Assembly: GCA_021904315.1 (NCBI GenBank)
Contig: CM038915.1
Location: forward strand, 2,108,001 to 2,172,000
Origin: Sphagnum magellanicum
Lineage: Eukaryota > Streptophyta > Sphagnopsida > Sphagnales > Sphagnaceae
DNA: 64,000 nucleotides
Direction: 5' to 3'
Shown: piece by piece, positions 1 to 64,000 of the stretch
Layout: each line of letters begins with the position of its first letter
Numbering within the stretch: the first letter of the stretch is position 1
Program-made: the position numbers and the translations under genes
Notes under the pieces: generated by a model
What the model was told of the DNA's origin: nothing
The model's input: only the letters and a program-made list of their open reading frames with translations
Databases searched by the model: none

Positions 1-251
1 ATCCTTAGTGATTTTCATCATTCCCCCATCACAAACTCCTACACCTAGTGTTAAATTGCATTAAGCTAAAGGACTTAAAGCATAATGGAAATAGCTTATC
101 CTTTAGAAATACAACCATTTACACATTCAGACATTCTTCCTTTTAATGCCACCAGGTATTGTAATTGATTTAAAACATTAATGCACACAACTCCTACAAA
201 AATAAAAGAACAACAAATAACTATATATATATTTGGCTCCAAACCCAAAAA

Positions 252-1166
252 TGATGCACCCCCAAGCTCCTTGATGGACTCAACTGTGAGTCCAAAGGTG
301 AAAATAACGAAAGGAGAAGGAGTTGGGGCACACTCCTTGGCTCATAACACTTTAGGGGTAGAAGGCCGTGTTGGAGCTCTAGGATGGGACTAAGAAGATT
401 GGCAAGCAATTCACTTACTCACACGGACCTGCACAAAACCAAACAACAAGTCGGTTAATGCATAATTAAAGCACTTCGGTGCACGGACAAGCCCTGGGCA
501 ACCACATATTCACAAGACTCACCACAACCCGAACTTGGGGGAAGCCACCACCTTCCCCCTTATAATATACTCTATGCTTAGCCATAGGACCAGCACCCAA
601 ATGTCATTTTGTCTCGGGACTCCTAAATGGGAGTCTCGAAATTCCCAAAATTAGAACTCTCGTAACTTTGGGGGCCTATAATTTTGTGTGCATACCTCCA
701 ATTGAAATGAGGTCTAAAGCAGAGTTGTAGCCCTTGTTAAGAGCTTTCTAATGATATGTTGCACACCACCTGCACACAAAGAAATTGGGGCGATTCCTGA
801 CTTTTAGTGGTTGGGAATCAAATTGCCAATTTGACTCCCAATCTTTCTTTTGGCCATAACTTGTGTTTGAAGTTTCCAAATGGGTCATGCGAACCCATCT
901 TAGACATCTAATTTCCAAGGGATTTTCAATGATATAAAAAAATCTTCAATCCAATGAGTTTTAGCCCCTACAATTTCCCTTTGAAGATTTGAGAGTCCAT
1001 TGGGTTTCCAACCCCCAAAGTGGGAGCTCACTTGGGAGTGTGGGGGTTCATTCCTTCAACTTTCTTGCACTCCCGGGAGCATGAAATGTGACTCTTGGGT
1101 TCACTCTTGGCCCACACATTTGCAAGCCCTTGCCTTGGTCATGAACCCAAGGTTAGGGTTGTGACA
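252..1166 (-). mobile_element. Solo LTR of an LTR retrotransposon (915 bp)
   Basis: Read on the minus strand, the element starts TGTCACAACCCTAACC at 1166 and ends ...GCATCA at 252, so it has the TG...CA termini of an LTR. It is flanked by AAAAA on both sides (247-251 and 1167-1171), consistent with a 5-bp target-site duplication. It is homologous along its length to the element at 43505-44502, including a TATA-like stretch just before a GGGGGAAGGTGG block. No internal retrotransposon region adjoins it, so it is a solo LTR fossil. The superfamily (Copia or Gypsy) cannot be told from an LTR alone. The poly-A target duplication is weak evidence by itself; the match to the other copy carries the call. 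Confidence 0.8.
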
Positions 1167-2969
1167 AAAAAAATGCCCTCTCCTTGTAGAACCACCCTCC
1201 TTCATATATGTGTGGCTCCTCATCCTTTTGAAATCCCAAGTGCCAATTGAAATCACCTTCACCACAGGCTTCATGAAGAACAAAAAACAATTTAGATGAA
1301 CTTGTAAGTTCACACCCTAAATTAACAAAAATAAAGTGCCCACCTTTTTTCCTCCTCAAATGCAAACCTGCAAACATAAAACACACTAAACAAAACTACA
1401 TACCATTCTAAACACCATATGGTTAATGTGCTCATGAAAGTTATTGTTTCCCATTAATTGTTATTTTAAGGTAGTATAGGTCAACCCTTTTTCACTTTAG
1501 GGATCTTTTAGGTCACACTAGAACTAATTACCTGTCATGGTTTTTTGATATGTAAGTAATCACAAAAGGTGATGTGAGTTGTTATTTGAAAGTTTAAAGA
1601 AACATCCCAACATTGGTTTGTAATTTGTAGTAATGTTGTTTAGTTTTAGCTTTTGTATTTTGAGGTCCTCCCTTTTCTTTATTTGATATGTTTTTCACTG
1701 TGGAAGGGGTTCGGGAACTTGATTTTCCCCTTGTGATTCGCCTTCTTAGGTGGATTTTTTGTCTTTTTGGATGTGGGTCCTTCCATTTTTGTTTTTTGTA
1801 TTCCCCCTTTTTTGGGGTGCTTTGGTTTTTATTTGATTGGAAGGGTTTCATCATTTTGAATAACAAATAGAAAGTCCCATCCCATTCCAATTTTTTTTAG
1901 CATGATGGAACTTACAATCTAATTCTAAATTTAGGTTCTTAACTTTCCAAAATAAAATCCTATAATCCTGAATTTCCTAAACTTCCCTTCAGGATTGAAG
2001 ATATTCAATCTTGTAGGTACCAAAGGTGCACAACCAATAGAAATTGACCACCTGAATAAAGAGTACATCTACTTGCACAAATTGTGCCCAAAGACAATAC
2101 ATGCCTACTTAGAGGAAAGAAAGGATTAGATTTAGTACTTGAATGCATAGCCAATGGAAACTTGTATTTAAAAATAGATTTGGAAATCAATTCCAATTTG
2201 CTAGTATTGGGTCTTTAATATTTATATTGATATCAATATTAACAATTTTTTTGTGGCGAATTTTTGCCACTTGATGATAGTATAGAATGGGTCATGAATT
2301 GGTGAAAGGTTTTAAAAAAAGATATTGGCACAAAGTCGCCATATTTTTTGAAGAAGAAAAGTTTAGAATGGCTACATTTATAGGTTCTAACATTTCACCA
2401 AAATATAATAGGGTTCCAAAAGTTTTATTTTCCCCTAAACTTTAGCCAAATTTGGTTAAGTCCTCTTTTGGATTTTTGCTAGTCCACTTACCTCACATTG
2501 AATTGAAAAAAGAAAACCCTAACAAGATCTAAAAATTGTAATTTGATTATGTTGAATCATGAATGGAAATTTACAAGCATATTTTATCAACATCATTAAG
2601 ATGGATGGATGGATGTAGGATGGTAGTGTTGCATTATCATAGGACACCCCCTTTACCTAGCACCTCTATCTTTTGGGCACAACTTGAAATTGAAGATTTC
2701 GTAATTTGTTAAGATTCTACAATAAACAAAAGTTGATTGCTTGTATGTTTCAACCAAAAAGAGAAAAACATAGAGGTACAAAGAAACAACTTGCATATTT
2801 GAAACGTTTTTAAAAATGCAACAACTACATGCCTAACCCTAAATCCCCATTCCCAAATTTAAGAACAATGCCCAAAAAAATTCAAGCTTAAATTTTTTTC
2901 ATAAGCTAAAAACATGTTTAGCCCCACCTCAAAAAAAAGGATTTTAAAAAAAAACAAAAACATGTATAC

Positions 2970-3036
2970 AATAGGTCTAGAGGTTGGGTCCCCTTCTTGC
3001 TAGAGACAAATTCCTGAGTTCAAGTTTGGATTTTTT
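2970..3036 (+). repeat. Possible tRNA-derived SINE head
   Basis: GGTCTAGAGGTTGGG resembles a Pol III A box. About 45 bases further on, GAGTTCAAGTTTGG resembles a B box, and a run of T follows. This spacing and order is that of tRNA-derived SINE heads. The B box departs from the GGTTCGANTCC consensus and no second copy was found in the window, so this is tentative and not a functional tRNA. Confidence 0.3.
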
Positions 3037-3680
3037 TTTTCAAAATTTAGAATCAACTATCCAAGGACTTGGAATTGGCCGACCTAAAAATCAATTCAAT
3101 TGCCAAAAGCTTCATGTGACACCATTCAAAAAAGAAATCACTCTCCATCTAGGATTGCTTACTAACCTTTTCATATGTCCATGTTTGTTGTGCAATCCAT
3201 ACTAGGAATCCATGCTAGGAAGCCATGCCCACTTCAATAGTGTAGGTCCAAGACTTTTTCACAATCTTGCTACTTGAATAATTGCCTTCAAAGCAACATC
3301 TTTGAAGCCCAATTATAATACAAAAAGAAAATAGAAAGAATGTCTAAAGGTTGCCTCTTGCATGAATAGCCATTTATGTAGCCACTAGAGATTGAAGGAA
3401 GACCTCTTCATTTGAACCAATAATGTTGTTGTGTAGAATATAAGTCCTTAAGTTGGTGAGCTTGTCAAGGTAGCCCATTTGCTCTATACATTATGAAATA
3501 TATGGTTGATTTGGGACAATCCTTAAGACAATGCTCAAGGGTCTTGATGGCTTGACATATGGGATCCAATGGGAAGACCTCTATTATTGAAGGTTAGCCA
3601 AATGAGAGTTGCAACTTTCAAAGAAGACTAAGAGTTTTGCCACAAATGATTGATGATTAATTTGGAGTAGTCCTTTCTGT

Positions 3681-3861
3681 AATCCAATTATTGGATGAAG
3701 ATGACAAGAACACATTGCTCAAACTATAGTGAAAAAACTAGGGCATACAAAATCACTCAATATGTATATAAAATCCAATTGTTGGATGAAGATGATAAGA
3801 ACACATTGTTCAGACTATAGTGAAAAAACCAAGGCATATAAAATCACCTAGTATGTCAATC
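3681..3861 (+). repeat. Tandem duplication, 91-bp unit, two copies
   Basis: The unit starting AATCCAATTATTGGATGAAG at 3681 is repeated from 3772 with a few substitutions, and both copies continue through CTATAGTGAAAAAAC. There is no open frame across it, so it is most likely a simple slippage or unequal-exchange product. Confidence 0.85.
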
Positions 3862-4870
3862 CAAGCCGAAACCAAATATGCATCTATTATGGCACATACA
3901 TTTTCTAAACAACTTTGAGCTTAATGCTTGAAAACCTATTGAAACTCTTATTATCAACATTAAGTACAACAATTAAAGGTTTCTAGGGTTAGATCCCTCT
4001 AATCTCACTTTCAGTGAGCTCCATTGGTCTTATTGGTCATTTCCTGATTGAAATATAACATAGAACTCCCATGAAAGATCCCACACCCCAAATCAACAAC
4101 AACATGGAGAAAGAGAATTCTCAAACTTCACTTGTGACACATACAAAACAATTTCAGCACCATGCACCCAAAGTTTTTAACATCAATAAACAAGTAACAC
4201 ACCTTGACACAAACAACTAGAGTGTTCAACATTCACAAACATTCCTCATGACTTTGACAAAGGAGACCATAACACCTTCATGGATCATCAAACACAATTC
4301 TCATGACCTAGTAAGCACTAAAGCTTTTTCGGAATTCCCAACATATGGGTGCTTTCACATGAAGTACAAAACTAAACACAAAAAGAAACATAGCGAAAAC
4401 ATACACACAATTTGAAATGCCATTAAATTGCTCTCAAGATCCTTCTGGTTCTTCATCATTCTTTGATCATGGACCCCTAAAGCTATAACTATAACGGAAT
4501 TCCTGTCTATAGAGGCTCATGGCGCAATGGATAGTTCATCACCTCTGGCAAAACAAGAAGTCCTATCACAAAACCAATCTCCTAAGCCTTTTATCCTAAA
4601 ATTCACCAAATAACAACCTCACTTCCCACTCTAGACCCTAATAAAAAAACTTGCTTGTCTCCTTATTTCTTCTTCTCTTATCCTCCTCCTTGTCCAATAG
4701 TTTGATAAGGTCCATTAAAGCCATCCACAAACAAAACCACACCATGAAAAATGCGTCTAACTGAACACCACAACTAATAGTAGGAACTGTTGAAATTAAA
4801 AACCAACAATGGTCATAACTTGCAAATAACAAGTGTGAGAAAAATAACAACAATAAAAAAACATTAGCTT

Positions 4871-5488
4871 CACATCACCCTCAACCACCCACAAAATTGT
4901 GCTTTTCTGCTTTCGGCAGTTGAGTACATTGTACCATCCCATTTAGGCCTTCATCCCATGTTTTTTCATCACAAGACCTTCACCTATTGTTAGCAAGGTA
5001 TCCCCACATTAGGGAGAGTATTCAAACAACTCATCTCTAAAGAAACTTGACCCTCCAGAGTTTGTAGTCTTGGCCAATCATGCTCTGGTTCTAGCACCTA
5101 ATCAGTGCATGAACAAGTGCTCCTAATGTAAAGGCCTATAGTTTATTCATACTTGTGAAGAAGCTGTTCTTCAACAATGGCCAATCTTGTATTTTATATA
5201 TTTTATATCTTGAAATAAAATATAATTTACAATTTATTTAAATGTAAAAAGGGTGCTAATAATTCGTTATAAAAATATATGAAAAATACCTAATATACTT
5301 TTAAAACATAATTAATATTTTTATAAAATATTTTTATAATATTTCATAGCATACCCTTTTATTTAAACTACCAGCATTTCAAGCATGGCTGGTAGAACCA
5401 GACCTATATGACCTGCTCTCTAATATGCTGAGGTGCTCCCGACATAACAACCATTTCACAATTTTTTACTCTTGACATCGAAGTAAAG
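4871..5488 (+). repeat. Dispersed repeat, copy 1 (partner at 27937-28510)
   Basis: From CACATCACCCTCAA to GAAGTAAAG this segment matches 27937-28510 in the same orientation with high identity and a few small indels. Homology stops abruptly at both ends, as expected for two copies of one interspersed element. I see no terminal inverted repeats, no obvious target duplication and no coding potential. The family is unknown; it could be a truncated non-autonomous transposon. Confidence 0.8.
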
Positions 5489-5769
5489 GTGGATTTTTGT
5501 TGTTGTTAATGTGTTCCCATCAAGTTCTCAATGGGTTCTCAACATGTTCCCCAAGTTCCTAATGTGTTCCCAAATGCCCTTCACTTAATCCCAAGTGCTT
5601 TGCCTTAAGTTTTATACTTGCAAAACTCAGGAGGACCTACATCTTGGAATATTGATTAATTGTTTTGTGATGGGCCAATGAAACTAGTGATTTCTCATTT
5701 GAACCACTGCATAGTGCACATGGTTATACAATAGTTGTAAACTTATCAAGTTGAAGCTTTCCATGAAAC

Positions 5770-5933
5770 CCGTAAGTGGACGGACTCCCCACGCAACGTC
5801 ACTGATAAAAATAAAGATTGCACTTGCTGAATTGAGTGCTTATAACAAAATGTGGCAGAAAGAAGTATGTGGGTGCTAGTTACTTTCTAGAAAGATGTAG
5901 GTCCTAGCTGTAATGCAGCTTTATACAATGCAG
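5770..5933 (+). repeat. Dispersed repeat fragment abutting the left arm
   Basis: The stretch with AAAGATTGCACTTGCTGAATTGAGTG and TGTGGCAGAAAG is similar in the same orientation to about 23280-23370, and partly to about 21880-22020. It ends where the inverted-repeat homology begins at 5934. Related copies therefore sit on both the outer and inner sides of the left arm. No coding content is seen. Confidence 0.6.
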
Positions 5934-6479
5934 ACCCTTGTTCACCTAATATGAATCGGAAGGACAAAAAATGGATGAAGGGTCGAAATGGAAGTGTAAA
6001 GTTGGCACTTATAATGTTGCACATTATGTCAAATGTTTGTTAACCAAGCATTTGAAAGAGGTGCATGCACTAGAAGGAAAACATGTATTTTTTACCAGTC
6101 TTTATGATTAAATTTTAGTCACATTTTGCAACTAAAATCTCCTTAGTCACCTAGGACAAGTCACATGCGATAAATTAATCGTAAATGAAAAAAAATATTG
6201 GATGAAAAAAAAGTCAACAAATACAAATTCATCCTTTGACTCCATTGTATATGTATTGTCACATGTGATTAAAATATAACTATTTTGGTCACAATTGAAA
6301 GCAAATGATGTGTTGGCACGTGTCCCAATATTTGATTATTTGAAATGTTATTATTTTGAAAAAATTTAAGACATTCAATTCAAATGATTGGATGATCTTA
6401 TATTGTGACACATGGCCCAATGTAAACATGCCACATGTCATTTAAAAAATAATTTAATACAAAAATATTAATATTAGGT

Positions 6480-6680
6480 TGGTAGGTACATAAGTAGGTG
6501 CCTACAAACCTAAGTTACATACCCACCTACCTACTTAAGTGAAAAGGTAGGTAGGTAGGTTCTACCTTCCTAGGCTAAATACCTATTCATATAGGTAGGT
6601 ACTTAAATAGGTAGGTACATAAGTCAACCTAAGTGGGTAGGTCAAATTAGGTATCTAGCTAATTAGGTAAATAAGTAGGT
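6480..6680. repeat. GGTA/TACC-rich low-complexity tract
   Basis: Dense, irregular GTAGGTA and CTACCTA words, both strands mixed, with no coding frame. Its outer part is shared with the right arm (51765-51830); the part after 6537 is left-arm specific. Similar clusters recur at several other places in the window. Confidence 0.7.
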
Positions 6681-7078
6681 TACGGAGGTAACTATTTTAA
6701 AATTGTGCATAATTTGTTTTTTTGTTTTGGGTTAAACCTTTGATTTACTCATCCCATGTGCACAAATTTTTAAATGTGAAGTTAGATGACCACATCCCCT
6801 AATTTATATAGTGTTCAAAATCGGAATGGAAATTAAACAATATGGGATAAGTTTTGAAGTTGCAATTTCCTCACAAACTAAAATGTAACTCAAAAACTTT
6901 CTTTGTGCCTTTTTTTTAAAAAATTTAGATTTTTACACAATATAAGTGCATGGTTTACTAAATAATTAAATATTCATTTAATTAATAATGATTAAATTTA
7001 CATATATTAAAACTATAAATTATACATTACAAATATTTAGTATTCATTATCAATCATTTAAATAAATAATAATTTTTT
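6538..7078. other. Left-arm-specific 540-bp AT-rich segment
   Basis: In the right arm the flanking sequences meet directly at ACCTACTTAATATATATC. In the left arm about 540 bp lie between ACCTACTTAA and TTTAATATATAAC, with TAA at both junctions. It is either an insertion here (TAA could be a target duplication) or a deletion in the right arm at TAA microhomology. No terminal inverted repeats are evident. Confidence 0.7.
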
Positions 7079-7858
7079 AATATATAACAAACTAGCTATC
7101 TAATTACTCACAAGTTATTAATACATAACTCATAAATAATTAAATAACTAAAATATTTCAAAACTTTTTGTTACTTTTAAAAATCTGATCAAATTATATA
7201 TACTATAATTCATGTAACATTAATTTAATTACTATAATTTAAAAAATAACTATTTTAAATATTTCTTTAAAAATTATAAATACTGAACTAACAATTGATA
7301 TTAAAAAGTAAATTTTTACACAATAATATTCAACTAATTACATTACTCACTATATAATTACATTTATTAGTGTAAAAATTATTGTAGGTCAAATAATTTT
7401 TTTCTCTTGGTAATATTAAATGTAAATAAAATAATTTTCTAAACATAACATTAATTCTCATAATTGTTGTAAAATTACTATAAAATATTTATCATAGATG
7501 ATGAATTGCAAAATTTTAAAAATAAAAATAAATTGTGTTTAATAATCAACAAACCATACATTATTGATTAAGTTATCGATTTAAGATGTGTAGGCATTGT
7601 TAAAAATCACAACACAACATAAATTTGGGTATTGTTTATAAAATGAAAGATTACCACAATTGTTTTGTTAGGTTATACAAAGCATTATCTTTGTCACAAG
7701 GTTTTCCCACCTTTGAAACAAGATTGCTAAGTTGGGAACATGTGGAAAACACTTCCCTTATTGAATTGAAACCAAGTTGGGCATGTGCGGGTCCCATGCT
7801 TCATAGTGGGTTAACTAGTGGAGATGGAATATTTGTTGAATATGGACATGGGTAGGGG

Positions 7859-10800
7859 GTGATTGGGTCATATGCATTGTCCATGGTTAATTTGAGATTT
7901 CAGATAATAGCCTCTAGTGGGCTACAAGCCCATTTGATTAACTCTCTATGGGTATTGGTAGTGTGTGTGCCATATACTATGGATGACCCAAATATGGGCA
8001 ACATCTTGTCACCATCTTGTATTTGCAACAAATTTAATGGCTTGATTAGAATTATAGTTCGAGGTTGCTTGAACAACATAATTAACAGCCTAAAAAATGT
8101 CATTGGATTGTTCACCATGTTCCCCATTTGTTGAATCAATTACAACATCCAAGGTAATCTTGTGCAAACATTTTACAATGGTTGAAGTGGTTGGCATATC
8201 AAATGGACCAAATGCATTGTCCACTTTTGGTTGGTGGCACCCTATTTGAACATCACAAAAGCCAACCTTATGTTGGACGACTGAATTGTGGTTAATGGAT
8301 TCATTAACAGATCGCACTTTATTGATAACCTCAAAGGCATGCATTAAATTTGTAAACATGCATGTACACCATGTGACAATCAATGATGTAACCCACATCT
8401 ACAAATTATTTTTTTGCAAAATAGGAATGAATGTTATTAATAATTGTTAATAACAAGAACAATGTTACCAATTTTGTAAGAATATAATCTTATTTTTAAA
8501 ACTTTGATACATGAAAAAATAAAACATACATAGTTTGCATGGGTCTAGTCAACATCAAAGTTTTCTTTCCTATTTAACCACTTATAAATGTTCATAATTG
8601 GTGGTTTGTCAATAGCAAGTTGATCACATTGGGTCCAAGCCATGATAAAGTGGATGGAATCATTGAAGGCCATATCTTGCAAAGCACGAGCTTGCACAAA
8701 AATAAACCATTGTTCTAGTTCTGCCCACCATTCTTTTGTTGGGGACTTTAAAAGCTCCCATTGATCCTCAATTTCAGCAACCTATTTTTCTAGCGAGTTG
8801 CCCTTTCTTGCAGCAACATACGTGATATAACCATCTTCCTTCGAATACATACATGCTAAATCCCAATACACATGCAAAGACTTGTTTCCAAGCCATTGAT
8901 GGATGTTATCCCTCATGCCACCATCATATGGACATGTGATAATTGGGTCTTTCAAAGATGATAATTGCAAAAAAACCCAAATGTATAGAACATTCCAAGG
9001 CACTCGGAAAATTATGCTACATAGTGCCATTGATCGAAGAGTTGATTACATGAAAAATCCTTCTGTAACATTATGTTGCAAAGAAAGCACATGCAAATTG
9101 TTCCACAAATTGTGGATGTTAATCAAGAAATGGTGAAAAGGATGCCATTCCCATTTTATTCACAAAATCCAAGGGTACATTTTGTGATCAAATTCGTTAA
9201 CTTTTTTTGTGACAATGTCTTACACCATATCTTCTTGTTGAACATTCCATTGTCACATGAGGTCTTCTTTTGCAATTTGAACACCAATGTGTTGAACATA
9301 TGCACATAAGTGTTGTAGTTCATGGTTTTTGAATTCGGGTTTTGCACCTTAGTTGTTGCCACAACCACCAAATTTGCAATCACTCATGTGATGTGTGGGT
9401 GGGCCGTCATGAAAAAAATAAAAAACCCAAGTATGCAAATGTTAAGACCATAACATGCACCTAACCACATAGGTCATAAATAAAATTTAATTTTGAAGTG
9501 CAAATGCATTACAAATTACATGCATTAAAAATGCAAAGATTAATTAAGCATATTTTTTCAAAACCAAATCAAATTTGCAGGTACATGTAGATGTGTCATG
9601 CACATGAAATGAGGGGTTTAAGCTTTTTGTATGTTATAAATGGCACCCAATTTGTGGCATGATGTATTTTATTCAATTTGTGGTCAGGAAGGGAAAACAC
9701 ATCATAAGCACACATCAATTGGGACCACCAAGTTGGGGACTCCTTCCATTTTCAGACCTCTTTTTTGAACCCAACCAAATCACCACCATAAACATCATAA
9801 GGCAAAAATCCACACTCCAACAAGTAAAAAAGTCCAAGTGCACCCTAAAATGTTTAATAGGTTGAGGTTGGGGCCATGGTACAACAACCAAACCATTTAC
9901 CTCCTTCAAGACCTAGTTGTGAAATTCCTCTTTCGCCTTTGCTATATTTTGAAGTGATTCATAAAACCGATTAATATTTGGCACATTTTGAATCATCACA
10001 ATAGGGTGAAGAACAAGTTTCAACTTCTTTATTGAATTAACATGTTTCAGTGATGGGCCTAAAGAAATGTGGGGAATATTTTTAATTACTTGTTGCAAAC
10101 CAATAATCACTGTTGGCTCACTTAAGGTATCGGCAGACATGTCAATGTTAGATGGATAATGCACTTTGGTTTGTTTTCTTGTTTTCTATTGAGGTTGTGT
10201 GATGGATTATGCAATTGGTTGAATAAACTATAATTGATTTGTTGTTGGAATGTTTAGATCCTCAAAAATATGATCATTTGATGTGACATCGCGCACATTC
10301 CATTTCACAATTGGTGCATTCACTTTGGTTGAACCACATTATGTGATTATAATTTTAGTATTCAAGCATTCCATTTAACACCCACACTAGCTTGAAACAA
10401 TTGAAAACCAGATGCCAACGTTGGTTCCTTGGAAGCCCTAACCTCTATTGAATCATCCTAGTTTGGCTTCTTCTACTTTCAAAATTATGCGTTAAGTTCA
10501 TGGAAAAGCTCTTCAACCTTCCAATATTTTCCCATAAGATCATATGTAATGCCTCCAAGTTTATTCTTGAAATTCTTGAATCGTTGTGCATGTTGCAAGT
10601 TCGAGTACACAAGGAGGGGAATTTTAACCCCATTTACATCCAAAGGGCCATTTGGACAACCTTGAATCTAATGGTCATTGATGCGCAACTTGCTAGAAAA
10701 ATTTCACTTGCAATACACACAAACAAAAGCATCATGTTTCTTTTTTTCATCTCGTACACAACTTGTAGTTACTTCCATTTTCATTTCTATGTAGACTCTT

Positions 10801-10913
10801 ATCAACATTGTTTGTTGAACCCACCCCCCTTCCTTTCGGTTTATGTAATAGGTAATAATGTTGGTGAGGTCATCTATCGCCCCCACTTTTGTACTTACAC
10901 CAAGTTTCTTCAA
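7859..10913 (-). pseudogene. Unrecognised coding relic with BED-like zinc finger (left copy)
   Basis: Read on the minus strand, a chain of open segments runs from about 10913 to 7900. It opens with a zinc-finger-like stretch: CVYC, then twelve residues, His, four residues, Cys (C2HC spacing as in BED fingers). Later segments include YDGGMRDNIHQW, WDLACMYSKEDGY, a Trp-rich WWAELEQWF part, and VGFCDVQIGCHQPK after what looks like a short intron (about 8400-8560). Stops interrupt it at several places, most shared with the right-arm copy at 47935-50960. This copy also has a stop right after the second finger cysteine, where the right copy has Arg. I do not recognise the family; a decayed transposon-derived gene is the likeliest reading. 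It decayed before the arms duplicated. Confidence 0.5.
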
Positions 10914-13900
10914 AATGACAATTTAACTTCAATATTTAATAAATGTACATTGTACTAGCAATTCATGATACATAGACTTTTGGTTATCAAAATATAAATT
11001 GTGACCTTCCTTTTCAATACATCTAGTTTAGGTTGGGTTTTGTTTCACAATGTATGTATATCAAAGGTTGTTTGACATTCCAAATAGTAATAATTAACAA
11101 AATGCCAAAGTCACCGAAGTGCCATTTTCAATTAGGTTCATTTGCATGAAGGTGAAAAGACAAAATAAAGGAAAGTAAAAGAAAGGACATCAACAAGTGT
11201 TGCCCAAAAACATATACACCCAAACTCCAATGGATAATCAAAAAACAAATCTTCCTTCAACCCCCTCCACTTTAGTCCTTCCTCTTGGATTATGGTAAAA
11301 ATAAATTACATAAGGTGACTAATGCTTCAAGGTTAAAAAAAGGCTTGAAGGTCTTTGTAGTTTCCCTTTAAAGCTTGATATGAATGTGTGTTTTCTTTCT
11401 AAACATGTCCACTAAAATTCAAGTTGCACCAAATTATTGGGAATACGTTTTTCAAAAGAACATCCACCCAACTCCAGTGGATTAAAAAAAAATTTGTCCC
11501 TACCCCCTCTTTCCACTTTTTGTTTGAAGAATTTATATCTAGGTGCTTCCTACCCTTATGAAGTTTGAACCTTCATTTGAGCTACATACCTAATGCCTTT
11601 CTACTTGTTATCCTAAGCATGTGATACAATTTGTTTTTTTGATGCCCTAAATTTACTATAATCTACTAACTACTTAGAAAGACAATCACATGCACCATGA
11701 ACTTGTAAATTGTGTTGTGGTTGTCATACTTGAACCAAAGGGGGTGTTGTCAAAATCCGTTATTCTATTCCAACAACTAAATTGCAATTAACTCCTACAA
11801 CAAAATGCAAATTAGAGAAAACATTAAAATTTATAATGAACTCAAGCATTATACGTACATCCTTATTTACAAATGCAAGATACAAATCAAGTGAGGTCCA
11901 TGTCATTTGAAGTGTTGAAAAATTGAGAAAATAACAACTTGAACCCACCTTCTTTGTGTGTGAATTCTAGCCTTCTTTTCTTGATCGTGTTGTTAGGTTG
12001 CACAATTTGTCCTCCTTAGCAATCATGATTCTACACCTTAAACTACATTACCCACAACTTTTGATCCATTCAAAATTAGAAAACTTTGCCTACACTTTCA
12101 AGCTTCTAAAAACACCATTGTTGGGAAGAGTATACCCAAAAAACCTTAATTAAGGCTCCTTGTTGAAAGGAGGTGATAGGTAGGCTTGTTAGAGTACGTG
12201 AATTTGAATTTTCGCCACCCTTTTATGCCATGTGTCATATGGCACACATGTATACATCCCCAATGTGTCATGAAATATAGGCCACATGTTATGCCATATC
12301 ATATGATATGGCAATGGTTCATGTCATATGTTTCATGCCCCATCTAATAGGCATCATTGAAATGGTTCATGCAATATGTTGCAAGCCCCATGTCACATGC
12401 ATCTCTTGTAACATGCATTACATGTAATAGTTCAATCATCTAATTAAAACCAATCCATAAAGGAATGTCACCAAAAAAGGAGTATGACATTCAAATATGT
12501 ATGTTAAATTGTCACAACAAAGTAATGTATGCATATGTCATTATAGGAAAGCCTTGAAAACACACAACTAGTGTGCAAGAGCAATATATTTTCTTATAAC
12601 CTAATAACAAAATGATTCTAACAACCTTGATGGATGAACATGTTTTGGATTCCTTTCTTTGTGGACTATCATGGCCTTCCATGAGTATCTTAACAACAAA
12701 TGAATTTTACACACAACATTCCTAGAATCCCAACAAAAATGTAAGTATGGAGATGGAAAAGATATGAACAAGCAATGTCTGCAACATCTTGAGATCTTCC
12801 CAGCTACTTTTAACTATAGAGAACTTCCTTGGAGCTCCCAAACATTCAAGTACTTAGTCTTTCACATGCCTCCTCCCCAACTATCTCAAGCACGTTCAAC
12901 TTGAGTAAGAATCCCACTAAGGCTAGTCCATACAACCCCCTTGAGCCTTTCATCACTTCCATCCTAAAATTGTACTGACACATCGACTTCTAAAACGTTC
13001 TATTCTCCAATTTTAGTGTAGTGGAACATCCTAAAGCAAACATGAGCAAACTATTCATAATCCAAGCTTTAAGCATTCCTCCTAAAAGCTTCCAACTCAA
13101 ATAGACCAAATTGAAGAAAAAAATTGAGTAAAAAAACCAGCTTGCTTAGCTTTCTTCATTGCCATGTATTTATTTCCTTCCTTCACTAGGCGTTTTCTTT
13201 ACTCCCTTGAACAAATCCTGCATCACACCAATTAAGAAAATCCAGGAAGCAACATTCCATCACCAACTTTTGATCTAGGTGTCAACATTCCATGAAGAAC
13301 AACAAACCAAATCCCGTAACTTGCAAACGAAAAAAGAAACACAAAAATAGCAAAGACATCAAGAAGCCAAATATGGCTCCTATAACATGAATGATTGCCA
13401 ACCATCCTCTCTCTTGGCATTTTCTAGCACTACATCCATCAACCCAATACTTCATTCGTTTGGGTTATCTCATCACTTCCTATGGTTAGGGCTTAATCAT
13501 CAAAAGTTTCTACTGACACAGATCCAAGTCATAGGAGTTTATGTTAAAAAATGACATGGCATGTCTCAATGATAACATATACCTTATTTTGTTACCTACT
13601 AACCATAAGAACACCCACAACCCAAGCAAACCTTCACCAAAAGGAATATGTCCGTTTCAACCCAGCAGCAAACCAGCACGTCAATCAAGGAAACCCGAAA
13701 CACAACCTCGTTTGATAGTCCTTTTAGTGCCTTGTTCTTCCCCCAACAATAACAACTATGTGCACATATAATGTTGAGGGATTTTGATTAACCTTCCAAC
13801 ACTGGTAGTTAAAAGGTAGTCAAGTAGGTACCATTAATATATATGTAATGAATGTAAGTTGTTACTTCGTAGGTAGGGTGATGGGTGGGTATTAAACATG

Positions 13901-15282
13901 TATCTATATTCATTAGTATATAGTTGACCATCATGGTTAGCTATCGAATAGGAATGAAATGAAAAAGTGTTTCCAATCCATATATTGTCCATCTTGCATG
14001 ATATGTTGGTGATTGTTGTTCACTTGGCAAAATATCTGACCCAACACTCACCAGTGCACCATCCATAAACACGCATGACTTGCGGTTCATGCCAATTGTT
14101 AACATTAGGTTCCATCTTGGTAACCTATCTTTTATCCTTTTGATCTCCCTCTTCCTTTACCTATAAGCGCCACATACATGTATGAGTTTTTGTGCCATTC
14201 CAAACTTTCTCATTGTTTACTTGACCTTATTAATATAAAAAGGTTTTTGCAATTTGAAATGCCTAATTTAGCATGGCTATCCCAACACTTGATAAATCTT
14301 CTTAATGCTTGTAGATTGTCGTGAACAAATTTCACTTTGCATCACTTTCTTTAGCTTTTTGTTATTGAAGGACATATATCTTTTGAAATAATTAATCTTG
14401 TTTCTATGCCATGGAGATAAACATTGTTGAAATGGTGGCCTCCAAATTTTTAATGCACTCTTTTTACCTCTTTGTAAGAGTAAAATGTAAGTTTTCTTAA
14501 CAATTATTGTTCTTTCTCAACCATGGTACTCTTATGTACATGAAGGTATAAAAGATGAGCTAAAGTTTATGATTGAAGGGATACATATGGCATCAAAACC
14601 TTCGCAACATCACTAAAATCATACAAGGTGTAAAACTAGATGTGTTATGTTTTAATATCATTCATGAACATTATAACTTTTATACAATCCATCAAAGTTT
14701 TCCTGCACATTTTGATGGAAGTGGGTATATACCATAATAGTTTACATTATAATACTAAGCAAGTGTATTAGAAATTACAATACTTTAATATTGGCAAATT
14801 ATCTTCTTTATTGTCACTAGATTATGTAACATAGTATGGACAAACCATGTTTAACTTGATCATTTTGAGGCTTATGTAACAACATGCCATTTTGTGTTAG
14901 TAGGTTCAAATAGACCTTATTATATTTTGATTATTATGAGATTTACTCTTGGCCCTCATACCCTCTTTGCTAATGAACAATGCAAATGAAAAATATTTGT
15001 AGAGTTAGAATGTATTTTTTAATTAATAATGTTTGTATGCTTTGAAAATATTGAAAACCATGCATAGTTTTGAAAAAGGCAGTAAAAGTCAAAATGCGTG
15101 GACAACCAAGTATGACATATTGCAGGCACTGTTTCAGTCCAACAATGTGGTTTTGTATTTCTGGTCCCAAAACCTAGAGAGTAAACATCTCTAGGTGAAA
15201 ATTGTACTATCTACCTCAACACCCAAATCATTAGGTTGATCTCAAACTTCAAAGCACATCTATCTACTCAATAAAGTTTTTC
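10914..15282. other. Non-coding DNA of the left arm, 3' side of the HNL gene
   Basis: No frame here looks like a gene, and the small open frames have no recognisable motif. The stretch matches about 42630-47934 in the right arm, apart from the solo LTR inserted there. It contains a perfect 22-bp palindrome (12292-12313) and a short dispersed-repeat core near 14041-14085. Confidence 0.6.
12292..12313. repeat. Perfect 22-bp palindrome (left copy)
   Basis: The half-site TGCCATATCAT is followed immediately by its exact reverse complement. It lies in a tract rich in short CATATG and CATG words. The same palindrome is intact in the right arm at 46504-46525. Function unknown; chance in a repetitive tract is possible. 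Confidence 0.85.
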
Positions 15283-18200
15283 TTAAAACCTGATTCTAAA
15301 GCTCCTCCAAATCAAGGAATTCTCCCTATTTTTCCTACAAGACCTTTTAAGATCATCTGTACACCACCGCAGATCCAAGTTCCTCAAGTTTGTTAAGACT
15401 TCTAGAGAGAGAGGTAAGCTTCCAAGAGAGTCACATCTATAGAGAATAAGTGTTTGCAACTTAGGGATAGCACCTCCCTCCACCTCTGGAAATTCGACAA
15501 ATTTAATACAGTCTAGTAACTTGAACTCTATAAGAGCTGGAAAAGCACCACGATGTGTGAAAGAACCTGGAAGCCTTTCTAAACAAGAACACGAAATTAC
15601 AGAAAGACTTCTAAGGTTTTTGAAATCTGGCATCCAAGCTGGCAAGGTTAAAAGTTTGTGAAAATCATTTAACCTCAAGTCTTCAAGCTTTGTGAGTGCA
15701 GATATATTGCCAGGCAAGAGCACATGTTGACAATTCGCTACTTCAATGCGAAGGTGTGTGAGAACTTTGAACCCAAATATGTTTTCCAAGGAAACTCCTT
15801 TTGCTTCAGCTTCATGATGTTCTGCCCATCTCAACTGACTACAAAACCCTGTGTCTAAAACTTGAAGTGATGCTAAGCCAACCACTCCAGAAGGGACATA
15901 TCTCAAATTGTGACAACATGATAGATTGAGATTCCTTAACATTTGTAAATTTTCTATTGACTCTGGTAATTCTCGCAGATAAGAATTATGTGACAGGTTA
16001 AGATAAACCAAATGCTTGAGATTACCAAGTTCCTCAGGCAGATACCGAAACATTCCATAAGATAGATCCAGAACCCTTAGATTTTGAATGCCCTTCAGGA
16101 AACCTGCTGGCACATCAGATATCTGGTTGTGACCAAGTAGTAGTGTCAGCAGCTCAGGTGCACAAAACGTTGAAGGGAGTGTCTCCAATTGGTTTTGGCA
16201 TAATGATAATCTGCGAGCTTTAAGAGGTTGCTTACATTCAGTTATCCACTTTGGAGGAAACTCTGTCAAATTTTGACCTGCTTGATAAAGAGCAAGCTGT
16301 TTTGCAGGGGTTGTGCCACCATCAATTCGTAGTATGTAGAAAGCCAAGTCTCTCATCACATCATGTACCTTGGTGTACTGTGGGAAAACCTCTTCATCAA
16401 ACTTTTCATACAAGTCTTCATCTGACTCTTCATCCGACTTTTCATCTGACTCTTCATCCAACTCTTCATCCAACTCTTCTTCATGCAAATCCACTTCATC
16501 CAACTCTTCTTTATCCAACTCTTCTTTCACATGTAAAAGATAATCCCGAAGGCAGCGTGTTTCTTCGATATCCTCCCTCTCATCATCCGAAATTCCATCT
16601 AACTTTTCAATTGACTCAATCAATGATCGCCTCCTCAATTTCATTAACAAGTTATATACATCATCTTCAGGATCATCTTCAGAATCATCTTCAACAAGCC
16701 CTTCTCCAATCCAACACCAAAGCAAAACTTGAAACTTCACCTTATGATCTTCAGGAAATGCTGCAAAGTAAGTAAAACAGTCCTGCAAGCGAGGGTCAGC
16801 CTCTTTCAGGACATCATAGCCAAGCTTCAAGTGCTCATACAATTTATTTTTCATAGTTCTCTCCTGCATGCATGATTCCTTCAACTTCTTGAGTAGTGGC
16901 TTCCATTCCCGTTCAACTGAGGTCTTTCCAAACATTGCTGCACCTATCACCTTCAGAGCTAATGGAAGACCTCCACACTCCTCAGCCATAGACTTTGCCA
17001 ATGCCTCTAATCCAGGCGGAACACTAGATGATGTCCCAAATGCATGCACGCGAAATAGGCTCCAACTATGCTCTGGTAAAAGAGTCTTCATATGCTCTAT
17101 ATGCTCTTGGCTTATACATGGTCTCTGCAATATAGACTCGATTCTGGTGGTCAACAATGTCACACTGCCCTCTCCCTTGCCTAAGTCAAGTGCATCAAAG
17201 TCTTCATCTTTCCAAACATCATCCAAAACCAAGAACACCCTTTTTTGTGTAAGCTCACTTTCCAATTTTTGCTTGTAATCCACCATGTTGGAATGCTGAT
17301 GTGGTTTTGAACCCATGTCATCACTTATGCTTCGATAGAGAGACAATATGTCTGGAGTTTGCCCCACAGTGAGCCAAATAAATGTTGCTCCTCGAAAATG
17401 AGATTGCACCTTCCAGCTCTCCCACACTTTTCGAAGAAGAAAAGTTTTCCCAACCCCGCCCATGCCCCAAACTCCAACATAGCGAGGACTTGCATCACTT
17501 CCTGCTGAGGTGAGCAACTTTTCTACCCTCTCCACATAGCTCTCCAGACCAAAGATTTCTTGAGACAAGTTATGAGCCTCATAACGATTTTCTCTTGCCA
17601 CCTTTAGAATCAAGATACAATTTTAAAAGGGTTAGTCCCATTCTCATTCATAGATGAAACAACACTACATCCTCACTCGTTCAAATGTTAATGCACTTTA
17701 CTAAGAAATTAGCATTAGGAATCACTTCACAAATTCAAGATTCATCAACCTCAATCAAGTCCCACGTCCACCCTACCAAAAAAACACTCACTCAAATTTG
17801 AAGAGTAATGCTTCTATCACAGTGAAACATGAAACTAGCTTGGTTATTAAGACTCACCTCTTTAATAAACCTTAGAAGCAATGTGTAGCTAATATGGTCT
17901 TGCCTTGTAGGCTTGCACACCTCCATGTGATTAGCATCCTCAACCTTGTAAGAATTACCTCCTGCTAATCGTTGTGCCGAAGAAAAACGAACCAAAATTC
18001 CCTGCTCCCACCACCAAATCAAAATTGCACATTACAACATATCAAACATGTAAATCTCAAAGATATTTGATAGAAAAAGGGGCATTTCTTGTAGCAAATA
18101 CATACCACATTCATTGGCTTGCCCTCACCAAAAGCATACACATTGACCTTCTTTTCCTTCAAAAAGTTTTCAAATTCTTCTGATAACTCTTCCATGTCTT

Positions 18201-19336
18201 GTTGAAAAGGTTGGACATTCTCCATTATCCGAGCATGATGTTTGTCATTGCATCTCAACAAGTCGTTCACATAATTGGCAATATTGTATGATCCCCCATG
18301 TGGAACTGCATAGAAGACCACCCCTCTCACATTATTCAAGAAGGCTTTTGCATGATCCACAGCAGCTCTGGTTAAATCATCCTCAGCATATCTGATGCCT
18401 GACATCTTCCTTGCCTCCACAACCAAGCTCTTCAACACCAATCCTCCAAAACTATGGCCTATTAGCACAATAGGACAATCCCATTTACACCTGCACAAAA
18501 CATATGCACTTGCTATGATAATTTCTCTGAAAACTTCTAAACACCATAATTTCCAAATTTCAACTGTCAAATATTTCAAATTAGTTGCCTATAGATACCT
18601 GGGATTGAAATATCTTTTGGAGGGCATACCTCCCTCATTATTCAAAAAAACATTTGCATACCTGACCGCTCACAACATTTCTAGGGTTTGGATTGGTCAA
18701 GGTCCTCATCACTTTAACAAACTAGCTTTTCAACACCAACCCCCAAAACTATCACCTATAAACACCTAAGTATGATTCCACTCACCCCCACACAATACAT
18801 TCATTTCCAATGGTGATTTTCACAAATCTTTTAAACTCCATCTCTATTTGAAATTAGTTGCCTGATAGCTACCATTGGTAAGTACTGACCCACTCTCCAT
18901 ACTAACCTTTGAGCTTTTGATAAATGAACCAATGTTAAGGATATAAATTCCAGATCTGAAAAATTATTTGCTTGATATATATTTGTGAGTGACACATTTG
19001 CTCAAGTGTGGCATTTTGGCAAACAAAGAGGGAGTGGCACCTTTTGATGAGAGTCTCGAATAGGTTATGAGCAATCTCTGATACATGATGATGAGGGGAG
19101 GTTATAACATGTGCATTGTATGAAACTGACAAAATACGCACATCTTCGCCCAAATCAAAGGGCAGCCATTCTTTAGCCCAACATACATCATCACGACCTC
19201 GTTGTGTCCATGTGCTTCTCCATGCATCAGTACTGCCATCTCCAGCAAATTGAGACCCATGGAAAAAAATGACATCCATTCTGGTCCATCTCTTGTTTTC
19301 TGGAGGCGGCCATAGCTGATGCTCCGGCAAATCACT
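15283..19336 (-). CDS. Hydrolase-NB-ARC-LRR immune receptor (HNL class), left copy
   Basis: Spliced minus-strand gene. Supported exons: 19336-19041, 18490-18106, 18001-17858, 17601-15283, all with GT-AG borders and compatible phases; stop TAA at 15285-15283. From the first in-frame ATG (19279) it gives 1028 residues. Residues 1-256 form a SERAC1-like alpha/beta-hydrolase with nucleophile Ser93 in GHSFGG, AVPHGGS at about 141-147, and likely catalytic His233 in ANHMEVCKP. The last exon holds the whole NB-ARC: P-loop GMGGVGKT (about 302-309), kinase-2 VFLVLDDVW (378-386), GGLPLAL (about 466-472), and VHD (about 668-670), followed by LRRs to the C-terminus. A 72-residue acidic block (ELDE, ESDE units) precedes the VHD. 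Such proteins are thought to act as intracellular immune sensors whose ADP/ATP switch controls the N-terminal domain; the hydrolase substrate is unknown. The protein may begin in upstream exons (see 21045-21092 and 21210-21248). No stop or frameshift is seen, so it looks functional. Confidence 0.9.
16387..16602 (-). repeat. Acidic repeat block inside the left HNL gene
   Basis: This stretch encodes 72 residues built on ELDE, ESDE and KSDE units, from about 12-bp repeats of the GAGTTGGATGAA type. It lies between the winged-helix end (RRRSLIES) and the VHD motif. The right copy has 90 residues at the same place. The repeats explain the long antisense frame on the plus strand at 16251-16775, which is a shadow. 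Confidence 0.9.
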
Positions 19337-20528
19337 CTACACCCCAAATTGCAACTATTACACTTTTGACCTGCTCCTGCTTACAGCACTTGAAAGCATT
19401 TGAAATTTGATAAGCAACTACAGCACCACTTGATCCATGAATTTAGAACAATGGCAATCCCAAGCAAATCCTAAGAAATCAATTACTAGGACAAAATGGC
19501 CCAACAAGCCCAGCTGAAGGAACTTACAAAACTAGCAGTCATGTCAAAATTCCATGCTGTTATAAGACGACACAAAGACCATAATAAGCTCAAACAGCAT
19601 CCCATATCTCCTTGATACAGGTAGTGTCATAGATTCCATGATATGTTCAGTGTCATATATTCTATGATCTGCCCAAAATCATTCCTCTGTAAACTGCTGT
19701 CCATTTAGCTCAATTCTGTGGAAGTGGTAGGGATGCAAAAACCTGCACCAGTGGCACTCATAAAATTTGAGCTGTAAAAAATGTTGGATCCTTCGAGCCA
19801 AGAAAGCTGCCATAAACCATATGCCACCACAAAACTCTACAGTCCACACCAAGGAGTTAACTAACTGTTTCTTTGCAAGACCACAACAAACCCAAATGCT
19901 GCAGAAGCTCCTTTACCAAACTTAACCTCTACTCACCATTTTGGACAAAACTGGCCTGATAACCCATTGGAAGCTTGACTATCTATTTCTTATCATCATT
20001 CTCAGTGTTATACAAATTACATTGTAATCAGAAAGTTAAAAAAACTAGACATACTACAACTATGAACATGAAAGTCCTCGCACTTGAAGGCCACATGTTG
20101 CTCTCAAGCATACAATCTTTTTTCTTTCACACAAAGAGGGCCGAAAGTCCCTGACAAACATGTGCAGCTACAAATATCATACCCTGTTGCAAGTTGTTCA
20201 GATCTTCTCTCATCTTGCAACTGAGCCACAGGGAGTGAATCTTTAGACTAAACATTACCTAACAACACCGCCTAGAAACATAGAACTATTGTGAAAGTGA
20301 GATAAAGCTGTTTTTTCAAATAAAACCTGAAGCGGGGATAAAAACAATATGCAATTTGTATCTAGTTGATTTTTGACCCTGGGATGGTTGAATTTGGTGA
20401 GATTGTCGGTAAAACTTTGTTTCATTTTGAAGGACGAATTACTCTCATGTGATGAAAAGTTCACAAATTATTAGACCCCAAGCACGACTCACGTTCAGCC
20501 AAAATTTGCCTATTGCAGAAACGGAGTT

Positions 20529-20750
20529 TTGCACCCCAGAAACGTTGAATATCTGAAGTTTCAGAGTTTGGGAACACTTGAAAAAAGAATGGCAGACGAT
20601 GTACTAAAAAAATTCATATCTCTTGCAACGACAATTCAATCTTTTCAACAGCGTGGTCTTCGGCTTAGTACCTCAAAAACTGGACAAAAATCCAAGGAAT
20701 TTCAATCCAGCTCATGCAAAGGATTCAATCTGCACAAGCAAAGTGGTTAA
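20529..20750 (+). CDS. Small hypothetical frame, divergent from the HNL gene (left copy)
   Basis: An open frame of about 73 codons on the strand opposite to the HNL gene includes an ATG giving MADDVLKKFISLAT and a basic, Ser-rich tail. A plausible splice acceptor (TTGCCTATTGCAG) lies just upstream. The right arm keeps the same frame open (37362-37108). It matches no family I know. It could be an exon of a divergent transcript or chance openness in the HNL leader; with arms only a few percent apart, shared openness is weak evidence. Confidence 0.2.
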   Translation: MHPRNVEYLKFQSLGTLEKRMADDVLKKFISLATTIQSFQQRGLRLSTSKTGQKSKEFQSSSCKGFNLHKQSG

Positions 20751-21044
20751 ATGATTCAAGGTCCTTCAGCAACAAGACGGTAGTCAAACTTGTTCTGGAA
20801 TGTGATTGAACGAATTCCTCAACATCACTAGAACTCCGAGTGATACTGCAAAGTGAAGTACAGGACGGCCCGCCAATCTGCGCAAATCAAGCACAGGAAA
20901 AGATTTGATGACTCGGATCATACCATCCACAAGAGTGCAGTGTGATGAGACACAAGCCGACCAAACTAGTGTAGACATCATACACAAGATCTGATTTTGC
21001 AGATGCCAGATAAAGTTATATATATATGCAAGCGGATGGCATAC

Positions 21045-21092
21045 CAGGGCGATGGTGGTGGGCTTGGCCAACACTGCAGAGTACTGCCAGTC
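21045..21092 (-). CDS. Candidate second coding exon of the left HNL gene
   Basis: On the minus strand a 48-base stretch lies between an acceptor (CTGACAG) and a donor (GTATGC) and reads DWQYSAVLAKPTTIAL in phase 0. The right arm has the same exon with the same borders (36799-36846). It would splice in phase to the exon starting at 19336. No protein similarity supports it; it may be leader sequence. Confidence 0.35.
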
Positions 21093-21209
21093 CTGTCAGA
21101 GTAAAGAACCAACGAACAGCAACCCTTTCAACTACGGAGCAGATCCGATCTCGTGACGGTTGACCAGCGCATATTTCTCTCATGGGAGAAGAAGAACCAT
21201 CGACCTTAC

Positions 21210-21248
21210 AACAATATACCAAGTGGCTTTTTCCGTGGATGCTTCCAT
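21210..21248 (-). CDS. Candidate first coding exon of the left HNL gene
   Basis: On the minus strand, ATG at 21248 opens MEASTEKATWYIV and runs 39 bases to a GTAAGG donor in phase 0. The right arm has the identical peptide and donor (36643-36681). Joined in phase to 21092-21045 and 19336 onward, it would add 48 residues before the internal Met at 19279. This is an inference from splice signals and phase only. Confidence 0.35.
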
Positions 21249-21660
21249 TCGAGAGACGAAACAACGGGGGGAGAAAGATTGCCGATCTTCACTCTGCACA
21301 ACAAACTGCAGCCTAGAGCCCTGAAGCTCCCTATAGCGGGACCACTAGTCCTACGACCTCTACGGGGGGGGAAATAATGGTTCGCAAAGCAAGACACATG
21401 GGACTTCTGCAAACCTCAAAGAAACCCCCAACAGAAACTTATTACCAACATATTGCAGCATACATATGCAAGAACAAGCTTCACATCTCCAAATCCAAGC
21501 TCCACAATCTGTAGAGAAAAACAAACGGTGAGATAACAGGAGTGGACAGAGAAATCGAGCTGCCGACGCGAAAAACACAAAAGTGTGAAGAAATAGGAAC
21601 AAGTAAGACTATATAAATAGGTTTGTAGTATGTGCTACGAACAGAAGTGCAATTTCAAGT

Positions 21661-23770
21661 GGGCGAAGAGGGAGGCAAGTGTGTTGTCATGCTCGCTTGG
21701 TGCACGCGGTTTGCCGACAAAGAAAAGTGACACGATTTACAGACTTCCCTGAAATGATTCATTTCTCCGACGGACACTAAAGCGAGGTTGTTGTTGTGAT
21801 TGTCCTGAACAATCCATAGGCATTTATTTACTGGAACCTACGAACTATTCCTGTACTTGTGTACATGCTGCTGTGTTGTGTAGTTGTGGCAGAAAGATAT
21901 GGGTCCTGTACTGCGCACATAAACCAAATGGGCGACTCTTGAGGCCAGCGCCCTGGCTGGCTTCCAAGTTCCTACCAGAGACATTTACTGTGGGTGTGTG
22001 TACCAGAAAGATAATGAGTCCCAGCTGTGTACGAGACTTTCTATTTGATTATCGAGCTTACTGTTCAGGTCCCGGCGCCAGCTGATCCAAAGAGAGTACA
22101 ACAACAGATGGGCGAAAGTGAACCAGCACCTACCAGCGCACCATCCACTGGATACGCATTATGACTCAGTAGTAAATGAACCATCTGAGTTAATAGAGTT
22201 ATCCGTAAAGTAAGAAAAACACAGCACCATAACCCTGAGTGTGGTCATACACAGGGTGAGATTTTTAAAAACCTGCAGAAAAAGTACATTAGCATACAAG
22301 GGGGGGGAATGAAACTCAGAAAACGATAAGTTTTGGTATTAAACTGAGTTTCACCCTGTCTTTCTTTTTCCCTGAGCACCTCCACTGCTGTTACATGTAT
22401 TTTCACTGCTCCTAACTGTACAACTACTATAATTAATCTCGAACTTTGTGCATTAAATGTTTAGTTTCACCATTTCATACTGAGTTGCAACATCTCATGT
22501 TGAGATTTAATAAAAATGTCTTTACTTTGCGGATACCACTGAAAGAGGGGATAGGAAGTGACAAGAGGCCTAAAGACAGGGTGAAGATGGTTACTTTACG
22601 GATAAGTCTAATATCTGGTTTCACCTCGGGAACCCAATTTGTTGGATGTAGGTCCTCTATTTATAGGTAAATACGTATGAAAATAGGTGACTACTAGGTA
22701 AATACATGGTTTATATGGAGGTAATGGCTCTTTTTTACTACCTAGCTAGTAACAACCCACTTGAGGTGCAACTTAGGTAACCACCATGGTTACCTACAGA
22801 ACTGGAAACCAACAGAAAATTGTTTCCTGACCACTTGTCATCCATGTTTCATGGTGCCTGGTGGGTCCTGGTGCACTCAGGCAAAAAAATGCAATACAGT
22901 AAGGGGTTCCAGTCCTTGCAATTCCTTTCTGGGGTGAACCAGTGTTTGCTTTTAATAATTCTTTTTATGCAGCTTTAGTGGCAATTGTCGACATGAAGAT
23001 TTGAAAAAAAATTATAATCTTGTCTAGGAATCATTAGCCATGTATCTGGGTGTAAATCATGTATGAAGCAAAAATATATAAACAATATAATTGAATCATC
23101 CTTAGATATTTCTGGCTAGGTACGTACTAGAATCCAATATTGCAATCTGGTGACTTTTCCGTTTTTCAGAGAACTTTTGGCCAATGCAATGCCCAAAAAC
23201 AACTTCATTTCCCAGTGATTTAGCCGTTCAAAAAATAGGCTGTGTGAAACAATACCTTGGGGAATCCGCACCTTGATCCGCCCACCACAGAATCACTGGC
23301 AAAACTAAAGATTGCACTGGCTGAATTGAGTGGGTGTAAGAAGATGTAGCAGAAAGATGATGGGTCCCAGTCCTGCATCAGACTTTCTAGCTACAACAAA
23401 AGTCCGTATTCAATTATGGAGCTCCCTGAAAAGGTGCCTGGGCCAGTCGATCCAGAGAGGGTACAATAAATGCGTCAAAGGGCATAAGCACCCACCAGTC
23501 CAGCCCACCATCCACTGGATGCCCATGATGACTTTCAGTGGTATGACAGTTCCTTCTAAGTAAAGCAGCATCGAGCAGCGCACTATCTACTGGATGCCCA
23601 TTATGACTCTGCTGTAGATGAACCTGAACAGAGTTGGTATCTGGTTTCATCGTGGTAACCCATTTCGTAAGAAGTAGATCCCCTATTTATTCCTACTAAG
23701 TAGGATCTAATAGGTCGTCACCTACGTAAGTAGATGGTTCATTCGGCTGGTGCTTTACGGTATTTAATGC
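21661..23770. repeat. Spacer edge with diverged copies of a dispersed repeat
   Basis: Segment 21990-22260 resembles 23330-23660 in the same orientation. Shared landmarks are AGAAAGATRATGRGTCCCAG, GATCCARAGAGRGTACAA and a core CCACCATCCACTGGAT followed by GCATTATGAC. The core occurs at 22133-22167, 23501-23533 and 23575-23607, the last two 74 bp apart. Both copies end in GGTA-rich stretches. Related sequence abuts the outer edge of the left arm (5770-5933). No coding frame is evident; it is probably a decayed interspersed element of unknown family. Confidence 0.6.
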
Positions 23771-26744
23771 CCATGGATGGGTGAACAGTGTTTTTTCTTC
23801 TGGCGATTTATCGCCATTTTTCTACTTTTAAGAAACCCTGGCTACCAACACAAAGGGGGGTTTTCATTTAAAATCACCAAAATCTGACAGCAATTTTTTT
23901 CTGAGGGGAGGCGAGGGATCGAGGGTGTCATCACATTTATGCCTACTGCGTACAATTTTAAGAGTTCCTTGAACTAATGTCGCCAACTTGAGGAAATCTG
24001 TCTGAATCTGCCTATGCGCTCACCACCCTGACACCATCAGCAAATTGAACAAAAAAACACTGGTGGGGGACATTCCCAAAATGTGAGGCCAAGCTCCCCT
24101 ATCATCTTCTTGTAGGCCCCTTATTTTGAGTATGCCTCCACCCTAACCCTTTAGGCTACACAAAAGGCGGTCCAATCAGTGGAGGAAAGAATATGCTGGT
24201 GGTGTAAGGTACCCTCCAATTACACGCTTTAGTGACCCAGCCCCCATGACTGCACCAGTTCCGTTTAAGATGAACTAGTGTTCATCCCAGTTACTGAACC
24301 TCCCACAGTCAGAAAGGTCGGGTCAAAAAAGAAATTTCCTCATCCTCCAACAGTCAATTTGTTTTCGCCTCGTATTACCCACCTACCCCACTCATTTTGC
24401 AATGGCAAAACTTATATGTCTTCTCAACTAAACTTATAATTATTGGGAAAACCTATATCTCTTCTTGACTACACTTTTTTAATTTTATATATATATATAT
24501 CTCAAAAGTATGTCAGATTTTATTTTATGCCTTTATTTAATAATATGCTCAAAAAAAATTATAACAATTTTTTTTTCAAATTCAATAGTTTTATCATATA
24601 AGATCACTTATATTTAATATATAAAAATTAACGTGTATTTATTTAATATACCATATTTAAATATATTCTATTTCTTATATACACTATGTAACATTGAATG
24701 GTTTTGAAAATAATGTTATAATATGTTCATACATCATATTTTATGAACTATTTCTTATTAAATTTCATAATTAAAATGTGTTATGTAATTTTTTAAAAAT
24801 TCATATTTAAATTTATTTTTTCATTTGGAAATAATATGAGAAAGATATTACTAATTAAAGTTGGCTTTTGGAAAAGTTTTAATTGCATCTCAATTTAGAA
24901 TTAAAGTGCAAGTAAAAGGTTTAACCCATATGTTTTATCTTTGAATCTCATCTCACAAGCTATATAAAGAACATGTTTTCCTTTGGTTACACAAATAGAA
25001 ATGCATATGCCAATTTGAAATGAATGAATAAAATGTTTTTGGGTTATTCATTCCATCTACATTTTCCCTTTCCTACCTATTTGCCTACCTACACAAGTAA
25101 ACAGGTGCTAGTTTTTTACCTACCTAGGTAGATGGGTTCAAATCTTCTTAAAACTTTCAATTTAAAACAAATTTAATGAATGAAATAATTACTACTAAAT
25201 TATTTGGATTGAATAATTAATATTAAATAATGAAAATATTCCAAAAAAATTAATTGTTCACGTGGTAGTGAATTTACTAATGAATGTACTTCTCCATATC
25301 AATTCATCATCGATCACTAAACAATTGATGAGTTCACTAGGAATTCACTAAAATTAAAATTCATCTAATTCAATACAAAACCTAACGTACTCATCAGTGG
25401 ATTTGGATTCTTTATGTACTAGTAACACCATACTAGTTTAAACAAATAATCTATAATAGGTTGGGGTTAGTGAACAAGTTTTCTCATATTGCATGGAATT
25501 ACACATATTACATGAAAGAAAATGATTGCCAATTTTAGTGTAACCAGTCCTTGGTTTTGATGTTCAAAAGTTTCATACAATAATTTACTGTTGAAATAGT
25601 GTAAAAACATTGTTTAAACACCATTGTTTAACACTATTTCAAGACATTTCATCCAATCTTGTGCTGCCACATCATCTGTGACTTAAAAGGTTGCCGTTGG
25701 CTCCTGTTAGTTTGTTTTTACCCCTTTACATAAATGAAATATAATTGGTAGTAGAAATTATTTGGGAATTGCATGGACTTGGTTTTTTTGCATTTCAATT
25801 CCGATGGGACCCCAATTTTATTATGAAGATATTGTAAAATTTAGGTCCATTTTCATTCAAGTTCCACCATAATGTGATTGGTCCATTATATGCAATACCT
25901 TCATTTGCTGTTTTTGACGTTGTGATGAAAAATGTTTTTAAAAGAATAAAATAAAATAAAATTGTGTAATACTTGCACCTAAGGCATAGAATGTTCGCTA
26001 GATTTTTTCAAGTTTCACATAATACCCAATAGTTGGGCATAAAATATGCATATTTAATGATTAAAAATTTAACAAAGATAGTTCTGAATTTGTTTAAGTT
26101 TTTAAAAATAATGAAATTAAAAATTGATTATGAAGAAAAAAAATAGAAAAAAAATCATTTAGAACAAGAAAAAATATAAAGAAAATTTTAGAACAAGAAA
26201 TTAAAATACAAGAAATTTTTAAAATAATCTAAAAGAAAAAAAAACATTTTTTTTTCCATTTCAATCACAATTGGCATTATTTTTATATGTTGGTATTGCA
26301 TGTTGGTATTAAATCTTCAACTATTATTAGCATTTGCCATAATAGGCAATATTTGTATGTTACCCATACAATAGGTGTTAGTTTTGGGAACTCCAAATCA
26401 TTACAAACATGGTGTTAGAACTTTAAGTTAACATGAATATTATAATGCCCAAAACCTAAACCCTCAACCTTTATATGTAAATTTAACCCTTTTTTAAAAA
26501 CCATATGTTTTATATTAATTTTTTTATGATTTAAGTGATTGAATTAAATAACTATTAAAAAAATATTTTTTCCTTACCTCTTTAATTATTTGTTCTAATT
26601 GAAATCAACAATATTTTTTATGTCCTTGATTGATTTATGAATTAAAAAAACATTGAAGTTCATTTTACACCTTATCAATTCCATTATTATTTTTTCCTCT
26701 TAGAAAAGTAGAAGTTTAACTATGAAATAAAGAGGTTTACCCAA
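23771..26744. other. AT-rich spacer DNA, no gene recognised
   Basis: Long AT-rich stretches (about 24480-25400 and 25920-26740) with only short chance frames. One hairpin (25591-25642) is listed separately. Confidence 0.6.
25591..25642. repeat. 12-bp inverted repeat, 28-base loop
   Basis: TTGAAATAGTGT is followed 28 bases later by ACACTATTTCAA, its exact reverse complement. The loop includes the palindrome TGTTTAAACA. It could be a small MITE remnant or a cruciform-forming site; no T run follows to suggest a terminator. Confidence 0.6.
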
Positions 26745-27640
26745 AATATAGAAAGGTTTTGTTGAAAGGTATTGGTTTAGCTTAAAATATATAAAAGCAT
26801 TGTTGGAAGGTAAAAATTTAGCCGACAAATAAAAATGTTTTGATGAAAGGTCAAGGTTTAACCAAACAAAGATATAGGTTTTGCCAAGAGTTAAAAGTTA
26901 AGCCAAGAAGACATATTAGTTTTACCAAGAGAGAAAAAAATAGCCTAGAAGACATATAAGTGTTGCCGAGAGTTAGAAGGTTAACCAAGAATAGATATAG
27001 GTTTTAAATTTTGCCAACAAAGAAAAGTTTAGCCAAAAAGACATATAAGTTTTTCAAAAGTTAAAAGTTTAACCAAGAATAGGAATAGGTTTTGCCAAAA
27101 GAGAAAAGTTTAACCAAGAAGGGATATAGGTTTTGCCAATAAAGAAAAGTTTAGCCAAGAAGAGATATAGGTTTTGCCAAAAGATAAAAGTTTAGTAAAA
27201 AAAGATATAGTTTTTACCATTTATCAAAAAATAAAAGTGTAACCAAGAAGGGATATAGGTATTTTTAAGAGAGAAAATTTTAGCCAAAAAGATATATAAG
27301 TTTTGCCAAGAAAGAAAAGTTTAGCTAACAAAAAATATAGATTTTTCCAAAAGAGAATAATTTAACCAAGAATAGATATAGGTTTTGTCAAAAAAGAAAA
27401 GTTTAGCCAAAAAATATACAAGTTTTGCCAATAGACAAAAGTTTAACCAAAAAGAAATATAGGTTTTGCCAAAAGAGAAATGTTTAGCCAAAAACAAATA
27501 TAGGTTTTGCCAAGAGATAAAAGTTTACCAAGAAAAAATGTGATTTTTTCCAATAAAGAAAAGTGTACCCAAAAAGAGATATAAGTTTTGTCAAAAGATG
27601 GAAATCTAACCAAGAATAGATATAGGTTTTGCCACAAAAA
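26745..27640. repeat. Degenerate minisatellite, about 39-bp unit, about 22 copies
   Basis: A unit containing GATATAGGTTTTGCCAA and GAAAAGTTTAGCCAAGAA recurs about every 39-42 bases. Because 39 is a multiple of three, the minus strand stays open over part of the array (27637-27443) and reads as a 13-residue repeat of the FWLNFSLLAKPI type. Copies at the left end are more diverged. There is no sign of a gene around it, so the open frame is probably a by-product of the period. Confidence 0.85.
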
Positions 27641-27936
27641 AATAGAAAGGGTAGGTAAGGGATTGGTTGTTAGTTGGTTCAGTTTAGGGTTTAGGCTAAG
27701 AAGTAGGTCAGTAGAGTATGTAGGTTAGTAGTGTAACTAGGAGGGAGGGTAGTATGGAGGGTAAGCGTTGGAAAAAGTTTTGCCCCCAAAAAAAAAGGTC
27801 AAAGGTCAGCGGGCAAAAAAACTGACTGTGATAAAATGTTGGTTAATGTAGGGTGAAGAGGCGGATGAAAAACACAGCCCATCATGTGAACAGAACGGCC
27901 AACTGGTGCAGTGATGGACCCTGGTTCACTCTGGCC

Positions 27937-28510
27937 CACATCACCCTCAATCAGCCACAAAATTGTGGTTTTCTGCTTTCGGGCAGTTGAATACATTGTA
28001 CCATCCCCCTTGAGGCCTTCATCCCATGTTTTCTCATCACAAGACCCTAACCTACCGTTAGCAAGGTATCCCCACATTAGGGAGAGTATTCAAACAACTC
28101 ATCTTTAAAGAAACCTGACCCTCCAGAGTTTGCAGGCCTGGCCAATCATGCTCCAGTTCTAGCACCCAATCAGTACACGAACAAGTGCTCCTAATGTAAA
28201 GGCCTATACTTGGGAAGCCGTTCTTCAACAGTGGCCAATCTTGTATTTTATATATTTTATATATTGAAATAAAATATTATTTAAATGTGAAAAAGGTGCT
28301 AATGATTCATTATAAAAATATATGAAAAAAAACCTAACATATATTTTTTAAGTAATTAAAATATTTCAAAAATATTTCATAGCATATCCTTTTATCTCAA
28401 CTACCAGCATTTCAGGCATGCCTGGTAGAACCAGACCTATTTGACCTGCTCTCTAATATGCTGAGGTAACGACCATCTCACAATTTTTTGCTCTTGACAT
28501 GGAAGTAAAG
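27937..28510 (+). repeat. Dispersed repeat, copy 2 (partner at 4871-5488)
   Basis: Same-orientation match to 4871-5488 with sharp ends at CACATCACCCTCAA and GAAGTAAAG. It is slightly shorter through small deletions, notably in the AT-rich part after TATATTTTATAT. Family unknown. Confidence 0.8.
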
Positions 28511-31500
28511 ATGTTGTCTAGTTCAGTTGAAGATTGTCCTTCTCAACTGCAGCACAACATGGGGCTTCACCTTTTCTTGCACATAATCAGCCTTTCACAA
28601 AGGCACAATGGACAGGTCTTCTTGCATCTACCTGACTAAACAATGTTCAAAATCCACATGCCCATCCTGCAAATCATGAATACTAATATGTTATGAAGCA
28701 TGCCAGGTATAGGCCATTGTGCCCGTTTCATTGCTTCTGTGAGAATTTTGGATGAGTAGAATATATATTTCTACTTTAGACGAGTTGTGGATCTGCAAGC
28801 CCCTAGAATCTAGTCTATGCCAATGTTGGGGGAAGTACACAGTTTATCATGTATTAGCCTAGTATGGTATTGATATAAAAATCTCCCAAAAACATTTGAT
28901 ACCAGAATGGTATAGGTATTGACAAATTGTCAACTTTATATCATGTTCTCGTGTGAGTGTATCCAAATTTATGACTTCAGATAATGGTATGAATTTAAAT
29001 GATGAGGAGACCAATCTCAGCAAGCATTGAACATAAATATTGATATTTTGTGAAAAACCCATCAAATCTTAAATATATAAAATATTTTCCATCTTAACTT
29101 CCAAGTCAATAATAACAAAAAATAAAATCATTTCAAACTAAAGAAATAATCTCTACCAACCTTGGGGATCAGCACACACTTCCCAACATAAGTTCTAGGA
29201 TTTGAAACACATTGTTGTACATCTTCTAATGCTCACATGCAGTGTTTCGTTTAGGAATTTCTGTTTGTTGCCGAAGTGGCAATCATTCATTGAAACATAT
29301 AGAAAAATTTATGATCATCCCTAGGAAGATTTAGCCAAATCTGACTATAAACCAAAAATAAAGTACAAATCTTTTAATCATCCTTTTATATGTTTGGCTA
29401 CACAATGAATACCACATATATGAATCTGACAATATTTAAAAAAAAAATTCTGCTCACTTTGGTGACTAAGAACCTACAAAATCACTTTAATTATTAATTA
29501 TTAATCATTTCAGGTTTTGGCAATATATCACCCCTCCCAAAAAAAAAAGAGGATGCTAACATGTTGGGTACCAATTTTTAACTACATAGAATATTTAACC
29601 ATTAATCTTTGAAATCCTAAAAATTCCAAGTTCCTCAATGTGTAGCCTGACCTCCAACCCAGACTAGCCTTGCAACAACCAAGGACTGCTGGTAATGGCT
29701 ATTGACTTGATAGTATATCACATCCTCATATCAGCTAATCCAAGTCCTCATATAATAATTCTTACACTTGGCTAGTCCAAGTATTGACCCCAATATTTCA
29801 TATTCAAATACCAAATTGGTCTGATAATCACTACTTTTGCCCACACCAAGTCATACAATAGTACCTTGGCCACTTCAACACATGTCCGTTGAATAATTAA
29901 TTAATTAAAAAAAATCATGTCAAAAAATGAAATATTCCTAAATATTCACCATTATCCTTCACATCATTTTCTGATTTGGAAGAAATAATTTTTGAATATT
30001 TCGACATTTCTGAAAATAATATAATTGGTGTCAAATTGGCCAAGGTACTAACTAGGGTATACCACGTCACTTCTTAACCACTTCTAACCATATTTTGACA
30101 TTTGACCAAAACCGTCCCACTTTAAAATAAAACAATGGACCAGCCCTCACAAACATGCTTAGAAGTCATCTAGAACACTAGATTTTTGAAATTTTGACTT
30201 CATGAAGTTGTGGAGGACTTCAAGCTGAATGTTTTGGGAAAAAAAAAATTATATTTGAATGAGAAAGGAAAAATTGCCACTGTCGAAACTTTGGAATTTG
30301 TAATTTTGAGTAGCTTTCAAAATAGCAAGTGTTTGCAAACCTAAACCAATAATTCATGCTACATTCTTTTTGAAAATTTGGTGACATTATTCTGATGCGC
30401 ACAAGAATCATGTGCAAAAAAAATTGTCAAAAAATTAAGTTAAATGAATGAATAATAGATGGTCAAAATTGACCATCCAAGCTGTTTCTCTGGAAAGAAA
30501 ACCTTTGTTTTACATCTCTTGGGACAAACAAGAAGGACAAATTGTTTGAGATTGTTTGAAAAATAAAAAAGGGTTTCCTTCAAAGACTTTGATTGAGTTC
30601 GTTGGAGAAATTTCTTTGTTCCTTTTCATTTTTCTTAATTAGCCCACCCAAACATGTAAGCAATATACCTATGAAACAAAAAATGATTCTCTTTTGAGTC
30701 TTGGAAGTTTTGGCCACACAATTCCTTTTGGCTTTTTGACTTTCTTCAACTTTATTTCATCCACCAACAATAGTTGTTGTTCCACAATCAAGTCCTTTTG
30801 GTGTTGGTCCTCCTTGAGAACGTTCTAATTTAATAAGAAGACTAGGATGAAAACAGTTTATTAGAGGAAACAACTAAAGTGTTAACCATTGCTACCACTC
30901 AAAACTTTTCTTAGTCATTTTATTCAAATAACAACTTAGCTAGGAGTCAATGGTTAACACATTGCTACAATAGTCCTTAATGAACACACATTGTTTTTTA
31001 GCAAGCAAGATTGTGGTAGGAAAAATAAGTTTTCACATTTCTTATTTAAAGCTTTGTCAAAGCTTCTCACACTCCAAATGTTTGGGGTGCCTAAAGCAAC
31101 ATGAAAAGATCACGAGAGTTCAAAAAAAAAATGTGAACATGATTTATAAGTGTGTAGGTTCTTAGTTTTTGCATTTTTCTTTTGGTTAAAATATATGGGT
31201 GAAATTATGCTACAACTGTACATTTTGGGCAAGAAAAAAAAAACATTTGAGGTGCATTTTGTATTAATTTGGGGCTAGACTTTCTTTCATTTCATCTAAC
31301 ATTTTGAAATACACATAAAATAGATTTTTGACAAAAAACCTCCAACAAATTTTTTGTTAACTTTAAGATGATAACGTTTTTCAAAAAACTTTTATGCATT
31401 CATACATTTACATTTGTTTGAATGAAAAATTCATCTAGATGTTTTTCATGAAATCACATGAATAGAACTTTTCATATAAAATTGAAATGAAACAATGAAT

Positions 31501-34500
31501 TCATGTCTAATATATGATTGAATACTTCATCAAGTTTGGTAGTCATTTGAATAGTTTTTGGAGTATATTTGCACTTTGCAGTATATCATGATGATTACAT
31601 TTTTCTCATTAATATATTTTTAAATCATTTAATATCAATATTTAAAGTGGGATTGTTTTTTGACAATTTTTTTTTTTTGAGTTTTGAACTATCTTATTCC
31701 AAGTACCATTTGCAAAAAATCCCTTCAATATTACCTTGGTAGAAGTTCAAAAAATAGTATTTGTGACAACAATCTTTGACCATTGTAATCTAGTATGCAC
31801 TATAGAATAGGACCCAAGTGCAAGTGGACCATAATGCTCCACTATGTCATTTATGGGTTAAAAAATGATTTATTGAAGTTGGGAACAAAAAAATTAACAT
31901 TTGAGAAAAGTAATGGAACAATAGTTTAGTTGCTTGTTGCATCACTAGACATTCATGGTTCATCTTCATCATGAAACATGATCGTAGTCCAATTTTAGGG
32001 GCAACATTCTCCATCTTATAAAACATTTCCAAAGTGAAATTATGGGTATCAAACACATGGAAACAAAATGAAGGATGTTTAGTTATGTGTTTCAAATCAC
32101 ACCTAATGGTTCTCCTATTGATTAACATAATTAACTTATGTTCCCTTAATGTGAAAAGGACACTATATAATTATGTTAAAGTTTAATAAATAGAATTCAC
32201 CATTAATTAATGTTTTACTTTTATTTTCTATGCAACAATGTATGCAACCTAAAAATAGGTTACATGTCAATGGAGCTGATTTTTTTTCGGTGACATGATA
32301 TAATTGTTTTTGTGTGTGAATATGGGTAGTCATTTTGTATCAATGTCAAAAGATGGTGTTCCAAATGTTATCTTCATGATGGATTTCACTTTCTATTAAT
32401 CTAGATAGGTGATGTGAAAGAATGGTAGAGATAATAAATCATTAGCTTCTTGGTTTTGGGGGTGAAAGTTGTACAATGATCATGGTACCTTTTGTTTTTG
32501 GTTTTGAAGGTCATGTGTGAATTATTGATTTTGTGCATGGTGTTATTGTGGTTTATCCTTTATTTTTGTTTGGCATTGGAATGTGATGTGTGGATTTGTT
32601 GATTCAAATAAAGGAGGAAAGAAAACAAGCAATAAATGAAATGAAGCTTAGCAAGCAAATCTTTCTTCTTAGTTGCACGCATTTTATGATTGTTGTAACA
32701 CTTTGTATGTGAGTAAAATGTAGGAGACTACTTATGATTTTAATGCAAGATTGTGTTTTATATGCTATTATGTGTAAAAATAGGAAAAACTTGAGCATGT
32801 GATGACAAATGTGAGGATGGGTGGCCCAAGAATCAATAAGTTGTGTTGTGTTAATATCTAAGTTCTTGCTTTTGTGTTATTTAAGTCAAAATTTTCAAAT
32901 TGTGTGTAAAAAGGTGGTTGATAAATTGAGGTATATGAGAAAGGGTCATTAGTGTTTGCAAGAGTCATAAACCAATGTTAATATGTCTTTGAATGTTCAA
33001 TACGTTCATTATACAAAGCCTTGAATGTTTATGTCTCATTTATGGTTGTTAAATGTATGTTTGTTATAGTGAAAACCTTGCGATCATTATCTGTTTCTTA
33101 TTGTTGTGTGAGTATTGGAGACCTAATTGAAAACCTTTAGGAAAAAATAATGTAAATGAATAATGTGTGTGGCATTATGTTTCATGGTTTTGTTAACGAT
33201 CAATTCTTAAGTTTTGTGAAGTTCTTATAATCAAAATGGTTTGAATGTAATGGGGTCAATGTTCGCAATATGTTTATGATGCATTTATGATTTATTTGTA
33301 TGAAAAATAAATAGTGATTTTTTGGGTATTTTTCTATTATCAAAGGGCATTGTGGTCAAGTCATTATAATTAATGAATCTTTTCAATTTGAAGGCTCCAT
33401 GAAAAACCAAAACAAAATCAAACAAGATACAATTAAATGTTTGATGCAAATTTTTTTTAAAGGTTTTAAGTTTAAAATGTATAAGAAATTGTGCATAATA
33501 TGGAAATTGCATTGAAATTTTATTTCATTGGAAAATTAATATGATGATTTGATTCTAAGCACTTGTAGTTGTAATTTATAATTGCAAGAATCCCAAGGGT
33601 TATGATCCCTTTTTTCTAATTGCCTTTTGTCATCAAAATTGCTCTTTTTTCAAATGTTTACAATAAGGAATTGATTAATTGAACCAAAGTTTTAGTGAAT
33701 ATGTGTGCATGGAAGCAATGATTATTGTTGGCCTCCTTTTTTGGTTACATGTGTGTTGCCATTTTGTGAAGGTTGGACGAATTTTTGTGAATTGGTTAAA
33801 CATAAAAGACCACTTTAAAAACTTGTTTACATGGAAAACGAAGGTTAAAATTGGATTATGTCAAAACAAAATTTATTTTCCATTGACTTTAAATGTCCAC
33901 ATATCTAGTATTGAATCAACAGTAGTTCTAGTTCTAATTAAACACATTCCAATAAAATATATGTTCATAAAAGTGAATTATCAAATGCTTTGAGTTCCAT
34001 CCCCTAGTGTTTGATATTTGTGATTACCTTGTAAGGGCCATTGAAAAAGGAAGTCTTTCCATAGTACCTTGGCGAATTTGGCACATGAATGCCAAATAAT
34101 TAATTTAACTTAAGTTTTTTGGTTTGACATTTGGATTTTTTAATTTTGAAAATTTCAACAATAAAAAAGAAGTTAGTGTAAGGTTTGTTTATTTCATGCA
34201 ACTCCAATTGTTTTAGTGGTCAAGTGAATCTTTAGTTTGTATCCTCTTGATATGAAAAAGAAAGAAAACATAACACATACACCTTCAACTACACAAATTA
34301 TAAGGTATGTAGCTACATCCTACAGTGCAATGCACAATTGGCATCATAGAGTTCCCTAGCCAATCACTAATTGGAATTAACTCATGGGCTTTTAGGGATC
34401 AGACCACTTCGACTTTATGTTCATGTACTCAACTTGTATTTTTCCAACAGATCCAATTGTGGCAATCCACCCCAATTTCTTGCAAATTTACATCATAGAA

Positions 34501-36231
34501 CATACCAAGTAGAACCCCTATGTAACAAAACATAGAACAATGTTAATGGAGGTGACACAAATCTAGACACTTCCTTTAGAATAATCCCCATGTCTACATA
34601 TGACATATAGGTCCACAACACAAATAGCTTCAAAATAGGTCACGAAACTAGTTAGCTTGAGAGTTCACAAAACGATGCACAATTCCAATACATTTTCTAA
34701 CATAATTGCCTTATGAGCAACAAAACTTCCAAAAATCAAAACTTTTGTAACTTTTTTGAAATTTCAACATAGTAAAAAATGAATTTATAAAAAAATTAGA
34801 AATAAAAAAATTAATTTATTTGCTCAAATTGCCAAGGTACGAGGGTAGTTTCTTTAGCAACTACATCCATAATGACCAAGGTTAGTGAAAAAATATTTCA
34901 TAAGTGAGGGGTCCTAGCTTCCATTTGGTTAAATTATGAATCTTCACGCATATCATTCATTATCTTGTAAGTTTTAAGTTTTCATAAGATTAAAAATGAA
35001 TAAACATAACATCAATGAAGGGGTTTAGATTTAAAAACATAAACATAGACACAAATAAATAAATAAATAGACTAATAGAAAGAAACACAAGAAAGGAATG
35101 AAATAGAGCAACAATTTTTGTGGTGAATTTTACAAAAAGAAGGGCCCATCAACATCAACCAAGGATATTTCTGAAAAAAAAACCTAAATTCATCAATTTT
35201 AAAAAAAAAAACTAGATTTCTACCATAGGCTCCAATAGGTAGCCACAATGACACAATAAAAGTAATTAAATAGTTATTCAGAGCTACCTATTGAAGGATG
35301 TAAGAAAAAATTATACTTTTACATTTTCTTTGTAGCCAAATTTGGTTAAATCTTGTTGTTAATGACATGAATTTGGCAAAAACTTAAAATTGAAAAAAGA
35401 ACATTGGAAGAGAGTGATGAAAAGAATCCAATGTAATTTGAAAGTTCTTGAATGCAAGTCTAGGTTAAATGTTATTCCTTTTCATAAAAAAGAATAATGA
35501 TGTAAGCAAACTTGAGTCATTTTCTACTAGTAAAATAATTGTCACTTTGATTTATGGCGAGTTTTATTATGGCGTTGTACTATAAGACTTATAGGTAGTT
35601 CAATAGTTTTTGGCCTTAATTCTTGTTTTGTTGGTTGTGGCTTCAACAAAGATCACATGATGAGTCTGTTTTCGCACATGTACACTGAGATTTTTGTGTG
35701 TGTTTTGAAGCCATTTGCTTGAACCCTAATCCATTTACAAATGAAAATGAAAAATTTGGTCGAATAATATACATTTGCATGTGGTAAACATACTACTTGT
35801 TCATTTGTAATGGAGACCTAATTCATAACCAGTGTTGGGTGTGTATTTGATTTTGTTAGAGATCACTGATTCTGGTTTTCAAATATTCCAGAATCAGAGA
35901 GCTGCTGGTTCTGGTGTGGGAGGAAATGGAATTGGATGAAGATTTGTCGTAATTGAAAAGATAATGGATGAAAAGAGGATGAGGAAATCGAAAGGAGAAA
36001 GCCACAATAGAGTGGGTGGTTAGAAAAATATGCGCCGGACAGAGGGTGGGTAGCAGCTCCCTAGAATCACTAGGAAGTTTCTGTGACTGCATTATTAATA
36101 ACCCGCGAAGTACCGTGGCGAGGAGGTATGCGCAAGAGAGCGAAGAACAAGGACGAAATATCTAATGACTTGAACGTGTTTTCTACCTTTGCCATGGAGG
36201 TGCTTTTAGATGCAGCTTTCTCCCCTTGCCA
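28511..36231. other. Spacer DNA, no gene recognised
   Basis: About 7.7 kb of AT-rich sequence with scattered frames, the longest about 104 codons (33679-33993), none with recognisable motifs or plausible exon structure. Near 35828, a CCAGTGTTGGGTGTGTA stretch followed by CTGGTT words resembles 55325-55420, suggesting one more decayed repeat family. Confidence 0.6.
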
Positions 36232-36642
36232 TCAAGAAATTGCACTTGTGTTGGTAGCACAAACTACAAACCGATTTATAGAGTCTTGGTTGTTCCTTTC
36301 TCTTCCCACTTTTGTGTTTTTTACGTGGGCAGCACGATTTCTCTGTCTACCCCTGTATTGTCACAGTTTTTTTTGTCTACAGATTGTGGAGCTTGGATTT
36401 GGAGATGTGAAGCTTGTTCTTGCATCTGTAGGCTGCAATATCTTGGTAATAAGTTTCTGTTGGGGGTTTCTTTGAAGTTTGCAGAAGTCCCATGTGTCTT
36501 GCTTTGCGGACCATTATTTTTCCCCCCGTAGAGGTCGTAGGACTAGTGGTCCCGCTCTAGGGAGCTTCAGGGCTCTACGCTGCAGTTTATTGTGCAGAGT
36601 GAAGATCGGCAATCTTTCTCCCCTTGTTGTTTCGTCTCTGGA

Positions 36643-36681
36643 ATGGAAGCATCCACGGAAAAAGCCACTTGGTATATTGTT
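36643..36681 (+). CDS. Candidate first coding exon of the right HNL gene
   Basis: ATG at 36643 opens MEASTEKATWYIV, followed by a GTAAGG donor in phase 0. Both the peptide and the donor are unchanged in the left arm. A 117-base intron would join it to 36799. Supported only by splice signals and phase. Confidence 0.35.
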
Positions 36682-36798
36682 GTAAGGTCGATAGTTCTTC
36701 GTCTCCCATGAGAGAAATGTGCGCTGGTCAAGCGTCACGAGATCGGATCTGTTCCGTAGTTAAAGGGGTTGCTGTTCGTTGGCTCTTTACTCTGACAG

Positions 36799-36846
36799 GA
36801 GTGGCAGTACTCTGGAGTGTTGGCCAAGCCCACCGCCATCGCCCTG
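36799..36846 (+). CDS. Candidate second coding exon of the right HNL gene
   Basis: Sixteen codons, EWQYSGVLAKPTAIAL, between a CTGACAG acceptor and a GTATGC donor, phase 0 on both sides. The left copy differs at three residues but keeps frame and borders. It would join in phase to the exon starting at 38496 across an intron of about 1.65 kb. Confidence 0.35.
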
Positions 36847-37107
36847 GTATGCCATCCGCTTGCACATATATATAATTTTTTCTGGCATCTGCAAAATCAG
36901 ATCTTGTGTATGATGTCTACACTAGTTTGGTCGGATTGTGTCTCATCACACTGCACTCTTGTGGATGGTATGATCCGAGTCATCAAATCTTCTCCTGTGC
37001 TTGATTTGCGCGGATTGGCGGGCCGTCCTGTACTTCACTTTGCAGTATCACTCGGAGTTCTAGTGATGTTGAGGAATTCGTTCAATCACATTCCAGAACA
37101 AGTTCGA

Positions 37108-37362
37108 CTACCGTCTTGTTGCTGAAGGACCTTGAATCATTTGGCCACTTTTCTTGTGCAGATTGAATCCTTTGCATGAGCTGGATTGAAATTCCTTGGA
37201 TTTTTGTCCAGTTTTTGAGGTACTAAGCCGAAGACCACGCTGTTGAAAAGATTGAAGTGTCGTTGCAAGAGATAGGAATTTTTTTAGTACATCGTCTGCC
37301 ATTCTTTTTTGAGGTGTTCCCAAACTCTGAAACTTCAGATATTCAACGTTTCTGGGGTGCAA
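37108..37362 (-). CDS. Small hypothetical frame, divergent from the HNL gene (right copy)
   Basis: About 84 codons on the minus strand, matching the left-arm frame at 20529-20750, with MADDVLKKFLSLAT and the same basic Ser-rich tail. A TTTTGCAG acceptor lies upstream. It extends slightly further than the left copy. No family recognised; it may be leader sequence of the HNL gene. Confidence 0.2.
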   Translation of the reverse strand: MHPRNVEYLKFQSLGTPQKRMADDVLKKFLSLATTLQSFQQRGLRLSTSKTGQKSKEFQSSSCKGFNLHKKSGQMIQGPSATRR

Positions 37363-38495
37363 AACTCCATTTCTGCAAAAGGCAATATTTGGCTGAACGT
37401 GGGTCTTGCTTGGGGTCTAATAATTTGTGAACTTTTCATCACATGAGAGTAATTCTTTCTTCAAAATGAAACAAAGGTTTACCGACAATCTCAGCAAATT
37501 CAACCACCCCAGCTAAATACAAATTGCATATTGTTTTTATCCCCGCTTCAGGTATTATTTGAAAAAAATGCTTTATCTGACTTTCACAGTAGTACTATGT
37601 TCCTAGGTGGTGTTGTTAGTTAATGTTCAGTCTAAAAATTGACTCCCTGTGGCTCAATTGCAAGATGAGAAAAGAGCTGAACAACTTGCAACAGGGTATG
37701 ATATTTATAGCTGCACATGTTTGGCGGGGACTTTCTATCCACTTTGTGTGAAAGAAAAAAAATTGTATGCTTGAGAGCAACATGTGGCCTTCAAGTGCGA
37801 GGACTTTCATGTTCATAGGTGTAGTATGTCTAGTTTTTTTAACTTTCTGATTACAATTTAATTTGTATAACACTGAGAATGATGACAAGGAATAGATAGT
37901 CAAGCTTCCAATGGGTTATCAGGCCAGTTTTTGTCCAAAATGGTGAGTAGAGGTTAAGTTTGGACAAGGAGCTTCTGCAGCATTTGGGTTTGTTGTAGTC
38001 TTGCAAAGAAACAGTTAGTTAACTCCTTGGTGTGGACTGTAGAGTTTTGTGGTGGCATATGGTTTATGGCAGCTTTCTTGGCTCCTGGGATCCAACATTT
38101 TGTAGAACTCAAATGTTATGAGTGCCACTGGTGCAGGTTTTTGCATTGCTACCACTTCCACAGAATTGAGCTAAATGGACAGCAGTTTACAGAGGAATGA
38201 TGTTGGGCAGATCATGGAATATATGACACTGAGCATATCATGGAATCTATGACACTACCCATATCAAGGAGATATGGGATGCTGTTTGAGCTTATGGTCT
38301 TTGTGTCATCTTATAACAGCATGCAATTTTGACATGACTGCTAGTTTTGTAAGTTCCTTTAGCCGGGCTTGTGATTGCCATTGTTCTAAATTCATGGATC
38401 AAGTGGTGCTGTAGTTGCTTTGCAAATTTCAAATGCTTACAAGTGCTGTAAGCAGGAGCAGGTCAAAAGTGTAATAGTTGCAATTTGGGGTGTAG

Positions 38496-41400
38496 AGTGA
38501 TTTGCCAGAGCATCAGCTATGGCCGCCTCCAGAAGACAAGAGATGGACCAGAATGGATGTCATTTTTTTCCATGGGTTTCAATTTGCTGGAGATGGCAGT
38601 ACTGATGCATGGAGGAGCACATGGACACAACGAGGTTGTGATGATGTATGTTGGGCTAAAGAATGGCTGCCCTTTGATTTGGGCGGAGATGTGCGTATTT
38701 TGTCAGTTTCATACAATGCACATGTTATAACCTCCCCTCATCATCATGTATCAGAGATTGCCCATAACCTATTCGAGACTCTCATCAAAAGGTGTGACTC
38801 CCTCTTTGTTTGCCAAAATGCCACACTGGAGCAAATGTGTCACTCAGAAATATATATCAAGCAAATAATTTCAGATCTGAAATTTATAACCTTAACATTG
38901 GTTCAACTATCAAAAGCTTAAAGGTTAGTATGGAGAGCAGCTCAGTACTTACCAATGGTAGCTATCAGGCAACTAATTTGAAATAGAGATGGAGTTTAAA
39001 AGACTTGTGAGAAATCACCATAGGAAATGAATGTATTGTGTGGGGGTGAGTGGAATCATACTTAGGTGTTTATAGGTGATAGTTTTGGGGGTTTGTGTTG
39101 AAAAGCTAGTTTGTTAAAGTGATGAGGACCTTGACCAATCCAAACCCTAGAAATGTTGTGAGCGGTCAGGTATGCAAATGTTTTTCTGTGGGAGATATGC
39201 CCTCCAGAAGATATTTCAATCCCAGGTATGTATAGGCAACTAATTTGAAATATTTGGCAGTTGAAATTTGGAATTTTATGGTGTTTAGAAGTTTTCAGAG
39301 AAATTATCATAGCAAGTGCATATGTTTTGTGCAGGTGTAAATGGGATTGTCCTATTGTGCTAATAGGCCATAGTTTTGGAGGATTGGTGTTGAAGAGCTT
39401 GGTTGTGGAGGCAAGGAAGATGTCAGGCATCAGATATGCCGAGGATGATTTAACCAGAGCTGCTGTGGATCATGCAAAAGCCTTCTTGAATAATGTGAGA
39501 GGGGTGGTCTTCTATGCAGTTCCACATGGGGGATCATACAATATTGCCAAGTATGTGAATGACTTGTTGAGATGCAATGACGAAGATCATGCTCGGATAA
39601 TGGAGAATGTCCAACCTTGTCAACGAGATATGGAAGAGTTATCAGAAGAATTTGAAAACTTTTTGAAGGAAAAGAAGGTCAATGTGTATGCTTTTGGTGA
39701 GGGCAAACCAACGAATGTGGTATGTATTTGCTATAAGAAATGCCCCTTTTCTATCAAATATCTTTGAGATTTACATGTTTGATATGTTGTAATGTGCAAT
39801 TTTGATTTGGTTGTGGGAGCAGGGAATTTTGGTTCATTTTTCTTCGGCACAACGATTAGCAGGAGGTAATTCTTACAATGTTGAGGATGCTAATCACATG
39901 GAGGTGTGCAAGCCTACAAGCCAAGACCATATTAGTTACACATTGCTTCTAAGATTTATTAAAGAGGTGAGTCTCCATAACCAAGCTAGTTTCATGTTTC
40001 ACTGTGATTGAAGCATTACTCTTCAAATTTGTAGGGTGGACATGGGACTTGATTGAGGTTGATGAATCTTGAATTTGTGAAGTGATTCCTAATGCTAATT
40101 TCTTAGTAAAGTGCATTAACATTTGAATGAGTGACGATGTAGTGTTGTTTCATCTATGAATGATAATGGGACTAACCCTTTTAAAACTGTATCTTGATTC
40201 TAAAGGTGGCAAGAGAAAATCATTATGAGGCTCATAACTTGTCTCAAGAAATCTTTGGCCTGGAGAGCTATGTGGAGAGGGTAGAAATGTTGCTCACCTC
40301 AGCAGGAAGTGATGCAAGTCCTCGCTATGTTGGAGTCGGGGGCATGGGCGGGGTTGGGAAAACACTTCTTCTTCAAAAAGTGTATGGGAGCCTGAAGGTG
40401 CGAGCTCATTTTCAAGGAGCAACATTTATTTGGCTCACTGTGGGGCAAACTCCTGACATATTGTCTCTCTATCGAAGCATAAGTGATGACATGGGTTCAA
40501 AACTACATTTGCATTCCAACATGGTGGATTACAAGCGAAAATTGGGAAGTGAGCTTACACAAAAAAGGGTGTTCTTGGTTTTGGATGATGTTTGGAAAGA
40601 TGAAGACTTTGATGCACTTGACTTAGGCAAGGGAGAGGGCAGTGTGACATTGTTGACCACCAGAATCAAGTCTATATTGCAGAGACCATGCATAAGCCAA
40701 GTGCATATGGAGAAGCTTTCACCAGAGGATAGTTGGAGCCTATTTTGTGTGCATGCATTTGGGACATCATCTAGTGTTCCACATGGATTAGAGGCATCGG
40801 CAAAGTCTATGGCTAAGGAGTGTGGAGGTCTTCCATTAGCTCTGAAGGTGATAGGTGCAGCAATGTTTGGAAAGACCTCAGTTGAACGGGAATGGAAGCC
40901 ACTACTCAAGAAGTTGAAGGAATCACGCATGCAGGAGAGAACTATGAAAAATGAATTGTATGAGCCCTTGAAGGTTGGCTATGATGTCCTGAAAGAGGCT
41001 GACCCTCGCTTGCAGGACTGTTTTACTTACTTTGCAGCATTTCCTGAAGATCATAAGGTGAAGTTTCAAGTTTTGCTTTGGTGTTGGATTGGAGAAGGGC
41101 TTGTTGAAGATGATTCTGAAGATGATCCTGAAGATGATGTATATAACTTGTTAATGAAATTGAGGAGGCGATCATTGATTGAGTCAATTGAAAAGTTAGA
41201 TGGAACTTCGGACGATGAGAGCGACCAAGACGAAATCGAAGAAGCAGTCTTCTATCGGCAAATGCTTTTAAATGGGGAGTTGGATGAAGATTCTTCCGAG
41301 TTGGATGAAGATTCTTCCGAGTTGGATGAAGTGTTTTTGCATGAAGAAGAGTTGGATGAAGAGTTGGATGAAGAAGAGTTGGATGAAGAGTTGGATGAAG

Positions 41401-42629
41401 AGTCAGATGAAAAGTCGGATGAAGAGTCAGATGAAGACTTGTATGAAAAGTTTGATGAAGAGGTTTTCCCACAGTACACCAAGGTACATGATGTGATGAG
41501 AGACTTGGCTTTCTACATACTACGAATTGATGGTGGCACAACCCCTGCAAAACAGCTTGCTCTTTATCAAGCAGGTCAAAATTTGACAGAGTTTCCTCCA
41601 AAGTGGATAACTGAATGTAAGCAACCTCTTAAAGCTCGCAGATTATCATTATGCCAAAACCAATTGGAGACACTCCCTTCAACGTTTTGTGCACCTGAGC
41701 TGCTGACATTACTACTTGGTAACAACAGGATATCTGATGTGCCAGCAGGTTTCCTGAAGGGCATTCAAAATCTAAGGGTTCTGGATCTATCTTATGGAGA
41801 GTTTCAGTATCTGCCTGAGGAACTTGGTAATCTCAAGCATTTGGTTTATCTTAACCTGTCACATAATTCTTATCTGCGAGAATTACCAGAGTCAATAGAA
41901 AATTTACGAATGTTAAAGAATCTCACTCTATCAAATTGTACCAGGTTGAGATATCTCCCTTCTGGAGTGGTTGGCTTACAATCACTTCAAGTTTTAGACA
42001 TGCGGTTATGTAGGTCTTTGAGATGGGCAGAACATACTCACATAGAAATGGGTCCATGTCACATAGATATGGCAGAGTCTTTTAGTGATGAAGCTGAAGC
42101 AAAAGGAGTTTCCTTGGAAAACATATCTGGGCTCAAGGTTCTCACACACCTTCATATTGAAGGAGAGAAATTTCAACATGTGCTATTGCCTGGCAATATA
42201 TCTGCACTCACAAAGCTTGAAGACTTGAGGTTATATCGTTTTCCCCACCTCATAACCTTGCCAGCTTGGTTGCCAGATTTCAAAGAACTTAGAAGTCTTT
42301 CTGTAACTCTGTGTGATTGTTTAGAAAGGCTTCCAGGTTCTTTCACACATCGAGGTGCTTTTCCAGCTCTTATAGAGTTCAAGTTACAAGACTGTATTAA
42401 TTTTGTCGAATTTCCAGAGGTGGAGGGAGGTGCTATCCCTAAGTTGCAAACACTTATTCTCTATAACTGTGAGTCTCTTGAAAGCTTACCTCTCTCTCTA
42501 GAAGTCTTAACAAACTTGAGGAACTTGGATCTGCGGTGGTGTACAGGTGATCTTAAAAGGTCTTGTAGGAAAAATAGGGAGAATTCCCTGATTTGGAGGA
42601 GCTTTAGAATCAGGTTTTCAAAATTTTAG
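38496..42629 (+). CDS. Hydrolase-NB-ARC-LRR immune receptor (HNL class), right copy
   Basis: Supported exons: 38496-38791, 39335-39719, 39823-39966, 40206-42629; GT-AG borders, phases 2, 0 and 0, stop TAG at 42627. From the first in-frame ATG (38553) it gives 1063 residues. Residues 1-256 are a SERAC1-like alpha/beta-hydrolase: DVIFFHG near the start, nucleophile Ser93 in GHSFGG, AVPHGGS (141-147), probable catalytic His233 in ANHMEVCKP. The NB-ARC has P-loop GMGGVGKT (302-309), kinase-2 VFLVLDDVW (378-386), TTR (407-409), GGLPLAL (463-469), a CFTYFAAFPED stretch, and VHD (683-685). About 340 residues of LRR follow. An acidic block (587-676) precedes the VHD. An in-frame stop (38493) right before the first exon, and coding-like residues SDLPEHQLWPPP ahead of the Met, suggest that an upstream exon supplies the true start. 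Compared with the left copy it has an extra 17 residues in the LRR and three more at the C-terminus. No break is seen. Confidence 0.9.
41196..41465 (+). repeat. Acidic repeat block inside the right HNL gene
   Basis: Encodes 90 residues with repeated EDSSELD, ELDE and ESDE units, made of about 12- to 15-bp DNA repeats. It is 18 codons longer than the left block, always in multiples of three. It separates the winged-helix core from the VHD motif. The long minus-strand frames at 41023-41601 are shadows of it. Confidence 0.9.
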
Positions 42630-43499
42630 TAGTTGTAGATAGATGGGTTTTGAAGTTTGAGATCAACCTTATGATTTGGGTGTTGAGGTAGATAGTAGAA
42701 TTTTCACCTAGAGATGTTTACTCTCTAGGTTTGTGGACCAGAAATACAAAACCACATTGTTGGACTGAAACAGTGCCTGCAATATGTCATACTTGGTTGT
42801 TCATGCTTCTTGACTTTTACTGCCTTTTTTAATCTAAAACTATGCTTGGTTTTCAATATTTTCAAAGCATTCAAACATTATTGATTAAAAAATACAATCT
42901 AACTCTACAAATATGTTTCATTGCATTGTTCATTAGCAAAGAGGGTACAAAGTCCAAGACTAAATTTCATAATAATCAAAATATAATAAGGTCTATTTGA
43001 ACCTACTAACACAAAATGTCATGTTGTTACATAAGCCTCAAAATGATCAAGTTAAGTAAGTGGTTTGTGGTTTGTTCATACTTTGTTACATAATCTAGTG
43101 ACAATAAAGAAGATAATTTGCCAATATTAAGGTATTGTAATTTCTAATACACTTGCTTAGTATTATAATGTAAACTATTATGGTATATACCCTCTTCCAT
43201 CAAAATGTGCACGAAAACTTTGATGGATTGTATAAAAGTTATATTGTTCATGAATGATATTAAAACATAACACATCTAGTTTTACACCTTGTATGATTTT
43301 AGTGATGTTGCGAAGGTTTTGATGCCATATGTATCCCTTCAATCATAAACTTTAGCTCCTATTTTATACCTTCATGTACATAAGAATACCATGGTTGAGA
43401 AAGAACAATAATTGTTAAGAAAACTTACATTTTACTCTTACAAAGAGATAAAAAGAGTGCATTAAAAATTTGGAGGCCACCATTTCAACAATGTTTATC
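42630..43499. other. Non-coding DNA 3' of the right HNL gene
   Basis: Matches the left arm from 15282 downwards to about 14420. No gene is seen, and no unambiguous poly(A) signal close to the stop codon. Confidence 0.6.
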
Positions 43500-43504
43500 T
43501 CCAT

Positions 43505-44502
43505 TGTCGCAACCCTAGCTTTGGGCTCGTGACCAAGGCTAAGGGGGTTGTAAGGTTGCGGGCCAAGAGGAAGGAAGCCCGGGAGTCAAGGCAAAGGCAT
43601 TAAAAGAGTGCGGGCCAAGAGGAAACCCGGGAGTTAAGGCAAGAGGAAGCCCGGGAGTCACATCACATACTCCCGGGAGTGTTAGAAAGTGTGAGGGAGT
43701 GTGAGGGAGTGAACACTCACACTCCCAAGGCAACTCCCACTTTGGGAGATGGAGTCCTGGTGGACTCCCGAAACTTCAGAGAGCGATTGCAGGGGTCAAA
43801 ACTCAATGGCTCGTGGCGTCCTTTTTATCATTGGAAAGCTCTTGGAGCGTAGATGTCTAAAATGGGCTCGCTTGGCTCATTTGAACATCTGAAACACAAG
43901 TTATGGCCAAATGAAGGGCCGGGAGTCGAATTGCCAGTTTGACCCCGACCACAAAAAGTTGGGAATCGACCTCTTCCCAAAGTCCGATTCGGGAGTGCGA
44001 CACGGCGTTGAAAAGCTCTCGACGAGAGCTACAACTTTGCTTAGGACCGCATCGCGATCCGAGGTCTGCTCGCAAAGTTATGGGGCTCCAAAGTCTCGGG
44101 AGTCCCATTTGGCGTGATTTCGGGACTCCCACTCGGGAGTCCCGGGAAAAATAGCCATTTGGATGTGGGCTCCGTGGAGAGTGACAGAGTATACTATAAG
44201 GGGGAAGGTGGTGGCTTCCCCCAAGTCCAGGCCATGGTGAGTCTTGTGTGTCTGTGTTGCCCGTGGCTCGTCCTAGCACCAAGGGTGCTCCAACTTTACA
44301 CTAACCCCTTTGTGTGGGTTGTGTGTAGGCCCGTGTGAGTGACTAAAGCTTGTCAACTCTTCCTAGTCCCATCCCGGAGCTCCAACACACCCCTCTACCC
44401 CTCAAAGTGTTGTGAGCTAGGGAGCGTGCTCCGACTCCTCCTTTTCCACTGTTTTTTACTTGGGCTCACATTTGAACCCTTTAAGGAGTTGGGAATGTGT
44501 CA
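43505..44502 (+). mobile_element. Solo LTR of an LTR retrotransposon (998 bp)
   Basis: Starts TGTCGCAACCCTAGC and ends GGAATGTGTCA, with TCCAT directly repeated at 43500-43504 and 44503-44507. The left arm has the empty site: ATCTCCATGGCATAG appears there once without the element. It is therefore a clear insertion that happened after the arms duplicated. It is the same family as 252-1166 and holds a TATA-like AGTATACTATAAGGGGG. It is richer in GC than its surroundings. No internal retrotransposon region is present, so it is a solo LTR fossil. The 141-codon frame inside it (44282-43857) is not taken as a gene. Confidence 0.92.
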
Positions 44503-44507
44503 TCCAT

Positions 44508-47500
44508 GGCATTTGTTCACGACAATCTACAAGCATTAAGAAGATTTATCAAGTGTTGGGATAGCCATGCTAAATTAGGCATTTCAAATTGCAAAAACCT
44601 TTTTATATTAATAAGGTCACGTAAACAATGAGAAAATTTGGAATGGCACAAAAACTCATACATGTATGTGACGCTTATAGGTAAGGGAAGAGGGAGATCA
44701 AAAGGATAAAAGATAGGTTACCAAGATGGAACCTAATGTTAACAATTGGCATGAACCGCAAGTCATGCGTGTTTATGGATGGTATACTGGTGAGTGTTGG
44801 GTCACATATTTTGCCAAGTGAACAACAACCACCAACATATCATGCAAGATGGACAATACATGGATTGGAAACACTTTTTCATTTCATTCCTATTCCATAG
44901 CTAACCATGATGGTCAACTATATACTAATGAATATAGGTACCTGTTTAATACCCACCCATCACCCTACCTACCAAGTAACAACTTCCATTCATTACATAT
45001 ATATTAATGGTACCTACTTGACTACCTTTTAACTACCAGTGTTGGAAGGGTAATAAGAATCCCCCAACATTATATGTGCACATAGTTGGTATTGTTGGGG
45101 GAAGAACGAGGCACTAAAAGGACTATCAAACGAGGTTGTGTTTCGGGTTTCCTTCATTGATGTGCAAGTTTGCTGCTGGGTTGAAACGGACATATTCCTT
45201 TTGGTGAAGGTTTGCTTGGGTTGTGGGTGTTCTTATGGTTAGGAGGTAACAAAGTAAGGTATATATTATCATTGAGACATGCCATGTCATTTTTTAACAT
45301 AAACTCCTATGACTTGGATCTGTGTCAGTAGAAACTTTTGATGATTAAGCCCTAACCATAGGAAGTGATGCGATAACCCAAACGAATGAAGTACTGGGTT
45401 GATGGATGTAGTGCTAGAAAATGCTAACAGAGAGGACGGTTGGCAATCATTCATGTTATAGGAGCCACATTTGGCTTCTTGATGTCTTTGCTATTTTTGT
45501 GTTTTTTTTTTCATTTGCAAGTTATGAGATTTGGTTTGTTGTTCTTCATGGAATGTTGACGCCTAGATCAAAAGCTGGTGATGGAATGTTGCATCCTGGA
45601 TTTTCTTAATTGGTGTGATGCAGGATTTGTTCAAGGGAGTAAAGAAAACGCCTAGTGAAGGAAGGAAATAAATACATGGCAATGAAGAAAGCTAAGCAAG
45701 CTGGTTTTTTTACTCAAATTTTTTCTTCAATTTGGTCTGTTTGAGTTGGAAGCTTTTAGGAGGAATGCTTAAAGCTTGGATTCTAAATAGTTTGCTCATG
45801 TTTGCTTTAGGATTTTCCACTACGCTAAAATTGGAGAGTAGAGTGTTTTAGAAGTCGATATGTCGGTACAGTTTTAGGATGGAAGTGATGAAAGGCTCAA
45901 GGGGGTTGTATGGACTAGCCTTAGTGGGATTCTTACTCAAGTTGAACGTGCTTGAGATAGTTGGGGAGGAGGCATGTGAAAGACTAAATACTTGAATGCT
46001 TGGGAGCTCCAAGGAAGTTTTCTATAGCTAAAAGTAACTGGGAAGATCTTAAGATGTTGCAGACATTACTTGTTCATATCTTTTCCATCTCCATACCTAC
46101 ATTTTTGTTGGGATTCTAGGAATGTTGTGTGTAAAATTCATTTCTTGATAGTCCACAAAGAAAGGAATCTAAAACGTGCTCATCCATCAAGGTCTTTAGA
46201 ATCATTTTGTTATTAGGTTATAAGAAAATATATTGCTCTTGCACATTAGTTGTGTGTTTTCAAGGCTTTCCTGTAATGACATATGCATACATTATTTTGT
46301 TGTGACAATTTAACATACATATTTGAATGTCATACTCCTTTTTTGGTGACACTCCTTTATGGATTGGTTTTAATTAGATGATTGAACTGTTACATGCAAT
46401 GCATGTTAAAAGAGATGCATGTGACATGGGGCTTGCAACATATTGCATGAACCATTTCAATGATGCCTATTACATGGGGCATGAAACATATGACATGAAC
46501 CATTGCCATATCATATGATATGGCATAACACATGGCTTATATTTCATGACACATTGGGGATGTATACATGTATGCACATATGCACATGTGCATATATGTG
46601 TGCCATATGACACATGGCATAGAAGGGTGGCGAAAATTCAAATTCACCTACTCTCACAAGCCTACCTATCACCTCCTTTCAACAAGGAGCCTTAATTAAG
46701 GTTTTTTTGGGTATACTCTTCCCAACAATGGTGTTCTCAGAAGCTTGAAAGTGTAGGCAAAGTTTTCTGATTTTGAATGGATCAAAAGTTGTGGGTAATG
46801 TAGTTTAAGGTGTAGAATCATGATTGCTAAGGAGGACAAATTGTGCAACCTAACAACACAATCAAGAAAAGAAAGCTAGAATTCACACACAAAGAAGGTG
46901 GGTTCAAGTTGTTATTTTCTCAAATTTTCAACACTTCAAATGACATGGACCTCACTTGATTTGTATCTTGCATTTGTAAATAAAGATGTATGTATAATGC
47001 TTGAACTCATTATAAATTTTAATGTTTTCTCTAATTTGCATTTTGTTGTAGGAGTTTATTGCAATTGAGTTGTTGGAATAGAATTAACAGATTTTGACAA
47101 CACCCCCTTTGGTTCAAGTATGACAACCACAACACAATTTACAAGTTCATGGTGCATGTGATTGTCTTTCTAAGTAGGTAGTAGATTATAGTAAATTTAG
47201 GGCATCAAAAAAACAAATTGTATCACATGCTTAGGACAACAAGTAGAAAGGCATTAGGTATGTAGCTCAAATGAAGGTTCAAACTTCATAAGGGTAGGAA
47301 GCACCTAGATATAATTTCTTCAAACAAAAAGTGGAAAGAGGGGGTAGGGACAATTTTTTTTTTTAATCCATTGGAGTTGGGTCAATGTTCTTTTGAGAAA
47401 CATATTCCCAATAATTTGGTGCAACTTGAATTTTAGTGGACATGTTTAGAAAGAAAACACACATTCATATCAAGCTTTAAAGGGAAACTACAAAGACCTT

Positions 47501-47934
47501 CAAGCCTTTTTTTAACCTTGAGGCATTAGTCACCTTATGTAATTTATTTTTACCATAATCCAAGAGGAAGGACTAAAGTGGAGGGGGTGGAAGGAAGATT
47601 TGTTTTTTGATTATCCATTGGAGTTTGGGTGTATATGTTTTTGGGCAACACTTGTTGATGTCCTTTCTTTTAGTTTCCTTTATTTTGTCTTTTCACTTTC
47701 ATGCAAATGAACCTAATTGAAAATGGCACTTTGGTGACTTTGGCATTTTGTTAATTATTACTATTTGGAATGTCAAACAACCTTTGATATACATACATTG
47801 TGAAACAAAACCCATCCTAAACTAGATGTATTGAAAAGGAAGGTCACAATTTATATTTTGATAACCAAAAGTCTATGTATCATGAATTGCTAATACAATG
47901 TACATTTATTAAATATTGAAGTTAAATTGTCATT
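44508..47934. other. Non-coding DNA of the right arm
   Basis: Counterpart of about 10914-14320 in the left arm. It contains the 22-bp palindrome at 46504-46525 and a dispersed-repeat core near 44765-44800. A CACATATGCACATGTGCATAT-like expansion near 46573-46600 is absent from the left arm. No gene recognised. Confidence 0.6.
46504..46525. repeat. Perfect 22-bp palindrome (right copy)
   Basis: Same perfect palindrome, half-site TGCCATATCAT, as at 12292-12313. It has survived unchanged in both arms although neighbouring bases differ. Confidence 0.85.
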
Positions 47935-50900
47935 TTGAAGAAACTTGGTGTAAGTACAAAAGTGGGGGCGATAGATGGCCTCACCAACATTATTACCTAT
48001 TACATAAACCGAAAGGAAGGGGGGTGGGTTCAACAAACAATGTTGATAAGAATCTACATAGAAATGAAAATGGAGGTAACTACAAGTTGTGTACAAGATG
48101 AAAAAAAGAAACATGATGCTTTTGTTTGTGTGTATTGCAAGCGAAATTTTTCTGGCAAGTTGCGCATCAATGACCATGAGATTCAAGGTTGTCCAAATGG
48201 CCCTTTGGATGTAAATGGGATAAAAATTCCCCTCCTTGTGTACTTGAACTTGCAACATGCACAACAATTCAAGGATTTCAAAAATAAACTTGGAGGCATT
48301 ACATATGATCTTATGGAAAAATATTGGAAGGTTGAAGAGCTTTTCCATGAACTTAACACATAATTTTGAAAGTAGAAGAAGCCAAACTAGGATGATTCAA
48401 TAGAGGTTAGGGCTTCCAAGGAACCGGCATTGGCATCTGGTCTTCAATTGTTTCAAGCTAGTGTGGGTGTTAAATGGAATGCTTGAATACTAAAATTATA
48501 ATCACATCATGTGGTTCAACCAAAGTGAATGCACCAATTGTGAAATGGAATGTGCATGATGTCACATCAAATGATGATATTTTTTAGGATCTAAACATTC
48601 CAACAACAAATCAACTATAGTTTATTCAACCAATTGCATAATCCATCACACAACTTCAATAGAAAACAAGAAAACAAACCAAAGTGCATTATCCATCTAA
48701 CATTGACATATTTACTGATACCTTAAATGAGCCAACAGTGACTATTGGTTTGCGACAAGTAATTAAAAATACTCCCCACAGTTTTTTAGGCCCATCATTG
48801 AGACATGTTAATTCAATAAAGAAGTTGAAACTTGTTCTTCACCCTATTGTGATGATTCAAAATGTGCCAAATATTAATCGGTTTTATGAATCACTTCAAA
48901 ATATAGCAAAGGCGAAAGAGGAATTTCACAAGTAGGTCTTGAAGGAGGTAAATGGTTTGGTTGTTATACCATGGCCCCAACCTCAACCTATTAAACATTT
49001 TAGGGTGCACTTGGACTTTTTTACTTGTTGGAGTGTGGATTTTTACCTTATGATGTTTATGGTGGTGACTTGGTTGGGTTCAAAAAAGAAGTCTGAAAAT
49101 GGAAGGAGTCCCCAACTTGGTGGTCCCAATTGATGTGTGCTTATGATGTGTTTTCCCTTCTTGACCACCAATTGAATAAAATACATCATGCCACAAATTG
49201 GGTGCCATTTATAACATACAAAAAGCTTAAACCCCTCATTTCATGTGCATGACACATCTACATGTACCTACAAATTTGATTTGGTTTTGAAAAAATATGC
49301 TTAATTAATCTTTGCATTTTTAATGCATGTAATTTGTAATGCATTTGCACTTCAAAATTAAATTTTATTTATGACCTATGTGGTTAGGTGCATGTTATGG
49401 TCTTAACATTTGCATACTTCGGTTTTTTATTTTTTTCATGACGGCCCACCCACACATCACACGAGTGATTGCAAATTTGGTGGTCATGGCAACGACTAAG
49501 GTGCAAAACCCGAATTCAAAGACCATGAACTACAACACTTATGTGCATATGTTCAAACACATTGGTGTTCAAATTGCAAAAGAAGACCTCATGTGACAAT
49601 GGAATGTTCAACGAGAAGATATGGTGCAAGACATTGTCACAAAAAAAGTTAACGAATTTGATCACAAAATGTACCCTTGGATTTTTTGAATCAAATGGGA
49701 ATGACATCCTTTTCACCATTTCTTGATTACTAGTCGCAATTTGTGGAACAATTTGCATGTGCTCTCTTTGCAACATAATGTTACAGAAGGACTTTTCATG
49801 TAATCAACTCTTTGATCAATGGCACTATGTAGCATAATTTTCCGAGTGCCTTGGAGTGTTCTATACATTTGGGTTTTTTTGCAATTATCATCTTTGAAAG
49901 ACCCAATTATCACATGTCCATATGATGGTGGCATGAGGGATAACATCCATCAATGGCTTGGAAACAAGTCTTCGCATGTGTATTGGGATTTAGCATGTAT
50001 GTATTCGAAGGAAGATGGTTATATCACGTATGTTGCTGCAAGAAAGGGCAATTCAATAGAAAAATAGGTTGCTAAAATTGAGGATCAATGGGAGCTTTTA
50101 AAGTCCCCAACAAAAGAATGGTGGGCAGAACTAGAACAATGGTTTGTTTCTGTGCAAGCTCGTGCTTTGCAAGATATGGCCTTCAATGATTCCATCCACT
50201 TTATGATGGGTTGGACCCAATGTGATCAACTTGCTATTGAGGAACCACCAATTATGAACATTTACAAGTGGTTAAATAGGAAAGAAAATCTTGATGTTGG
50301 CTAGACCCATGCAAAGTATGTATGTTTTACTTTTTCATGTATCAAAGTTTTAAAAATAAAATTATATTCTTACAAAATTGGTAACATTGTTCTTGTTATT
50401 AACAATTATTAATAACATTCATTCCTATTTTGCAAAAAAATAATTTGTAGATGTGGGTTATATCATTGATTGTCACATGGTGTACATGCATGTTTGCAAA
50501 TTTAATGCATGCCTTTGAGGTTATCAATAAAGTGCGATCTGTTAATGAATCCATTAACCACAATTCAATTGTCCAACATAAGGTTGGCTTTTGTGATGTT
50601 CAAATAGGGTGCCACCAACCAAAAGTGGACAATGCATTTGGCCCATTTGATATGCCAACCACTTCAACCATTCTAAAATGTTTGCAGAAGATTACCTTGG
50701 ATGTTGTAATTGATTCAGCAAATGGGGAACATGGTGAACAATCCAATGACATCTTTTAGGCTGTTAATTATGTTGTTCAAGGGACCTCGAACTATAATTC
50801 TAATCAAACCATTAAATTTGTTACAAATACAAGATGGTGACAAGATGTTGCCCATATTTGGGTCATCTATAGTATATGGCACACACACTACCAATACCCA

Positions 50901-50960
50901 TAGAGAGTTAATCAAATGGGCTTGTAGCCCACTAGAGGCTATTATCTGAAATCTCAAATT
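47935..50960 (+). pseudogene. Unrecognised coding relic with BED-like zinc finger (right copy)
   Basis: Open segments at about 47935-48363, 48684-48935, 48939-49133, 49378-49596, 49819-50300 and 50451-50949 read as pieces of one protein. The first carries a CVYC...H...C finger (C2HC, 12 and 4 residue gaps) followed by GCPNGPLDVNG. Later pieces carry NVPNINRFYESLQNIAKAKEEF, YDGGMRDNIHQW, WDLACMYSKEDGY and VGFCDVQIGCHQPK. A GTATGT donor and TTTGTAG acceptor bound a short interval (about 50317-50450) that looks like a real intron. Stops between segments (for example TAG at about 48933 and 50065) are shared with the left copy, so decay predates duplication. Family not recognised; it may derive from a DNA transposon. 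Confidence 0.5.
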
Positions 50961-52381
50961 AACCATGGACAATGCATATGACCCAATCACCCCCTACCCA
51001 TGTCCAGATTCAACAAATATTCCATCTCCACTAGTTAACCCACTATGAAGCATGGGACCCGCACATGCCCAACTTGGTTTCAATTCAATAAGGGAAATGT
51101 TTTCCACATGTTCCCAACTTAGCAATCTTGTTTCAAAGGTGGGAAAACCTTGTGATAAAGACAATGCTTTGTATAGCCTAACAAAACAATTGTGGTAATC
51201 TTTCATTTTATAAACAATACCCAAATTTATGTTGTGTTGTGATTTTAACAATGCCTACACATCTTAAATCGATAACTTAATCAATAATGTATGGTTTGTT
51301 GATTATTAAACACAATTAATTTTTATTTTAAAAATTTTGCAATTAATCATCTATGATAAACATTTTAAAGTAATTTTACAACAATTATGAGAATTAATGT
51401 TATGTTTAGAAAATTATTTTATTTATAGTTAATATTACCAAGAGAAAAAAATTATTTGACCTACAATAATTTTTACACTAATAAATGTAATTATATAGTA
51501 AGTAATGTAATTAATTGAATATTATTGTGTAAAAAATTACTTTTTAATATCAATTGTTAGTTCAGTATTTATAATTTTTAAAGAAATATTTAAAATAGTT
51601 AGTTTTTAAATTATAATAATTAAATTAATGTTACATGAATTATTGTATATATAATTTGATTAGATTTTTAAAAGTAATAAAAAGTTTTAAAATATTTTAG
51701 TTATTTAATTATTTATGAGTTATGTATTAATAACTTGTGAGTAATTAGATAGCTAGTTTGATATATATTAAGTAGGTAGGTGGGTATGTAACTTAGGTTT
51801 GTAGGCACCTACTTATGTACCTACCAACCTAATATTAATATTTTTGTATTAAATTATTTTTTAAATGACATGTGGCATGTTTACATTGGGCCATGTGTCA
51901 CAATATAAGATCATCCAAACATTTGTTGAATGTCTTAATGTTTTTCAAAATAATAATATTTCAAATAATCAAATATTGGGACACATGCCAACACATCATT
52001 TGTTTTCAATTGTGACCAAAATATTTATATTTTAATCACATGTGACAATACATATACAATGGAGTCAAAGGATGAATTTGTATTTGTTGACTTTTTTTTT
52101 CATTCAATATATTTTTTCATTTATGACTAATTTATCGCATGTGACTTGTCCTAGGTGACTAAGGAGATTTTAGTTGCAAAATGTCACTTGTGACTAAAAT
52201 TTAATCATAAAAACTGGTAAAAAATTCATGTTTTCTTCAAATGCATGCACCTCTTTCAAATGTTTGGTTAACAAACATTTGACATAATGTGCAACAATAT
52301 AAGTGCTAACTTTACACTTCCATTTCGACCCAACCTTCATCAATTTTTTGTCCTTCTGATTCATATTAGGTGAACAAGGGT
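50961..52381. other. AT-rich outer end of the right arm
   Basis: Matches 5934-7860 of the left arm minus its 540-bp segment. Contains a GGTA-rich tract (51765-51830) and no gene. Confidence 0.6.
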
Positions 52382-55300
52382 GTGCGGGTGGCTGAAAGGC
52401 CTGGTTGGTTTCAAGTTTGACACCTAAACCAAAATATATTTTAAAAAATCATTAGATTGTAATAAAAAAATCCTACCCTTAAAACTTTACACATAAAAAG
52501 TTCAAAAAAAAAAATGCAAGTATTGCAAAACATAAAATCACACAATCAAATGCAAATCCTATAAACTTTAATTATTTTCAAGTATTGCAATAAAAAAATT
52601 TCAACAAAAAATATCTTACAACTTCCATCCAATGATGGAAGGTGCGGACATAATTAAATTAAAAAAAAGTTGTACAATTTTTTTTATTTGCATTTAATTT
52701 AATGTATGTAAATTCTAAAAAAATCTAACCCACCATTTTTCAATTGAAATTCCTAATATATATTGGGAGTGATATCATCATTTGAATTGCAGATTGTCAC
52801 CGTTGTCAACTCTAAACCACATAGATTACTTGATTCATCAATTTTCAATTATAATGAAACAACATTTTGTTCCCCAGGTTTCAATTATGATGGAGCAACA
52901 TTTTGCTCTCCAAGTCTTGGTTGTAATGGACCAACATTTTGCTTCTTAATTGTCAGTTTTGATGAAGCAACATTTTGGTTTTGAGCTTCCAAATCATCAC
53001 CACCTTTCTTTAGTTTCCTTCTTCTAGCCATTACAACTTTCAACATTAAAAGAAACCACCATGTCATTGTTAATTGTCAATCTAATGAACTAGACCAAAA
53101 GGACCATAGAAAAAGAAGACAAAAAAAGGTTTTGCTTGTTACCATCGCCCATTGCCTTTTTCACAACACCATCGAAAAATATGATGATAATTGTTCTCGC
53201 CTTTTTTTGCAGCAAAGCCATTGAAAAAGGTGATAGAAGTTGTTGTCGTCTTCTTCTTTTCAAACACAAAGAAAACAAAACATGCAAGGAAACAACAAAA
53301 AAAAAAACAAAGAGAAGGGAGGGAGCTTACCTTAAAGCTCTTGCTCTACCTTCTCACTTTTGGCTCTTGTTTTTGCCCTCCCGCTTGTGCCCTTCCATTT
53401 CAAGTGCTTTCTCTTGGTTGCCACTTCTGCCCTCTTGCTTCTGGCTCCTAGTTCTACCCTCCTTCTTTTGCCCTCCGGCTTCAAGCTCTCCCAAGCTTTG
53501 ACAATGGAGTGAGCGCAAAATGAGGTGAGGTAAGTAGGTAGGAGGCAAAAACTTTGGGGCAAAGAAGAGGCTAAAAAACCAAAAACCTTCGGCAGGGGAG
53601 GATGTGTTTTTGGTTCATCCTCAAAATGGCTTGAACGGCCTCATCCTGAACTGGTGCACTGGTGGCTGCTGGTTCACTCCAGCCACTAGGCAATCCCTGT
53701 GCAAAGGGACTTTGGTGGCCAATTGTGCCACGCAAGTGCTAACTCGGCAAGCTTGACAGAAACAGGCCTGTTTCTTGACATAAATAACAGGTTCAATATG
53801 GTGTAAAATATCAGGTAAACTCCAGGAACAGCGGAATTCGCTTTGATGGCCAATTCAGCCTATTAAATCAGACCACAAGGGATGGCCAAATCAAACCGCC
53901 CCCCCCACCCCTGATGTATGCATTTTTCAAAAGGTCATATCACTTGGAGGACAATGTTCAGTGTATCCTTTAGGCAGGTTGAAGGTTCACCATTTCAATG
54001 CCAATTTTCTTTGTTCCAATGTTGATTTCAACACATTTCAATTCCAAGCTGTCTGACAGTGTGACAGCAAAGGAAGGATGCCAAACTGTTGGCTGCACAG
54101 TTTCCTTTGGTGTATCTTGACTCTCAGGTATATGAGTTAGTTTGCTGCCGCACTGTCGCCTGGATAGAGCTTGTAAGGGGGGTATTTTGCATCTTTTGTT
54201 TGGTTGGGGTTCCCCAACAATAAAGCTACATTTATTAAAGGGAAGAGGAACCAGTTACTGAGTCAGGAAGTGCCGACAGTTTGGGGCTGATGATAGGGCA
54301 ACCATGAAGAGATGCTGGGTGGCAGCTTATTAAGAGCACAGCAATTCTGCTTGGGTTCTTAAACTTTGGCATTCTGGAAGCTTCAATTTTGGAGCGAAGA
54401 GCTGAGGCTGGTGAGGGTTTTTAGATAGGTTGCTGGTGGGCAGAGTGTGAAGGTGATGAGGATAGATAGCTGATTAGAACTTAGGAGCTCACACATTGGG
54501 TAGCAGTATGCGTACGTACAATGCATGACGGTGTATAGAAGGAAGGACTCGATCAAGTAATTTGGATGGATTGAGCAGGGACGCTTTGTATCACTTCAAG
54601 TTCCAATTTTTGTAATAGAGGATTTACTTCTTTTGAAGCACTCTATGCAGGATGGTGAGTTTGCAGAGTGTACCTACAGTGCTACTGATGAGTTCAGAAG
54701 AACTTCTGCCGCACATCTGATCACATTAGATTTCTATAGGTTGCACCTGATCAATGTGGGTATTGAGTGATTGATACCGAAGCCTAGGGAATTAGATTGT
54801 GACTGTTGGTTGATGCCAGTCATGTCGGTCTGGTATATAGGCTTGTGTTTGGTATCAACATTGGTACCAATACTGTTAGCACTTGGACCCAACCAGACTG
54901 GTATGACCTGAGGCAATATTAGCTAGCTTGAGACCAGTACCAACCTGGTAGCGTAGGGACCTGAGGTAGTACCACCAGCCTTCTAGTAATTTTCTTACCA
55001 GTTTCAATATGAGAGATATATACCTTCCTCATACCAGCCAAGAATCTTCAGTCTTGGACCCAATACTAAGACCAGACTGGCATTGGGAAGTTTTCAAGAG
55101 TACCCAACTTACTGGGATCAGCTGTTATGTTCAAAAGTTGATACCAGACCAACATTGGTTGACACATACTCAATTGAGTATTATAAGTAGGATTCTGGTG
55201 TTACCTTGTTTGCAACTTGTTGCTAGCATGCTGCAACTGGGAGTGACTGAGGGTGATCAGCTAAGACCACGACCAGATCAGTAAGATCTAGATGATGAGG

Positions 55301-55860
55301 GAGGGTTTGTGTGTCTGAGTTGTGAACCAGTGTTGGGTGTGTACCTGGTTTGGCTGGTTCAAATTGACAGTTCCAGTTCTGGTTAGTTCAAACCAGAACT
55401 GGGTCTGATTTTTCAAAATGGTTCTGGAAGTCGAACCAAAACTGGATAAGAATGAAACTAGAACAAGAATGTTTGAAAATAAAATTAGGCCTGGGGCCAA
55501 CTGGGAGTTAACCGTCAATCCAGTCCAGGTTACCCAGAACCAGACTGGAACCAGGTCTGATTCTCAAAAGTGAAACCAGATTCTTTTGTTTTTGAAGAAC
55601 CAGATCCAGAACCAGATTCCAGGTTTTTGTGTAAAACCAGAACTGTTTCCACTTCTTTTAAGAACCAGAATTGGCTGTTCTTCATAAAGCTCAGGAACTG
55701 CCTAACACTGGTCTGAACTATATACCTATGGGACTTCAAGAATCCAATGCTTTGTTGATTGAAGGATCTGGTTTCTTGAGCAGCTTGAGGTAGCATCCAA
55801 TCCATGTGAATGTATGATTGCAGATTTGCCTTTGTTTCTGGCAGAATTAGTTTACCTTTT
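52382..55860. other. Right flank, no gene recognised
   Basis: Unique DNA outside the inverted repeat. It includes a 36-bp minisatellite (52845-52984), a Lys/Arg-rich low-complexity frame on the minus strand (53562-53332) made of short repeats such as TTGCCCTCC, and a tract of short CCAG/CTGG words (about 54760-55680). None forms a convincing gene. Confidence 0.5.
52845..52984. repeat. 36-bp minisatellite, four copies
   Basis: CAACATTTTG occurs at 52860, 52896, 52932 and 52968, exactly 36 bases apart, with related sequence between. The period is 12 codons; the plus strand reads a 12-residue repeat around GATFCSPS and the minus strand stays open as well. An ATG and a basic stretch (MARRRKLKKGGDD) lie just beyond on the minus strand. 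No family is recognised, so it is listed as a repeat. Confidence 0.8.
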
Positions 55861-55861
55861 T

Positions 55862-56142
55862 TCATTGGGTTCTTGTTCATTAGCTAACCTCCCCCTAGGA
55901 TTGTAAAAATGTGCTAGGGGTTCTAAATTCAAGGTTCATCCAACTGGATGACCTCAAGACAAAAAAATGGGGGTGGTGTGTTTGTGGGTGTTGTTGGGTC
56001 AGCACGCACAAATGCACCACCACCCTAGGTTCCCCGTTTTGAGGCCAACTAGTTCGATGAATCCCAATTTACAAACCCCGAGACAATAATTTTATAACAC
56101 TCAGCTATGGGGAGGTTAGCTTGGGAACAAGAACCCAACGAA
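55862..56142. mobile_element. Foldback (hairpin) element, about 280 bp
   Basis: The two halves are imperfect reverse complements over about 130 bases each. The outer ends pair TCATTGGGTTCTTGTTC with GAACAAGAACCCAACGA, then GCTAACCTCCCC with GGGGAGGTTAGC, and similarity continues almost to the centre near 56000. There is no coding frame. This is the shape of a foldback MITE or another non-autonomous DNA element; it could also fold as a long RNA hairpin if transcribed. No clear target duplication was seen. Confidence 0.7.
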
Positions 56143-57559
56143 TATAAAGTGTCTTGTCCATGTGCCATCCATCCATAGTGGTGAATTCATAGGTGTTGGT
56201 GGATTTTGGATGAATTTTTTTTTTAATGGTGAAATATCACCAGATTTTGACCCATAATATGCCCCTTCTACCTATAAGCTTCAAAAAAAGGCTAAAGCTT
56301 TCTAGGCATGAACACTAAAAGTATGATTGTCAAAAGGTTAACTAGGGTGGAATAGGGTTCGCCTACCATTTCTCCTAATCCCTAATAGCTATCACCATTA
56401 ATGGCAAGTTTGAAACTTTTTTCATTGCCAAATGGTTCCATCACGTTGTCCATAGTCATGGCAACCTACCCCGTTGTTGTCTATCACTTGTTGCTTATTG
56501 TTGAGTGCGAAGAAATGGTTGTCACCATCACTGGCTATGCAATTACAATCACCATTGCCACTACTTCCAAATATTTGGAACTTATTAGAATTGTCTATTA
56601 GATTTTAGAATTTGTTAACTGAACAAACGTCTTCAACATTCATGCCTAGAAAGCTAGAGCAACAAGTTGAAATGATGAGCTTGGGAGTCGTCAAACTTGG
56701 TATTATGATGGACCTAGTGAGTCGTGAGTCATGAAATCATCAACCAACAATAATGTTTCTGGATTTGGCAACAATTGCTACAATGAGGAGAATTGTTTGT
56801 GATTTTGCAAACTTCAATGTTCTAGCTTGTTGCTTGGAGCGCTTTCAATGGAAAAAATGAGGTTTAGAATCCTAAACCCTATCTTTTGATTTAATTTTTT
56901 ACAATTTGCAAGTTGCCACTTGTAACATTGTTGTAAGATATTGTTGTTATTGCAAGCAACGTACCTCAATGTGGACAATGCGGACCTTGTACTATGCTTG
57001 CAAGTACAGAGGTTGAGGAGTTGAACTAGGGTATAAGATGCTAGTATACAGTGTAGACTCTACAAGTAACTGTTTTTCCATTGTTTACTTTCTTGTGATT
57101 TTTGCAAATTTACATTTAGTCCATCTAAATGTTGCATTTTGTACACATTATAGAGTTTAGACTCCAAAGTCATCTTGAATGACTATGAGTTGTGATTCGT
57201 GAGTTGTGACTAATTGTAAGTTATAACTTGTGACTTGTGATTTATCTTTCTAGAGCCAAAAACCATCTTCAATTGCACTACCACTATGACATGTGAGCAC
57301 TAAGTTGTAACTTGTGACTAGTCTATCTAGACTCCAAACTCCAAAGTCATTTTCAATCACAATGCAATTTGTCATTGTGAGTTGTGACTAGTTTGTGATT
57401 TTGTTGAGATTTTGGAGTGTTTGTAATTCTAGGTGAAGGTTCAAGGCTTTTTTTCCATTGAACATGGCCCCTTTGCAACCTCCAAGAAACTTTAAGTTCC
57501 ACAAGTTCTTTTTTCATACTTGAAGTTCAATAATGTAGCATCTTCTAGTACCAATTAAA
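56143..57559. other. Intergenic DNA with weak tandem repeats
   Basis: No gene recognised. Between about 57150 and 57410 three degenerate copies of a unit of about 80 bases contain GACTCCAAAGTCAT and GAGTTGTGAC words. Earlier parts hold only short chance frames. Confidence 0.5.
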
Positions 57560-60500
57560 CCCCAATTCTTGTCCCTACTGTTCAACCTATCTTTGATGCA
57601 GATCTTTGGATTTTTGTTGAGGAGACCAAGAGGAAAAGGAAAGAGTATGAGCAAAATAAAGTGTTTCAAGATGTTTTGAGTGTTAAATTACCTTGGGTTG
57701 AGTTTGTTGTGGATGAACAAGGGAAGGAGCACCTAGTGCGATATAAGGTTTGTTCCAAAATAGATGGTAAGCTCAACATGCTTGCCCCCAAAATTGACAA
57801 CCTTTGAAAACATGCTGGAAGAAGGAAGGCCTTAGTGGTAAACCCTGCAATTTGTGCTACTAGTGAGTATTACATGAACAAATTTTTTGTCCATGCTAAG
57901 AATGAAAGGTTATATTCAGCAATTAGGAAATTTTCAAGCAAGTTTGTCATGCTGTTGTTGGAGAAAGGAAAAAGAAACTTGTGCGATTTTCTACGTGTTT
58001 TCACATGTTGGTTGAAGGAAGGCCCATGATTGATTTTGAAAGCATGAGCAAGCTATTACATTTCCTTGATGTCAAGAACTTTCCAAAACCCATTGTTCAA
58101 ACAAAAGTGGTTGGGAGATGGCATCTTGCATGCAAGACTTGGTTGTCAACAAAACCAAAACACTTGTTGAAGTTGCTAAGTTCATTTCCCTTTCCTGTGA
58201 TGCAGTGACAACTTTTGATCAATAATCTTGAGCTTGCATTCATGCCTACATAATTGAAAATTGACAATGAATTCCATTGTTATTATTCTTACAGCGGGTG
58301 GTTGATGGGGCCACTTTTGATAACCTGAAACGCATTTTGGTGCCATGGTCTTTTTTAGTGACTTGAATTAGGATATCATTACATCTAAATTAATCGTTTT
58401 TGGAGTTGGTGGGGTGAATGTTTTTCAGGGTGTCAAAATAGGTGTGATAGTCCATTTGAAAAATCAGAATGCACCATTCATGATTAGTGTGCATTGCATG
58501 AGCCACCACATTAATTTGGCAATCCAAACTGTTTCCAAGCTCAACATTGTGGGAAAAATTAAAGATGTGTTGTAGAAGTTATATGCATATTTTTCACATA
58601 GTCCAAAAAGATCTTAGGAGTTCATTGAATTGGTTAATATCATGGAAACAAAAGGTCAATAGATTTTGGAGAACATCAAAGCCTACTGGATTTCAATGCT
58701 ATCCTAGGCAAGAGAGTTTTATCTAAATACTAGGCCTTAGTTTTAAAGATGCATTAGGATGTTGGCATTGTTAATCAAGTTGCTTGCAATTTGGAGTTGC
58801 TTTGTGATTTGGAGGTAATGTTTGGGTTTTCTTGTATCATGCCCTTGCTTGTGGGGTTGAATGAGTTGATAAAATTCTCCAAGTCTTGATAGTGCTTTGT
58901 ATGTGATTTTGTTATTCTTATGAAGTTGTCACATAAATCTGGACTACTGGTACATTGACCCCCAAAATGCCTACATGGGTGATGTGTTCAATGGGTATTG
59001 AAACTTACTAAATGGGACATCAGATGTGGTTGTCCATGAATGGGCATTTGATTTAAATGTTGGTTTGGAAAACTTGAGTTTCTAAATTGTTGGGATTTCC
59101 ATCATGATGCAAGGTAGATGCAAGCTACAATGGTTCATTCTTTGGAACCTTATGGACTTTTTGTAGAATGTATTTTATTTAAATGTCACAAAAGCATTAT
59201 AAAATCAGCAATTAAAAGAATAATTTATGGATAAAAATTGTTAATTTGAATAAAAATATTTATTAAAAGTTGAAATTCAATAAACATACACAGGTGTAAA
59301 CGGGCTAATTAAAGCCACTGGTGCCCCCTTAGGTGACTATTTTTTGAAGAATATTCTTGAAAAGAACCTTCAAAAAAATCTATAAAAATGTTTAACACTT
59401 TCTTTGTATTATTTTGTTAAAGTTTGTGTTAAAAATTTGCCAAAAAATGTCATTTTTAAAGTTTCCAAATCTATTTACAAGTCCTTTTACTATTTAAAAA
59501 CTCTGGTTATAGGTCCTTTTACACTAATTTTGAAGGTTCAAATGTTGATTAAATAATTTCATATTTTGGACATTAATAAAATAAGATGTTAGATTTGATG
59601 ATTTATAAAAAATTTAACTTATTTTCAAGTTAAATTTTATAAAAAAAATTGGTGTAAAAAACACAGAATTAAGTAGTGGTTACAATTGCTTTTAGTTCTT
59701 ATTAACATGACTACACCCACATTAATTATATAGTAATGGACTTTTAAAATGAACATATGGATTATAATCTAGGTTCTACATTAGCATTCAAATGCATTTT
59801 TTTGGTTATGATTTCATTTCAATATGTTTTATAAGGAATCAATATGTGATACATGATAGAAAAAAAAAATGAATTGAAAAAAATCACAACAAAACTCTAA
59901 TGAACAAATAACTATGGATTTTTGAATGACTGGATTTGGGCCATATTTTCAAAAGTCCCAATCTTGGTCATTTTTTATTGGATTGATATTTTGTTTCCCC
60001 TAACATGTATAATAATTAAAAAAAAAAATTAGGCAGCATTTCATACGGACTTTATTAATTGATTAATCACCACATAGGGCCCACTAAACATTGGTTTTTA
60101 ACCTTTTTTACTATTCTAGTGTTAATGTTTTCCATTTATATGGATTTTTGGGATTGGGACTCTTGTTGCTTTTGAGCTGCAATAACTTGCATCTACCTTG
60201 CATTCCCATTGTCGTAAGACATTTGTCTATGTGCTTGTGATTCATGCTATTTTCCAACAAACCATTAACAATGTGCAAAGACAATGTTCTGAAGTTGTAA
60301 CCAACGTTGGTGATGAATTGGAAAAGCGCTTTCCAGCTCAAGATGTGATGGATGCTTTAGGGTTGGTTTACCCACAATACTAGCTAAAACCTTCATGTGA
60401 ATAAACCTTTCCTATTCATATGGCTATCTTGATAGGTTTTTATAGTCAACCCAAAAAGCTTGGATCCCAATTGTTCTTGATGTGAACATTTGGGACTTGT

Positions 60501-60860
60501 AGTTTTTTTCTTCCAAGATCACAATGATGTCTAATGCTCAATGGGCTATGGACTAGCCTATGGATGTCAATCCAATGTCTAAACTTTTGGAGAAACTCTC
60601 TTCCAATGCATTGTTATGTGCTTGACTTTTTGAGTTCATGAAAATGGCAAGTTGGCTCTGGTCCAAATTATGGGATCTGTGGAAGATGACAAAATCTTTT
60701 CAACTTTGATGTTCATGAAAACCAGATTCCAAAATCAACTATGTGAACATTTAGATTTGGTGGTGCGCATGTTTGCACAACCATTCTATATAGTTGATAC
60801 TTTTCCTTATGACAATGCAATAACAACTTAGATTGATGAGAAAGAAAGAAGGGGTCTTTT
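57560..60860 (+). pseudogene. Decayed hAT-like transposase (BED finger, DUF4371/ZNF862-like)
   Basis: A BED-like start LPWVEFVVDEQGKEH...PKIDNL, an in-frame TGA where family members usually have Trp, then KHAGRRKA lies at about 57690-57840. After it come YYMNKFFVHAKNERLYSA (about 57870) and, near 58420-58680, VNVFQGVKIGV, SVHCMSHHINLAIQTVSKL and LYAYFSHSPKRS, interrupted by stops. A late piece, FPAQDVMDALGLVYPQY, is at about 60330-60380. Order and motifs fit a transposase-like family common in plant genomes. The first zinc cysteine appears to be Tyr (RYKVC). Several stops and frame changes break it and parts of the middle are unrecognisable, so it is dead. No terminal repeats were identified. 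Confidence 0.7.
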
Positions 60861-60869
60861 GGCTTGATG

Positions 60870-63800
60870 TTTTATGAAAAATAACCTTAGTTTTCCATGA
60901 TGTCGACTAATTGCACTCTAGATAATCTCTCCTTCCTTCCTGTTGGTCCCATTTGATTTTCCGTTTATGATTAAACTAACATGTGGCTTGTAGGTCAAGA
61001 TCATGTGTTGTAGTTGGGTGCAATGTCCTCTTGGACAAGGGTTCAACTCCCTCACACGATTTGTTAATTTTTGTTTTTGCATTGTAGTCTTTTCATTTGA
61101 TTTTAGTTTCTGTGTCTTATAAATTAATTGTGTTTCATCCTTAACTTCTAAGTTGTAATTCAAATAGCTTAAGTCAATCTTTGCCACTCCAATTTTCCAA
61201 CACTTGCCAAATGACTCCACAACTTTTTCTAGTGTCGCTTAAATTCATACTTTGTCAAAATTGAAATAGCCACTATTCACACACTGACTACAACTTGAAA
61301 TAGCCAAATACACCATCCATCCAAGGGGAATCCAAGGGGAAAATAGCCATGTGCTATCTTTAATTTTTTCCAATATAGCCAGTAAGAAGACAACCAAATA
61401 TATTAGTGTAGCCACTTGAGCTTCTAGCTCAAGCACGTAGTAGCCAGTAAGGCCACTGTCAAGAATCCTTAAACAGAACACTGCTCTGGATAGGGCAGTG
61501 CAGCTAGCTGAATGAACGAATGAAGTTGTCACTCTAAATTAGATCCATATCTGGGAGCCATCTCTGACTGAATGCTCAACTGTAAGCTATGATGGATCAC
61601 GTCGCTGCCCTCTGCAGGTGTTCAATAATTGCTTGTAAGTATTCAGTGCACAAACAAATCAGCATGGATTAGGTCTGAGGTAGTCGCTGGGCAGCGTTTT
61701 TGAAAATTTCCCCTGTGGCAACAAAAAACATTTGGAGAATTTGTTTTTCTTGTATAAGTTCGAAAAAAAATGCAAAAATAAACGAAAAAATTGGCCAAAC
61801 TTGCGAGGCCACGGAATGATCTGTCATGCTTTTCGTCGTGTAGTCTGACTGCACCTTAAATTTAATCATGTGCCGTCCCAAAAATAGTGTGGCTTCCATT
61901 TTCAGGGCAAGCTTTTATGGTTTGTAAGGGCGTGCTCTTTTTCTTTGCCCCTACTCTTGAAAATCATGACCGTTAGATTTGAACAGGGAATCCGCACAGA
62001 GTCATTTGGTGTGATAAGGGATAAGAGCCTTGGACAGGGGCGTTACCAGAATTCAACTGGTCCTGGCTGCCCTTGGCTGCTGCCTGCGATGACCCCTTGT
62101 TCTTGTAACACCCTGTCCATGGGCCTTACCTGCCACAAAATTTGAAACCAAAAAAACCCCTGGTGACGAAGGTGCCAAGGTACCACGATATTCTTTCCTT
62201 CTGACACCCTTGGTGAAGCCAATTTGTTTTTTGGGCGTTGAGGGGATCAAAAGTAACCTCCAGGTCACCTGATCACACGGCATGGTCACAGAAAGAGACA
62301 ACCAGAGTGAACTACCAGCCCACCAGCACACTATGAAGGATGGATGGTAACTAGTCAGGCAACAGTTTTGCACGTCAGTTGGTTTTCTACGTCACCTACC
62401 TACTAACAACCCGGCGGCTGTTAGTAAATATAATTAAGGCTGTTAGTAACACCTTCGTCACCCCTGTTAGTAATATTTTGTTAATTTCGCCAAAATTTCG
62501 GTATTAAAAAAATGGAGGAAAAAAAAAACACTCCTCTGCCCACACAAAGTGACACAAAACAAAAAAAAAAATTGATTGATGATCCTCATTTCAATTATAT
62601 GCATTGAACAGCCAAGAAAATGCCTTCACAAACTCAGAATCCTGGATCTAATCTACTATGGAATTACTCTCCCATATGGTTGTACTACACTACCTTCTTG
62701 TTGGATTTGACAGAAATGAATAAAAACATTAGATAGAGAATTCTCAGAAATTACATGGGAATTTTGATTGATTGTGTAGATATCTGTAATCCATTTGTAC
62801 ATGAATATTCTAAAAAGTTACAAAATGGAGCCATGAAAATGTGAAATTTGGCCAATATTGTCTAATTACAAGAACTCTGGGCCAGAGCTATAAGCATGGA
62901 TGCTCTATGCATCATAGGGAATGAGAAAAGAATCTTTGCAACTAAAAGCCAGCGAGAGACATAATTAAATATAGTCCAAATTTAGGGTTCTGCCTTGACT
63001 CTTGAATGAACTTAAGATATGTTATGAAACAGCTATAATAATGAAAAAATTGGGTTAGGGTTTAGATTGATTCCGAAATATCTAAAAAAATCAGAATCTA
63101 GGATTCTTTATAACTTCAAAAGACCACACGACACTCATGTAAACTCTGGCAAGCTGCTCCACAAGAAATGAAATAAGCTTGGCTGTGGGCTCAGCAAAGT
63201 GGGACAATGTCCACTATAATCATTTGACATGAACTGGAAGGCTAGATGACACAGATCAACACCAGAGCCATCAATGGGAGCTTTATATGCCCACTGGGAT
63301 GCGGTTCCTTGGTTTTATGTGGTCTAGTTTGTCCTATACACTCCTTACAGGGCTGCTTCCCGGACAATGCCAGTAGACTACACGACACTAGCTAAGTTCT
63401 CTACAATGAAATCATAAGCACTATTCAATGTTGAAGGTATTTCTTTTGGAATTGGAGCTCCAAAGCACCAGCAGGTCCTTGGCTTATCTTGGACACACCA
63501 TAGTGGAAATTTGATAGGAAGAAAGGGGAAGTAGAAATGATTTACTCAATCCAAAACTCTTGTTTTTCTTCCACAACTATGTCATGTTCATCAAAATAGC
63601 TTGCTATTTCTGGCATGCAACTAGTCAATCTAAAAACACTTGCACTGCCACTTTGTCTTCCACAATTTTACATGAAGAATGCGTGCAGCTATTTCTGGGC
63701 AATCAACTGGTCAATCTAAAAACACTTGCACCACCTCTGTCTTCCACAATTCACATGAATAAAACAGAAATGCGTGCAGCTATTTCTGGCAAGCAATCAC

Positions 63801-64000
63801 TCTGCTTTGCTCTTTGGAAGTGTTTACATAAGAACTTGCATCTTCCATTAAGAACCTAAAGAGATACATTTTTTCAAAGACGAAGGAAAGGATACCCAAC
63901 TGAAATGAGCTCACCAGAACGAGCTTGGCTTTACACTTTCTGCCATGTGAGCTCACCAGATTTCCCCAGTTTTGCCCAATTTAAAAGCTTCCCAGTACAT
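60870..64000. other. Right end of the window, no gene recognised
   Basis: Contains short frames without recognisable motifs. There is a Pol III B-box-like GGGTTCAACTCCC at about 61040, a GTTAGTAA word repeated three times near 62420-62475, and the tandem repeat at 63604-63800. One frame at 62373-62053 (minus) is GC-richer but has no family match. Confidence 0.5.
63604..63800 (+). repeat. Tandem repeat, 85-90-bp unit, a little over two copies
   Basis: CTATTTCTGG recurs at about 63604, 63689 and 63779. The first two are each followed by a CAATCTAAAAACACTTGCAC block and a GTCTTCCACAATT block before the next unit. A 99-codon frame runs through but reflects the repetition. Confidence 0.8.

What the first reader, a model, noticed from the sequence alone, without database searches (positions are those of the whole stretch)
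38496..42629. Intact hydrolase-NB-ARC-LRR (HNL) receptor
A SERAC1-like serine hydrolase with its GHSFGG nucleophile and late histidine intact is spliced in phase to a full NB-ARC and LRR. Most plant NLRs carry TIR, CC or RPW8 domains; hydrolase-headed ones form a small class described from liverworts. Preserved catalytic residues in both copies suggest that enzyme activity matters.
Basis: partly seen in the sequence, partly recalled or inferred. Interest (0 to 1): 0.8.

Follow-up and report, generated by a model that had tools for sequence, protein, structure and literature searches.

The report
Moss immune receptor with enzyme head
A peat-moss disease-resistance-type receptor carries what looks like an intact ester-cutting enzyme where flowering-plant receptors usually carry other signalling parts; the kind is already described, but this one has its enzyme mounted on a different type of receptor body from the one that defined the class.

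Summary
At 38334-42629 (+) lies an uninterrupted hydrolase-NB-ARC-LRR gene. A second intact copy (1052 aa) lies on the minus strand in an inverted duplication; a third lies 45 kb downstream. Assembly size fits Sphagnum divinum. The class is neither small nor liverwort-only: 76 of the 125 listed NB-ARC hits in this genome have a hydrolase motif upstream, and Sphagnum hydrolase-NLRs are in print (Chia 2024). The window gene mixes two known classes: its head has phase-0 introns as in the HNL class, but its NB-ARC-LRR body is CC-NLR type (branch 100/100) in a single exon. Other heads sit on TIR-type bodies; one read from a cluster with Cys for Ser has a divergent NB-ARC body with no LRR found. Bacterial relatives carry the head on STAND or other bodies. 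Ser/Cys, Glu and His are kept in 22 of 22 moss heads examined (20 paralogues picked by me) and 6 of 6 bacterial ones. Most likely a ligand-gated esterase/lipase receptor causing cell death; catalysis and expression are untested.

The parts
   Evidence: five-codon exon with consensus donor in 16 of 16 group-a loci; pattern found none in the 6 other loci
38496..38791 (+). coding exon 2, hydrolase N-terminal part with the FHGF oxyanion-hole-like region; ends in phase 2
   Evidence: junction phase 2 best in 21 of 22 loci with phases left free
38989..39114 (+). decayed partial copy of exon 3 (nucleophile-elbow region) inside intron 2
   Evidence: 72% identity over 129 columns to 39278-39406
39335..39719 (+). 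coding exon 3, GHSFGG nucleophile Ser117 and FGEG acid Glu226; ends in phase 0
39823..39966 (+). coding exon 4, EDANHMEVCKP with catalytic-type His257; ends in phase 0
40206..42629 (+). coding exon 5, CC-NLR-type NB-ARC (GMGGVGKT, LVLDDVW, GLPL, CFTYFAAFPED, VHDVM) plus LRR in one exon; stop at 42627-42629
41200..41470 (+). acidic Asp/Glu-rich insertion just before the VHD (MHD-type) motif, seen in the three chromosome-9 copies
   Evidence: 52 Asp/Glu in a 120-aa segment; absent in the three other group-a copies printed
15283..19542 (-). second intact copy (exons 19542-19528, 19336-19041, 18490-18106, 18001-17858, 17601-15283; 1052 aa)
5930..21656 (.). left arm of the inverted duplication that carries copy A
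   Evidence: matches the right arm in reverse in three pieces at 92.3%, 96.1% and 94.2%
36236..52385 (.). right arm of the inverted duplication that carries copy B

Best explanation
An intact plant STAND immune receptor whose output domain is an alpha/beta-hydrolase (serine esterase/lipase type) instead of a coiled coil or TIR. Shown by sequence: head with Ser, Glu and His in register, CC-NLR-type nucleotide switch, LRR. Inferred: in the resting ADP state the LRR and winged helix hold the head apart; a pathogen cue at the LRR (or at the acidic insertion) allows nucleotide exchange; subunits assemble into a resistosome-like ring; the heads, brought together, become active on an acyl or ester substrate, perhaps a membrane lipid or a lipid-like second messenger, and trigger ion leakage and cell death. 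Also inferred: the gene is a chimera in which a hydrolase cassette of the HNL kind, flanked by phase-0 introns, replaced the coiled coil of a CC-NLR.
For: Open spliced frame in both window copies. Ser (21) or Cys (1), Glu and His in 22 of 22 moss heads examined and Ser, Glu, His in 6 of 6 bacterial relatives. Head dN/dS 0.37-0.51 against LRR 1.28-1.82 among the three close copies. NB-ARC closest to solved CC/RPW8 receptors (At5g04720 9.6e-32, NRC1 1.1e-31, RPP13-like 4 2e-31; best TIR type, so named by recall, 6.3e-16) and on the CC side of a 100/100 branch. All 9 of 9 A1 heads match the PADLOC model DUF626_VIII, best 2.4e-12. Same head joined to a region annotated NB-ARC plus WD40 in Gloeothece and to AAA_35 in Nostoc. 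Two Marchantia hydrolase heads cause HR-like death and ion leakage in Nicotiana (PMC11218826, passages).
Against: No transcript, enzyme assay or substrate. Pfam hydrolase matches of the window head stay below curated cut-offs (DUF676 14.1 bits against 20.3) and no convincing solved relative is found by sequence. The spliced moss head could not be folded here. The dN/dS contrast rests on few changes (head versus LRR Fisher p 0.014, 0.094 and 0.137, uncorrected, pairs not independent; head versus NB-ARC 0.15, 0.07, 0.22) and is weak across nine group-a copies (medians 0.53 head, 0.59 NB-ARC, 0.70 LRR). For the cassette: with phases left free the junction before the NB-ARC scores best at phase 1 in 10 and phase 2 in 1 of 22 loci (margins 0-16), and group-a heads are not resolved as one clade.
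Confidence: 0.62

Rival explanations
1. EDS1-like or GID1-like scaffold: the head keeps the hydrolase fold and triad residues but works by binding a ligand or partner, not by catalysis.
For: Plant immune lipase-like proteins (EDS1, PAD4) and the gibberellin receptor GID1 work this way (recalled); a gibberellin receptor is among the weak fold matches of the bacterial relative. The Ser is Cys at the 9 sites of the chromosome-2 cluster that one search lists, and the elbow Gly is Ala in 3 of 5 group-b heads examined.
Against: Glu and His, as well as Ser, are kept in all 16 group-a heads examined and in 6 bacterial ones; Cys is itself a usable nucleophile (recalled, dienelactone hydrolase).
Confidence: 0.22
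2. Integrated decoy: the hydrolase mimics a host lipase targeted by pathogens and acts as bait, not as output.
For: NLR integrated domains are expanded in Sphagnum (PMC11218826, passage).
Against: The head is at the N terminus in the place of the usual output domain, a head motif stands upstream of 76 of 125 listed NB-ARC hits, and isolated Marchantia heads cause cell death.
Confidence: 0.08
3. Not a working gene: intact frames but silent, recently duplicated copies on the way to decay.
For: No expression data; a decayed exon copy in intron 2; 4 of 16 group-a loci examined have a cut-short last exon.
Against: Both window copies and the third copy are open across all five exons while head dN/dS stays near 0.4-0.5.
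Confidence: 0.08

Closest known systems
Sphagnum hydrolase-NLRs nested in the CC/RPW8 clade (Chia et al. 2024, PMC11218826; passages read, supplements not held)
   Same: same genus, alpha/beta-hydrolase head, NB-ARC of CC/RPW8 type
   Different: no gene-level description of head introns, mini-exon, triad or acidic insertion in the passages read; identity of their loci with these not testable here
HNL class of Marchantia (Xue et al. 2012, PMC3352924; passages read)
   Same: N-terminal alpha/beta-hydrolase, a phase-0 intron inside the hydrolase and one before the NB-ARC, LRR (whether the inner intron is at the same residue was not testable)
   Different: NB-ARC near TNL/PNL and a further intron behind the NBS in that class; here the NB-ARC is CC type and lies in one exon with the LRR; an extra phase-2 intron and a mini-exon here
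CC-NLRs of the same genome (L001, L002, L004, L005, L008)
   Same: NB-ARC lineage and motifs
   Different: no hydrolase; N-terminal region in the same open frame as the NB-ARC. The CC label is mine, from starts such as MVEPL that resemble the published MAEPL motif; no domain search was made
Bacterial hydrolase-headed proteins (Gloeothece L064, Nostoc L065, Enterobacter L066, Lelliottia L067, L061, L062); PADLOC DUF626_VIII
   Same: homologous head with Ser, Glu and His in register at the N terminus; some next to defence-type or mobile genes
   Different: 19-31% identity in the pairs computed (25-28% to the window head); bodies are WD40-STAND, AAA_35 or unassigned; descent of the plant genes from them is not shown
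SERAC1/DUF676 serine esterases
   Same: GHSxGG elbow and weak DUF676 match in 9 of 9 heads (best 1e-4)
   Different: window head below the DUF676 cut-off; SERAC1 itself not compared here

Membership tests
HNL class (Xue et al. 2012) | N-terminal alpha/beta-hydrolase domain fused to NBS-LRR | tested here: met
   hydrolase identity rests on triad register, PADLOC and sub-threshold DUF676 matches and the weak fold matches of a bacterial relative
HNL class (Xue et al. 2012) | phase-0 intron inside the hydrolase and phase-0 intron between hydrolase and NBS | tested here: met
   for the window gene: both phase 0 with clear margins. Across loci: inner junction phase 0 in 22 of 22; junction before the NB-ARC phase 0 in 11 of 22 (window copies, third copy, 5 of 5 group b, three more), phase 1 in 10, phase 2 in 1, margins 0-16 in the last eleven
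HNL class (Xue et al. 2012) | intron behind the NBS domain | tested here: not met
   NB-ARC and LRR share one exon in both window copies (12 of 16 group-a loci, the other 4 cut short); the 5 group-b loci end the NB-ARC exon at 353-398 aa without LRR motif
HNL class (Xue et al. 2012) | NB-ARC closer to TNL/PNL than to CNL | tested here: not met
   PNL not included in the tree
CC-NLR (CNL) | CC-type NB-ARC (LDDVW kinase-2, CF..FAAFPED RNBS-D; motif names recalled) | tested here: met
CC-NLR (CNL) | N-terminal coiled coil | tested here: not met
   the exons spliced ahead of the NB-ARC encode the hydrolase
Sphagnum Hyd-NLR subclade in CC/RPW8 (Chia 2024) | Sphagnum hydrolase-NLR with NB-ARC inside the CC/RPW8 clade | tested here: met
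   genome size 438,994,042 against 439 Mb for S. divinum, species inferred; tree. Their own sequences were not compared
DUF676/SERAC1 serine esterase | Pfam DUF676 above curated cut-off | tested here: not met
   14.1 bits against 20.3; 9 of 9 members match at E up to 0.1
catalytically active serine hydrolase | Ser-acid-His in catalytic geometry | tested here: inconclusive
expressed NLR immune receptor | spliced transcript and cell-death activity | not testable with these tools
   no RNA data

The most novel reading that the evidence does not exclude
The hydrolase head is an ancient immune effector enzyme, as TIR is: an exon cassette that has been mounted on at least three different nucleotide-switch bodies in one plant genome (CC-type NB-ARC-LRR, TIR-type NB-ARC-LRR, and a divergent NB-ARC body without LRR that carries a Cys nucleophile) and on STAND bodies in cyanobacteria. 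If so, peat mosses run much of their intracellular immunity through an unknown acyl or ester chemistry, and the head, not the body, sets the output.
Probability: 0.35. Interest if true: 0.75.

Novelty: new member of a known kind. Interest (0 to 1): 0.42.

Why it matters
Plant NLR outputs with known biochemistry are ion channels (CC, RPW8) and NAD-cleaving TIRs. An esterase-type head would be a further chemistry, and here the same head occurs on a CC-type and on a TIR-type body in one genome. That natural swap lets one ask directly whether the head alone fixes the output and whether each body still needs the helpers its own class uses.

Tried and rejected
A long upstream coding exon: looked for in conserved upstream blocks (the output was cut, so part of the alignment was not seen), only the mini-exon found. 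Asp three residues before the His as the acid: kept in moss but E in Gloeothece and P in Lelliottia, whereas the Glu is kept in all. Single-sequence fold of a bacterial relative: poor (pLDDT 44); a mixed alignment with separate window exons was misaligned and not used. More relatives from viral contigs: none in the one scan made. Paper searches for DUF626 and for a retron link showed nothing relevant in the listings; that DUF626_VIII belongs to retron type VIII is recalled only. The gene-model script fixed the intron phases and rejected stops, so the phases and the 'no stop in the head' are partly built in; phases were repeated free. I picked the 20 paralogous loci by hand, mostly from hits without stops, so 22 of 22 is not a random sample. 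In the NB-ARC tree L040_C12 and L054_C2 were left out (20 of 22 loci kept), two kept rows are short, and the tool warned of a long branch (L006). The head tree has no non-NLR eukaryotic hydrolase, so one or two captures cannot be told apart, and it does not resolve group-a heads as one clade (one side of a branch in 17% of bootstrap trees).
Full report
WHAT IS THERE. The window is G000:C9:2108001-2172000 of a 438,994,042-base assembly. A published table gives 439 Mb for Sphagnum divinum (PMC13120521, passage), so that peat moss is the likely source; the label is inferred. At 38334-42629 (+) five coding exons join in phase: 38334-38348, 38496-38791, 39335-39719, 39823-39966 and 40206-42629, giving 1087 residues without an inner stop. 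The minus-strand copy (exons from 19542 down to 15283) is open too, 1052 residues, and so is a third copy outside the window (DNA match C9:2195253-2199635), 1132 residues.

THE MISSED FIRST EXON. In most paralogues the same point is preceded by a sequence such as TTTTGGTGGCAG, a splice acceptor. Upstream, 16 of 16 group-a loci (window copies included) have ATG plus four codons followed by GTAAGT or GTGAGT: MTASF, MPASF, MAASS and variants. My search pattern fixed the five-codon length and a short list of donors, but the aligned upstream regions show the exon as well. In the three chromosome-9 copies the pattern also gave one other match further upstream; in the 6 non-group-a loci it found none. 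Residues become Ser117, Glu226 and His257.

THE HEAD. Pfam gives only sub-threshold alpha/beta-hydrolase matches for the window head (DUF676 14.1 bits against 20.3), though 9 of 9 aligned heads touch DUF676. The clearest library match is PADLOC DUF626_VIII: 1e-10 for the window head, 9 of 9 heads, best 2.4e-12. No convincing solved structure is found by sequence. In 22 of 22 moss heads examined the elbow Ser (Cys in one), a Glu after the YAF strand and the His of EDANH are kept; the 20 paralogues were picked by me, mostly from hits without stops. The same three positions are kept in six bacterial relatives at 19-31% identity. The other acidic candidate, Asp three before the His, is not kept in all of them, so Glu226 is the likelier partner. 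A model of the bacterial relative L061, from three sequences, reaches pLDDT 63.9 and pTM 0.72, with the Glu (residue 197) in strand 191-198. Its 50 listed solved matches are mostly serine hydrolases, esterases and thioesterases, weak by TM-score (0.26-0.42 by query length).

THE BODY. The last exon holds NB-ARC and LRR. By sequence its NB-ARC is nearest to solved CC and RPW8 receptors (At5g04720 9.6e-32, NRC1 1.1e-31, RPP13-like 4, i.e. ZAR1 by recall, 2e-31), with the best TIR-type receptor (7crb, type by recall) at 6.3e-16. A second group of hydrolase heads in this genome (C8, C1, C14, C11 and another C9 locus) is the opposite: for the C8 copy, the one tested, Roq1, a TIR receptor, scores 3e-35, while rows named as RPW8 or CC receptors start at 1.1e-11. 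In a tree of 28 NB-ARCs one branch at 100/100 parts 5 group-b bodies plus 2 NB-ARCs lying beside TIR hits from 15 group-a bodies plus 5 CC-NLRs (label mine) and one unassigned NL. Group-b exons end after the NB-ARC (353-398 aa, no LRR motif in that exon, 5 of 5). In 12 of 16 group-a loci, both window copies among them, LRR motifs are in the same exon; the other four are cut short.

A CHIMERA OF TWO CLASSES. Xue et al. 2012 (PMC3352924, passages) define HNL by a phase-0 intron inside the hydrolase, a phase-0 intron before the NBS, a further intron behind it, and an NBS close to TNL and PNL; CNLs lack a conserved intron between CC and NBS. The window gene has the two head introns but neither body feature. 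With phases left free, the inner junction is phase 0 in 22 of 22 loci, and the junction before the NB-ARC is phase 0 in 11 (window copies and third copy by margins of 30-31, 5 of 5 group b, three more), but phase 1 in 10 and phase 2 in 1 of the remaining group-a loci, by margins of 0-16; at 9 of those 11 the phase-0 donor reads GTGAGT. The simplest reading is a hydrolase cassette moved on to a CC-NLR body at a phase-0 intron. Chia et al. 2024 report a minor subclade of Sphagnum hydrolase-NLRs inside the CC/RPW8 clade and take it as a hint of independent acquisition (PMC11218826, passages); this gene fits that subclade. In the head tree group b plus L054 is a supported set (98/98) and bacteria stand apart (100/100), but group-a heads are not resolved as one clade (17% of bootstrap trees). 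Without non-NLR plant hydrolases one capture with later transfer cannot be told from two captures.

HOW COMMON. Degenerate searches for the elbow found HSFGG 58 (control 5), YSFGG 144 (control 4) and HCFGG 22 (control 0). Using 58, 100 of the 144, and 22 of these, 76 of 180 sites have one of the 125 listed NB-ARC hits 0.3-3.5 kb downstream on the same strand, 76 different NB-ARCs; shifting the sites gives 5, 4 or 3. The NB-ARC list is itself 125 scored of 380 candidates, so the share is for the best-scored ones. None of the 22 HCFGG sites has a listed NB-ARC downstream. The one read, L054, is followed by divergent NB-ARC pieces (Pfam 4e-4, below cut-off, and 9.3e-7) and no LRR match in the frame scanned.

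SELECTION. Among the three chromosome-9 copies the head has dN/dS 0.37, 0.45 and 0.51, NB-ARC 0.92-1.52, LRR 1.28-1.82. The counts are small: head against LRR Fisher p = 0.014, 0.094, 0.137, head against NB-ARC 0.15, 0.07, 0.22, uncorrected and not independent. Across 36 pairs of nine group-a copies the medians are 0.53, 0.59 and 0.70, a weaker contrast. The direction is what a fixed output domain and a changing sensor would give. The three copies also share an acidic insertion just before the VHD motif, absent in the three other group-a copies printed.

BACTERIAL KIN. The single scan of bacterial and archaeal genomes gave three relatives: proteins with the head at the N terminus and long bodies that Pfam leaves unassigned apart from an HTH/PIN-type match in L062; L062 lies in a stretch with a phage-type integrase and a VapE-like gene, L063 beside a retron-type RT-Toprim gene. 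Plasmid records add, among 6 records matching the window head, Nostoc (head plus AAA_35) and Lelliottia (head plus a sub-threshold AAA_16 match), and, among 20 records matching the Grimontia head, Gloeothece, where head, a region annotated NB-ARC and WD40 repeats form one 1411-aa protein. So an N-terminal hydrolase of this family over a STAND switch also exists in cyanobacteria. Alpha/beta-hydrolases are also among the four largest effector families of fungal NLRs (PMC9815663, passage).

MECHANISM. Shown: intact gene, conserved catalytic positions, CC-type switch, LRR. Reported for relatives: two Marchantia heads cause HR-like death and ion leakage in Nicotiana (PMC11218826, passages; no catalytic mutants of hydrolases appear in the passages seen). 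Inferred: ligand-driven oligomer, activation of the esterase, cell death. The main rival is an EDS1- or GID1-like non-catalytic scaffold.

NOVELTY. Hydrolase-NLRs of liverworts, Sphagnum and Ceratodon are in print. I saw no description of the Cys-nucleophile cluster, of the cassette on two bodies as read here, or of the bacterial kinship in the listings and the passages read; these cover only the open PMC library, and Xue et al. already propose exon shuffling for the HNL class. The window gene is a good, intact member of a known kind with an informative body.

Noticed in passing
G000:C2:26208393-26628372 (L054 = C2:26204500-26213000): Cluster of hydrolase heads in which the nucleophile Ser is replaced by Cys (GHCFGG) at the 9 of 9 heads that one search lists there; the one read (L054) has a divergent NB-ARC body with no LRR found. 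13 further HCFGG sites elsewhere.
   Followed up: partly
G000 ends of C2, C6, C7, C10, C11, C12, C13: Similar fragments of the hydrolase exon 2 with one or two stops lie within about 51 kb of contig ends, as if part of a subtelomeric repeat.
   Followed up: no
5930-21656 and 36236-52385: Inverted duplication with a spacer of about 14.6 kb; the half that holds the receptor gene is more diverged (92.3%) than the outer part (96.1%, 94.2%).
   Followed up: partly
41200-41470: Acidic Asp/Glu tract before the VHD motif makes the segment 102, 120 and 156 residues long in the three chromosome-9 copies, where three other copies printed have roughly 35-40.
   Followed up: partly
38989-39114: Decayed copy of the nucleophile-elbow part of exon 3 inside intron 2 (72%).
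   Followed up: partly
41023-41628 (-) and 16224-16775 (+): Long antisense open frames opposite the acidic repeat; very likely a by-product of its codon pattern, not genes.
   Followed up: no
L063:2138-3886 (-): A bacterial relative of the head (start of frame not clear) lies beside a retron-type RT-Toprim gene (PADLOC RT-Toprim_I-C 4e-226).
   Followed up: partly
26736-27645: Array of diverged direct repeats (73-76%) in the spacer of the inverted duplication.
   Followed up: no
261-1109 and 43640-44493: Inverted 73% copies, one just downstream of the receptor gene; probably a dispersed repeat.
   Followed up: no
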